Shown here piece by piece: positions 1 to 42,901 of a stretch of 42,901 nucleotides of DNA; the stretch's first letter is position 1, and each line of letters begins with the position of its first letter. The notes beneath the pieces are model-generated. The model saw nothing but the letters and a program-made list of their open reading frames with translations, searched no databases and was not told where the DNA came from. The DNA is taken from positions 1 to 42,901 of the IMG/VR virus record IMGVR_UViG_3300038466_000104. One strand, written 5' to 3'. This DNA is from a virus. The position numbers and the translations under genes are program-made.

Positions 1-120
1 CCGCCTCGGAGGGGGACTCCGTTCGTGGCTCGCCGTGCGGTGAACCTGCACGGCTGCGCTTTACCTCACTGCGCCCCCCTCCTGCGGCGACTCCGCCGGG
101 GACAGAAGGCGCCAGGGAAC

Positions 121-164
121 GGGGACATTCCTTGATCCAAGTTTCACGTTGAAGGAGTGTCCCC
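121..164. repeat. REP-like inverted repeat
   Basis: Thirteen-base arms at 121-133 (GGGGACATTCCTT) and 152-164 (AAGGAGTGTCCCC) are complementary except for one G:T position, with an 18-base loop. Arms of this GGGGACA...TGTCCCC type resemble REP hairpins mobilised by RAYT-type IS200/IS605-like transposases in Deltaproteobacteria and relatives (family recall, not searched). No transposase is present in the window. The surrounding 1-120 is GC-rich with short palindromic bits and no convincing gene. Confidence 0.6.
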
Positions 165-188
165 GCCCAGGTAGAATAGGTCCCTCAA

Positions 189-263
189 GGGCGCTTAACT
201 CAGCGGTAGAGTGCCACCTTCACACGGTGGAAGTCACAGGTTCAAATCCTGTAGCGCCCACCA
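189..263 (+). tRNA. tRNA-Val (anticodon CAC)
   Basis: A complete cloverleaf folds by eye. The acceptor GGGCGCT pairs with AGCGCCC, the D stem ACTC with GAGT, the anticodon stem CCACC with GGTGG around loop TTCACAC (anticodon CAC, reading GUG valine codons), and the T stem ACAGG with CCTGT around TTCAAAT. The discriminator is A, and the CCA end is encoded (261-263). The gene lies immediately beside a leftward serine recombinase whose stop codon falls inside it, so its 3' half is the likely integration target and the gene is kept intact after integration. Confidence 0.95.
234..263. other. Putative attachment site (attL) in the tRNA 3' half
   Basis: The recombinase coding sequence ends at 234-236, within the variable loop of tRNA-Val, so its last nine or so codons are the antisense of the T arm and acceptor. 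A recombinase reading directly into a tRNA 3' end is the usual configuration at an integrated element's int-proximal boundary. The crossover cannot be placed without attR or an empty site. Serine recombinases often need only a very short shared core, so the junction could also lie just outside the tRNA. Confidence 0.45.
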
Positions 264-1931
264 TCGGAAAGTCGTCGAACCGGGGCTTCCCTTCACGGGA
301 GGCTCTGGTTCTTGAGTTTTGTGCTCGATCAACACAAGCGCGTCGAGGGTCGACATCGCATGGTAGTATGGCCGCCCCTTCAGGGGGGTGACCGGATCGA
401 GACGAATCTTCCCCAGCAGCTTCCTCAGGAGCAATGCCGCCCGTTCAGTCTTCTGTTCGAGGATCCCCTTGAAGTCGGTCACCCGCTCCAGGATCCACTC
501 CTTCGGCGGAGCCTTGAACCGGCGCTTGTCGCTCATGCGAAGAGCTTCGAGCTCGGTCCCCAACCGGTCGACGTTCTTTTCGCACAAGCCAAGGCTGTCG
601 GCGACCGACTTCAGGTGACCCGCCTTCCCCTCCATGATGAACTTGAGCAGATTGTCCCTCTTGCGCTTCTCATCCGAATGCTCCGCTTCCTTCCGGAGGA
701 TGGTTTCCGGGCTCTTTGCCAGTTCCTTCGCGGTTAGAGTTTCAACACGGCGGAAGAGGTAGCTCAGCGCTTCGGCGTCCGAGATCTTCCCGTATACCGC
801 GCCAAGGATGATCCGTTCCGCAATCGTTTTCCGGACCAAGGTCCGGTTTCCACATGATCTCCTCGCCGCGTTGAGACACCCGTAATACCCCCTGTCCTTT
901 CCGCTGACCTTGGCGATGGTACCCCCGCAGACCCCGCACGTCATCGCGGAGGACAACAGTTCCTGAGGGTATATGGCCTTTGCATTACCCTTCTGTCCAT
1001 GAAACCCACGCCGCCCCTTGCCCCCCGGCCAGACACGCCTGTTCTCCTCGAGACGTTTCCGGACACGTTCCCAAAGTTCTTGCGGGATGATCCGGAGATC
1101 TTCCCGCGTGATCACGACCCACTCGGATTGCGGTTTTTCGTAGGTCCGGACCTTGCCTGTAATCGGTTCCCGTCGACACCCGCGGCGGTTCCAGACCCAC
1201 TTGCCGATGTACTTCTCATTCCTCACCATCCCGAAAACAGGATTCGTCGCCCATTTCCCGACATTCCCTTTACGGGTCGGAGTTCCGTCCTGATTCAGCC
1301 TCTGAATGATCCTCGTCAGAGAAACTCCATCCGCATATTCCTCGAAAACACACCGGACTACCGCCGCCTCTTGGGGATTGATTTGCATATCATAGCCCTC
1401 GGGGCGTTGCTGGCCTTTCCGATCAACGTAGACTTTGCCGACGGGAAAAGACTTGTATCCGAACGTTCCCTCCCCGACGAAGTAACCGCGCTCTTTGCGG
1501 CCCTTCTGCCCCCGGAGGGTCTTGTCTCGAATGTCGTAGAGCATCATGTGGTTGAACATGCTTTTTGTTGCGACGGGCAGGAAGGACCGTTCGTCCGAGG
1601 TATCGATGTTGTCCGAAACCGACAGGATCGTAAGACCCATGAACTGGAATTGGGAGAAGATCGTCAGCGCTTTGATTTGATTCCTGGAGAGACGTGAAAG
1701 GTCGTCCACCAGGAGAACGTCGAAAGCTCCGTTGTTCGCCGCCTCCATGAGCGTGTTGAGGCCCACCCGGTCATCCCTGGATCCGGAAACGGCGCTGTCG
1801 AAGTAGATCTGATCCTCAAGGACCGTGTAGCCGTGCCGTTCGGCCGCTCGCCGGCAGGCCGCAACCTGATCCTCGATGCTGGTGGGACTCTGAAGATCGG
1901 TGCTGTATCGTGCGTAAATCGCAGCTCTCAT
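234..1931 (-). CDS. Large serine recombinase (phage/ICE integrase)
   Basis: Site-specific recombinase of 565 residues that would integrate and excise the element. The N-terminal resolvase domain carries the catalytic serine in the Y-A-R-Y-S-T context (Ser10), with the LLVDDLSRLSRN helix near residues 80-90. A 'recombinase' domain follows (about 165-290), then a zinc-ribbon-type Cys cluster (CGVCGG ... YGC ... CGN, about 330-365), a charged coiled-coil stretch and the usual YYHA-type end. The ATG at 1931 has a good AGGAG ribosome-binding site; an earlier in-frame start exists at 2078, but its extension is not resolvase-like. The start overlaps the stop of the upstream small ORF (ATGA). The C-terminus runs into antisense tRNA-Val, so the last residues may differ in the excised form. 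Confidence 0.93.
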   Translation of the reverse strand: MRAAIYARYSTDLQSPTSIEDQVAACRRAAERHGYTVLEDQIYFDSAVSGSRDDRVGLNTLMEAANNGAFDVLLVDDLSRLSRNQIKALTIFSQFQFMGLTILSVSDNIDTSDERSFLPVATKSMFNHMMLYDIRDKTLRGQKGRKERGYFVGEGTFGYKSFPVGKVYVDRKGQQRPEGYDMQINPQEAAVVRCVFEEYADGVSLTRIIQRLNQDGTPTRKGNVGKWATNPVFGMVRNEKYIGKWVWNRRGCRREPITGKVRTYEKPQSEWVVITREDLRIIPQELWERVRKRLEENRRVWPGGKGRRGFHGQKGNAKAIYPQELLSSAMTCGVCGGTIAKVSGKDRGYYGCLNAARRSCGNRTLVRKTIAERIILGAVYGKISDAEALSYLFRRVETLTAKELAKSPETILRKEAEHSDEKRKRDNLLKFIMEGKAGHLKSVADSLGLCEKNVDRLGTELEALRMSDKRRFKAPPKEWILERVTDFKGILEQKTERAALLLRKLLGKIRLDPVTPLKGRPYYHAMSTLDALVLIEHKTQEPEPPVKGSPGSTTFRWWALQDLNL

Positions 1932-2137
1932 GAGCGTTCTCCTTTCTGGTCGTTCGCGCTCGCATACTGCAGATATTCGGTGACAAGAATCTCGGCGATC
2001 AGATCCAGAAACTCCCGTAAATACGGATTGTCGGCAGGACACCACACATCGCGTGGTGGTTTCTCTGCCGTCCCGCAAATGTCGTCCGCCGGATCTCCCA
2101 TCACCCGATCTTGCGACCCCGTATCCTTAAAATCCAC
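1928..2137 (-). CDS. Small protein coupled to the recombinase
   Basis: A 69-residue ORF starting with GTG at 2137; an in-frame ATG at 2101 would give 57 residues. Its TGA overlaps the recombinase ATG as ATGA, the classical translational-coupling arrangement. The C-terminal half is an amphipathic helix (REFLDLIAEILVTEYLQ) ending in polar residues. Short helical proteins of this type often precede serine recombinases in mobile elements; I recognise the pattern but know no function. With the promoter proposed at 2180-2210 the leader would be about 35 nt. No clear Shine-Dalgarno sequence is visible for the GTG, so the start is uncertain. Confidence 0.6.
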   Translation of the reverse strand: MDFKDTGSQDRVMGDPADDICGTAEKPPRDVWCPADNPYLREFLDLIAEILVTEYLQYASANDQKGERS

Positions 2138-2179
2138 GTCTGGCCCGTGATTCGCCTATAATTAGCGCCCATACTCGGT

Positions 2180-2210
2180 ATTATAAGCACAGTGTGCCTA
2201 TTTGCGTCAA
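2180..2210 (-). promoter_or_regulatory. Promoter for the recombinase operon
   Basis: On the minus strand TTGACG (2210-2205) lies 19 nt upstream of a perfect TATAAT (2185-2180). The spacer contains the palindrome GCACA-G-TGTGC (2187-2197). The long spacer with a central palindrome implies regulation by a bound protein. Position and direction fit transcription of the small ORF and the recombinase. Confidence 0.55.
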
Positions 2211-2246
2211 GTGTAATCTGCGTTTGGCCCTTAATACGTCAAGTGT
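2187..2246. promoter_or_regulatory. Operator cluster between recombinase and regulator
   Basis: The divergent intergenic region holds a palindrome GCACAGTGTGC (2187-2197) and two identical direct repeats CGTCAAGTGT (2205-2214 and 2237-2246), 32 bp apart start to start, or about three helical turns. The first repeat overlaps the proposed recombinase -35 box. The neighbouring double-HTH protein is the obvious candidate to bind here, controlling itself and the recombinase; this is inference. Confidence 0.5.
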
Positions 2247-2281
2247 TTGCACTGGATCTCGGCATATGCGAAACTTGGGGC

Positions 2282-2839
2282 ATGGACGGGGTTGCGAGGA
2301 ATATCCGGTATCTGCTCTGGAAGGAAGGTGAAGAGCGGAGAAACTGGGAAACCAGGCTCTCCACCTGGTTGGGATGCACCTCTGAGAGGGCCAACGCCCT
2401 TCTGGAGGGTGAAGGCAAACCCCTGACAGCGAAGGAAGGGGAAATTCTCACACGAAAAACCGGGCTCAAGCCCAGTGAACTATCCGGCGACCTTCCTGCA
2501 GTTCAGGAGGTGGACGTTCTCACCGAGAATATCCGGTTCCTCATCAGCACGCTCCCGCACGGCGAAAAAAAGAAATTCGCCGAAAAGCTCGGAATCGACG
2601 TTACAACGGTGTCACGCTGGATAAAAGGCGCTCAACGACCGACAAGAACGAATTTGAGGCAGATAGGCGATTATTTCGGCCTACCTCCCGATACCGACCT
2701 GAAAGCCGAAGACGTCTTCCTGTGGACGAGACCTATCGGCGAAAGTCAGATCAAGAATTGGATTTCGGAAAAAGTCGCACAATTGGATGGAAAAACCTTA
2801 AGGGAAATGTATCCGACGTTAAAAAGATTGTTTAGGTAG
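2282..2839 (+). CDS. Double-HTH (XRE-type) regulator, repressor-like
   Basis: The 185-residue form starts at the ATG at 2282; an upstream in-frame start at 2192 would add 30 residues lying across the operator repeats and is unlikely. Two helix-turn-helix-like segments are visible: one at about 4-65 (NIRYLLWKEGEE ... GLKPSEL), and a clearer one at about 80-140 (KKFAEKLGIDVTTVSRWIKG followed by RQIGDYFGLP). No LexA-type peptidase or other effector domain is seen. It is transcribed divergently from the recombinase, the position of a CI-like or excision-control regulator. It most likely binds the repeats at 2187-2246. It is not a MerR protein despite the long promoter spacer. Confidence 0.75.
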   Translation: MDGVARNIRYLLWKEGEERRNWETRLSTWLGCTSERANALLEGEGKPLTAKEGEILTRKTGLKPSELSGDLPAVQEVDVLTENIRFLISTLPHGEKKKFAEKLGIDVTTVSRWIKGAQRPTRTNLRQIGDYFGLPPDTDLKAEDVFLWTRPIGESQIKNWISEKVAQLDGKTLREMYPTLKRLFR

Positions 2840-2858
2840 GTTCAAAGACCGCCGCCCG

Positions 2859-2890
2859 GGAAGCCGGTTCGAGTCCTGTTTGGCTCCCCA
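2859..2890 (+). other. tRNA 3'-end-like fragment
   Basis: The stretch contains a T-loop-like GGTTCGAGTCCTG (2866-2878) followed by TTTGGCTCCCCA, resembling the T arm and acceptor end of a tRNA. No matching 5' acceptor, D arm or anticodon arm lies upstream. It shares only the general T-arm consensus with the tRNA-Val at 189, so it is not a clean direct repeat of it. It could be a leftover attachment site at the edge of a different mobile segment, or chance. Confidence 0.3.
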
Positions 2891-2901
2891 AATGTAACAG
2901 T

Positions 2902-3435
2902 ATGCGAACCCGCCCGGGATGGATCGAGCCAGAGATCTACTTCCGAATCATCCACGGCGCCATCCAAGGTCAGCAACGCGACCCCATGGCCTCCTACCGC
3001 GAACAACGGGTCGAGATCGCCCTGGGGCACAAGGGGGCCTTCGAAACCGGCAACATCGGCGTCCTGGCGCGCCGTGTGCCACCCGACAGGGTGGTTAGCG
3101 CTGCACCGCCAAGCCGAGGCAACTACAAACCGCCCAGAGAACCCAAGACACCCCGAGTGGTCGAATTCCTCCGGAAGGCCATTGAATGGCAAGCCTTGCT
3201 TGAGTCCGGCACGATCGCCAATCAGGCCGAAATCGCCTGTCAGGAGGGAATCACTCGGGCCAGGGTGACCCAGGTAATGGGCATGCTGCGGCTATCTCCG
3301 GAGATTCAGGAACACATCCTGAGCATGTCCGAGATCACCCGCCGCCCCACTGTCACAGAACGAATTCTGCGCGCGGTCGAACCCATCACGGATCGCCGCG
3401 AACAGGTTCTGCAGTACCGCAAACTCCTGGTGTAG
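2902..3435 (+). CDS. HTH/ParB-like DNA-binding protein of the recombinase-associated type
   Basis: A 177-residue protein. The C-terminal part (about 75-177) has a helix-turn-helix of the kind NQAEIACQEGITRARVTQVMGMLRLSPEIQEHI, typical of ParB-like HTHs and of small DNA-binding proteins often encoded next to serine recombinases. The N-terminal 70 residues are unrecognised, and the frame stays open upstream through the tRNA-like fragment with no visible ribosome-binding site, so the start at 2902 is uncertain. Its likely role is DNA binding in maintenance or mobility of the element. No catalytic motif is seen. Confidence 0.65.
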   Translation: MRTRPGWIEPEIYFRIIHGAIQGQQRDPMASYREQRVEIALGHKGAFETGNIGVLARRVPPDRVVSAAPPSRGNYKPPREPKTPRVVEFLRKAIEWQALLESGTIANQAEIACQEGITRARVTQVMGMLRLSPEIQEHILSMSEITRRPTVTERILRAVEPITDRREQVLQYRKLLV

Positions 3436-3601
3436 GCGTGTCGTCTTCTTGAAGTTCGCTCACCCACCCCGCGGAGTGGCTCCGAGCTTCCACGACGTTG
3501 GTACCGACACCCGAAGCGCGGAAGTTGGAATCCAGGGGCCATTCGGGGGAATCCGCGGTATCATCTACTGGTCGTACATACAACGGCATCGAGGGCCGCA
3601 G

Positions 3602-4147
3602 ATGACGTTGCCGGACCTACCGATAAACGAGCTGGCGGAACGACATCCGGGGTTGACCCCGGAAATCGCCGCTTATTACCTCCAGGCTGCGCGCATATGC
3701 CTGGACCGTCACCATGCTCCTCCGACGGAATTCATGCTCAAGGACGGAACCGCAAGGGACATCCGGACGGTCGTCGCATGGAAAGCAGCGGATGACCGCT
3801 GCCGGAACGCGTGGGCCAACGAGATCGACGCGACGGAAGCGGGAGCGTATGCCGTTGCACTCGCCGCAGCCGAGTTGGCAGGGGGCTTCGTGGCTGTCCG
3901 ACGCGCCGAGACGGGCACGGGTGCTGACTACTACATCGCTCCGGCTGACGCGCCCGCGGAAGACATCGAAGCCTGTATCCGCCTTGAGGTGTCCGGCACG
4001 GACCGAGGTGGCGCGTCCGAGGTCGCGCAGCGCCTCCGTGACAAGCTGAGCCAAGCGGCAGCGGGGGCCAGCAACCTCCCTGCGATGGCGGGGGTGGTCG
4101 GGTTTCGTGCTCAACTCGTCATGCTGCAGGTCCTGGAGACGACATGA
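3602..4147 (+). CDS. Unrecognised 181-residue protein heading the defence gene string
   Basis: Start chosen at the ATG at 3602; a longer reading from 3449 adds 51 residues of low-quality sequence. The protein is acidic and mostly helical. Segments include an N-terminal TPEIAAYYLQAARICLDRH helix, an alanine-rich helix (TEAGAYAVALAAAELAGGFVAVRRAE) and a C-terminal segment rich in small residues. I recognise no family. Its stop overlaps the next ATG (ATGA), so the two are translated together. Position at the head of the BREX operon suggests a defence-related or regulatory role, which is inference. A 166-base gap (3436-3601) precedes it and should contain the operon promoter; I could not identify convincing -35/-10 boxes. 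Confidence 0.7.
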   Translation: MTLPDLPINELAERHPGLTPEIAAYYLQAARICLDRHHAPPTEFMLKDGTARDIRTVVAWKAADDRCRNAWANEIDATEAGAYAVALAAAELAGGFVAVRRAETGTGADYYIAPADAPAEDIEACIRLEVSGTDRGGASEVAQRLRDKLSQAAAGASNLPAMAGVVGFRAQLVMLQVLETT

Positions 4148-5265
4148 CCTGGGCCAAATTTCACGTCGAGAGCGAGAAGATTGCGAGCGCGGCGGAGCTT
4201 GCCGTCAATCACGGGGACGTGGCCGTCGGCCGCGAGCTCTACCTGAAAGCCGCTGAGGCGGAAATGCGTGCGATTGAGGCGCTCGATGTGAAGAAGGCCC
4301 GGACCCTGGGCGTAACCGCCGTCAGCGCCGTCGCCCTGTGGTACAAGGCTCACGAGTTCGCCCAAGCGGAACGCCTCGCTCACAAATGGCTCGCCACCGA
4401 TTTGCTTCCCGCCTTTGCCGTCGAGCAGCTTCAGATGCTCCTTCAAATGATGTGGAACGATATTGTCCGGGAGAGGGCCGGCGTCAAGTTCACCGGCGGA
4501 GAGGTCCTCGTCTCCGTCAAGGGCGGCGAGACGGTGGCCGGCGGCGCCCCCCTGGAGCTGATCGTGCGCAAGGTCGAGGAGGTGCGCAACATCTTCTACC
4601 GCACGGCCGAGATGCTCGTCGCCATGCCCCATCGGAAACGTGGTCCGGCGAGTGCAGAAATCCAAGAGGCGTTCCGTCCGTGGCTGTTCCAGGCGGCCCC
4701 CGGAAGCTACCAGTTCGCCGTCTGCGTTCAGGAACCGGCCCAACTGAAGCTGTTCCCGAAAGCCAGGATAGAGGCCGCAAAAGTCGCCGCCAAATTCATC
4801 GAGATCGTCAAGGCAAGCATCGAGGATCCGGAAGTGGCGCTCCCCGAGATCGTGCCGGACCCGGACTACCGCAAGACCTTCCTTCGGATGACCCGGAACC
4901 TAGCTCCCACAGGGGAGGATTTCGGCCGCCTTGAGGTACGCCCCAGCACTTCCCCCACGGCGAGGCCGGTCGTATTGCTACCGGCTGCCCGGGAGGCTAT
5001 CGGGCAGACTCTGAAAGGCCAGGCGGTACCTGCGGTGGAGCCAACACAGCACGAAGAGGTTCAACTGACGGGCATCCTACGGGCACTTCATTTGGACAAG
5101 GACTGGATCGAGGTGTCGGCAGAGGGGCAATCCGTCAGGATCACCGGCGCAGGCGATCAGGTCGACGACGTACTCGGGCCGATGGTGAACCGCCGCGTCG
5201 TCGTAGATGCGTACAAGACGAAGACGGGCAAGTTTATCCTGTGCGATATAAGACCCGCAGGGTGA
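4144..5265 (+). CDS. Unrecognised 373-residue helical-repeat protein
   Basis: The N-terminal third (about 1-105) looks like a TPR/helical-repeat region (ELYLKAAEAEMRAIEALD, VSAVALWYKAHEFAQAERLAHKWL). The middle carries LELIVRKVEEVRNIFYRTAEML and a PLFQ/GSYQF-like segment. The last 65 residues form a beta-rich module (TGILRALHLDKDWIEVS ... GKFILCDIRPAG). Proteins of this general build sit in defence and genomic islands, but I know no function. It overlaps the preceding gene by 4 nt and ends 65 nt before the brxA start, in the same direction, so it is probably co-transcribed with the BREX genes. Scaffold or regulator is a guess. Confidence 0.75.
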   Translation: MTWAKFHVESEKIASAAELAVNHGDVAVGRELYLKAAEAEMRAIEALDVKKARTLGVTAVSAVALWYKAHEFAQAERLAHKWLATDLLPAFAVEQLQMLLQMMWNDIVRERAGVKFTGGEVLVSVKGGETVAGGAPLELIVRKVEEVRNIFYRTAEMLVAMPHRKRGPASAEIQEAFRPWLFQAAPGSYQFAVCVQEPAQLKLFPKARIEAAKVAAKFIEIVKASIEDPEVALPEIVPDPDYRKTFLRMTRNLAPTGEDFGRLEVRPSTSPTARPVVLLPAAREAIGQTLKGQAVPAVEPTQHEEVQLTGILRALHLDKDWIEVSAEGQSVRITGAGDQVDDVLGPMVNRRVVVDAYKTKTGKFILCDIRPAG

Positions 5266-5330
5266 AAGAGGCCTTTCCCGTTAACCCCGTCTGTAGAACC
5301 CAGGTCTCAGAGACAGGTCGAGATAAAAAG

Positions 5331-6467
5331 ATGCCAGAATCAGAAAACAAAGGTCATCGGCAACGATTGCGAGACCGCTTCGTGAGCGGCGAGGAAAGCT
5401 CTCATTCTGAAGAGGCCCTGCTCGAGCTTCTGCTGACCTATGCGATCCCGCAGAAGGATGTCCAACCGCTGGCCAAGCGGTTGCTCGCGGAATTCGGCGG
5501 CCTCTCCGGCCTGTTGGTGGCCCCGATGGAAACGCTCTTCCAGTCGGACGGTATCAAGGAAAACAGCGCGGTCCTTCTCAGACTTGTTGGCTGGATTCGA
5601 CAACAGCACACCGATAAACAGCCTGCCAAAGAAGCTCGCAAACCCGCGATCCAGGCGACCCTTTTCGAGGTCATTTCCCCCGAGAAGACGGAGCCACCGG
5701 CCCCCATCAAGGATAAACCCCGGCGCGGCACCGAGATGTTCGGCAAGGCGGTCCTCAAAGAGGCCATTCAGATACTGCCGAGCCTTCCGGATACCGAATC
5801 TCTGGACGAAATACGATCCTTCCTTCGGGCCAAGCTCCATTTCAGCGCTGAACAGACGCGGCATCGTTACGCCAATTACATCACTCGCAGGATGTTCCCG
5901 GACGGTTATGCGGACGGTCCCTTGCGCTCTTTCTCAAAGGTGTTCCCGGAGACCCAGGAACTGCGGGATGTCTGCTTTTACCGTTTCTTGCAGTCTGAAC
6001 CGCTTGAGGTCGAGATCATCGAGGACCTTATCCTGCCCAACCTCGGCACCGGGCGTCTGAGCCGCGAGCGAATTCGAAAGCGCCTCTCGGAGAAATTCCC
6101 CGGCGCGATCAGTATCGTGGATTGCGGAAAGGCCATCGTGGATGCCCTTAGCGCGGCTGGCATCGCCAAGGCCGACAGAACGAAGATCAATTACGCCTAT
6201 CGGGACATACCCGTAGCATCGTTCGCCTTTGTCCTGCACAGCGAATTTCCCGAACCGGGCATGTTCGACATCCGCCAGCTTGAAGAGAACCGCATGATCC
6301 GGGCCATGCTCTGGAATCCGGAGCGGCTCCTTCATTCCCTCTACGAGTTGCGCAACCGGGGGCTCATCAGCAAGGTCTCGGAGATCGACAGTACTCGCCA
6401 GTTCACGACAAAGCACACGCTCGCCGGAGTCGTCGGGCAGATCGTCTCCGGAGGGAACAAGGCATGA
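5331..6467 (+). CDS. brxA: RadC N-terminal domain fused to BrxA (DUF1819)
   Basis: A 378-residue two-domain protein. Residues about 8-92 match the N-terminal helix-hairpin-helix part of RadC/UPF0758 proteins (HRQRLRDRF, EEALLELLLTYAIPQKDVQPLAKRLL, GLSGLLVAPMETLF). The RadC catalytic JAB/MPN domain is absent. After a proline-rich linker (about 93-135), residues about 136-378 resemble BrxA, a small DNA-binding BREX protein (AKLHFSAEQTRHRYANYITRRMF, LEVEIIEDLILPNL, ENRMIRAMLWNPERLLHSLYELRNRGLI). BrxA proteins are usually about 200-250 residues without this fusion. The ATG at 5331 directly precedes the RadC-like start; an alternative start at 5241 would overlap the previous gene. The stop overlaps the brxB start (ATGA). 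Confidence 0.8.
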   Translation: MPESENKGHRQRLRDRFVSGEESSHSEEALLELLLTYAIPQKDVQPLAKRLLAEFGGLSGLLVAPMETLFQSDGIKENSAVLLRLVGWIRQQHTDKQPAKEARKPAIQATLFEVISPEKTEPPAPIKDKPRRGTEMFGKAVLKEAIQILPSLPDTESLDEIRSFLRAKLHFSAEQTRHRYANYITRRMFPDGYADGPLRSFSKVFPETQELRDVCFYRFLQSEPLEVEIIEDLILPNLGTGRLSRERIRKRLSEKFPGAISIVDCGKAIVDALSAAGIAKADRTKINYAYRDIPVASFAFVLHSEFPEPGMFDIRQLEENRMIRAMLWNPERLLHSLYELRNRGLISKVSEIDSTRQFTTKHTLAGVVGQIVSGGNKA

Positions 6468-6988
6468 AGTCCACCGAGATCATCGAAGCCCTTCGTCAAA
6501 AGCTCACGGTGCCCGGCGGGCGGCACCTGTACGGCGTTCTGGGTACCTACCGCCAGCTCGACGGCTTCGTCAATAAACTGCATCAGGCCAAGACCACGGG
6601 GGGTGACCCCTTCTCCAAACCCGTCAACGTGAACCGGGGCATCCTGGACGCTATTCCGGATGACGAGTTCAAGCAGCTCGCTGAAAACGAAGCCAAGCGG
6701 CCCGAACCCACGGCAGCGCACGTAGCCAGGGCCTTCGAGCGGTTCCTGCGCGCGAACCTCACCGGCAAGGGTATTCTGGTTCTTTCAAATCTGGAGATGC
6801 TCTTTGCCTATCATATCGAGCTGAACCTGCTTCGGACCATGGCGGCGGACGAGGACCGCGTGCTGCTCCTGCTGCCGGGCCGGCGGTCGCGCGGCCGGAT
6901 AACCATGTTCCACGAAATGGAGAAGGGGGACTACACGTTGCCCACGAACCTGATTGCCGAGAACCATCTTTGGGAGATTAGGGAATAG
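6464..6988 (+). CDS. brxB: BrxB-like (DUF1788-like) BREX protein
   Basis: A 174-residue protein coupled by ATGA overlap to brxA and only 2 nt from the methyltransferase. The C-terminal half has the pattern expected of BrxB/BrxF small BREX proteins: GKGILVLSNLEMLFAYHI, VLLLLPGRRSRGRITMFHEME, LIAENHLWEI. I see no intact Walker A in the N-terminal half (LYGVLGTYRQLDGF), which argues against the P-loop protein BrxF of type 3 systems. BrxB is essential in E. coli type 1 BREX with an unclear role, probably as a partner of BrxC and PglZ. Position after brxA supports BrxB. Confidence 0.7.
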   Translation: MKSTEIIEALRQKLTVPGGRHLYGVLGTYRQLDGFVNKLHQAKTTGGDPFSKPVNVNRGILDAIPDDEFKQLAENEAKRPEPTAAHVARAFERFLRANLTGKGILVLSNLEMLFAYHIELNLLRTMAADEDRVLLLLPGRRSRGRITMFHEMEKGDYTLPTNLIAENHLWEIRE

Positions 6989-6990
6989 CC

Positions 6991-9519
6991 ATGTCCAAGA
7001 AGCAAGATTCACAATTGGGCAGCATCTTCAAGAAGGACACCCCCAAGATGCCGAAGGGCTACTATTCCGGCGATAAACCAAACCCGAACCTGCGGGCGTT
7101 CGTGGAGCAGCACCGCAAGGAGTCGCCTTACGACCCGGAAAGCGACGACTACGAACTCCACGCGTTCGATAAAGCAATCACTACGAGCAAAGATAACGCT
7201 GTTTACGGAATACATGGTTATTGGGCCAAGAAACCCTATGATGCGATTCGTCAGTACGTCACCCATTTCACGAAACCAGGAGATCTTGTATTAGACCCCT
7301 TCTGTGGGTCAGGAACAACAGCAATCGCGGCAAATGCAGAAGGCAGACAGTGCATTGCGATTGACCTAAGTGGCGCAGCCACCTTCATTACAAGGCATGT
7401 TTCTTATCCTACTTCTCAAGAAAGAGTAGTGGAACTTCTAAGGCTTCTAAGGGCTCAAATCGACCGGGACATATTGCCACTGTATACGACCACTTGTGAG
7501 CGGTGCGGATCAAGCGCTGAAATCGCTTTCACTGTTTGGTCGTACACCTACCGTTGCTTGAAATGCCTATCAGTGTTCCCTATTTACGATGCGACGAGTA
7601 ACCGCGAATGTCCCAACTGTGGCGATAAACTGGCCGCTCGATCACATCATGTTGGGGTGGTTCCAGTCGAGACCGGATACGATTGCAGCGGCAATTGTCG
7701 CCCAAGACGACAAAGGCGAGCACATAACGATCTTGGGCGCTCAGGAAAAGGGGGCTTTGAGCTATTCGATTTACCACTTATCGAACGAATCGAAAGGGAG
7801 CCGATTAGAGACTGGTTTCCAACTGCGGAATTCTCAGACAAATGGATTTCTTATAGACCGAACCTGGGAGAAGCGAAAACTATTGCTGGCTTTTTCACAA
7901 AACGTAACTTGAGAGCGTGTGCAGCAATAATGCGAGGGATTGACTCTATTGAGAAAGCAGGAAATTCAGACGCGGATGTACTTAGGTTTTGTTTTACGGC
8001 GGCGCTGTTAAACTTTTCAAGAAAGGCACAGCACTTAGAAGAGGGAGGAGGATACATACCTGGCAATTATAATTTCCCTCCTATGACAAAAGAGAGAAAT
8101 GTTCTAATGTCATTTGAGTCCGTAGCCTTAAAAGTGGCTAAAGGGATGGATGCGATTGTTGCTATAAGAAATCCTCGTTCCATCACTCTGCTATCGACAC
8201 AGTCAGCCCTCGATTTAACTGATATCCAAGCAAATAGCATAGATTATATATTCACTGATCCACCATATTCGAACAAAGTTCCTTTTGGTGAATTTAACTT
8301 TCTGTACGAAGCCTGGCTGGGAATGTCGTTGTCTTGGAAATCACCGGATGAGCTAATACAGAACGAAAAACTCGGGAAGCCCGCTTCACGTTGGTCAGAC
8401 ATGATGGCACAGGCTGCCTTAGAAATGTACCGAGTTCTGAAGCCGGGGCGTTGGGTATCTGTTTGCTATCACGACGCGGCAGAAGGTTCCTGGGAAATGC
8501 TTCAAGATGCTTTTACCGTCGCAGGATTTGTCCCGGATGACAATGCAAGGGCCATATCTATCGAAGTTCGAAACAAATCGTTCAAACAACGAACCACAAC
8601 AAATGTCCAAAAACGTGACTTAGTCATCAATTTCCGAAAACCTCGTGCGGGCGAAGCTGCTGGAGATGTTTCGATTACTGGTAAGGAGGACTCGCGTACT
8701 TTTAGAGAGAAGGTGCTGACCATTATTATGGACTTCTTGGAAAGCCATCCCGGTACAACAAAAGACAGGATATTTGATGAAGTCGTGAGCCGCATGGTCC
8801 GCAGCGGCCAGATGGAAGCGCACGACTTCGATGAACTCCTCCGCACCGTGGCTGAGGAAATAAAAACTCCGGTCAAGAAGGACCTTTTCCGGAACGAGGA
8901 CCCGAATCTTTTCGGCAATCACGAGGTCGGGAGATGGTACCTCAAGGAAACTGAACTCGCGGTGGCGGATGCAGCTGAAAACGCCAGAGAGGACGCGTCC
9001 GCCGAGAAACTCGGGGTATTCATAAGGGGGCATCTCAAGAAACACCCGGCAGACGAAGGTGTCCATTACAGCGATCTTTTCGAGCACTACATCTACGCGG
9101 TGAAGGACAAACCGCGGCGTCAAATGGTCGAGTTTCTGCCGGATTATTTCTTCAAAACCGAGCAAGGCACCTGGCGGCTTCCTGCCTCCGCGGAGGAGGA
9201 GCGAGCCAAGCGCGAGGCCCGAGTCAAGGGGCTGGGCCGACGGGTTAAACGCTATATCACTCAGCTTGAGCAGGGCGCAATAATTGCCGATAACGAGCGG
9301 CCAAACGACGCCACACTGGCCGAGTGGATACGCCACTGCAAGCGGGCCGGGCTCTATGAACAGGGCAAGCTCCTGTACGAGAAGGGCGGGCTCAACCCCG
9401 ATAGCCTGCCCGAGGAGGCCATGGTCAGCGTCGAGGAAGATTACCAGGTTTGCGCACGCATGCTAAGCCGAAACGTAGAAGCGGATTCGGGTGAGAAGCG
9501 CAAACGGAAGAAAGCGTAA
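6991..9519 (+). CDS. BREX-associated DNA methyltransferase (non-PglX type)
   Basis: An 842-residue N4/N6 amino-methyltransferase, expected to mark host DNA for the BREX system. Motif X/I lies near the start (HGYWAKKPYDAI, about 74-85; DPFCGSGTT at 102-110). Three CxxC pairs (Cys169/172, 189/192, 207/210) form a zinc-ribbon insert. Motif IV DPPY is at 423-426, followed by VLKPGRWVSVCYHD. Order I-insert-IV and the YWAKKP element recall DUF1156-type enzymes rather than the large PglX of type 1 BREX. Residues 570-842 are a separate winged-helix-like region plus a tail (about 768-826) also found in the next gene. DNA coding for roughly residues 60-600 is strikingly AT-rich compared with the GC-rich ends, suggesting a swapped catalytic core. 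Confidence 0.85.
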   Translation: MSKKQDSQLGSIFKKDTPKMPKGYYSGDKPNPNLRAFVEQHRKESPYDPESDDYELHAFDKAITTSKDNAVYGIHGYWAKKPYDAIRQYVTHFTKPGDLVLDPFCGSGTTAIAANAEGRQCIAIDLSGAATFITRHVSYPTSQERVVELLRLLRAQIDRDILPLYTTTCERCGSSAEIAFTVWSYTYRCLKCLSVFPIYDATSNRECPNCGDKLAARSHHVGVVPVETGYDCSGNCRPRRQRRAHNDLGRSGKGGFELFDLPLIERIEREPIRDWFPTAEFSDKWISYRPNLGEAKTIAGFFTKRNLRACAAIMRGIDSIEKAGNSDADVLRFCFTAALLNFSRKAQHLEEGGGYIPGNYNFPPMTKERNVLMSFESVALKVAKGMDAIVAIRNPRSITLLSTQSALDLTDIQANSIDYIFTDPPYSNKVPFGEFNFLYEAWLGMSLSWKSPDELIQNEKLGKPASRWSDMMAQAALEMYRVLKPGRWVSVCYHDAAEGSWEMLQDAFTVAGFVPDDNARAISIEVRNKSFKQRTTTNVQKRDLVINFRKPRAGEAAGDVSITGKEDSRTFREKVLTIIMDFLESHPGTTKDRIFDEVVSRMVRSGQMEAHDFDELLRTVAEEIKTPVKKDLFRNEDPNLFGNHEVGRWYLKETELAVADAAENAREDASAEKLGVFIRGHLKKHPADEGVHYSDLFEHYIYAVKDKPRRQMVEFLPDYFFKTEQGTWRLPASAEEERAKREARVKGLGRRVKRYITQLEQGAIIADNERPNDATLAEWIRHCKRAGLYEQGKLLYEKGGLNPDSLPEEAMVSVEEDYQVCARMLSRNVEADSGEKRKRKKA

Positions 9520-9524
9520 ACCTT

Positions 9525-10331
9525 ATGTCGAAGTATGACCCATTGACCGAATACCTCCGAGGGGTACCTGGAAGCGAGTGCGAACAATTGTTTTCGCTCG
9601 ACGAGTTGGAGCGCATCCTCGGGACCAGCTTGCCTCGAACGGCTCGAATTGACAGGCCTTGGTGGGCCAATACGAGATCAAGCACACATGCTGTGCGCTG
9701 GCTCGATGCTGGATGGAAAATCGGTAGGGTAGATCTTAGAGGCGGCCGGGTAACGTTTGTGAGGACCGATGGTGATATCGGGGCATCGAAGGTTGTTCGG
9801 AACCGTTACGAGAATCTGCGTCGTTTTTTCAAACGTGTCCCGTCTCAGCAGGAACAAATCGCTCTAACGTTTAAGGAAATAGGTTCGGTTATCGGCGGGA
9901 AATTGCCCGACACAGCATTTCACGACAGGCCATGGTGGGCGAATACGAAATCAAGCCCACAGGGTTCGTCCTGGGTGACGACGGGCTGGAGGGTCGAAAA
10001 GGTCTTTCTGAAGGCCCAGATCGTGACGTTTAGGCGAAAGGGTGACAATCTTCTTATGAGTATCCCACGATACGTCAAGGGTCTCCTTGATGGTTCAGCC
10101 CATATTGGCCGTCCAGCGCCGAGCACGCTAGCGAGTTGGGTGCGGTTCTGTAAACGCGCGGGGTGGTACTTTGAGGGAACAGTCCTGTATGAGCGGGGTG
10201 GCCTGAACACGGATTCGCTTGATGAAAGCGAATGTACCGAGGTGGATGAAGACTATGCCGTCTGTAAGCGTGAACTTAATCGTTGCAAGGACGAGATACC
10301 TTTGATGAGCAAGGGGAACCGCCATGCCTAG
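9525..10331 (+). CDS. Tandem WWAN-domain accessory protein with methyltransferase-like tail
   Basis: A 268-residue protein with three modules. Residues about 4-82 and 95-173 are two copies of one small domain: LxRT/DTA ... RPWWANT (44-50 and 135-141) ... GW(K/R)V(E) ... VTF(V/R)R. This matches the uncharacterised WWaN/'GW...VTFxR' domain that I recall as DUF7662-like. The third module (about 196-252; TLASWVRFCKRAGWY ... VDEDYAVCKREL) is clearly homologous to the tail of the preceding methyltransferase: about 32 of 55 positions are identical by eye. The gene lies 5 nt after the methyltransferase and overlaps the start of brxC by 8 nt. No catalytic motif is seen; a DNA- or partner-binding adaptor is a reasonable inference. 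Confidence 0.8.
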   Translation: MSKYDPLTEYLRGVPGSECEQLFSLDELERILGTSLPRTARIDRPWWANTRSSTHAVRWLDAGWKIGRVDLRGGRVTFVRTDGDIGASKVVRNRYENLRRFFKRVPSQQEQIALTFKEIGSVIGGKLPDTAFHDRPWWANTKSSPQGSSWVTTGWRVEKVFLKAQIVTFRRKGDNLLMSIPRYVKGLLDGSAHIGRPAPSTLASWVRFCKRAGWYFEGTVLYERGGLNTDSLDESECTEVDEDYAVCKRELNRCKDEIPLMSKGNRHA

Positions 10332-13300
10332 TACCGAAGATCTTTTCGCCACCCGGAAGAACTTAAGCGAGATCTGCACGGTCCCGGACAAGATCATTTC
10401 CGTTTATTCGCTGGAAAAGCATGTCTGGGCCGACTCGAACTCCGAGGCCAGCCGCAAGGCCCGCAAGCCTGAGTTGCAGACCGTCGAGGAGTTCCAGATC
10501 GACCCGGTTAGGCCATTCCTCACGGATGTCTTGCGCAATATGGCCGCTCCCTACAAACCAGAGCGCAGAGATAGTCCCATCGGCCAGGGGTACTGGATTC
10601 AGGCCGAGTTTGGGTCCGGTAAATCGCATCTGCTCTGCTGCCTTGCCGCCTTGGCTCTGGGACGCAAGGATGCCTGGGGGATCGTCAAAAAGAAGGAAGA
10701 CGCCTCCGGCCGCGGAAAGCGCGAGTCTCTTTTCCGTTTCTGGGAGGAGGGCCTGGAGGCGAAAAGCAGCAAGGGTACCAAGGGCATCTTTGTCATCGTC
10801 AAAACGCTGGTGGGTGCGGGCAGCGGAACGGTGGGCCTGACCGACAAGGGCCGGCGGCTCTCCGAGTACATCCTGGATGCGGCCAAGGAGCAAATACAGG
10901 TCGAGCTCGGCAAGAACATCTCCTTGTATCCAGTGGAACTGTTGGCCGACCGGTTTATTACCGAAGATCTGGAACGATATCGGAAAGACCTGGCCAAGTT
11001 TCTGCGCGACCCGAAGTTCTTTGACGAGGACGAATTCGAAGAGGTTGACGATTTCATCCGCACCATTCAACAGAACAAAACCCCGGAGTACAAGCGGAGC
11101 TGCGGCAACAAGCTCTGGCGCTTCTACACCGAATACCTGAAGGTTCAGCCTCATATCGCTGCCGAAACCGAGGACATCCTCAAGCACATGACGGAGACCA
11201 TCCTGGATGAGGGGTATAGCGGCGTCCTGCTGGTGTTGGACGAGGTGTCCTTGTTCATGAAGAACCGGGACGAAGATCAGCGGACCGACGACGAGAAGAC
11301 CCTGGTCGTGCTATCGAATCGCCTGGCGAAGATTCACAATCTGCCCGTCTGGACGGTCTGCGCGGCTCAGCAGGCCATCGAGAGCAAGATGGGCGTCAAG
11401 AACATCATCGCCGATGACCGGCTGAAGCTGGTCAAACTGTTGGAGGAGGACAAGGACTACTACGATATCGTTCTCGCCCGCGTGCGGGAGATCAAGGAGC
11501 CGGCGGCCATCAGCAATTATTATCTCCATTACAAGCGGGGATTCACCTGGCCCAACAGCATCGCCGAACAGGATTTCCGCCACTTCTTCCCATTCCACAA
11601 ACCCGCCATCGAGGTCTTGCGGGCGATCACCTACGAACTGACCACGACCCGCTCCGCGATCCATTTCATGCACCAGACCCTCAAACACCAGATCAAGCAG
11701 AAGGGCCGCGAGCTCATCCGCCTGTGGGAGCTGTTTGACGAAGCGGTGCGTTACGAAGAGGACCCGAGCGGTGTCCACGCTGGCCTGGTGGCCATCAAGA
11801 CGAAACGTGAGACGGATTACCGGGCTTACGAAGTGTGCAAGCGCCAGATCGACGGTCTGACAAAAGGCTACCTGAAAGTGCACCGCGACAAGAGCGTCAA
11901 GGTCATCCAGACACTTTTTCTCTATCATATCGCCCGCACCCGCCAGCAGGGCATCACGCCGGAGGAGATCGCCAACTCGGTGCTCATCGAGCGGGATGCA
12001 GACGCCAACCCGGACGAAAACAACCAACATTACGAAACCATTGCCGAAAACCTCAAGAAGGAACTACGGCAGATCGTCCAAGCCTTCGACGAGGAAAAGC
12101 GGGCGAGATACCGGTTTGACCCCGTCTTCACCGGGGTCGACCCAAGGAGTGAGTTCGGCAAAGCCCGCGACGAAGCGGAATCCAATGAGGCCATGCAGAA
12201 AGAAGCATGGGACCATCTTTTGGCGCTCGACGAATGGCCGGTACGCACGCGCCAGATGACCATCGATCTATCCAACGGGGTGCGGTCCACCTTCAGGAAT
12301 ATCGCACCGTTCGTTGCGCCATGGGAGGACCGAGGGGCTGTCCGCTCCGGGGATCAGAGCCTGGATGTGCTATGGCAGGGGCGGCAGATATACGGACGGG
12401 TGGGAATGCGCGATTTCGGGCGAATGGTCTCGGGAAATCAGGTTTTGCCTGCCATTGAAAGCGACCAAACAGACCTTGATTTTGCCGTATACATCGGCAC
12501 GCGCCACGTCGCAGATACCTCTGTGGTTAAGCTGATCGAGCGGCGAAAAGACCCACGAGTCATTCTCTGGACTCCAGCCGAGTTGACTCAAGAGGAACGT
12601 GATCGGCTCATCGAATTCGCCGCCTACCGTAAGCTCATATCCGACTGGCAAGGCAAGGAAACCGAAGATGCCGTCGCGGTGGTCAACTGGGTTTCCAACG
12701 CGCTCCAGTCCGATCTTGCCAAGATCGTGAAGATCGTGGACAACAGTTACGCCCGGGGCCGCCTCGACGCTCTGAACAACTCACAGATGGATTACCGCGT
12801 GGCCGGTGAATTGGCGGCCATCCTTACGCCGCTGGTGGATCGGGTGCTCACGGCCGCATATGAATCCAGAGACATCAAGTTTGATCCGCCGTTCGTATTC
12901 CGCAAGGAAGAGGGTGTCAAGGTCATAAACGGCATCGTCAAGACCGGTCGCATTCCCAAGGGGGCAAAACCCAACCAGAACATCAGTGCGGCCCAGAACT
13001 TCGGCTTCGGCCTGAAAATCATGAAAAAGACCGCCGAAAAGGAACTGGATGTTTCGGGCAATCCCTATGTTAGGAACATGTGGACATTCATAGACGACAA
13101 GTTGGCCGATGGAGGGCAAACCATGAAGGTGGATACCCTCTACAAGAACTTCATGGGTATAGGCGGCCCGAAGGACTATGGACTCACCCGACGCATGGTT
13201 CAACTCTACATGCTCTGCCTGGTCCGGGAAGGACGCTTGCGGGTCACTGTAGGAGCAAAAGCCGGGCTTGCCCATCCCATACTCGATTATTCGAATATCG

Positions 13301-14667
13301 CCGATGTGGAATTCTCGACGAAGGTGTTGGATGCTCTTGGCGAGATTCAGAAGGTGGCCAAGCCTGAAAATTGGGAGGTCCTCCGGCCCTACGCTGAGAG
13401 GCTTCTTGGTATCGAGATTCCTACCAATCAGGATGATACCGTAATCTCCGAACACCGGGCCAGACTGCGGCAGTTCTTTTCCCAGGAGAGGGAATCGTCT
13501 TCCAGGACCGCAAGCCGCGCTCAAAGTCTGTTTGATGCATTGAAAACGGGTAATCCCTATGAAACTGAACTTGGGCAGGCCATAAAATTGTTCTCAACAA
13601 ACATCGAGGGCGGGGATGATATCCATCTTATTCTGCACGCCCTGAAAGAGGCCATGAGCTATCAGGCTTTTGACACGAATAGGGCGACTCCCGCAGAGGT
13701 GGATGATCTTGCCAATCGCCTGAAGAACTACCGTGACATTCGGACTTTCCTCGAATACGAGACTACGATTCGAACAGCCCATGCCTACTGCACCATCACC
13801 CTGGCAGATTTAAGAGAATTAGCCGAGGCTCGAAAGGCTGTCGAGAGCGTTCGAATCAAGCTCCAGAATCTGAAGGAGTACATAGACTCTGATGTCAAGC
13901 TGAAGACGGAACTTGTAGGTCATTTTCCGGCGGTTGAGGGAGAAATGGATACGATAGCGGCAATGATCCGTGAATACTCCTCTGTGTATCTGCCCATGCA
14001 CGAATCCCTCGTGAACAGGATCGATGCCAGCCGCAAGCAGGTTCAGGATACGATCACTGGAAATGACATCAAGGCCCTTGGAGTTCTGGATGGAATCACG
14101 GCGCTGCAACCTGCAAGCACCGATAAAATGGTGGAGAGCCTTACGCAACTTCGCAGTGAGATTTTTGAATGTCCATCGCCTTCACGGGCTTCCGTGGAGG
14201 ATCACCTCCGCAATGGCCCGTTGCATGAATGCGGTTTGTCTTTTGTCAATGCGTTAACCCATGCTCAAGCGGCAGAAAGCGCGGCGGAAAGAGCCAGTAA
14301 AATGATCGACCATGCATTTCGGCGAAAGATGGAGGTGTTTCTGAATCCCGCGGTGCGAGAGCGGCTGGAGCAAGGGAAGAAGGAACCGTCCATCGCCGGA
14401 TTACTGGCGTGCAAGAATAAGGACGAGCTTCGTGGGTATCTCGTCAAAGCGGTACAGGAAACTCCTGGCATTGTGGACATCATCAATCGATATCTTAAAC
14501 GCATCGTTGTAAAACGGGTCAGAATCGCCGATTTCAGACCCAAAATAGGCACCATACAGAAAGACCAGGTGACGAAAGTAGCCGAGGAATTTGGCCAGTT
14601 CCTGGTAACTCAGTATGCCGAAATCGAGGGAGATGAAGACTCCATTCCAATGCTCCAATTGGAATAG
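10324..14667 (+). CDS. brxC: BrxC/PglY-type BREX ATPase
   Basis: A 1447-residue P-loop ATPase. Walker A is AEFGSGKS (94-101) and Walker B is GVLLVLDE (300-307). The long C-terminal region is helical with coiled coils. It matches BrxC/PglY proteins, the large ATPase core common to BREX systems, typically about 1,200 residues; this one is long. It probably couples ATP hydrolysis to target sensing or complex remodelling with PglZ and BrxB. It overlaps the preceding gene by 8 nt and precedes pglZ by 12 nt. The first two thirds are GC-rich and the last third (after about 12950) has more balanced composition, perhaps a second recombination breakpoint. Confidence 0.9.
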   Translation: MPSTEDLFATRKNLSEICTVPDKIISVYSLEKHVWADSNSEASRKARKPELQTVEEFQIDPVRPFLTDVLRNMAAPYKPERRDSPIGQGYWIQAEFGSGKSHLLCCLAALALGRKDAWGIVKKKEDASGRGKRESLFRFWEEGLEAKSSKGTKGIFVIVKTLVGAGSGTVGLTDKGRRLSEYILDAAKEQIQVELGKNISLYPVELLADRFITEDLERYRKDLAKFLRDPKFFDEDEFEEVDDFIRTIQQNKTPEYKRSCGNKLWRFYTEYLKVQPHIAAETEDILKHMTETILDEGYSGVLLVLDEVSLFMKNRDEDQRTDDEKTLVVLSNRLAKIHNLPVWTVCAAQQAIESKMGVKNIIADDRLKLVKLLEEDKDYYDIVLARVREIKEPAAISNYYLHYKRGFTWPNSIAEQDFRHFFPFHKPAIEVLRAITYELTTTRSAIHFMHQTLKHQIKQKGRELIRLWELFDEAVRYEEDPSGVHAGLVAIKTKRETDYRAYEVCKRQIDGLTKGYLKVHRDKSVKVIQTLFLYHIARTRQQGITPEEIANSVLIERDADANPDENNQHYETIAENLKKELRQIVQAFDEEKRARYRFDPVFTGVDPRSEFGKARDEAESNEAMQKEAWDHLLALDEWPVRTRQMTIDLSNGVRSTFRNIAPFVAPWEDRGAVRSGDQSLDVLWQGRQIYGRVGMRDFGRMVSGNQVLPAIESDQTDLDFAVYIGTRHVADTSVVKLIERRKDPRVILWTPAELTQEERDRLIEFAAYRKLISDWQGKETEDAVAVVNWVSNALQSDLAKIVKIVDNSYARGRLDALNNSQMDYRVAGELAAILTPLVDRVLTAAYESRDIKFDPPFVFRKEEGVKVINGIVKTGRIPKGAKPNQNISAAQNFGFGLKIMKKTAEKELDVSGNPYVRNMWTFIDDKLADGGQTMKVDTLYKNFMGIGGPKDYGLTRRMVQLYMLCLVREGRLRVTVGAKAGLAHPILDYSNIADVEFSTKVLDALGEIQKVAKPENWEVLRPYAERLLGIEIPTNQDDTVISEHRARLRQFFSQERESSSRTASRAQSLFDALKTGNPYETELGQAIKLFSTNIEGGDDIHLILHALKEAMSYQAFDTNRATPAEVDDLANRLKNYRDIRTFLEYETTIRTAHAYCTITLADLRELAEARKAVESVRIKLQNLKEYIDSDVKLKTELVGHFPAVEGEMDTIAAMIREYSSVYLPMHESLVNRIDASRKQVQDTITGNDIKALGVLDGITALQPASTDKMVESLTQLRSEIFECPSPSRASVEDHLRNGPLHECGLSFVNALTHAQAAESAAERASKMIDHAFRRKMEVFLNPAVRERLEQGKKEPSIAGLLACKNKDELRGYLVKAVQETPGIVDIINRYLKRIVVKRVRIADFRPKIGTIQKDQVTKVAEEFGQFLVTQYAEIEGDEDSIPMLQLE

Positions 14668-14679
14668 GAAGGCGAGTCG

Positions 14680-17589
14680 ATGCTTTCGAGCTGGGTACTT
14701 GAGAAGCTGCAGGCGCTGAAGGATGAGCAGGTCCTGCTCGTCCAGGATTCGCTTCGGCTTCTTCCTGAAGCGGGCGGTGCCGTCCACCGGTTCGCCAATG
14801 AGAGCGGATTTACAGTGATTATCGCATCCACAAATCTCGTCTTCAGGGAGCTCTTTGAAAAGGCAACCGCTTCCAAGGAGACAAAGAAGCTTCTTCTCGT
14901 TGACCGCGCCCCGGCTCGAAGGAGAGCTCACGCCTCGCTGACCAAAGCCCCCCCACCTTTCTATCCTGATCTTATTACCAGGGCCCCTGAGACGGCCCGG
15001 ATCGATATCAGTCTGCGGCAGTTTCTCATTGAAAAGACAGGGGACCCAAACTGGCCTCAAGAGTCCAATGATCCACGGTTCGCGCGGCTGATTACCGGCT
15101 GCATGGAAGCTGTTCTCAAAGCACATGCAAGCCTGCGCGCGGCGCATCCGACTCGGTTTACCGATCGCGATTTCAAGACGATTGTTGCCTATTCGGCGTT
15201 GGGCGTTCCCGAGGCCGCCTTTAAGCGACCAGAACCAAGAAGCTACTGGCGCATCGGTCTTATCGGATATCCGGCGCTTGAAGAACTTGTTTCGCTTGCA
15301 CCGGAAGTCGCGCATTCCATCCGCGACGAACTGCGCGGCGCCCCAGCTCCCTTTTGCTGGTTCGCGGACTCGCCGCCGGAACTGATCGTCAGGGCCTTCT
15401 ATCTCTCAGCGATACTGGTCCAGCACGTCGATCATTGGAAACTCCTACTCAGCAGCATTGATCCGGACCTCAAGGCCTTCAGTAAGATGGAGACCGCCCT
15501 GATTCGCAAAGCCGCTCCTGAACTCGTTTCAATTGATCCTGTCCGGGCTCATAGCGACCTCCAGGAGGTCGAGAGCTCATTGACCAAGGAGTCTCTCAAT
15601 CTCATCCTCTTTGACCAGTTGAAAATCGCTGCGAACGGCCGGTTTTCTGAGGTGATCGAAAAAGAGAGGTATTCAACTCTGATCCGATCCTTGGCGCTAT
15701 TGGTGGCGTTGGATAGCCTCCTTTCCGACGCCCCCCCCATTGCTTCCCATGAAAAAGTCACCCGTGTGCTTTTTGCAGAACAGGATGACAAGAAAGACCT
15801 GTTTATCGAACAACGGCCTTCGCCGGCGTGGGAAAATCTGAAAGCGGCATATCGGCTGGTACGATCAATCCGAGACATTCGGGACGGTTTGGATGTTGCC
15901 GTCAAGAACCTCAATGTGAAAACAACGTCAGAGTTGTCATTTGAGTGGTTTCGGTCCCTATGGAATGATCGACGTGTCAACCGTCTGGAATACTACCTGT
16001 CGGCTCTCGAACGCCTGGTCTATAGCGTCGACTTCCTCCCCCGTCCTGCAAATAAATTGCCACCCGCTTTCTTGAGCGCATTGGATCGTATTCGAGAACG
16101 CACCAGCACGCTGCGTGACGACACACAGAAGGTACTCGCGAGCGTAAATGCCCGGTACCAGCTACTGGTTGCAGCGAAGTACAAATCATGGATCACCGAG
16201 GATTCCTCGGAAATACGGTTAACAAGCCAGTTCCTGCGGCGCTGTGTTAAACCACATTGGGACCCCCAGAGCGAGAAGGCAGTGGTTTTTGTTTTCGACG
16301 GTATGAGATACGACATCTGGGACGAGCTGGTGCGGCCGATCTTTGAGGATCGTATGGAGATAATCGCTGATTACCCAGCCACGTCTCTCCTGCCGTCAGA
16401 GACGCATATCAGCAGAAAAGCAATATTTGCGGGTTTGTTTCCAGATTCTTTCGACACTCGAAGTGGCGAAGATGCTTTGCTCAAAGGAGCCATGAAGCGA
16501 GAATTCGGCTATGAGGGCGATGTCAACGTTGTTGCCCCCGATGGTATGGGAACAGGCGAGACCGTCCGGTACCGAGCAAGTAACATTGAGTTCTTCATAT
16601 TCGAACTATGTGACAAGGAGCTCCACAAGATACCGGTCAAGGCGCTGCCCGACGGCCGTTTCGTTCCGGGACGCCCTCTCGCCTTCATTTATCAGCAGCA
16701 TATCAAAAACATTATTGATACCGAGGTCATGGCCATAATCCGCGAACTACCACCGGATACGAAGGTGTTTGTTGTCGCCGACCATGGATTTGGCGCCATC
16801 GGTCGCGAGCGCATCCGGGTGGAAATGTCATGGCTGAATGAGCCGACAGACTGCTTTTATCTCAACGCATGGCTCAGGCAGGCATTGGGGGACGCTGGCG
16901 CACCCCGAAAGGTCCGTGAAAATGTTCTTGAATTTCCGGTCGCTGATCTGCGATTGCCTGATGCTGGTGAGGCCTATGACCGTTCTGCAAACCGGAGTTG
17001 GCAGAAGATATTCGCATCAATCATTTTCCCACGAACGGGTTATGCCTTGGCCAGGCCGAAGGCCAACTTCAGTCCTGACGCCTATTCCCATGGTGGAATA
17101 TCGATCCAGGAAATGCTCGTGCCTATGCTCGCAATGCGAGTGAAAGCTCCGGAAGAGGGTCTGCTTGTGCTTGGGCCGATTGCAGGACCCTCGGAACTGA
17201 TTGAGGGTGAAGAGGCGGATTTCCGGATGCCGGTTCAACTCACGCAATCCCACAAGAACAGGGAGATTCGGGTTGAAGCGCAAGCGGTCTATCAGAACAA
17301 AGAAGGGACAGCGCCGATACCCCATCAGGTTCAATTCGTGTCAGCTGCGGGAGGGGAAATCGTTTTTCGATTCATCCCAGACGCAGCCGACACTTCCGAT
17401 GAAGAACGTAAAACCGGCATCATGGAGAGAATGTTAAGAATCAGCGTCACTTACCGTGAGGCACAGCGCATGGTGAGAAAAGCACGGACAATCAAATTTA
17501 CCATGCGACTAAATTCCGAAAAGGTCGTTCGCAGGGTACCAGCCCATTTGGGAAAAATACTGGGTCTGACCCCAAGGAGCATGAAGTGA
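14680..17589 (+). CDS. pglZ: PglZ alkaline-phosphatase-superfamily BREX protein
   Basis: A 969-residue protein with the PglZ core in its second half. Metal-site motifs of the alkaline-phosphatase/sulfatase fold are visible: VFDGMRYD (538-545, with Asp540 as metal ligand), a [17 protein letters not shown] segment, VVADHGFG (Asp701, His702) and YSHGGIS (His804). PglZ is the defining, essential BREX protein; its enzymatic role in defence is not settled. The N-terminal half (about 1-510) is helical and unassigned. It follows brxC by 12 nt and precedes brxL in the order seen in type 1 and type 4 systems. All key metal residues appear intact. Confidence 0.92.
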
Positions 17590-17692
17590 GGCCGCAGTGC
17601 AGGACGTTAACCCAATTAAATGTGGCCATCTTTTGGAAGCCACAGTCCAATCTGGTCCAGGCTGTTCTTGGGTCGCGAGTGGAGAACTGTGG

Positions 17693-19735
17693 ATGAATCT
17701 GAAACTGAAAGAAGTATTCAAAGGCAAGGTCGTCAATAAAGCTCATACGATCAACACCGGTGTTGACGAATTTCCTCGTTACGTCCTCGAATACCTGATT
17801 GATAACTATTGTTCTGAGGAAACCTTCCACGAGGACATGGAGAAGGTCGTCCGGCGGCTTAAGGAGACCTTCGTCTACGGAGCGGAAGCTGAGAAAATCA
17901 GACACTATATCCGTGAAAACCGTAGCCATTCAGTGATCGCAAGCCTGGAAGCCCGGTTGGTTGAAACGGAGGACAAATACTGGGGCACCATTTCAGCGAT
18001 CAACGAAAATTTTGTGAACATACCAGAAAACATAATTAGCCAATACCCGATGCTCCTTTCCGGAGGGATGTGGGGCACCATCGACCTGACCTACGACGAA
18101 ACCGAGATACATAACAAGAAAATCAGGCCCTTCAAAATCACTGCATTCACGCCCTTTCAAGTCAGCATCATTAACTTGGACGAGTTCATAGAGCGACGAA
18201 AAGAATTCTCTACGGACGAATGGATTGATGTCTTGGTAAATTCCTGTGGCCTCGATCCTTCGGGAATGACTCGGCGTCAGAAATTACTTTATCTTTGCCG
18301 CTGCATCCCCCTTGTCGAAACGAACGTCAACATGGTGGAACTTGCACCTCGGGAAACCGGCAAGACCTATCTCTATCGCAACATTTCATACTATGCGCAT
18401 GTGCTGTCCGGCGGCAAAGCGACCCCTGCACAGCTTTTCATCAACCTGAATACAGGGAGGATTGGTGAAGTCGGTGTTCGGGACGCCGTTGTTTTTGATG
18501 AAATTGCGAACACCGATTTCACTGATCCCAGGTCCTTCGTAAGCATTATGCAGGGGTACATGCAGGATGCGAAATTTAGTAGAGGGAAGAAGGAAATCCT
18601 TGCCTTTGCGAGCTTGGTATTTGTTGGCAACCTTGACGTCCAAGGCAACCTGCCGCACGAGAAGTATTACCACCTCTTTGAGCCGCTGCCAGACTTCCTG
18701 CAGGTCATAGCCTTCTTGGACCGCATTCATGGCTATTTACCCGGCTGGGAGATTCCAAAACTGGCTCCGAAAAGTTTTTCAAAGGACTATGGATTTATTA
18801 CAGATTATTTTTGCGAGATTATGCATGAGCTGCGGCGGGTGGATTTACTTGGTTCATTGCGCCATCGCTTCGTTGTAGTTGACCATGCAGGAAGAACCCA
18901 CGGCGTCTCCGGCCGGGATCAACGCGCTGTAATGAAAACCACATCAGGCTTGCTGAAACTGATTTGCCCTGACGGGCGAGTTACCGACGAGGAGCTTGCG
19001 GACATATTGAGTTTGTCCTGTGAACTGCGGCAAAGGGTGCGGGACCAGCTCCATCTGATAGCGCCCGGCGAGTACGACCGGATCGTCCTTGGCGCGCTGA
19101 TGAAACCGTCGGGCAAGCAAGTTGTCCCGGAGCTGCCGGACGGCAAACGTGTTCAACGCGTCACGCTCCCCGAGAAGCCTTCTGTCGGTGAGGTTGTAGG
19201 ATTGGCCGTCGAAGGTGATCATGGCTGCATTCTTCGTTTTGAAATGCAGGCAACCAAGGGGTCAGGGCGTATCGTGCCGTTGGGGTCGATTCAGCGTGTC
19301 ATGCGTGAAAGCATCGAAGCGGCGGCTCAGTACATCCGGGCGAAGCACGAAGACCTCGGGATCAGCGCAGAGTGGCGCAATAGTTTTGATGTGGCTGTGT
19401 TGGCGACCTTTATGGGCGTCCCCAAAGAGGGGCCATCCGCCGGCATCACTATCGTTACTGGTATCGTGTCCGCCTTGAAAAAGGTTCCGGTTCGAAACGA
19501 CATCGCTATGACCGGGGAGATTACGATAATGGGCAAGGTTCTCCCTGTGGGCGGTATCCAGCAGAAGGTTCAGGCAGCCTATGATGCTGGCGTCAAAGAA
19601 ATTCTTTTGCCTGCTGATAATCTCAGAGAAGCCGAAGGACTGCCTTCCTATGTGCGCGACAGCATAAAGCTGACTCCGGTAAGTACCATTGATAAGGTGA
19701 TCGAGATATCTTTAGTGTGCGCCAGCACATCTTGA
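17693..19735 (+). CDS. brxL: BrxL, Lon-like AAA+ BREX protein
   Basis: A 680-residue protein starting at the ATG at 17693 (GGAG upstream); a GTG at 17597 would add 32 unlike residues. Walker A is the variant APRETGKT (218-225) and Walker B is AVVFDE. The C-terminal domain is a Lon-type S16 protease fold with the Ser-Lys pair apparently intact: PKEGPSAG with Ser582 and GGIQQKV with Lys625. BrxL is found in type 1 and type 4 BREX; the E. coli protein forms DNA-binding hexameric rings. The length matches the family. It is the last gene of the operon. Downstream (19736-19787) I see no clear hairpin terminator before the convergent phage gene. Confidence 0.93.
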
Positions 19736-19787
19736 AGAGGGTTTTAGAAGGCTCTGATCAAGTTATCCCCCGGACCTTGCGTCAGAC

Positions 19788-20009
19788 TTACCCCCCGTGA
19801 TGCACCCGGTGCTCCCGGGTCAGAACGTTGTGTTCCCGCTCCAGCCCCTCGTGTTTCCGCTCTGCCGCGTTCAGCCGCGCGTCCTGCTCCCCTTCCTTTT
19901 TCCACAACTCGCGGAACGCGGAAGCCGTCTCCGCCTTGAACTCCGTGAACGACTGCCGCAGGAAGCTTACCGTAGCGATCGCGCCGCCCACGGACACGAG
20001 CCCCGCCAC
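19788..20009 (-). CDS. Small phage membrane/coiled-coil protein, possibly truncated
   Basis: A 73-residue reading from a GTG at 20009. A short hydrophobic segment (VAGLVSVGGAIATVSFL) is followed by a charged coiled-coil (FRELWKKEGEQDARLNAAERKHEGLEREH). This build is typical of small phage lysis-module or haemolysin XhlA-like proteins. The frame is open upstream of the GTG with residues NEYDHTDHQRG but no good start or ribosome-binding site before a stop near 20075. The gene may have lost its 5' end where the AT-rich segment 20010-20750 begins. It is the last leftward phage gene before the BREX operon. Confidence 0.5.
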   Translation of the reverse strand: MAGLVSVGGAIATVSFLRQSFTEFKAETASAFRELWKKEGEQDARLNAAERKHEGLEREHNVLTREHRVHHGG

Positions 20010-20151
20010 GCCTCTCTGATGATCGGTGTGGTCATACTCGTTGACAATATGACTATTGATTTCATTGGTAAATTATCCGTATTTCGTGTCTTGGATTGTC
20101 ACTGGACCGAAGTAGATGGAAGAACCCACAACCTGATGCTATCATCCGGGC

Positions 20152-20742
20152 ATGCCTCCACCTGTCCTGATAATCGGTGTGCTCTTTGTGGCTGCCGCCA
20201 CCTTCCTCGGTTCCAGATTGGCCCGAAATCATCGGGCAATGGGAGCCATCATAGCCGCCTTCCTCGCTGTCGTGGCGCTAATTGGGGGGCAGTTTGTGAC
20301 GGAAGGCTGGAAGATATGGAGGGGCGAGCCCGTTCAAGCACAACACAATAAAAATATTGATGAAAAATTAGATCGATTATTGGCTTTAATGGGAGGGATT
20401 GAAACCGACAAGAGAAAAATGCTCGAGAAAGAATATCCCGGAGGCCATAAAATATTCGCAGTAACAAAGAACAATAAAATTGTCCAAAGTCCAAAAGTTT
20501 CGGATCAAATACAAACGGATTGGAGCAGAATAAGCGCAGAAGACAAAGGAAATGTTATCGCGATAAAAATACCTTACTTGAAATTTATGAATTCAACATT
20601 CGTGAACGCCTCCTTTGGTATTCCGAAAAAAATTGGTGCATCTCTTATTATAATTGGCTCACCACATGTGGATTTGTACGCCAAGGTCCTTGATATAAAT
20701 GAAAATAATGTCATTGTGGTATTGGGAATAAAGAAAAAATAA
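20152..20742 (+). CDS. Two-TM membrane protein of unknown function (AT-rich cargo gene)
   Basis: A 196-residue protein with two N-terminal hydrophobic helices (about 4-20 and 29-47: LIIGVLFVAAATFLG, AMGAIIAAFLAVVALIGG). A coiled-coil-like NIDEKLDRLLALMGGIE follows, then a small soluble domain (about 85-196). It is rightward inside a leftward phage module, and from about 20340 on it is much poorer in GC than its neighbours: the 20341-20400 line is about 30% GC by eye. This is typical of a recently acquired moron gene. A TTGACA at 20041 may belong to its promoter, but the matching -10 is unclear. No family recognised; superinfection exclusion or defence would be a guess. Confidence 0.6.
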   Translation: MPPPVLIIGVLFVAAATFLGSRLARNHRAMGAIIAAFLAVVALIGGQFVTEGWKIWRGEPVQAQHNKNIDEKLDRLLALMGGIETDKRKMLEKEYPGGHKIFAVTKNNKIVQSPKVSDQIQTDWSRISAEDKGNVIAIKIPYLKFMNSTFVNASFGIPKKIGASLIIIGSPHVDLYAKVLDINENNVIVVLGIKKK

Positions 20743-20748
20743 TACTCT

Positions 20749-21090
20749 TCATTTTCTTTTCAGCAGTTCCTCCAGCATCCCACGTTGCGCGCCGAGTTCC
20801 TCCATGATTCGCTCATGGTCCCTGGCGTTCGGTTGATAGACGTACACCTCGAGGTCGTGCTTTGTGACGTAGGTATGCGGAAGCTCCTTGAGCGCGGGGT
20901 CCACAGTTTCATCCTTCCACTTGAACAGGGCAGTTACCGACCGCTTCGTGTTCCCCCGGTCCCACCCGAACAGGGTGGCCGCCAACGCGGCCAGCCCCCC
21001 GATGACCCATCCGATCACGCTCCAGAAGACTCCCTGGTCGACGTGCTTGGCGAGATCCTGGACCGTCTGCCCATTGGTTGGCTGGACCAT
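20749..21090 (-). CDS. Phage membrane protein with one TM helix and C-terminal coiled coil
   Basis: A 113-residue protein. It has a soluble N-terminus, one TM helix (FWSVIGWVIGGLAALAATLF, about 22-41), and a C-terminal amphipathic/coiled-coil stretch (NARDHERIMEELGAQRGMLEELLKRK). A good GGAG ribosome-binding site precedes the ATG at 21090. It lies in the lysis block after the amidase and holin-like genes. It resembles small holin-accessory or XhlA/spanin-like proteins in build only; I cannot assign a family. Confidence 0.65.
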   Translation of the reverse strand: MVQPTNGQTVQDLAKHVDQGVFWSVIGWVIGGLAALAATLFGWDRGNTKRSVTALFKWKDETVDPALKELPHTYVTKHDLEVYVYQPNARDHERIMEELGAQRGMLEELLKRK

Positions 21091-21132
21091 TGCTATATTC
21101 TCCGATCGAGTTATTTCACGGTTTCTGTAGCG

Positions 21133-21888
21133 TCAACGATATGTCTGTCGGAACGGCTCAAAGCGAACGATTCCCATGACCTCGGTCCGGACGATCCCGC
21201 CCGTCTCGGCGGCCACGGACCCCTCCACGCCCCCCTGGAAATCCCCGAGGCGCAACGGGAGCCATCGGGCCGTCGCCTTCATCTGCGTGTTCCCGACCAG
21301 GCCATAGCGGCCCTCGAGCTCGAGGCGCTTCCAGTTCCCGTCTTTCCATGGCCACCCGAAGAAAGACTCCCGCCGGGGCGTCAGGATGTTCTGCGCGCTT
21401 CCGTCGGGGTTGAGCCAGGTCCGGACCTCGGTATCTCCCCTGGCGGGCGGGACGACAGAGGAGGTGAGCAGCTCCGGCTCGGTTCGGACGATGTTATCCG
21501 GCCCGGCGGCCGGCGGGACGACCGGCGCGTATCCCCGCTCCCCTTTCGGGAGATCCTCCACCGGAGTGCTTTGAATGGTCCGCTGCGCCGTGCGCTTGGG
21601 AGCCTTCGCGAGGCTCTTTACGGGCGGGGCTGCATATCCGGGATTTTTTTCCCCGCCCTGCGTGGCCACGGGGGTGAGCGACGATGCCGGTGCCAAGAGC
21701 CGCTTGTGCCAGCCCCGCGAGTAGCCGACAACACAGATCACGAGCAGCAGGAGCATCAGCAGGTACCGGGCACGAGGCATGCGTACACCCTTCACATGGG
21801 ACGCCATCTCCGCGTCGGCCTTCTTCTCGAGCTGTTCCGCCGGCGGCGCAATCTTTTCCGCGAGCCATTTTCGGAACCGAGGCCACAT
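21133..21888 (-). CDS. Membrane-anchored phage protein, unknown
   Basis: A 251-residue protein from the ATG at 21888, two bases after the stop of the holin-like gene. Its basic N-terminus (WPRFRKWLAEKI) is followed by one TM segment (YLLMLLLLVICVVGY, about 43-57). A long proline/alanine-rich linker follows, then a C-terminal beta-type domain (LELEGRYGLVGNT ... GIVRFEPFRQTYR). The layout suggests a type II inner-membrane protein with a periplasmic domain that spans the envelope, as spanins do, but no spanin or lipoprotein motif is visible. The assignment is by context only. Confidence 0.6.
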   Translation of the reverse strand: MWPRFRKWLAEKIAPPAEQLEKKADAEMASHVKGVRMPRARYLLMLLLLVICVVGYSRGWHKRLLAPASSLTPVATQGGEKNPGYAAPPVKSLAKAPKRTAQRTIQSTPVEDLPKGERGYAPVVPPAAGPDNIVRTEPELLTSSVVPPARGDTEVRTWLNPDGSAQNILTPRRESFFGWPWKDGNWKRLELEGRYGLVGNTQMKATARWLPLRLGDFQGGVEGSVAAETGGIVRTEVMGIVRFEPFRQTYR

Positions 21889-21890
21889 CG

Positions 21891-22121
21891 CTAAACCTCT
21901 GGATCTTTCGCCGGCGACTGGCCGGTCGGAGAGTTGAACTTGGAGTCGGTGAAATAGTTGAACCCCTTCCGGCCGACGTATACCGCCAGGACGCCGAGAA
22001 AGATGGTCGACCACTCCGCCGGGATCCGGAATCGCTCCGGAAACAAGAACGCCAGTGCCCCCATGAGCAGCGTGAGCGTCGCGAACGCCGCCACCCAATG
22101 TTTCCCCCGAAAGGCCTTCAT
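21891..22121 (-). CDS. Holin-like small membrane protein
   Basis: A 76-residue protein with two TM segments (WVAAFATLTLLMGALAFLF and STIFLGVLAVYVGRKGF) and a charged tail. The start at 22121 overlaps the amidase stop (ATGA); a longer start at 22148 lies inside the amidase gene. Small size, two membrane helices and coupling to the endolysin are the usual marks of a phage holin. No specific holin family is identified. Confidence 0.65.
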   Translation of the reverse strand: MKAFRGKHWVAAFATLTLLMGALAFLFPERFRIPAEWSTIFLGVLAVYVGRKGFNYFTDSKFNSPTGQSPAKDPEV

Positions 22122-22618
22122 AGCGTCACCTCCCCGCTCCCGATCCATTCGGAATCGATTTTCCCCGCCAACATGTCCCGAAGGCTGTCCATCGGAAAAA
22201 ACCTCCCGGGGCAGGTCTTATACTGCCCGAGCCTCCAGTCGAACCCCGCCATGAGCCCCGCGTCGCGGTGCCCGATTACGCTCTGCGCCGGGATCCCGTA
22301 GTTCACCATCAGGGAGAAGCAGAGGTCCCTCAGGAAGTAGAGTTTCGCGAGCGACGGGGGCGCCTCGTCGAAATTCCCGACGACGCAGATACCGATGGAC
22401 TTTAAGTTCATGTGCATCTCCTTCGTGTGTGCCCCGGGTTGCGATTCGGGGCGGCCGATCTGGAGGACGAGGCTATTTCCGACCCGTTCGATCCCGTAGT
22501 GGTACCCGATGTCGGACCAGCCGTTTGTTTCCTTGTGGTACCGGCGAATTGCCTCCCAATCGACGACCGTGCCGTCTTTCGTCAGCGAGTGATGGATGAT
22601 TACGTTCTGCGGGTTCAT
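22118..22618 (-). CDS. N-acetylmuramoyl-L-alanine amidase (phage endolysin)
   Basis: A 166-residue T7-lysozyme/PGRP-type amidase that cleaves the MurNAc-L-Ala bond of peptidoglycan at lysis. Likely zinc ligands and catalytic residues are His10 (IIHHS), the IGYHYGI segment around 37-43, His117 (VIGHRDA) and Cys136 (TCPGR). The length is typical for a phage single-domain amidase, and no signal peptide is seen, in line with release through a holin. The ATG at 22618 has a strong GGAGGTG ribosome-binding site and comes just after a terminator hairpin. It is followed by the holin-like gene with a 4-nt overlap. Confidence 0.92.
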   Translation of the reverse strand: MNPQNVIIHHSLTKDGTVVDWEAIRRYHKETNGWSDIGYHYGIERVGNSLVLQIGRPESQPGAHTKEMHMNLKSIGICVVGNFDEAPPSLAKLYFLRDLCFSLMVNYGIPAQSVIGHRDAGLMAGFDWRLGQYKTCPGRFFPMDSLRDMLAGKIDSEWIGSGEVTL

Positions 22619-22631
22619 GAACACACCTCCA

Positions 22632-22656
22632 AATAAAAAACCCCGCCAGGGCGGGG
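22632..22656 (-). terminator. Rho-independent terminator between tail and lysis genes
   Basis: A perfect 7-bp stem (CCCCGCC at 22641-22647 with GGCGGGG at 22650-22656) is followed on the minus strand by a run of T (complement of AAATAAAAAA, 22631-22640). It separates the late tail operon from the amidase, whose ribosome-binding site starts a few bases on. Lysis genes may therefore depend on read-through or antitermination. Confidence 0.8.
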
Positions 22657-22700
22657 ATGGATGAATCAACCTGTACGGCCGCGTGCCGCGTGTATGTCGG

Positions 22701-23036
22701 TTACAGATTCTCCAGTGCGTTTCTGAACTGCGCCCGGGTGAGCGCCTGCTTCCCCTCCAGGGCCCGCAAGCGATTCTCGTTGTTGAACATCGCCCGGGCG
22801 AGACGGGGCAAAAGGAGCTCCTTGAGCTGCCCGAACTCCGCGGCCACCGGATCACGAGTCGGCGGAGGCGGAAGAAGCGGCTCCGTGTCGTGGACTTCAA
22901 AGGATAGCTTCCCGGCATCTAAGTCGGCCGCAAGCCCCGGATACCCGGCCCGGACGATCGCCGCCCCCTGGTCGGGGGTAAGCCCTGCAAGATAAGCGAC
23001 CGCCTCGGTCCCCCTTTTTATGACGAGGAACGACAT
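22701..23036 (-). CDS. Small phage protein at the end of the tail module
   Basis: A 111-residue soluble protein with a good GGAGG ribosome-binding site. The N-terminal part (FLVIKRGTEAVAYLAGLT) is followed by a proline-rich spacer (EPLLPPPPTRDP) and a helical C-terminus (LKELLLPRLARAMFNNENRLRALEGK). It lies 9 nt after the fibre-like gene and just before the terminator. No family recognised; tail-fibre assembly or a minor virion component are possible. Confidence 0.7.
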   Translation of the reverse strand: MSFLVIKRGTEAVAYLAGLTPDQGAAIVRAGYPGLAADLDAGKLSFEVHDTEPLLPPPPTRDPVAAEFGQLKELLLPRLARAMFNNENRLRALEGKQALTRAQFRNALENL

Positions 23037-23045
23037 CCTTCCCTC

Positions 23046-24104
23046 CTAATAGTCGGTGACCGTCCCGGCGTTGACGTCCACAGTGCGCTGGTTGACCTTG
23101 TAATACTTGACGAGCGAGGACGGGGACTCCATGTAGGCCCATTGCCAGCTTTCGCCGTGGAGCTGGAACCGCACCTGCTGGGCCCCGGAGAGCCCGCGGA
23201 TGTCCATCACGCAGTTCCCCGAGCCGTACCCGGAGCCCAACTTCGATACCTCCGAGGAGTAGACGTTACCGATGCGAAACCGGCAGTGCCCCGTGTAATA
23301 GTACGACCCGTACTCTTCGCTGATCGTGTACCCCTCGACGTAGACGGGGACGATCAAGCGCGACAGGCGCGGGTTGTTCGGCAGGTTGATCGTCCAGACG
23401 GTTCCCACGTCGACATAGTAGTAGTAATAAGTCCCCACCCGCCCCTGGTTGATGGTCTCCAGGACCGAGTGCTGGACGGGGTGCTGATCGAGCCCAATCC
23501 CGTCGATCCATATCGACCCGGCGACGTTGGTGTCGTCCTTCCCGCAGACAATCCGGAACTTCACGTACTCGGTCGTCGCGTAGTCGATCCGGAAGTTCTG
23601 GATGAGCAGAAGCGTCCACTCCGTCCAGTTGCTCGTCGAGGACAGAAGCGTCTTCTCCCCGAGATAGGTCTTGTTCCTGTCGAAGAACCGCGCCACGACT
23701 TCGAACTTCATCCCCGCCGCGGACGCCTTGTACGCCATGGCGAGGGCCGGCGCATAGAGGTGGTTGAAGAAGATGTAGTCGCTCTCGAGGTACCCGCCGC
23801 CGTTGCCCGTCCCGCCTGGGTGGGTGAACTTGTACGACTTGGTCCCGTGGACGTAATCTGTGGTGTCGTATCCCCCGGTCCCCCCGGGGAAGAGGAACCG
23901 GGTCCAGTTGTCGGGAATGCCGTCGGCATCCGAATCGGTCTCAAGGGAGCCGTTAAGGATCGCCCCGACGGTGCTCTGGCCCCCGCCTCCGGCGTTGAGC
24001 CTGGCCTCGTGGTCGTCGAAGTTCTCCTTGACCTTCTGCATCAGGGGCTGGCTGATCGGCTCGCCCGCTGCGATTTCGGCTTCGGTGATCCCTGCGTAGG
24101 GCAT
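23046..24104 (-). CDS. Tail fibre/receptor-binding-like protein
   Basis: A 352-residue protein with a GGTGAGG ribosome-binding site. The N-terminus (about 1-45) is helical and may attach to the tail tip (AEIAAGEPISQPLMQKVKENF). A carbohydrate-binding-module-like domain follows (about 48-205: LNGSLETDSDADGIPDNW, GTKSYKFTHPGG, SIWIDGIGLDQH). A Tyr-rich beta domain completes it (about 215-352: GTYYYYYVDVG). The 'NGSLETDSDADGIPDNW' type of sequence is common in phage adhesins. It probably binds surface glycans of the host. It stands at the distal end of the tail operon, where lambda-like phages keep fibre genes. Confidence 0.7.
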   Translation of the reverse strand: MPYAGITEAEIAAGEPISQPLMQKVKENFDDHEARLNAGGGGQSTVGAILNGSLETDSDADGIPDNWTRFLFPGGTGGYDTTDYVHGTKSYKFTHPGGTGNGGGYLESDYIFFNHLYAPALAMAYKASAAGMKFEVVARFFDRNKTYLGEKTLLSSTSNWTEWTLLLIQNFRIDYATTEYVKFRIVCGKDDTNVAGSIWIDGIGLDQHPVQHSVLETINQGRVGTYYYYYVDVGTVWTINLPNNPRLSRLIVPVYVEGYTISEEYGSYYYTGHCRFRIGNVYSSEVSKLGSGYGSGNCVMDIRGLSGAQQVRFQLHGESWQWAYMESPSSLVKYYKVNQRTVDVNAGTVTDY

Positions 24105-24112
24105 CTCTTACC

Positions 24113-26491
24113 TCACCAGATGTGGTACCCGGGCGACTCGTCCGGCATCCGCCCGTCGGCGACCGTGATGAATCCGTACTCTTTCTGCTGGTCGGAAGCC
24201 GAAGCGTAGGAAGGGGTCCCCGCCGGTGCGATAAAGGCCACCTTGCGCTGCGAGAGCCGAAGGAGCGAGACGTTCACCCGGGTTCCCTTGTGCTCACGTT
24301 TGACGACCTGGAATATTTCCGCCAAGACGGGGGCCCCGTTAAGATCCGCCACTTCGTCGGTGCTCACCCGGATAAACTCCCCCGTCTTGATGTCTGCGTC
24401 TTTCAAGTCGAGGGAGGCGGCAATGATCGGCTGTGCGTCCCGGTTCCGCCGCACCCGGCGCATGGCGATGTTTTTCACGTACTGCGCCGCAGTCTCCTCC
24501 TGGAGGTAGGAGGAACTGATCCAGCGGCAGTAGCTCTTCTTCTCGACCGTGTCGCCGTAAGCTCCTTCGGCGTCCGCGTCGACGGCGATGTCGAGGCGGT
24601 CGTAGGAGGAGGGCTCCTCGTGCTTGCCGATCACCTTCTTCCCCCAGTAGACGAACATCCGGGTGAGGCGGGACTTTTCGTTTAAGTCCACCGACATCGT
24701 CTTGCTCACGTGGTGGGACTCGTCGGTTAAGGTTCTGTACGACCGCCCGGGCTCGTTCTGCAGGTTTCGCCGGACGGTGATCTTCAAGTCCTCCGCCACC
24801 CACGCCTTGGCGTCCAAGAGGTCGACAACCTCCATGAAGAGTGTGTCCAGCTTCTCGGGCTCCGAGATCACCGCCGAAAAGTCGACGTCCCCGCCGGGCC
24901 ACTCCCTGAAGTAGGAAAAAGCGTCGAGATCGATGTATTCGTCCGGGACTTGCGAATCGACCCGAAGCATATCGAGGAGGATGTCCCAGGGGTTGGCCGG
25001 GGCGAAGTACCGGACCTTCTGGACTTTTTCCTTGGCCTTGTGCTCCGCTGCCAAAGTCGAGAAGGCGCTCCGTGTCAGCGTCAGGAGCTGCTTCGTCGCC
25101 ACATCCCGGTAGGCGTATCCAATGATTTCGTCCCCGATGCGGACGTACCCCGCATCGTCCAGGCCTTCCACGGACGACAGGGTCATCCCGCCCGTCTGCG
25201 CGGCCGAAAGATCCACGGCAAGCTTGATGTCCAACTTCGGCGGGACCTCGATCTTGGAGAGGTTCTTCAAGAGGTCCACCGACTCCATCTTGATGACGCC
25301 CTTCCCAAGCGTCACGTTTTCGAGGTGCCCGACCCATTTCTTCTTGAACTCGCCTTCCGCGTCGCCCAGGAACCCCTCGAATATCTCGACGGTCCGCCCC
25401 TTGTAGTTGGGGTTGCGGGCGAGCAGGCGCTTGAAGAAAGATCTCGGGGGTCCTGCCGGTCGAGTCCGCACGTACGGGTCGGTGTCGACGTCATAATCCA
25501 GGTCGTCCTCGAACTCGACTGTGACTCGGGCGGAGACGGTCAGGTTCGTCTTGATCTCGGTGGGCAGGAGGTGGACCGTCCTGACGTAAGGCCGGACCCC
25601 GTCGAACGGGACCGGAGTGTCGTATGAGCTGAACTTGTAGACCTTCTCGGTTTTAAGGAACGCCGGAAGGTACCGGCAGCTTTTCCAGGTGTTGTAGCAG
25701 GGCGTGCCTACCGCAAGACAAGGCGCCACACCAAATACCCGGCCGCAATAATCGAGATGAAGAAGCACCAGGGCGATCGGAGTGCGGGGGATGCCGGCAA
25801 ACGTCGGCACCGGAACGACAACCTCCGGCCCCGGAAAGCCGTAAAGGAGCAGGCGCCGGTCGCGCCCGTTTACCTTCGCATCCCCGTCCGTCTTCGGCAG
25901 CGTCCAGATCCGCCTCGCCGGACCGCCTTCCGAGCGTGGATCGTAGAGCGCGTCGCTGCTCCATCCCGACCGCGCCACGTAAGCGGAGACGGCTGAAGCC
26001 TCCTCCTTCTTCGCTCCCCACAGATAGAAGGAGATCGCCCCGGAGGACCGGTTGATCCACTTCGTCACGTGGTTCCCGGCGCCGTACGGCCCCGAACTGA
26101 TCTGGATGCTCCGCTTGCACCGATACCACCCGTCCGGGTAGGCGTCCCAGGAGGTCGGATATCCCGCCCACCCGTCGATGCGGTAGAAGGCGAAGGGAGC
26201 GGAGTCGATCTGGGCGTTGAAGTTCTGGAGGAAGTAGTTCCCGCCGTCGGACTCGGAGAACTGGATCGACAGCGGGGTGATCGGCTTGATGAAAAAGCTC
26301 AGCGACCACCAGGAGGCAAGCCCCTGGAAGATGTACTCCGTCGAGTAGACCGATCCCCCGTAGGCGGGGATGTCGATCCGGTCCGCGGTCATCGTCCCGT
26401 CGGGGGCGATCCCCACGTTGGGGGTAACCACAACGCCCGACAGCTCCCAGTTCTCGAACTCCTCAGGCCAGGACCAGCGATTTAACGCCAC
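24113..26491 (-). CDS. Tail hub/tip protein (lambda gpJ-like position)
   Basis: A 792-residue protein that starts with GTG. The N-terminal 190 residues are a beta-sandwich, carbohydrate-binding-like module (NRWSWPEEFENWELSGVVVTPN). Residues about 200-790 read as a phage tail hub/baseplate protein (GRTVEIFEGFLGDAEG, YVRIGDEIIGY, DIKTGEFIRVSTDEV, RVNVSLLRLSQR). It would form the tail tip that contacts the host, as gpJ-like proteins do. Carriage of the glycan-binding module at the N-terminus is unusual. It lies 6 nt after the preceding tail gene. Confidence 0.7.
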   Translation of the reverse strand: MALNRWSWPEEFENWELSGVVVTPNVGIAPDGTMTADRIDIPAYGGSVYSTEYIFQGLASWWSLSFFIKPITPLSIQFSESDGGNYFLQNFNAQIDSAPFAFYRIDGWAGYPTSWDAYPDGWYRCKRSIQISSGPYGAGNHVTKWINRSSGAISFYLWGAKKEEASAVSAYVARSGWSSDALYDPRSEGGPARRIWTLPKTDGDAKVNGRDRRLLLYGFPGPEVVVPVPTFAGIPRTPIALVLLHLDYCGRVFGVAPCLAVGTPCYNTWKSCRYLPAFLKTEKVYKFSSYDTPVPFDGVRPYVRTVHLLPTEIKTNLTVSARVTVEFEDDLDYDVDTDPYVRTRPAGPPRSFFKRLLARNPNYKGRTVEIFEGFLGDAEGEFKKKWVGHLENVTLGKGVIKMESVDLLKNLSKIEVPPKLDIKLAVDLSAAQTGGMTLSSVEGLDDAGYVRIGDEIIGYAYRDVATKQLLTLTRSAFSTLAAEHKAKEKVQKVRYFAPANPWDILLDMLRVDSQVPDEYIDLDAFSYFREWPGGDVDFSAVISEPEKLDTLFMEVVDLLDAKAWVAEDLKITVRRNLQNEPGRSYRTLTDESHHVSKTMSVDLNEKSRLTRMFVYWGKKVIGKHEEPSSYDRLDIAVDADAEGAYGDTVEKKSYCRWISSSYLQEETAAQYVKNIAMRRVRRNRDAQPIIAASLDLKDADIKTGEFIRVSTDEVADLNGAPVLAEIFQVVKREHKGTRVNVSLLRLSQRKVAFIAPAGTPSYASASDQQKEYGFITVADGRMPDESPGYHIW

Positions 26492-26497
26492 CCTGTT

Positions 26498-28849
26498 CTA
26501 CTCCATCTTGCCGAGGTTGACTTGTGTGGCCGTCTCCGAGACCGACCGGGTCCCCGCCACGGTCGCTCCGTCGGACTGGTAGAGCTTCTCCTCGACGTCG
26601 GTCATTTTCCGGGGGTGCTTGAAGTACTGGAACAGCCATTGGACCATCTTCCGGATCGTCCACGGCGGCGGGGGCGTGCCCATCAGTTCCGCGTAGGTGT
26701 CCGTTTCGAGCGCGTCCACGACCTCGGCGTTGACCTCGGACTTGGCCTGAGCAGTCAACCCCGTGCAGGGGACGCCAGGATTGCGGATCGCGCTCGTATC
26801 GGTCTTGATCGACTGCGAGGTCGATTCCTTGGCGAGGACGGGCGACCCCTCGATATCGGGAAGCGTGACCCCTTCCCACGATCCGGCCCCGTGCGACGCC
26901 GCGAGGTCGGCGCCGATCTTCCCGGAGAGGTGCTTCTGGATGAAGTATTGGGAGAAAGAGACCGTCCACGCCGCCCACGAGTAGTTCCATTCCGCAAGAA
27001 GCGATCCGTCGGCGGCGATCCACAAGGGGGCGGACGGATCTACGGGACAGGCGGGCATCACGACGTAGACCTTCCGGACTCCGGCCCCGCGCATCTGGAC
27101 GGATACTTCCAGGTATCCCCCGTCACACTCCGCGGCGGTTAGAATCAATGACGGGAATTTGACGGCGTCGAACCAGTTGGGCCCAACGGGAGTAAATGTC
27201 ACCCCGTCGAAGTCCCCAAGCGGACTTGCGTGGTCCACGAGTTGAATTCTCCCGCCGCCCTGTGGCACGCGAATATCCTGCCCGACAAACGACACCGGGT
27301 TGGTCCACACCGTCGTGTTCAGGGAACCGTCTTCTCGGTAATACTTCACGTCCTCGATCCGCTCCCCGCCTGCAAACAACCCCGCCCGGAGAAGATGCGG
27401 CATCTCCGACCTGCCCGTGTTCTCCCATATCTTTACGGGAAGGTCTTGGACTCGGGTTCCTATCTCGTCGGCGGAAATCGCACCCCGTACCGGAGTCCAA
27501 GTCGCCCAGGCCTGATCGAGGACGGTCCCGTCACGGAGGACAAGCCCCACCCCGTAGGAATCTCCCGCCTTTACAGAGACCGCGACATTTTCATACCCCG
27601 CGCCGTAGGCCTTATCGTAGAGGATCAGAAGGATCCCGTCCGAAGGGGCTCCCCCGACGAACTTCAGGAAGATCCCGCCAGCCCACCCGAGGTTCTGGTC
27701 CTTATGCCACCCCGTCTCGTCGAAGTACCCCGCGCGGCCACGGTCCCCGGTGATCGCGTCCCCGGAAAGCGTGTCACCCCATATTTCAACACTGGTCCCA
27801 GGAGCAAAGGGGGAGCCGCTCCACGCGATGTCCGTGACGTCGACCACGCCGAGGGCGGGCACGGACTGCCAGATCGCCCTCCGGACGGAATTCTGGAGAG
27901 AGGCAATCGAAGCCTCCCTTGCATACTCGGCGTCCCTCTTCTCGAGCCACGGCCCCCGGATCTCGAGCCCGGAGAGCTGGTAATTCGAGTAGCGGTAGAT
28001 CTGGCCGTCGTGCCCCAGGTAGAGCCCCCACGATGGCTCCGCCGCGTTGATCGCAATCCCTGGAAGATTGATCGTGCAGGTCCTGTAGATGACGCGGGTG
28101 TCGAGGAAGGAGATCGCAAGCGTCCCCGGCCCGAAGCTGTCCCCGTTCCGGTCGAAGGAGACGTAGCACCCCTCGGCCCACTCGTTACCCGTCCATCCCG
28201 GGTCGATCGTCAGGCCCGCGCCCGTTATGGTCGCCAGGAGCTTGCTGGTTTTTGTCCCGTCGCGGAACGTTTCCGAGATAATCCGGATGGTGCAGGGCGC
28301 CCCGATGTACCCCGAGTAGGAGGCGGAAAATCCATTCGGGCTCCACCCGTCGACCGGCAGCAGGTCCTTGGCGTCAAGGGCGGACTGGAGATTCCCGAGC
28401 TGTTGCTCCGTCGGAAGGGGAGCACCTGCGTGGTTGTAGGCCTTGATGACTCCCGCGGCGTCGGTGTCGAGCTTGTTCGCCGGGTTGACGAGAATGTCCC
28501 CCGGAGTTGCCAATTCCCACGGCATTTTCGAGACGACGAACAGATCGACCGCCATCGGGTCGACGTTTGCCGCCGTTGAATCGAGGGTCACGGTGTACGG
28601 GTTCAGGTCGTCAACGATGGTGAAGGCCTTGGTTACAGCCGTCGTCGGGAACTTCATCACGTAGACCCCGTCCCCGTTGGGCTCCGTAAATGTAGCCTCG
28701 TTGTACCCCGTGAGGGCGGTGCCGTCCGGCTTGATGATCTTTGTTGACAGCGATGCCAGCGAAAGCCCCACGGCAGACGAGCCGTTGTTGTAGAGAAGCG
28801 GGATGCGAAGGATGATGTCGGAAACGGACTGGCTTTTCCTCATCTGCAT
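26498..28849 (-). CDS. Large phage tail protein
   Basis: A 783-residue protein whose ATG directly follows the stop of the upstream gene (TAGATG). The N-terminal 100 residues look like a phage tail Ig/bacterial-surface style domain (ILRIPLLYNNGSSAVGLSL, KIIKPDGTALTGYNEA). Central beta-rich regions follow. The C-terminal 60 residues (TIRKMVQWLFQYFKHPRKMT ... ATQVNLGKME) have the shape seen at the end of many tail-fibre and tail-tip proteins. It is likely a structural tail-tip or side-fibre component. No enzyme motif is recognised. Confidence 0.65.
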   Translation of the reverse strand: MQMRKSQSVSDIILRIPLLYNNGSSAVGLSLASLSTKIIKPDGTALTGYNEATFTEPNGDGVYVMKFPTTAVTKAFTIVDDLNPYTVTLDSTAANVDPMAVDLFVVSKMPWELATPGDILVNPANKLDTDAAGVIKAYNHAGAPLPTEQQLGNLQSALDAKDLLPVDGWSPNGFSASYSGYIGAPCTIRIISETFRDGTKTSKLLATITGAGLTIDPGWTGNEWAEGCYVSFDRNGDSFGPGTLAISFLDTRVIYRTCTINLPGIAINAAEPSWGLYLGHDGQIYRYSNYQLSGLEIRGPWLEKRDAEYAREASIASLQNSVRRAIWQSVPALGVVDVTDIAWSGSPFAPGTSVEIWGDTLSGDAITGDRGRAGYFDETGWHKDQNLGWAGGIFLKFVGGAPSDGILLILYDKAYGAGYENVAVSVKAGDSYGVGLVLRDGTVLDQAWATWTPVRGAISADEIGTRVQDLPVKIWENTGRSEMPHLLRAGLFAGGERIEDVKYYREDGSLNTTVWTNPVSFVGQDIRVPQGGGRIQLVDHASPLGDFDGVTFTPVGPNWFDAVKFPSLILTAAECDGGYLEVSVQMRGAGVRKVYVVMPACPVDPSAPLWIAADGSLLAEWNYSWAAWTVSFSQYFIQKHLSGKIGADLAASHGAGSWEGVTLPDIEGSPVLAKESTSQSIKTDTSAIRNPGVPCTGLTAQAKSEVNAEVVDALETDTYAELMGTPPPPWTIRKMVQWLFQYFKHPRKMTDVEEKLYQSDGATVAGTRSVSETATQVNLGKME

Positions 28850-29401
28850 CTATCCGATCCTCCTTGCGGTGGCGGTCGCCTTCTTCCTCTTGCCGGACTC
28901 TTGGTAGGTGATCGTGAGCTGGACGTGGTCGATGTAGGCCGTCGAGTTGTTGGCGTTCGACTGGCATCCGATGGCCACCCCGAACGCCGAGGTGTTTATC
29001 TCGGAGGCTTCCCACGTCGTTCCCCACAGGTCCGCCGCCCCGCCGAAGGGGACCTGGTTTTCGGTCCCCGACCAGGCGGCTCCGCCCGAGCGATTCGCCC
29101 CCACCTTCACCGAGTTCCTGAGGAGCTGGACGAGCGTGTCCTGGACGCCTCCCGCTCCCCGGTACCGCTCGACCTCCACGAGAATCCCCTCGATCACCGC
29201 GTTCAAGGGAATCGCGAATCCGAACTGGGTCACGTAGAGGGCGTATGACGTAACCCCGTTGTCGAAGGAGTTGTCCGTAATCGAGGCGTAAACGTTGTTC
29301 GAGGTGTAGACGTTCCCCGGGTTCTGCCAGGGGAGTCCGTTCTGCCCGGCCTCGGAGACGTTGGCCGCCGATGTAGGGCTTCTGGGTCCCTGAACAGGCA
29401 T
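28850..29401 (-). CDS. Tail protein, beta-sandwich type
   Basis: A 183-residue protein whose ATG shares one base with the preceding stop (TAATG). It reads as one all-beta domain with a central ALYVTQFGFAIPLNAVIEGILVEVERY and a final TAYIDHVQLTITYQESGKRKK. This is the pattern of minor tail or fibre-associated beta-sandwich proteins. Tight coupling to both neighbours places it in the tail-tip complex; no precise role can be given. Confidence 0.7.
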   Translation of the reverse strand: MPVQGPRSPTSAANVSEAGQNGLPWQNPGNVYTSNNVYASITDNSFDNGVTSYALYVTQFGFAIPLNAVIEGILVEVERYRGAGGVQDTLVQLLRNSVKVGANRSGGAAWSGTENQVPFGGAADLWGTTWEASEINTSAFGVAIGCQSNANNSTAYIDHVQLTITYQESGKRKKATATARRIG

Positions 29402-30162
29402 TACTCCTTGACCCCCTCCATCTCGAGTTCCAGCGAGTCGTAGTACCCCAACAGACTGACCCCCGGCCGGTAGGCGTACCCTTCCTCCACCCGGACAAAC
29501 CGGACATCCTCCGGGTATCGGTCGAGATCCCACGCCCACAGGAACGGGTGAAGGTTGCTTGCGTATTGCTCCCAAAAGGGCAAGAACGTCCCCTCGACGA
29601 AGGACCTCGGGAGGTTCGACCACTTCGCCCTGATCCGGTACGGCTTGAACCGGACCACCGTGCCCAGGACATGGCCCGCCTTGCTGCGGTTGGTTTCCGC
29701 CTCGATCGCTTCTTCCGCCGGTATAAAGGGGGCGTCCAGCGGATACGGGAAGACGATCCGCGTTCCCAACAGAAGCACCGCCATCGAGGGCGCATCGATC
29801 GCCGAGTCGATCCCCACCCGCCACCACCTGGCGGACGCCGTGGGGAAGGTTTTCAGGATCGCCCTGTCCGAGGAAGGGACGAACCCCGTAAACCGGTTTG
29901 TCCAGGCAATCCCGTCCGGGGAGCTGTCCACCGTGACCTGCGCCTGCGCCGTGCCGAAGTTGTGCCCTACGACTCCGATCGAGTTGGCGCTCCTGGGCGT
30001 GGTGCAGTCGACGGTGATGAACTTCTGGCCCGGGGAGGCCGCCTTCCACTTCGTGAAGGTCTTTAAGTCCCGCAAGTTAAGGACGTCGTACCCGCCCCAC
30101 GTGTCGGTTGCCACGGGCGTCCCGTCCAGGAACCGGCTGTCAGCCAGAATCACCGGGTTCAT
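29401..30162 (-). CDS. Tail distal protein after the tape measure
   Basis: A 253-residue protein, immediately following the tape-measure stop (TAGATG). The N-terminal half is a discoidin-like/F5-8C-type beta-sandwich (LKTFTKWKAASPGQKFITVDC, SIGVVGHNF, RWWRVGID). The C-terminal half (RFKPYRIRAKWSNL, FLPFWEQYASNLHPFLWAWD) resembles phage minor tail proteins at the gpM/gpL position. It probably builds the distal tail ring. Confidence 0.7.
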   Translation of the reverse strand: MNPVILADSRFLDGTPVATDTWGGYDVLNLRDLKTFTKWKAASPGQKFITVDCTTPRSANSIGVVGHNFGTAQAQVTVDSSPDGIAWTNRFTGFVPSSDRAILKTFPTASARWWRVGIDSAIDAPSMAVLLLGTRIVFPYPLDAPFIPAEEAIEAETNRSKAGHVLGTVVRFKPYRIRAKWSNLPRSFVEGTFLPFWEQYASNLHPFLWAWDLDRYPEDVRFVRVEEGYAYRPGVSLLGYYDSLELEMEGVKE

Positions 30163-32868
30163 CTACCTCACCCCGTCGGCCATCGCCTTGGTGATCGAGG
30201 GGACAAGTTCCCGAGCGAACTGATCGTGGTCCACCACGTTGCCGTAGATGTGGACGTTTACGACTTGCGTCGTTTTCTTTTGCTCTGCGTCCCCTGTTTC
30301 GTTCGGGGCAGTAGGCGTCCCGGCCGCCGGAATTGAGGGCATCCCTGCACCTCCTCCGGAGACCGACACCCCTGCTCCGCCCCCGGGCTGCATCGACTGG
30401 ATCTGCCGGACCCTTGCCATTCCGGAGAGGATCGCCGCAGCCGCCGCGGCGGCCCCGAGTACCGGTCCCACGATCGGGATGCCGGATAAAGCCGCATACG
30501 ACCCCTGGGCCGCCTTGTAGGTGTCGATGATGGTCTCCGCGATCCGGAAGGCCTTCATCGCGGCAAAGGCCGCCTTGTTCTTCTGGCCGGAGAGGTTGTA
30601 GAGCGACTCGGCCAAAGATCCCATCGTCCCCATCGCCGTGGAGGCGATGGCTAGCTTCTGCTGCTCCGTTACCTGGGCGCTCTCGGTGTCCCACTGCCGG
30701 TAGCTATTCAAGAGCTCTGCCTGCCACTGCTGGCGGGAGGCGAAGAGTTCGTCCTCCGTCGCCCCGGCGGCGGCCTTCGCCTCGAACTCCGCCTGCGCCT
30801 GCAGACGGATTTTCTCCAGCTTCTGCTGGTGGTAGGAATCCAGGGAGGCCAGCTGCTCGGAATACGGGTCCGCCCCGGCGGCGAACGCCCCCAGGTCCCC
30901 GATCCCCTGGGCCAGCCCGGAGAATCCGGCCCCCGCCGCGCCGGCAACGCCCTGCAGGCCGGACAACATCGCCTGCATCCGCTCCTGGGTATGCTGCCGC
31001 TCGACGTTGGCCCGCTCCCGGGCCAGGTTCAAGAGGATCGTCTCCTGTTCGATGAGGGTGTTGCCTACCTCGTCCGCCTCCCGGCGGCGGGTGCCAAAGA
31101 GCTGTTGCTCTATCCTCGAATACTCCTCCTCGTACTTGAGCCTCTCCGCAGCGGTAATCCCGGCGACCTGCGAGAGAGCCAGCTCCTGCTCCATCCGCAG
31201 ACGCAGGACCTCGCGCTCCCGGTCGTATTTGGCACGGGTTACTTCCGCATGGGTGATGAGGCCGGTTTTGAGGGCCTGCTGGTCCATCGACTCAAGGATC
31301 GAGTTTTCCGATTCCTTGTTCCGGATGGCCTCGTCCATCTTCGCCTTCGCCAACTCCCGGGCGTTCTCCAGCTCCTTCGCCTGGATGGCGTAGGCCCGCT
31401 CCGTCTCAAGCGCGTTCAGATCGCGGTTTATCTGAACGATCTGGTTCCACAGTCCCACCTGCTTTGCCGTATTCCGCTCCGCCAACAGATCCAGGGACAA
31501 CTTCTCACGCTGCACTTCGAGGACCTGAGCTTGCACGTCGTACTGCGCACCGATTGATGCCACATCGGAGACCTCGCCCATCTTGCGGCGGAACTCCATT
31601 ACCTTCTGGGCTGCCTGGATGTCGGTCTGAGCCCGTTTCTCCTCCGCTTCCCTGCCCGATGCAGCGATCTCCCGATCGATCTTCCCGATCTCCGAGGCGA
31701 CCCATTCCGCGACCTTTACCTTCGAGGCCCCCTGCCGTTCGTACTCGGCAGCCTGCCGGCGGATCAGGTCGATATCGCCCATGGCGTTCTTGGCGACCAG
31801 ATCGTCGATCTGGCGGTTTAATTTCTGGATCTCGGCGGACATTCCCCCGAGCCCCTGCGCCGCAAGAGGAGCGCCCTTGCTCAGGTCGTGGACGGTCTCG
31901 AGAATCGAGGCGATGTTTTCCTTTGCCTCAATCGCGGAAGCGGCCGCGTTGGAAAACATCTCGTCCGAGCGCTGCCCCCACCTCTCGGTGGCTCCTTGGG
32001 TTATGTGGAGGAAATCCGTCATGCGGGCGAAGTTCTGGACGACCGTGGCGATCGCACCGGCAAGCCCGTACCCAAGCGTCATGGCCACCTGAAACACGCC
32101 GATTAAGGGCTGCCCCACCAGGAGAAGAAGCTCGCCCAGGTAGTACTTGAGCTTGTTGATGGAGTTCGTAAAACGGGTAAGCCGGTCGGCGGAGGATAGC
32201 GCCTCGTCCCCGAGCGTCTTCTGTATAGCCGTCATCTTCTCGGCCGCGATCGTATACATCGCCTGGGCTTTTTCCGCCTGCGTCATCCGGGAGGCGAGAT
32301 CCCCATACTTGGTGTCCAAGTCCACGATCCCGACCAAGGCTTTCAGTCCCCGTTCCCGGCCCGTGGCGATCGACTCCGACAGGAGCTGGAACCCTTCCGC
32401 TGCGGAGACCGTCCCACCTTTGATGTGTTCCAAGGTCACTGCCCATGACGCCATCTGCGCCACCTGCTCGGGCCGCAAGCCTTTCATCAGCGCGTCGCCT
32501 GCGATCCGGGCGGCATCTCCCATGCCGATTAAGCCGTGCGACATCGTGCCGATCTTGGTGGTTAGATCCTTGGCCGTCATCCCGTATTGCCGGGTGAGAG
32601 CGTCGAGGGCGGCCATCGATTCATCGATTTGCGCGGCCTTCTCCATGAAATCCCACATCTTCTGCAGGGCCAGCCATGCAGCCGTAACCCCGGCGGTGAT
32701 CTCCAGCCAGTTCCTCTTAAACGACTCGTAATACCCCTTCAAGCCCGACAGGACAGACTTCGTTCCTTCGGATAACTGCCGGTTTGCCTGATCCACCGCC
32801 CCCGTGGCCGCAACCGCCCCGGAAGGGTCGCCGGTAATCTCGATGTGGATGCGGTTCTCGTCAGCCAT
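30163..32868 (-). CDS. Tail tape measure protein
   Basis: A 901-residue protein that sets tail length and lies in the tail lumen. Long coiled-coil regions dominate (about 350-640, rich in Glu/Ala/Arg/Gln). Early hydrophobic stretches are present (YYLGELLLLVGQPLIGVFQVAMTLGYG), and the C-terminus has the typical AFAAMKAFRIAETIIDTYKAAQGSYAAL ... GPVLGAAAAAAAILSGMARVRQ block of lambda-like tape measures. It follows the G/GT-type frameshift genes, as in lambda. Its start overlaps the end of the GT frame by 8 nt. Confidence 0.93.
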   Translation of the reverse strand: MADENRIHIEITGDPSGAVAATGAVDQANRQLSEGTKSVLSGLKGYYESFKRNWLEITAGVTAAWLALQKMWDFMEKAAQIDESMAALDALTRQYGMTAKDLTTKIGTMSHGLIGMGDAARIAGDALMKGLRPEQVAQMASWAVTLEHIKGGTVSAAEGFQLLSESIATGRERGLKALVGIVDLDTKYGDLASRMTQAEKAQAMYTIAAEKMTAIQKTLGDEALSSADRLTRFTNSINKLKYYLGELLLLVGQPLIGVFQVAMTLGYGLAGAIATVVQNFARMTDFLHITQGATERWGQRSDEMFSNAAASAIEAKENIASILETVHDLSKGAPLAAQGLGGMSAEIQKLNRQIDDLVAKNAMGDIDLIRRQAAEYERQGASKVKVAEWVASEIGKIDREIAASGREAEEKRAQTDIQAAQKVMEFRRKMGEVSDVASIGAQYDVQAQVLEVQREKLSLDLLAERNTAKQVGLWNQIVQINRDLNALETERAYAIQAKELENARELAKAKMDEAIRNKESENSILESMDQQALKTGLITHAEVTRAKYDREREVLRLRMEQELALSQVAGITAAERLKYEEEYSRIEQQLFGTRRREADEVGNTLIEQETILLNLARERANVERQHTQERMQAMLSGLQGVAGAAGAGFSGLAQGIGDLGAFAAGADPYSEQLASLDSYHQQKLEKIRLQAQAEFEAKAAAGATEDELFASRQQWQAELLNSYRQWDTESAQVTEQQKLAIASTAMGTMGSLAESLYNLSGQKNKAAFAAMKAFRIAETIIDTYKAAQGSYAALSGIPIVGPVLGAAAAAAAILSGMARVRQIQSMQPGGGAGVSVSGGGAGMPSIPAAGTPTAPNETGDAEQKKTTQVVNVHIYGNVVDHDQFARELVPSITKAMADGVR

Positions 32869-33154
32869 GGCCTGCCTTCAATCCCTCGAGGTGTTCGCGC
32901 ATGATCCCGAGATCAATCCACTCCTCAGGGCTAAGATCGTTCTTGCCGAACGGATACCCGCCCCGCTGGAGGGCGTACAAAAACCAGATGTGGTGGAACC
33001 AGGTGGAAGGTTGAAAGTTACCTTTGCGCTGCGGACAGGTCGGGCAGACTTCCTCCGATACGCTAAATCCCGGCGGGAAGCTCCCGGCGCATTCCTGGAC
33101 TTTCTGCGGCGTGGCCGGGCACTGGGATAGCCAGGCCTTCAGCTCTTCCCCAAA
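32861..33154 (-). CDS. GT-type frameshift extension of the tail assembly chaperone
   Basis: A 97-codon open frame with no suitable start near its beginning, lying in the -1 frame relative to the upstream chaperone gene. It runs from the slip site to a TGA at 32861 inside the tape-measure start (ATGGCTGA). Coding features are strong: four cysteines in its first half (QCP, ECA, CPTCPQR), an aromatic helix (STWFHHIWFLYALQRGGYPFGKNDLSPEEWIDL) and dense, stop-free GC-rich sequence. It would be made only as a fusion to the G-like protein by ribosomal frameshifting, as lambda gpGT is, and would recruit the tail tube to the tape measure. Confidence 0.8.
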   Translation of the reverse strand, partial: FGEELKAWLSQCPATPQKVQECAGSFPPGFSVSEEVCPTCPQRKGNFQPSTWFHHIWFLYALQRGGYPFGKNDLSPEEWIDLGIMREHLEGLKAGHG

Positions 33155-33576
33155 GGGAGGCTCTCCTCGCCCTCCTCTTCAGTCGCCATGAGCTCCTCCG
33201 GGTCGGCTTGCGCTTCCTGCGTCACCTCGAACACCCGGAAGGCGAAGTTGGCCACCGTGCCGGCGAGGGCGGTTTTAAGGAGGTTCTTCCAGTCGGGGTA
33301 GTAATCAGGCGATGACGTATCGCTGGAGACCGGCTTCCCGTTCAGCGTGAAAACGCCGTCCTGAAAGCCCGTGAGGATCTTGAGGCCCATCTCGATCCGG
33401 GTGGGGACCACGTTGTTCACCACCTTGCCGTTTTTCTTCTGGAAGAGCCGGCTGTTGTAGGAAATGATCTCCTCGGTCGTGGGACGCCGATAATAGAGAT
33501 CGAAGGTGACGTCCTCCCCCTTCTGGTTCTTGGCCACCACGGGAAAGCGGTTCCTGTCGCACGAAAGATCGAACAT
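33139..33576 (-). CDS. Tail assembly chaperone (lambda gpG-like)
   Basis: A 145-residue protein between the tail tube and tape-measure genes, the place of gpG in lambda. It has a strong GGGAGG ribosome-binding site and an acidic C-terminus (ATEEEGEESLPLGKS). Near the 3' end the sequence CTC CCT TTG GGG AAG contains the -1 slip heptamer T TTG GGG (33154-33148, read in the zero frame), overlapping C CCT TTG. Slippage there enters the open frame that runs on to 32861. The protein is not part of the virion in the lambda model; it chaperones the tape measure. Confidence 0.85.
   Translation of the reverse strand: MFDLSCDRNRFPVVAKNQKGEDVTFDLYYRRPTTEEIISYNSRLFQKKNGKVVNNVVPTRIEMGLKILTGFQDGVFTLNGKPVSSDTSSPDYYPDWKNLLKTALAGTVANFAFRVFEVTQEAQADPEELMATEEEGEESLPLGKS
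33148..33157 (-). promoter_or_regulatory. Programmed -1 frameshift site
   Basis: On the minus strand the run CCCTTTGGGG provides two overlapping X-XXY-YYZ heptamers in the zero frame (C CCT TTG and T TTG GGG), 9 to 12 nt before the TGA of the chaperone gene. A -1 slip gives TTT GGG GAA GAG and continues for 97 codons. Lambda uses GGGAAAG at the same gene boundary. Confidence 0.75.
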
Positions 33577-33633
33577 TTGTTCCTCCCTTAAGAAAAATGG
33601 TCATCTGGCACGCGTGACACTGCGTGACAGATC

Positions 33634-34578
33634 TCAGTCGAAGATAAACGACACTTCGTCGTTGCCCGCGGGGCTTGGATTGATGACCAGCGGCAGGGCC
33701 ATGGTGAGCCGATTGTCCCGGTCGGCGTACTTCGGCACGTCCAGCTGCACACCGGGGCAGGAGATCCTGCACCGGTTACCGGAGGCCTGCCCGATGGTGG
33801 CCGCAAGCGCCACGGCCTGCGAGTTCTCCCACATCTGGAAGAAGTTCTTTGAGGATAACGCGACAGCTTCCGGATCGATCTCGCCGGAGACGCTTCGTTC
33901 CTTCACGAAGTAGGACACGATCCCCGTGGGGGAATTGGCGTCGGATCGCGCCGCGATCTCGTTTTTTACGTCGAGTTTGAGACTCTCGATCGCCGCCGAG
34001 TAGCCGTCGATGGATACCTGGGCGGACTTGAACACCAGCGGCTGCGACGTGGGGAAGGTCCCCACATCGATCGCCTGGTCCACAGGACCCGCGTAGATCC
34101 CCTGGAACTCCCACTTCGACTTCCCGTACTCGGCCGCCTTCGCCTCCACACTCGGCCCCGATCCGCGGCAGCCGAGCATCTTGTGGAGAATGTTGTGCTG
34201 CCAGAAGTAAAGGGTCAGGGAGTCGGCGTCGTCGATCTTGCTGTTCGGCGTGTAGGTGACGCTTTCCGACCCGGGCGTGCTGTCCACCGCTTCGTCGAAG
34301 TTGCACCCCCGGAAAAGCACCCCGATGTTGGGAGGGGTCGAAGGTACCGCCCCGCATCCCCGGATCGCCGTGGTGAAGGAGACTTTCAAGCCAGTCCCTA
34401 CGTTCACGACTGACCGCCCCCCGAAGAAGGATTTGACGTCCGCCAGTTCGAGTTTTTTCCCCATGACCTCGAACTCGGGGAGCTCGGTGAGGATCGCGTT
34501 CTGCGCGGCAGTGGGGACGGCGTCTACCCCGTAACCGGTCTCGCGTTTGGCAAGAAGAAGCGCCATGTTTTTAAGCAT
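33634..34578 (-). CDS. Major tail tube protein
   Basis: A 314-residue protein preceded by AGGGGG. The sequence is rich in beta strands and polar residues (KVSFTTAIRGCG, SVTYTPNSKIDDADSLTLYFWQHN, SKWEFQGIYAG, FKSAQVSIDGYSA). It ends with LTMALPLVINPSPAGNDEVSFIFD. Size, position between tail terminator and chaperone, and beta-rich pattern fit the tube subunit of a long non-contractile tail. No sheath gene is found nearby, which supports siphovirus morphology. Confidence 0.8.
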   Translation of the reverse strand: MLKNMALLLAKRETGYGVDAVPTAAQNAILTELPEFEVMGKKLELADVKSFFGGRSVVNVGTGLKVSFTTAIRGCGAVPSTPPNIGVLFRGCNFDEAVDSTPGSESVTYTPNSKIDDADSLTLYFWQHNILHKMLGCRGSGPSVEAKAAEYGKSKWEFQGIYAGPVDQAIDVGTFPTSQPLVFKSAQVSIDGYSAAIESLKLDVKNEIAARSDANSPTGIVSYFVKERSVSGEIDPEAVALSSKNFFQMWENSQAVALAATIGQASGNRCRISCPGVQLDVPKYADRDNRLTMALPLVINPSPAGNDEVSFIFD

Positions 34579-34605
34579 TTATCTACCCCCTTCTAATGAA
34601 CAAGA

Positions 34606-35040
34606 TCATGCCGGTCTTGGGGTCTGGTACTTAACCACAGCGGTGACCTTGGCCAGCCCCGTGAGCTTTCCTTCGTGGTCCATGAACATCTCGTCGGACT
34701 GGATCGCGGTGTCCCACGCCAACCCTCCCCAGGTGGGGTCGGAATCGATGGACCGGACCACGTCCCCGATCGCCTGACGAACGACAGACGGCGTGGCCGC
34801 CCCGGAGGCTGCCCCGAGGATGAACTCGACGGTCAGGGAGACATTTCGAAATCCCCCGGTGAGTTCGGCTACCGTTTGCTCCGTGTCCCTGAAACACACC
34901 CCGGGAAGTTCGGAATCCGCGAAAGCCGTCACCTTCCACTCGAAGACGTGCAGCCCCAACTCCGTCCCGTAGCCGTTCGCCGTCCGGATGGAAGTAAGCC
35001 TGGCCTTGACCGCATCGACGATCTCCTGACGGGCGCTCAT
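34606..35040 (-). CDS. Tail terminator protein (gpU-like)
   Basis: A 144-residue protein whose ATG overlaps the previous stop (ATGA). It reads IVDAVKARLTSIRTANGYGTELG ... VSLTVEFILGA ... VKYQTPRPA, the pattern of phage tail-terminator/minor tail proteins (gpU/gp17-like): N-terminal helix, then beta strands. It would cap the tail tube before head joining. The position right before the tube gene is as in lambda. Confidence 0.75.
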   Translation of the reverse strand: MSARQEIVDAVKARLTSIRTANGYGTELGLHVFEWKVTAFADSELPGVCFRDTEQTVAELTGGFRNVSLTVEFILGAASGAATPSVVRQAIGDVVRSIDSDPTWGGLAWDTAIQSDEMFMDHEGKLTGLAKVTAVVKYQTPRPA

Positions 35041-35363
35041 CAGACGGGATCCTTCGAGAGGATGAGCACGGTCACGCCCGTGCCATCGGGCCTGACCTCG
35101 ATGACGAAATAGGTCGTCCCAGAAACCGCGAGAGCGGCCCCGTGGGAGACACCCGGGACGTCGGCATCCCGGCAAGTCGCTCGCGGGGAGGTCGATTCAA
35201 CCGCAGCGTTCTGCGAAAGCCGGTCGTACTCTGCGGCGGCGTACTCGTTCTCGAAGATGACGGGGATCTGCGACGGCGCACCGCCCACAGCCGACGTGTA
35301 GGTTGCCCAAACGGCAAAGCCGCCGTCCACGTCGAAGAAGGCCGCAAGGTCCGGATCGATCAC
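35040..35363 (-). CDS. Head-tail joining protein (lambda gpFII-like)
   Basis: A 107-residue protein starting with GTG at 35363 (AGGAG upstream) and overlapping the preceding stop (GTGA). The sequence is beta-rich, with PVIFENEY in the middle and TTYFVIEVRPDGTGVTVLILSKD at the end. This suits the FII/attachment family of joining proteins of about 110-120 residues. It links the neck to the tail. Confidence 0.7.
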   Translation of the reverse strand: MIDPDLAAFFDVDGGFAVWATYTSAVGGAPSQIPVIFENEYAAAEYDRLSQNAAVESTSPRATCRDADVPGVSHGAALAVSGTTYFVIEVRPDGTGVTVLILSKDPV

Positions 35364-35578
35364 CGCGTTCTCCTTGCACCCTTCCTTGCGCTGTCCTCTC
35401 CCTCTGCATCGTCCACAGCGGAAGCCTCAGGGGAAACCTCGTCCGGCTCCGTCTGGAGGATGGCCCGCTCCATTCCGATCAGCAGACGCGCCTCGTAATC
35501 GTCGACTTCCGCCACGTCCCCGACGGCAAACGGCTTGCCGCCGATGAACACTGGCACGGTAACCTTGATCTTCTTCAT
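35360..35578 (-). CDS. Small structural-module protein (gpFI-like position)
   Basis: A 72-residue protein from the ATG at 35578 with a GGAGG ribosome-binding site. A compact beta domain (KKIKVTVPVFIGGKPFAVGDVAEVDDYEARLLIGM) is followed by an acidic tail ending in basic residues. It occupies the slot between capsid and joining protein. Similar short KVTVP...G...GDV proteins occur next to capsid genes in other phages; the function is unknown. Confidence 0.7.
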   Translation of the reverse strand: MKKIKVTVPVFIGGKPFAVGDVAEVDDYEARLLIGMERAILQTEPDEVSPEASAVDDAEGEDSARKGARRTR

Positions 35579-35601
35579 CGTCGCTCCTCCGGATGAAAGA
35601 C

Positions 35602-35629
35602 GGGGGCCGCCCACGAGGAAAAGGCCCCC
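35602..35629 (-). terminator. Possible hairpin after the capsid gene
   Basis: GGGGGCC (35602-35608) and GGCCCCC (35623-35629) form a 7-bp stem with a 14-base loop, between the capsid stop and the next gene. Only a weak T-rich stretch follows on the minus strand, so it may be a partial terminator or an RNA-stability hairpin. Confidence 0.35.
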
Positions 35630-35664
35630 ATCGTCAGTGGTTAATGTCATGTGTCAGGGCGGTA

Positions 35665-37548
35665 TCAGGTGATCAGCGTCGCCAGCGTGAAGGCGGCCGG
35701 CTGCCGCACCGCAAGATCCACCGACTGGAAGGCAACGATCCGGACCGTCCCAGCCGAGGAGCCGGTGTAGGGGTCAACCAGGATGTCCAGGACACCCCAC
35801 TCGCCCATGATCGCCTGCGTAAAGTCCCCGAAGAACATGTCCCCCGAGGCGATCTGGTTGCTGCAGTAGAGCGGGTACCCGTTCATCTTGTCGTCCTCGA
35901 CCAGGAACACCGGGAAGGTCGTCCCGATCTTCGGCCGGCTTTTCATGAGCCCGCGCACGGTCGCGTTGGTGACGTAGGCCATCCCCGCCACGTCCGCGTT
36001 CGCCGCAGCAACCAGCGTCTCCATGTCGACTGCGTTGGCCCAGGCAAACGACGCCCCCGCTTCCGACCCGATGCCCGTGGTGTTGGCGACGCCCCTCGGC
36101 TCCCCGCTTGTCCCAGAGCCGTGGAACACGCCTTTGTCGATGGCCAGGGCGAGGATCTTCGAGAGGTCGCCCTGCACGATCCCGTCGACCGCCGGGGTGG
36201 CCTGCATGAGAAGCTGCCGGGAGAAGTCGGTGTAAGCGCCCACCGTCTTCGGGGAGAGGGTTACCTGTCCGAAGGTCTGGTTTCCTGCCGTGGGGGCGGT
36301 GTTCTCCGCCACCCAGTAGGCGGTCGCAGCGCCGGTCAGCTTCGGGATGGCGATGTTGCCGACCAGGCCCGTGATCATTGTGATCCCAAGCTTGGTCGCC
36401 AGCATGCGGTTGCGGAGCAGTTCGATGAACAGGTCCGGCCGAAGGGCGGATCCGACGAGGTTCCCGCCGGCGCTGGCCGTGCCGACGGTCAAGACACGCT
36501 GCTCGGTGCGAAGCGGCACGTCGTAGGGGACGAAAAAGGTGCCGCGCTTGTTGTAGCCTTCCTTGGAGATCCTCTTCTCGATCGCCTCCGAGCATTCCCG
36601 TTCGAAGCCCGCGAGCCGCCAGTCGCCGACGATGGCGGCGGCGATCGCTCGGGAGATCGAGTACCGTTGCTTGTCCCCCTCGGACAGTCCCAGGTCGGAA
36701 GGGGGCTGCGAGAGAGACTTGGTCGTTCCGATGTGCTGCAGGACCGTGTAGCGGAACTGTTCGATGCTTGCCCCTTCGGAAATCGCCTTGTCGCGGACCT
36801 CCGTCGGGATGTTGTGGCGGGAGGAAAGCGCGTTTATCTCGGCTGTGCGCTCCCTCTCCTCCTTCTGCGTCCTGGCCCTCTCCGCGGCCAGGTCGACGGT
36901 CTTTTCGGTCTTTTCCGGTTCCGGCATGACCCGTACCTCCTTCGTTTCGGCCACAGGGGCCTGTATTTCGGCGCTGTCGCGCCTTATTGAAATCTCCTGG
37001 AACTCAGCCGCAGCCCTCCCGACACCGACGCTCGTATCCGCGGGAATCGGGACCATGCTCACTTCGTAGGGAGTCCAGCGATTGATCCGGTAGGCTGGCG
37101 CCTGTTCCTTAAGCGCGAGGTTTTTGAGCTCGTCGCTCATCTCTTCCGGTTTTAGCTGCACCGGGTCTTCGTCGATGGAGTAGCCGACGGAGACGTTCTT
37201 CCGGATGCCGTCCTGGACATCCCGAAAAACCTCCTCGCCCAGTGCTGAGCGAGAAAAGCGCACCGTCGCCCGGCCCATCTTGTCCGGGTCGCAGCGGCAA
37301 TCCTCGACCACGCCGATCTGCTTGTCGGAGCTGTGGTTTAAGAGAACCGCCCCGCCGTTTTGCAGGCGGCTTAAGTCCATCGCACCCGGATCGTGGGAGA
37401 GGATCTCGATCCCCCACCAGCGCACAACCGGCTGCTCGGAGGAAAAAGCCAGATCCACCGTGCGCTTCTCCCCGCTGATGGATTCTTTTTGGATCGTTAC
37501 CGCCCGGGACTCTTTAGACCCCGCCTTCGGAAACTCGCGTGTACCCAT
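35665..37548 (-). CDS. Prohead protease-major capsid protein fusion
   Basis: A 627-residue polyprotein. Residues about 10-185 are an HK97-type prohead serine protease; candidate catalytic residues are His72 (LLNHSSD) and Ser120 (KNVSVGYS). A charged helical stretch (about 205-260, TEKTVDLAAERARTQKEERERTAEI) resembles the delta/scaffold segment. Residues about 300-627 are an HK97-fold capsid protein (VGTASAGGNLVGSALRPDLFIELLRN ... SGEPRGVANTTG ... VDPYTGSSAGTVRIVAFQSVDLAVRQPAAF). It would cleave itself on maturation. The fusion is known in several phages; separate genes are more common. Confidence 0.92.
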   Translation of the reverse strand: MGTREFPKAGSKESRAVTIQKESISGEKRTVDLAFSSEQPVVRWWGIEILSHDPGAMDLSRLQNGGAVLLNHSSDKQIGVVEDCRCDPDKMGRATVRFSRSALGEEVFRDVQDGIRKNVSVGYSIDEDPVQLKPEEMSDELKNLALKEQAPAYRINRWTPYEVSMVPIPADTSVGVGRAAAEFQEISIRRDSAEIQAPVAETKEVRVMPEPEKTEKTVDLAAERARTQKEERERTAEINALSSRHNIPTEVRDKAISEGASIEQFRYTVLQHIGTTKSLSQPPSDLGLSEGDKQRYSISRAIAAAIVGDWRLAGFERECSEAIEKRISKEGYNKRGTFFVPYDVPLRTEQRVLTVGTASAGGNLVGSALRPDLFIELLRNRMLATKLGITMITGLVGNIAIPKLTGAATAYWVAENTAPTAGNQTFGQVTLSPKTVGAYTDFSRQLLMQATPAVDGIVQGDLSKILALAIDKGVFHGSGTSGEPRGVANTTGIGSEAGASFAWANAVDMETLVAAANADVAGMAYVTNATVRGLMKSRPKIGTTFPVFLVEDDKMNGYPLYCSNQIASGDMFFGDFTQAIMGEWGVLDILVDPYTGSSAGTVRIVAFQSVDLAVRQPAAFTLATLIT

Positions 37549-37560
37549 GCGTTACCTCCA

Positions 37561-37591
37561 AAAGAAAAAGGCCGGGGATCTTCTCCCGGCC
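37561..37591 (-). terminator. Terminator hairpin between portal and capsid genes
   Basis: GGCCGGG (37570-37576) pairs with CCCGGCC (37585-37591) around an 8-base loop. On the minus strand the stem is followed by a T-rich run (complement of AAAGAAAAA, 37561-37569). It would reduce read-through from the portal gene into the capsid gene or act as an intercistronic hairpin. Confidence 0.6.
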
Positions 37592-37618
37592 CTTTCCGTT
37601 CTTTTCTTTCTGTTCGCC

Positions 37619-39214
37619 TTACGCGTTCGCGTTTACGTCCTTGGCCGTCCCTTTTCCGTTCGGCTTGCCGCCTGCTGGTGGCATCCCCGTGTCCGTCGAA
37701 TCTTCCGACGTGTCCTTCTGTGTGCCCTTGCCGGAGCTCGCATAGTCGAAGGTAAGGCCGTATTCGTCGGCCAGCTTCTTGGCCTCCGCGATTTCCTCGT
37801 AGATATCCTCCATGTCCCCGCCCGCCTCGGAGATCACCTGCTGGGGCGATTTAAACCCGGCCCCAACCGAGGCCCGCATCGCCTCGGCGTCCTTTAAAGG
37901 ATCGACCCAGGGCCAGCGCCTGCCGGACCACTTTGGGGCGTTGAATTTGTCGAACTTGGCAAGCGGCAGCTTCCCGATCGCCCCCATCGTTAAACCCATC
38001 TCGAGCCAGTTGGCAAACACCGGATCGAGCAGGTTCTCCGCAAGCCAGACCTGCCCTTCCTTCCACTCCTCCCGCTCCTCGATAAGACCCGTGCGGGAAC
38101 TGGCGTAGCTTGTGTCGGATAGATCCGTGGAGAGGTTCGCGTAGGAGACCCCAAGACCGGCGGCGACGCCATGGAGGTTGCTCTTAACAAACGGCTCGTG
38201 CTGGGAGTCGGGGTATTTTGGATCGTAGGGCTGGAACTCGAGCCTGCCGATATCCTCCATCTGCCCGGGTTCCGCGGAACTTATCTTGTTTCCTTGTGCA
38301 TCCTTCCCGTCGCCCTCGTATTCCCCGGCCTCACCCGTAGGATCGCGAAAAAACCCCATCTTGCAGGCCGACACGCGAGCGTTGATGACGGCCGCCTCCT
38401 CGTAGCCCGCAAGCATCTTCAGGCGCAGCATCGAGGGCGCCATCTGGGAGACGTCGCGGGTCGCGTCCACCCGGTCGGGGTCGTATAGGTGAATCATCTC
38501 GGAGGCGGGAATCCGGTCGTACGGCCCGCCGCTTACCTGAACCTGGTTCCACCCGAGGTTCGGCTGGTACCGCCTGACGTAATAGGCAATCGGCTTGCGC
38601 TGCGGGGTAAGCTCGATCCCCATCCGGATCACGTTGCCGCTTTGCAGGATCTCGTTGTACCGCTCGTCGATAAGGTCCGGCTCGATAAGCTGGAGGGCGA
38701 ACCCGTACTTATTGAGGTCCTTGCCCTTTAGCATTCGGACGAACATCTCGCCGTCTCTTTTCACCCCGGTTACGCACAACGCCTGGACCTTGCGGAAGGA
38801 GAACCGGCCCGAAACTTCACAGACCCCCTTTCTGCTCCAGTCGGCAAAAGCCTGCTCGATGAGCGCATTGGCAAACCGGTCCAGCTTCCCGACGATTTTC
38901 CCGTCCGGGCCGGCTGAGTAGTCCTTCGCCTTGACCTGCAGCTGGAACCCGACAGCGCCGACGATGTTCTTGCGGCAGGCCAAGACAAACGCCTTCGCGT
39001 ATGGGTCGTTCTGCGTAAGTTCTCTCGCCCTGGCCCGGATTACGCCAAGCCCCGCGCGGATATCGTAGTCGGCGGTCGTCGGGTAGAAGACCCAGTCGGA
39101 GGTCAAGCGCGAGATGTTCCCGGCAGCGAAGCTGCGCTTCTCCCTTGCCATCTCCTCCCTATGGACGAATCCCATCCTGCGGGCGATGCGGCGAAGGATG
39201 CTCACCACGGCCAC
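37619..39214 (-). CDS. Portal protein (lambda gpB family)
   Basis: A 531-residue protein. It matches lambda-type portals throughout: YDIRAGLGVIRARARELTQNDPYAKAFV, the GVKRDGEMFVRML segment, IPASEMIHLYDPDRVDATRDVSQMAPSMLRLKML, GVSYANLSTDLSDTSYASSRTGLIEEREEWK and a final DPLKDAEAMRASVGAGFKSPQQVISEAG. It forms the dodecameric DNA gate at the capsid vertex. Its start overlaps the end of the preceding gene by 13 nt. Its end carries a Gly/Lys/Thr-rich tail (SSGKGTQKDTSEDSTDTG). Confidence 0.95.
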   Translation of the reverse strand: MAVVSILRRIARRMGFVHREEMAREKRSFAAGNISRLTSDWVFYPTTADYDIRAGLGVIRARARELTQNDPYAKAFVLACRKNIVGAVGFQLQVKAKDYSAGPDGKIVGKLDRFANALIEQAFADWSRKGVCEVSGRFSFRKVQALCVTGVKRDGEMFVRMLKGKDLNKYGFALQLIEPDLIDERYNEILQSGNVIRMGIELTPQRKPIAYYVRRYQPNLGWNQVQVSGGPYDRIPASEMIHLYDPDRVDATRDVSQMAPSMLRLKMLAGYEEAAVINARVSACKMGFFRDPTGEAGEYEGDGKDAQGNKISSAEPGQMEDIGRLEFQPYDPKYPDSQHEPFVKSNLHGVAAGLGVSYANLSTDLSDTSYASSRTGLIEEREEWKEGQVWLAENLLDPVFANWLEMGLTMGAIGKLPLAKFDKFNAPKWSGRRWPWVDPLKDAEAMRASVGAGFKSPQQVISEAGGDMEDIYEEIAEAKKLADEYGLTFDYASSGKGTQKDTSEDSTDTGMPPAGGKPNGKGTAKDVNANA

Positions 39215-39807
39215 CTCCAGGCACGGTTAAGCGGCCATCCTCCCCGAGAGACATCATCACGGAACCGCGTCAGGATCCGGTTTCCTGGATCTTCCCCTTG
39301 CGCCACCTTCTCCGCACTCCTCTCCCGGGCGACTTCGGTCTTGTAGAACGATCGCCACTTCACGAGTTCCTCGGGCTTTAGGTACTGAATCTGCCGGTTG
39401 TTGATCTGTACGGAGCCTTGCGCCTTGGTCGCCCGCCCCTCCATCGTCGCCTCGATGGCGTCGAGTACCTTTTGCGCGTGCGAACGGCCGTCAAACCCCG
39501 CGACCTGTGCCGCAAGGTTTGCCCGGACGGTAAGCGTTCCGGTCGCGATGGTGTATCGCTCCCCCGCCCCATTGGTCGCAAAGGACTGCCAGGAGTATCG
39601 ACCTGGCGTAAGGCTGCCCGTCTGCGCTGCGGTCGCCGTGAACGCGTGATCCGATCCGCTGGGCGTGGCATCAAGGTCGAGAATCGACGCGCCCCGTATG
39701 GCGTAGTGCATCGACCACGCCGGCGCCGGGTACTCCCCTGCCGATTCCGTCCAGGAGAGCGAGTCGCCTGCGTAGATCGTGTCGTGTATCCCTGGCATCA
39801 ACGCCAC
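39202..39807 (-). CDS. Head-tail connector protein with gpW-like end
   Basis: A 201-residue protein. The N-terminal two thirds is an Ig-like beta domain (DTIYAGDSLSWTESAGEYPAPAWSMHYAIRG, GTLTVRANLAAQ). The C-terminal third (HAQKVLDAIEATMEGRATKAQG, INNRQIQYLKPEELVKWRSFYKTEVARE) resembles gpW/stabiliser proteins, the helical part that binds the portal. The position between terminase large subunit and portal is that of lambda gpW. It overlaps both neighbours by about 10 nt. Confidence 0.75.
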   Translation of the reverse strand: MALMPGIHDTIYAGDSLSWTESAGEYPAPAWSMHYAIRGASILDLDATPSGSDHAFTATAAQTGSLTPGRYSWQSFATNGAGERYTIATGTLTVRANLAAQVAGFDGRSHAQKVLDAIEATMEGRATKAQGSVQINNRQIQYLKPEELVKWRSFYKTEVARERSAEKVAQGEDPGNRILTRFRDDVSRGGWPLNRAWRWPW

Positions 39808-41693
39808 CTGTCGACAAACCCGCCACCAGGACGCCTAGGCGTCACATGGGGATACAGCGGGGTAATTGGTTTCTGCTCCGGTTGCGCAGGTTGAGGTTCC
39901 TGCGGTTTCCCTTTAGCCTCCATCCGCTGCGCGATCCGCTCGAGGTTTGCGTTCAGCGATGCGTATGCGGCAAAAGCGTAAACAGCGCAGTCCAGCGCCT
40001 CGTTCCTGGCTCGGATCTTCTTCCAGACCCGGGTCGGGATGCCCTTTATGTGCTTGGTCATCAACTTCTCAGCGGTTAATTGCCTAAACCACTCATCGTC
40101 CACGTCCCGGGGGAAATGGATGTACCCGGGACCGAACTCCGACAACCCCAGGCGGGAGAAAAGGAGCCCCTTCGCGGTATCGGTTCCCACGATCCCCAAC
40201 ACCACCTTCGCCCGGGTACGCCGCGGGGTGAGTTTGAGGAGCGGCAACCCCGCCCCGGACCGTCCGATGATCGCCCAGATCCGCCGCGGTTCCCGCCTGC
40301 GGCAGAAGTCGTAAACCTGCTGCGTGGCGTGCCCGCCGGAATCCACGCAGGCCGAAGCGATTCGCAGCGTGTTCCCGTTCTCGTGCGGCCACGTTTTCTG
40401 GAGCCAATCGTCTAAGTCCCGCCACACCTGCAGGGAGGTTTCGGGGTTCCCACGGAAGACCCCATGGTGGACGACCCAGGATTCCTCGCCGAGCCCGAAT
40501 CCCCAAACCGTTCCCTCGAGGCGGTCGTCGTGAACGTCCACACCGGCGGTGAGGAGTAAAATGCCTTCGGGGAGAGGATCGCCAACCCCGTAATCCTCGC
40601 GTCTTCCGCCAAGCGCCACATCGTCGACGGTTACCCCTTCCTCCTCCCAGGACTCACCTAAGCTTGTGTTGACCCACACCCGCAATGTCTCGGGGCGCTT
40701 CTTCGCCTCGAGGAAGTTCTCGACGACCCCAAGCCACGTCGACCAGGGCGAGTACAGCTCGTTGATGTGAAATCCCGCGGTCCGCAGGGCCCAGGGACGT
40801 GTGATCACCCATCGCCCGTTGCGGATCATCCGGTGCTTGTCACGCTCGGTGAGCTGGCCTTTGCAATGCTCACACTCGTACCGGACTCCTGCGGGGTTTC
40901 CTTTTTGGTCCTTCTGCCACTTGACCTGCCCCCACTTCAATATCTGATAGCCGCCGCAGACCGGGCAGGGCACCTCATAGATCCGCTGGTCCGACTCCTC
41001 CCATGCGGACTCGATCCTCGAAGCCCCTTTGGTCGTCGGAGTCGAGGTGAGGATGATCTTGCGGTTCCAGAAGTTGGCGGTCCGCTTGATCGCAAGCTTT
41101 ACCGGATCGCCTTCCGTCCCGGCCGACGGAGGAAAGCGGTCCACCTCGTCCAAAAGGACAAGTCTCACCGGCCTGGAGGCCAGGGAGGCCGGGCTATTAG
41201 CGCCGGCCATCGCAATCTGGCCGCGGGGGAACTGTTTCTGCCGGAGCGTATTTCCCGAATCGCGACTGCGCGGGTCTTTTACCAGCCCCCGCAAGACCGG
41301 CGTGTCGCGGAGCATCGGCGCGAACCGGTCTTTGCTCCAGGTCTCGGCCATCTCGATCGTGGGTTGGACGAGCAAGATCGGCGCGGGGTCCAGGTGGATA
41401 TGGAACCCGATCGCGTTGTTGATGATCTCGGTCTTGCCCACCTGCGCGGAGGACATGATCACGACGGTCTCGATGGACGGGTCGGAGACCGCATCCATCA
41501 TCCCCCGCTGGTATTCAGCTCGCGTCGTGAACCATTGGCCGGGCTCTGCGCTGCTTTCGGGAGACAACCTTCGGAACCGATCCGCCCACTCGCTCACCTT
41601 CAACTTCGGGGGCGGAGTCAGAGCCCGAAGCGCCTCCTTGAGCGTCTCTCGAATGGCTTCCTGTTGCGCATCGTGACAGGTCGAAGTTTGCAA
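39798..41693 (-). CDS. Terminase large subunit (lambda GpA family)
   Basis: A 631-residue DNA packaging ATPase/nuclease. Walker A is SAQVGKT (82-88), Walker B RLVLLDEVDRFP, with a PTTKGASRIESAWEESDQRIYEVPCPVCGGYQ zinc-finger region (CPVCG ... CEHC). The nuclease domain is marked by TAGVDVHDDRLEG and ACVDSGGHATQQVYDFC. All family landmarks are intact. GpA-type terminases act with a small Nu1-like subunit at cos-like sites. The start at 41693 lies 178 nt inside the small-subunit gene in another frame. Confidence 0.95.
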   Translation of the reverse strand: MQTSTCHDAQQEAIRETLKEALRALTPPPKLKVSEWADRFRRLSPESSAEPGQWFTTRAEYQRGMMDAVSDPSIETVVIMSSAQVGKTEIINNAIGFHIHLDPAPILLVQPTIEMAETWSKDRFAPMLRDTPVLRGLVKDPRSRDSGNTLRQKQFPRGQIAMAGANSPASLASRPVRLVLLDEVDRFPPSAGTEGDPVKLAIKRTANFWNRKIILTSTPTTKGASRIESAWEESDQRIYEVPCPVCGGYQILKWGQVKWQKDQKGNPAGVRYECEHCKGQLTERDKHRMIRNGRWVITRPWALRTAGFHINELYSPWSTWLGVVENFLEAKKRPETLRVWVNTSLGESWEEEGVTVDDVALGGRREDYGVGDPLPEGILLLTAGVDVHDDRLEGTVWGFGLGEESWVVHHGVFRGNPETSLQVWRDLDDWLQKTWPHENGNTLRIASACVDSGGHATQQVYDFCRRREPRRIWAIIGRSGAGLPLLKLTPRRTRAKVVLGIVGTDTAKGLLFSRLGLSEFGPGYIHFPRDVDDEWFRQLTAEKLMTKHIKGIPTRVWKKIRARNEALDCAVYAFAAYASLNANLERIAQRMEAKGKPQEPQPAQPEQKPITPLYPHVTPRRPGGGFVDRWR

Positions 41694-42141
41694 GCTCGTT
41701 TAACGCCTCGTTGTGCATCTCGCTCGAAATCGCCTGGATTTCCGGAAGGGAGTTGCAGCCCAACACGCGCATCGGCAATTTCTTGTCGATCGCAAGGATC
41801 CGGTTCCGAACGACCCCGAATGCCGCGCCGATTGCCTGCTCGAGGGGATCTCGGGGAAGCAGTTCCCCGCGGACCTTCGCGTTCTCCATTTCTTGCGCCT
41901 CGGCCTGGGCCTTCAGCAGCCTTGCCCTGCTTGCCCGGGCGGACTCGTCCGGGAGTGCGTCCGCCCCAATAGCCCGGTCCCGCAGGTACCGGATATACCC
42001 TTGGACGGCAGGGACGAGTTCATACCGCCCCTTCTCGGCCTTCGGGATAACCCCCTCATTGGTCAGCTGGTAAACCCGGCGGATCGACAGGTCGAGAAGC
42101 TTAGCGATGACGTTGACGGGATAGGTGGCCTTCGCCGTCAT
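41515..42141 (-). CDS. Terminase small subunit (Nu1-like, HTH)
   Basis: A 208-residue protein. The N-terminus has a winged-HTH that binds DNA (NVIAKLLDLSIRRVYQLTNEGVIPKAEKGRYEL). A helical part follows (ARLLKAQAEAQEMENAKVRGELLPRD), then LEQAIGAAFGVVRNRILAIDKKLPM as in gpNu1/phage small terminases. The last 50-60 residues (from about CATGSHSRDAQGG) are coded by DNA that also codes for the start of the large subunit, and they look like an out-of-frame tail. The genuine protein may end by frameshift or simply carry a long overlap. It starts directly after the stop of the small ORF at 42142. Confidence 0.85.
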   Translation of the reverse strand: MTAKATYPVNVIAKLLDLSIRRVYQLTNEGVIPKAEKGRYELVPAVQGYIRYLRDRAIGADALPDESARASRARLLKAQAEAQEMENAKVRGELLPRDPLEQAIGAAFGVVRNRILAIDKKLPMRVLGCNSLPEIQAISSEMHNEALNELANFDLSRCATGSHSRDAQGGASGSDSAPEVEGERVGGSVPKVVSRKQRRARPMVHDAS

Positions 42142-42276
42142 CTACGGCCTACGCTTAACGATCAGGGAGAGCCATCCCCCGAGACACGGGCCCCGCCCCA
42201 CGACCTTCCACCCTCGCGCCTCATACCTCTCCCGGTCCTCGACCAGGATGAACTTATACAGCCACGCGGTCGCCAC
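42142..42276 (-). CDS. Small phage ORF between methylase and terminase
   Basis: A 44-residue reading from GTG at 42276 inside the methylase end to a TAG immediately before the terminase small-subunit ATG (TAGATG). The sequence ATAWLYKFILVEDRERYEAR and the following GWKVVGRG look like a small compact alpha/beta protein, and similar 'RERYEAxGW' miniproteins occur near phage packaging genes (recall). Tight packing on both sides supports it. The function is unknown. Confidence 0.55.
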   Translation of the reverse strand: MATAWLYKFILVEDRERYEARGWKVVGRGPCLGGWLSLIVKRRP

Positions 42277-42901
42277 TTGGGACCCTCTCGGGCTTCCTGC
42301 CAGTAAAGTTCGACCAGCGTTGCGTTATGACATCGCAGTAGAGGGTATCGAGTTCCATCAAGAACGATTTGCGCCCGGTCTGCTCGGCGGCGATCAGCGT
42401 CGACCCACTGCCTCCGAACAAGTCGAGGACATTCTCGCCAGGCCTCGAGGAGTACTGCATCGCGCGGACGGCCAGCTCCACCGGCTTCTCGGTTAAATGG
42501 ACCATGCTCTGCGGGTTGACCTTCTTGACCGACCAGACGTCTGTGGCGTTGTTGGGACCGAGGAATACGTGGGCGGCTCCTAATTTCCAACCGTGAAAAC
42601 ACCATTCATGATTACCCATGAAGTCTTTCCGCGTGAGGACGGGGTGCTCCTTCACCCAGATGATCGCCTGTGAGAAGTAGAGCTTCATCTCCTTCAAGAC
42701 CGGCGGATAGTTGCCGCAGTTGGCGTAGCCACCCCAGATGTAGAAACCCCGGCCCGGCTCCAGCACACGGGCGATGTTCCCGAACCACGCCCGAAGGAGC
42801 CGGTCGAACTCCTCGTCGGAGACGAAGTCGTTCATAAGCTGTCGATCTTTGGGCCGAAGTTTCTCGGTCGTCTTTTTCGCCTTGCTCTTTCCCCGCGCTA
42901 G
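42254..42901 (-). CDS. Phage DNA methyltransferase (partial, cut by window edge)
   Basis: The open frame continues past the right edge: reading back from the internal ATG at 42835 it stays open through 42901, so the N-terminus lies outside. The visible part has FYIWGGYANCGNYPP, YFSQAIIWVKEHPVLTRKDFMGNHEWC, HLTEKPVELAVRAMQYSSRPGENVLDLFGGSGSTLIAAEQTGR (motif I as FGGSGS) and a final MELDTLYCDVITQRW. Motif I being C-terminal marks a beta-class N4/N6 methylase; the DPPY motif should be just outside the window. It is the kind common in phages, where it can shield phage DNA from restriction. It precedes the packaging genes. Confidence 0.88.
   Translation of the reverse strand, partial: LARGKSKAKKTTEKLRPKDRQLMNDFVSDEEFDRLLRAWFGNIARVLEPGRGFYIWGGYANCGNYPPVLKEMKLYFSQAIIWVKEHPVLTRKDFMGNHEWCFHGWKLGAAHVFLGPNNATDVWSVKKVNPQSMVHLTEKPVELAVRAMQYSSRPGENVLDLFGGSGSTLIAAEQTGRKSFLMELDTLYCDVITQRWSNFTGRKPERVPSGDRVAV

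Follow-up and report, generated by a model that had tools for sequence, protein, structure and literature searches.

We report a seven-gene operon, carried as phage cargo, that is very likely a complete BREX operon of a subtype undescribed in the published surveys consulted, with proposed exchange of the methyltransferase core, docking of an optional protein and proteolysis by BrxL. The operon lies in a 42,901-nt IMG/VR virus record (IMGVR_UViG_3300038466_000104), the whole of which is referred to here as the window. Judged from its sequence, the subtype would pair a well-supported, type-3-like modification side with a type-1-like BrxL and a plausible protease step. The original prediction of an operon outside the standard subtypes, possibly a new one or a type 1/type 3 hybrid, agrees with the separate clades described below and with the lack of a named match; it mentioned neither the prophage setting nor the Lon dyad kept in BrxL. 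No named subtype with this gene content was found in the BREX literature searched, supplementary tables and preprints aside, so an earlier mention is possible; that literature likewise held no mention of a BREX type VII or a hybrid BREX.

Gene content and integrity of the operon

Open reading frame calls placed seven adjacent plus-strand ORFs at 5331-19735, intact, tightly packed and nearly gap-free, with successive gaps of -4, +2, +5, -8, +12 and +7 nt, matching the co-directional genes with overlaps or short gaps that had been predicted there. In order, they are denoted A, F, X, D, C, Z and L. By gene content the operon is BREX in the broad sense, as it contains both a BrxC-type AAA+ ATPase and PglZ (PF10923 and PF08665, both above Pfam cutoffs).

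A (BrxA-like), C (BrxC-like) and Z (PglZ-like) were assigned through short or weak sequence matches. Gene A (5331..6467, plus strand; 378 aa) encodes a RadC N-terminal domain (UPF0758_N; E 7e-6, slightly under the cutoff in Pfam and NCBIfam) fused to a divergent BrxA-like DNA-binding domain. The RadC domain is kept in 16 of 18 aligned clade members, and the clade HMM of A matched BrxA-family proteins of Haloarcula (3.5e-8) and Halorarius (1e-25). C (10324..14667, plus strand; 1447 aa) is a BrxC-like AAA+ ATPase and Z (14680..17589, plus strand; 969 aa) a PglZ-like protein of the metal-dependent phosphatase/nuclease superfamily, each in a clade of its own by tree. Their matches to BrxC_BrxD and PglZ exceed the Pfam cutoffs but are weak, and their clade HMMs gave weak matches to all reference types (types 1, 3 and 4 and one 5/6-like archaeal system).

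Gene F (6464..6988, plus strand; 174 aa) encodes a small NTPase-fold protein of the BrxF/BrxB type without a usable P-loop. It had been called BrxB-like, which holds for the predicted fold and fails for the sequence. An AlphaFold2 model built with 16 homologues (pLDDT 88.5) had as its best PDB match BrxB (9zll_G, E 1.6e-4) from the Acinetobacter BrxC-BrxB-PglZ complex, and no BrxB (DUF1788) sequence match was found in PADLOC, Pfam, NCBIfam or the clade HMM comparison, leaving the fold alone in common. The sequence is nearer BrxF (E 6e-4 to the BrxF model, below cutoff; 4e-5 between the clade HMM and type-3 BrxF). F is thus a putative BrxF-type inactive NTPase by sequence, with a predicted fold closest to BrxB. 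PDB sequence searches with the F and BrxC profiles returned no usable match.

The two remaining enzymes were readily recognised. X (6991..9519, plus strand; 842 aa) is a type-3 BrxXI-like DNA methyltransferase (PADLOC PglXI 5e-90) whose clade HMM matched type-3 BrxXI at 3e-93 and no type-1 PglX in the reference systems. The predicted compact methyltransferase with a zinc-ribbon insert in the PglX slot is reassigned as a relative of type-3 BrxXI, and it carries a Zn-finger target insert. L (17693..19735, plus strand; ∼680 aa) is BrxL (PADLOC 1e-166; TIGR02688 above cutoff). Its ORF opens at 17597, but the start is probably 17693 because relatives are ∼680 aa long. L matched the solved BrxL structure 8emc at 1.5e-103, and its clade HMM matched type-1 and 5/6-like BrxL at 1e-104 to 6e-153.

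Catalytic motifs were intact, as predicted: Walker A (GSGKSH, 10612-10629) and Walker B in C, DPFCGSG and TDPPY in X, the complete metal-binding set DGMR, DHG and HGG in Z, and Walker A in L. Against the closest relative (L021), dN/dS was 0.14 for A, 0.05 for F, 0.07 for C and 0.06 for Z, which indicates an operon under purifying selection and not decaying; synonymous sites were saturated for L and X, with a BrxL dN of 0.04. Identity to the same locus was 79–93% for A, F, C, Z and L, and only 57% overall for X.

Distribution and carrier phage

Searching 84,980 species genomes with an alignment of BrxC yielded 24 loci, beyond which one phage contig (found with the X alignment) and one distant haloarchaeal plasmid were recovered. 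The same operon plan, A-F-[X]-[D]-C-Z-[X]-L, recurs in 20 or more loci spread over about a dozen phyla, methanogens among them, with X before C, after Z or in both positions (L008, L015). Record labels include Pseudomonadota, Omnitrophota, Synergistaceae, Spirochaetales, Armatimonadetes and WOR-3, as well as Firmicutes, Pelotomaculum, Methanothrix, Anaerolineae, Patescibacteria and others; because many member records come from metagenome bins, individual labels could be mistaken, while the overall spread is not in doubt. An even draw of ∼300 genomes from each of three phyla gave one or two matches per phylum, the centre genome included. The operon is rare but broadly spread.

BrxL as a chance neighbour of the operon was considered and rejected, since 14 of 19 member genomes carry a BrxL of this clade (67–92% identity); other full-length BrxL proteins in member genomes are at most about 38% identical.

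The operon lies on a (pro)phage of the tailed kind, whose serine integrase gene (234..2078, minus strand; PHROG integrase 5e-81) sits beside a tRNA-Val (189-263). Lysis, tail, head, portal and terminase genes identified with PHROGs occupy 22118..41693 on the minus strand, and the terminase has up to 56% identity to phage records (Roseobacter phage terminases). G+C content is 0.51–0.57 across the operon (3-kb blocks) versus ∼0.62 in the phage genes on its right. The genes upstream (2192-5265) have no counterparts beside other clade members and are thus excluded from the system. No repeat of the tRNA end was found elsewhere in the window at 16 nt, which means either that the site is short or that the other end of the prophage falls beyond the window; a search for related phages via the tail protein, made in order to locate an empty site, found none.

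Scans of viral contigs with single BrxC, X and PglZ sequences and with a two-sequence BrxC alignment detected no relatives, and the X alignment detected one close phage relative. This contig (L007/L008) has a tape-measure gene and is therefore also a phage. Searches by tblastn for BrxC in phage records and for PglZ in plasmids found none. A phage giving a third of its known sequence to such an operon would be a clear case of phage-borne anti-phage defence.

The Lon site of BrxL, the modular methyltransferase and gene D

BrxL of the window carries a Lon protease domain (19163..19717, plus strand; Lon_C 6e-52) in which Ser614 (19436-19438) and Lys657 (19565-19567) form the Ser-Lys catalytic dyad. 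The alignment to solved Lon proteases (6e-41) spans residues 527-707 and pairs Ser614 and Lys657 with the catalytic Ser and Lys; this register, with the Lys 43 residues on from the Ser, was set by the alignment together with S679/K722, the catalytic pair of E. coli Lon. The MTGE motif is kept as well, and the dyad is present in 12 of 12 BrxL proteins of this clade; both residues occur in none of 28 other BrxL proteins. BrxL of this clade, as far as these residues indicate, appears to keep a working protease site. In classical Lon, a histidine pair precedes the active serine; this pair is not kept in the window's BrxL, so protease activity is not assured.

The C-terminal domain of type-1 BrxL is reported to have 14% identity to Lon and to lack the residues that Lon needs for proteolysis; it mediates ring dimerisation and has no protease site (PMC10164562). 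This precedent, along with the missing histidines, makes it nearly an even call that the Lon domain here is structural (dimer-forming) or regulatory and not an active protease, the dyad being retained by descent. Against such a role, the dyad and its surroundings are kept in every clade member across great divergence and are not found as a pair in other BrxL, and the window's domain is far nearer true Lon than is that of type-1 BrxL. Since the BrxL studied so far has a dead protease site, a clade that keeps the site offers a direct, one-serine test of the Lon-like domain.

The methyltransferase (X; METHYLTRANSFERASE) is modular. Residues 1-62 and 556-842 have 63–86% identity to the X proteins of three member loci (L009, L010, L021), whereas residues 63-555 have 30–53% identity to these, yet 66–82% to the second methyltransferase of the related phage contig (L008). 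The two methyltransferases of that contig are themselves 78–100% identical across the C-terminal part and 30–58% elsewhere. The pattern of identity across loci thus delimits an exchangeable catalytic and target core (aa 63-555; 7177..8655, plus strand), which includes Cys residues 169/172 and 189/192/207/210 (nt 7495-7620; C189, C192, C207 and C210 invariant), and a C-terminal part (aa 556-842; 8656..9516, plus strand) that is a probable docking region. Across 11 loci, identity of the C-terminal part tracked BrxC identity (rho 0.81, a value reached in 1 of 2000 permutations), whereas that of the core and target insert did not (rho -0.2 to 0.0). This co-variation, with the mismatch of the core, argues that the catalytic and target core is swapped between systems and that the C-terminal part stays with its complex. 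The operon thereby tells apart the portion of a BREX methyltransferase that moves with the complex and the portion that is exchanged.

Gene D (9525..10331, plus strand; 268 aa) had been described as a tandem-domain protein unfamiliar in any BREX type. The tandem build stood, and the domain is now identified as DUF7662 (PF24698, E 4e-23, two stretches), for which no mention was found in the BREX literature searched. The architecture consists of two or three DUF7662 domains followed by a copy of part of the X C-terminal region (10056..10283, plus strand; 51% identity to X aa 750-827, E 6e-19). Among member loci, it occurs only in the window and three others (L005, L014, L015). A fold search with the D model (pLDDT 79) gave no significant match, so the role of D is read from the shared domain, which suggests docking at the same place as X. 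D probably acts as a second subunit for sensing DNA or phage, docking where the C-terminal part of X docks. A regulator or inhibitor of X, which its optional presence and its position between X and C could suggest, is possible but the less favoured role for D, as tandem DUF7662 copies with a copied X C-terminal domain resemble an adaptor more.

We infer defence, methylation, nuclease and protease activities for the operon, together with docking, in the following model. On the basis of homology with the type 1 and type 3 systems, X would mark a site in both host and prophage DNA, scaffolded by A, F, C and Z as in other BREX systems; the A-F-C-Z complex would recognise incoming unmarked DNA, PglZ being a probable nuclease; and BrxL would then be loaded on the DNA as an AAA+ ring, halting phage DNA replication. 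Specificity would change through replacement of the catalytic and target core of X, with retention of the C-terminal part that fits the local BrxC complex, and D would dock at the place of that C-terminal part as a probable second sensing subunit. Once engaged, BrxL with its Lon Ser-Lys dyad would probably cleave a protein. The full combination, in which BrxL is a working ATP-dependent Lon-type protease performing regulated proteolysis of a phage or BREX protein, X swaps its core and D plugs into the docking place of X, is put forward tentatively, at somewhat less than even probability.

Placement among BREX types

The profile search suggested alongside the original prediction was performed with PADLOC (2023) and gave no usable BrxA, BrxB/F, BrxC or PglZ call. 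X and BrxL were recognised well, genes A, F and D had no match, and C and Z had short matches around the active sites only. In controls, type-3 BrxC, PglZ, BrxF and BrxA and type-1 BrxA were all called at 1e-36 or better, so the failure on A, F, C and Z reflects a real gap in the PADLOC models, which miss this system.

Phylogenies of PglZ, BrxC and BrxL, also suggested at the outset, returned separate clades, as did that of X. In the PglZ tree the new clade had support of 99/99, and the 11 type 1 rows and the 12 type 3 rows fell into separate groups of their own; in the BrxC tree (quick method) it had support of 100 and fell outside types 1 and 3. In the X tree (support 99) it was sister to the system of Halorarius, with type 3 apart, and in the BrxL tree (support 100) it was separate from other BrxL. 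C, Z, X and L each form a single clade apart from the known types sampled, among which type 2 and DUF499 sequences had no place and type 4 was thin or absent. Long branches make the deeper joins unsure, while the distinctness of the new clade is stable. C and Z thus fall inside neither the type 1 nor the type 3 clade, and BrxL, a type 1 component, is present, though in a separate clade. The operon had been read as the type 1 set and order; instead, only BrxL is clearly type-1-like, X and the BrxF-type protein lean towards type 3, and C and Z side with neither type.

In a 2026 survey (PMC12839542), the earlier six BREX types are kept, in four clades, three DUF499 BREX-related types are added, types 2 and 3 have no BrxL at all, and BrxHII occurs in 77% of type-3 taxa. 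The present system breaks the stated rule that BrxL does not occur with type-3 components. Our type-3 control loci had no BrxL, and most had full BrxHII. No helicase, and hence no BrxHII, was found in the operon with Pfam, nor were the type 2 proteins PglW, BrxHI and BrxD (PADLOC, Pfam) or a DUF499 ATPase or helicase (Pfam).

The operon is unlikely to be a type 3 variant that lost BrxHII and acquired a type-1 BrxL. Such a replacement would fit the proposal, in the same survey, that BrxHII and BrxL fill the same role (PMC12839542), and would account for X and F being nearest type 3 and for PglZ lying on the type-3 side of its tree, away from type 1. However, C and Z form separate long-branched clades and are not within type 3, X is sister to the Halorarius system and not nested in type 3, the gene order and the RadC_N-BrxA fusion differ, and the clade BrxL is monophyletic across many phyla, which implies an old association with the operon. 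A divergent type 1 BREX with an exchanged methyltransferase is very improbable: a Lon domain on BrxL is characteristic of type 1 (L matches type-1 BrxL at 5e-125 or better) and a methyltransferase also precedes BrxC in some type-1 variants (L074), but there is no match to type-1 BrxA or BrxB and no type-1 PglX, C and Z lie outside type 1 with strong support, and BrxL is in a separate clade with a different catalytic state.

The proposed subtype is compared here with four known systems. With type 3 BREX (BrxF, BrxC, BrxXI, BrxHII, PglZ, BrxA) it shares a putative BrxF-like small protein, BrxA- and PglZ-like proteins and a BrxXI-like methyltransferase that has both a Zn-finger insert and an extended C terminus; it differs in having BrxL for BrxHII, another gene order, C and Z in other clades, the RadC_N-BrxA fusion and the optional tandem DUF7662 protein. 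With type 1 BREX (BrxA, BrxB, BrxC, PglX, PglZ, BrxL) it shares the A-B/F start and an operon-end BrxL with MCM-type AAA+ and Lon domains, whereas it lacks type-1 PglX and BrxB, has C and Z elsewhere in the trees and keeps the Lon dyad. In the type 3 BREX-related (DUF499) systems, too, an inactive STAND-type protein shares a locus with PglZ and a BrxXI-like methyltransferase (PMC12839542), but the window has no DUF499 ATPase or helicase and has BrxL. Lastly, the plasmid system of Halorarius halobius (L004) has homologues of X, A, F, C and Z at 22–30% identity (F by profile only), with BrxC homologous along its whole length; unlike the window, it has no BrxL, the order X-A-F-C-Z and a metallophosphoesterase following it.

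Ends of the phage

Near the left end of the window (189–2078), a large serine integrase ORF overlaps at its 3' end with a tRNA-Val (189–263) encoded on the opposite strand, and the two together probably mark one of the prophage's attachment ends. A 16-nt repeat of the tRNA-Val end was sought in the rest of the window and none was found. The right end carries an orphan N6_N4 DNA methyltransferase on the minus strand (42254–42835; Pfam 2e-24), which may serve in protection of the phage from other restriction systems.

Additional genes in and beside related operons

The operon of Levilinea saccharolytica (L024, 14354–23842) is interrupted by accessory genes between BrxC, the methyltransferase, PglZ and BrxL, namely a 423-aa unknown, a pair comprising an AAA_21 ATPase and DUF4276, and an 8xMP membrane protein. 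In a close relative of the window (L021, 15387–20357), two genes come directly after BrxL: one for a second methyltransferase, of N6_N4 type, and one for a protein of 875 aa that has no Pfam match. The two may form a restriction-modification pair linked to the operon. At locus L009, a TPR-CHAT protein (20005–22287, minus strand; CHAT 1e-66) adjoins the operon.

A haloarchaeal relative, and type-1 and type-1-like BREX loci

A distantly related set on a Halorarius halobius plasmid (L004, 9637–20873) has the order methyltransferase, BrxA-like, BrxF-like, BrxC, PglZ; BrxL is missing, a metallophosphoesterase adjoins PglZ, and the set is possibly a further haloarchaeal BREX variant. The type-1-like locus L074 is ordered B-X-X-C-Z-L, with two type-1 methyltransferase ORFs preceding BrxC. 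IncY is the incompatibility group of P1-like phage-plasmids, and the E. coli plasmid NZ_CP117017 (L038) is an IncY replicon with a complete type-1 BREX operon.

What the first reader, a model, noticed from the sequence alone, without database searches (positions are those of the whole stretch)
6991..9519. Swapped catalytic core in the BREX methyltransferase
The first ~190 bp and the last ~730 bp of the gene are GC-rich like the rest of the operon (for example line 9181-9240 is about 75% GC), while about 7180-8790 is AT-rich (8221-8280 about 32% GC). The low-GC block contains exactly the methyltransferase motifs. This looks like replacement of the modification module in an existing gene, as in specificity switching of restriction systems.
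Basis: seen in the sequence. Interest (0 to 1): 0.7.

Follow-up and report, generated by a model that had tools for sequence, protein, structure and literature searches.

The report
Mosaic BREX methyltransferase with exchanged core
A virus-borne bacterial defence gene that marks DNA as "self" has had its entire enzyme-and-recognition core replaced by a foreign one, while both ends, which follow the rest of the defence operon, stayed put; this is a natural way to change which DNA the system protects.

Summary
Confirmed and strengthened. The 842-aa methyltransferase at 6991-9519 is a BrxXI/PglXI-type enzyme in a phage-borne BREX operon. GC at third codon positions (GC3) is 0.81 | 0.41 | 0.70, with best breakpoints at nt 7168 and 8782; the core is the lowest-GC3 stretch of its size in the window (next 0.563). 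Relatives show a true swap. Against three sister operons (BrxF 87-93%, BrxC 83-88%), the gene's ends are 69-82% identical but its core only 41-44%. Against a methyltransferase from another phage's more distant operon, the core is 70% and the ends 34% and 59%. Segment trees conflict strongly (AU tests); breakpoints fall at aa 61-64 and 536-563, the edges of the predicted SAM-methyltransferase domain with its nested target-recognition insert. Core exchange recurs in the family, while the C-terminal tail tracks BrxC (Spearman 0.91). Best reading: modular replacement of the catalytic-plus-specificity cassette on a conserved N/C chassis; the specificity change itself is inferred. Also found: the operon combines Type-3 markers with BrxL and no Snf2 helicase; a neighbouring DUF7662 protein carries the same tail domain; two related operons hold two methyltransferases with homogenised ends. 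New variant of a known kind.

The parts
6991..7167 (+). N-terminal segment of the methyltransferase (aa 1-59), resident part
   Evidence: GC3 0.81; 69-73% identical to sister operons L039/L005/L040, 34% to L006b
7168..7182 (+). left seam: composition breakpoint nt 7168; phylogenetic breakpoint aa 61-64
7168..8781 (+). exchanged core (aa 60-597): SAM-dependent methyltransferase domain with nested target-recognition insert
   Evidence: GC3 0.41; 70% identical to L006b core, 41-44% to sister operons; structural matches to SAM methyltransferases span model residues ~58-554
7294..7320 (+). SAM-binding motif DPFCGSGTT (aa 102-110)
   Evidence: sequence; Pfam N6_N4_Mtase
7486..8190 (+). insert between SAM motif and DPPY (aa 166-400): putative target-recognition domain with cysteines (C169, C172, C189, C192, C207, C210) of zinc-finger type
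   Evidence: cysteines invariant in 8 relatives; 28-33% identical to sister operons, 72% to L006b; BrxXI architecture in PMC12839542
8257..8268 (+). catalytic motif DPPY (aa 423-426)
   Evidence: sequence; invariant in 8 relatives
8596..8782 (+). right seam zone: phylogenetic breakpoint aa 536-563 (nt 8596-8679), low-confidence linker aa 558-569, GC3 breakpoint nt 8782
8782..9519 (+). C-terminal tail (aa 598-842), resident part; HTH-type region
   Evidence: GC3 0.70; 81-82% identical to sister operons, 59% to L006b; mainly helical in model
9525..10331 (+). two DUF7662 domains plus a copy of the last methyltransferase tail domain (tail copy at 10056-10283)
   Evidence: Pfam DUF7662; 51% identical to methyltransferase aa 750-827; alignment
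5241..6467 (+). helix-hairpin-helix protein with weak BrxA similarity; conserved first gene of the BREX operon
   Evidence: UPF0758_N 8e-6; HHH_2 1.5e-5 and BrxA 0.043 in relatives
6464..6988 (+). BrxF-like protein
   Evidence: PADLOC BrxF best 3e-4, in 2 of 6 family members; 87-93% identical to sister operons
10324..14667 (+). BrxC
   Evidence: Pfam BrxC_BrxD 5e-5, PADLOC BrxC 4e-6
14680..17589 (+). PglZ
   Evidence: Pfam PglZ 2e-8
17597..19735 (+). BrxL with Lon_C domain
   Evidence: Pfam BrxL_ATPase 8e-113, BrxL_N, Lon_C
234..2078 (-). large serine recombinase at the left end of the phage record
   Evidence: Pfam Resolvase, Recombinase, Zn_ribbon_recom

Best explanation
The gene is a mosaic BrxXI-type BREX adenine methyltransferase. 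An ancestral methyltransferase of this operon kept its N-terminal ~60 and C-terminal ~245 residues, while recombination in or near conserved stretches replaced everything between, the whole SAM-methyltransferase domain with its nested target-recognition insert, by the corresponding core of another methyltransferase lineage (the one now seen in L006b) from an AT-richer donor. SHOWN: mosaic structure, seam positions, recurrence in relatives, ends following the operon. INFERRED: homologous recombination as the route, that the new core methylates and directs defence to a different DNA motif, and that the ends act as the chassis that fits the enzyme to its BrxC/PglZ partners, so that replacing the cassette retargets the system without breaking the complex.
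For: Breakpoints in GC3. Segment identities conflict: W to sister operons N 69-73, core 41-44, C 81-82%; W to L006b N 34, core 70, C 59%; sister-operon partners stay high all along BrxF, BrxC, PglZ. Three-sequence tests: gain 94-101 against a shuffle maximum of about 13, breakpoints aa 61-64 (53-63 with L005) and 536-563. AU tests reject a common tree both ways. Domain edges match: structural matches to SAM methyltransferases mostly run from residue 58-82 to 550-558, with a low-confidence linker at 558-569. Recurrence: C-tail identity tracks BrxC identity (rho 0.91) but core parts do not (-0.17, -0.09, 0.03); L039 and L040 in one genome have BrxC 92% but target-recognition inserts 28% identical; L006a/L006b in one operon have 94% identical tails on 47% identical cores.
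Against: No methylome or activity data. The donor is not found: the W-L006b core is 70% in protein but only 34-35% at third positions, so L006 is a distant relative of the donor, not the donor. All eight family members have lower GC3 in the core than in the tail, so part of the composition step may be a property of circulating cores. The two estimates of the right seam differ (nt 8596-8679 by phylogeny, 8782 by GC3). Only eight full-length sequences from six operons.
Confidence: 0.87

Rival explanations
1. The ends, not the core, were replaced: an L006b-type methyltransferase had its two ends overwritten by gene conversion from a resident partner gene in a two-methyltransferase operon, and the second gene was then lost.
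For: L006a/L006b tails are 94% identical and L004a/L004b aa 60-165 are 99% identical within one operon, so homogenisation between the two gene copies does occur.
Against: W sits in the first position directly after brxF like its sisters, and its ends share GC3 (0.70-0.81) with the brxA-like and brxF genes (0.71-0.79), whereas the core is the foreign part. It needs two conversions plus a gene loss. The end product would be the same mosaic.
Confidence: 0.1
2. No recombination: the core diverged fast under diversifying selection for new targets, and the low GC is an intrinsic feature of the core.
For: Cores have lower GC3 than tails in all eight family members; target-recognition domains evolve fast.
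Against: The W core is 70% identical, motifs included, to L006b, whose operon is otherwise more distant (BrxC 63%, PglZ 48%) than the sisters; AU tests reject it. Fast divergence cannot create shared similarity to a distant lineage.
Confidence: 0.02
3. Assembly chimera: reads of two BREX operons joined inside the gene.
For: The window is a virus-record assembly; related operons with conserved ends could be co-assembled.
Against: One open 842-aa frame with seams at domain edges on both sides. The same kind of mosaic is seen independently in other records, including a pair on one 4.8-Mb contig.
Confidence: 0.03

Closest known systems
Type-3 BREX methyltransferase BrxXI/PglXI (PMC12839542; PADLOC PglXI)
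   Same: Short N-terminal segment, methyltransferase domain with a ~250-residue nested target-recognition insert holding cysteines, ~280-residue HTH-type C-terminus; PADLOC PglXI 5e-90
   Different: Operon has BrxL and no Snf2-family helicase in the record; that paper states that BrxL is specific to Types 1 and 4, and its text does not contain the words recombination or swap
Target-recognition-domain exchange in R-M enzymes (Helicobacter domain movement, PMC3983042, PMC3077401; abstracts only)
   Same: Recombination between homologous enzymes moves the specificity-giving part while the rest stays
   Different: Here the whole catalytic domain travels with its nested recognition insert, in a BREX enzyme, leaving terminal chassis parts
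Type-1 BREX PglX/BrxX variation (phase variation; PMC11341690, PMC11842806)
   Same: PglX is the variable component that sets the motif; the recognition domain is the most variable part
   Different: The Type-1 recognition domain lies outside the methyltransferase fold and can vary alone; here the core is exchanged as one block
BREX locus with two methyltransferases (Lacticaseibacillus paracasei, PMC10164179)
   Same: L004 and L006 also carry two methyltransferases in one operon
   Different: The shared-tail, different-core pattern was not reported in the passages read; the L. paracasei enzymes are named PglX, not PglXI

Membership tests
BrxXI/PglXI methyltransferase | profile match to PglXI | tested here: met
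   PADLOC PglXI 5e-90, best stretch aa 119-568
BrxXI/PglXI methyltransferase | SAM and DPPY motifs in one methyltransferase fold, split by a ~250-residue insert with zinc-finger cysteines | tested here: met
   motifs aa 102-110 and 423-426; invariant cysteines in the insert; fold spans about 58-554
BrxXI/PglXI methyltransferase | three HTH-like domains at the C-terminus | tested here: inconclusive
   tail mainly helical with a few short strands; not searched alone
Type-3 BREX | BrxC and PglZ present | tested here: met
Type-3 BREX | BrxF (iSTAND) present | tested here: met
   BrxF best 3e-4, in 2 of 6 family members; the window protein itself gave no hit
Type-3 BREX | BrxA homologue present | tested here: inconclusive
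   Pfam BrxA only 0.043, in 2 of 6 relatives
Type-3 BREX | BrxHII Snf2-family helicase (present in 77% of Type-3 systems) | tested here: not met
   no PF00176 match in the window or in L006's record; control genomes rang; records may be fragments
Type-1 BREX | BrxL present | tested here: met
   8e-113; a BrxL in every related operon's record
Type-1 BREX | methyltransferase of PglX/BrxX type | tested here: not met
   best match PglXI; nested-insert architecture
Recombinational exchange of methyltransferase modules | phylogenetic conflict between core and ends | tested here: met
Recombinational exchange of methyltransferase modules | changed methylation motif | not testable with these tools
   no methylome

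The most novel reading that the evidence does not exclude
The tail is a docking tag that lets this BREX complex accept interchangeable DNA-recognition modules: swapped methyltransferase cores, two different methyltransferases per operon, and even a non-methyltransferase protein (tandem DUF7662) carrying the same last tail domain. Phage-borne operons would serve as the exchange pool.
Probability: 0.3. Interest if true: 0.7.

Novelty: new variant of a known kind. Interest (0 to 1): 0.52.

Why it matters
Module exchange is classic for restriction-modification enzymes, but in the BREX papers I read the recorded variation is phase variation and a variable recognition domain. These loci show exchange of the whole catalytic-plus-recognition block among phage-borne and bacterial operons, and nature's seams mark which parts of BrxXI are tied to the rest of the complex. 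That makes the open question of how the methyltransferase engages BrxC/PglZ directly testable with chimeras, and offers a route to retarget BREX.

Tried and rejected
Single-protein scans of viral contigs with W, and with its core alone, found no relative; the alignment scan found L006. Plasmids gave only distant relatives (about 30% identical or less over most of the length) and none for the tail alone; phages gave only partial hits. Wider genome searches found few close members. A first structure run on eight sequences was poor (pLDDT 52), so a 26-sequence alignment was used (pLDDT 79). Fast divergence without recombination and simple compositional bias were rejected on the tree conflict. A protein search of the window with the methyltransferase found no silent copy beyond the DUF7662 tail piece and a separate phage methyltransferase. 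Literature: no paper on DUF7662; no paper found on BrxXI core exchange, in a library that lacks most subscription journals.

Full report
Observation. The gene at 6991-9519 is one open frame of 842 aa. A fit of two breakpoints to third-position GC, with no prior positions, gives nt 7168 and 8782 and levels 0.81 | 0.41 | 0.70; the gain is 40.1 against at most 11.8 in shuffled codon order. Shuffling ignores autocorrelation, so other genes are the better control: all tested lie below it, BrxC closest at 31, with a gradual decline. No other 538-codon stretch in the listed genes falls below 0.563.

What the gene is. PADLOC calls it PglXI (5e-90). It has a SAM motif at aa 102-110, DPPY at 423-426, and between them an insert with conserved cysteines. 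This is the architecture described for Type-3 BrxXI: short N-terminal part, methyltransferase with nested ~250-residue target-recognition insert, HTH-type C-terminus (PMC12839542). The operon is HhH/BrxA-like protein, BrxF-like protein, methyltransferase, DUF7662 protein, BrxC, PglZ, BrxL. It lies in a phage record with a large serine recombinase on its left and capsid, portal and terminase genes on its right.

Relatives. Six operons gave eight full-length methyltransferases: W, L005 (Pseudomonadota MAG), L039 and L040 (two operons on one contig of G725), L004 a and b (Euryarchaeota MAG, two genes in one operon), L006 a and b (another phage record, two genes in one operon; portal and capsid).

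Test of the swap. Partner proteins make L005, L039 and L040 the sisters of W: BrxF 87-93%, BrxC 83-88%, PglZ 81-84%, without a dip anywhere comparable to the methyltransferase core. The methyltransferase ends agree (69-73% and 81-82%), but the core is only 41-44%. To L006b the picture reverses: ends 34% and 59%, core 70%. A three-sequence breakpoint test gives gains of 94-101 against about 13 at most in shuffles, with breakpoints at aa 61-64 (53-63 with L005) and 536-563. Trees: the ends put W with the sisters (95/95) and reject W+L006b (delta lnL 175, p-AU 4e-78); the core puts W with L006b (100/100) and rejects the sister clade (delta lnL 293, p-AU 6e-5). One phylogeny for the whole gene is excluded.

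Domain edges. An AlphaFold2 model from 26 sequences (pLDDT 79) shows a low-confidence linker at 558-569. Structural matches to SAM methyltransferases begin between residues 58 and 82 and end at 550-558 in nearly all rows. The exchanged block is therefore the methyltransferase domain with its insert. The GC seam on the right lies some 35-60 residues further on, next to a stretch conserved in all relatives (VSRMVR), a plausible crossover place; the residues between match neither L006b nor the sisters well, which fits a donor that is not in the set.

Recurrence. Over all pairs, identity of the C-tail follows BrxC identity (rho 0.91), while the three core parts do not (-0.17, -0.09, 0.03); pairs are not independent, so p-values are not used. 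Further cases: L039 and L040 (BrxC 92%) differ in the recognition insert (28%) but much less in the core part before it (81%); L006a and L006b share 94% of the tail and 47% of the core; L004a and L004b share 99% of aa 60-165 and 56% of the insert. So exchange seems to occur at two scales, insert only and whole core; W is a whole-core case.

How it works. Shown: mosaic origin, seams, recurrence, co-variation of the tail with BrxC. From the literature: in Type-1 BREX the methyltransferase sets the motif and needs the other components to methylate, and C-terminal PglX mutations uncouple restriction from methylation, probably through lost contacts (PMC11341690, PMC12707154, PMC13326643). Inferred for this enzyme: the core sets the motif, the ends fit the complex. 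The neighbour at 9525-10331 has two DUF7662 domains and a copy of the last tail domain, which fits the tail being an interaction module; this is a hypothesis.

Relation to known systems. The enzyme is a BrxXI family member. The operon is not cleanly Type 3: it has BrxL, said to be specific to Types 1 and 4, and no Snf2 helicase in either phage record, with BrxL in the records of all related operons. Nor is it Type 1, as the methyltransferase is not of PglX type. I leave it as a Type-3-like operon with BrxL.

Limits. Eight sequences, no methylome, donor unknown, and composition alone is not proof because cores have lower GC3 than tails in all family members.

Noticed in passing
9525-10331; L040:6836-7636; L006:1884-2693: A protein of two DUF7662 domains plus a copy of the last methyltransferase tail domain, encoded between methyltransferase and BrxC in three operons; tblastn gave no DUF7662-gene match in L005, L039 or L004.
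   Followed up: partly
5241-19735: BREX operon that combines BrxXI and BrxF (Type-3 markers) with BrxL and no Snf2 helicase; BrxL is also present in the related operons.
   Followed up: partly
L004:71-2614 and 9944-12520; L006 record (G003) 18772-21204 and 29386-31776: Operons with two methyltransferase genes flanking BrxC-PglZ; parts of the ends homogenised, cores different.
   Followed up: yes
234-42835: Phage record with a large serine recombinase next to the BREX cargo; L006 is also a phage record with BREX after its structural genes.
   Followed up: partly
L039 and L040 (G725 contig 1, about 2.57 Mb apart): One bacterium carries two closely related BREX operons (BrxC 92%) whose target-recognition inserts are only 28% identical.
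   Followed up: yes
42254-42835: Separate phage DNA methyltransferase (N6_N4_Mtase) on the minus strand, probably cut by the end of the record.
   Followed up: no
L005:12569-13400: Between methyltransferase and BrxC two short frames resembling a nucleotidyltransferase/HEPN pair by eye.
   Followed up: no
10324-14667: BrxC GC3 falls along the gene (0.79 to 0.56) without an identity break against sister operons.
   Followed up: partly
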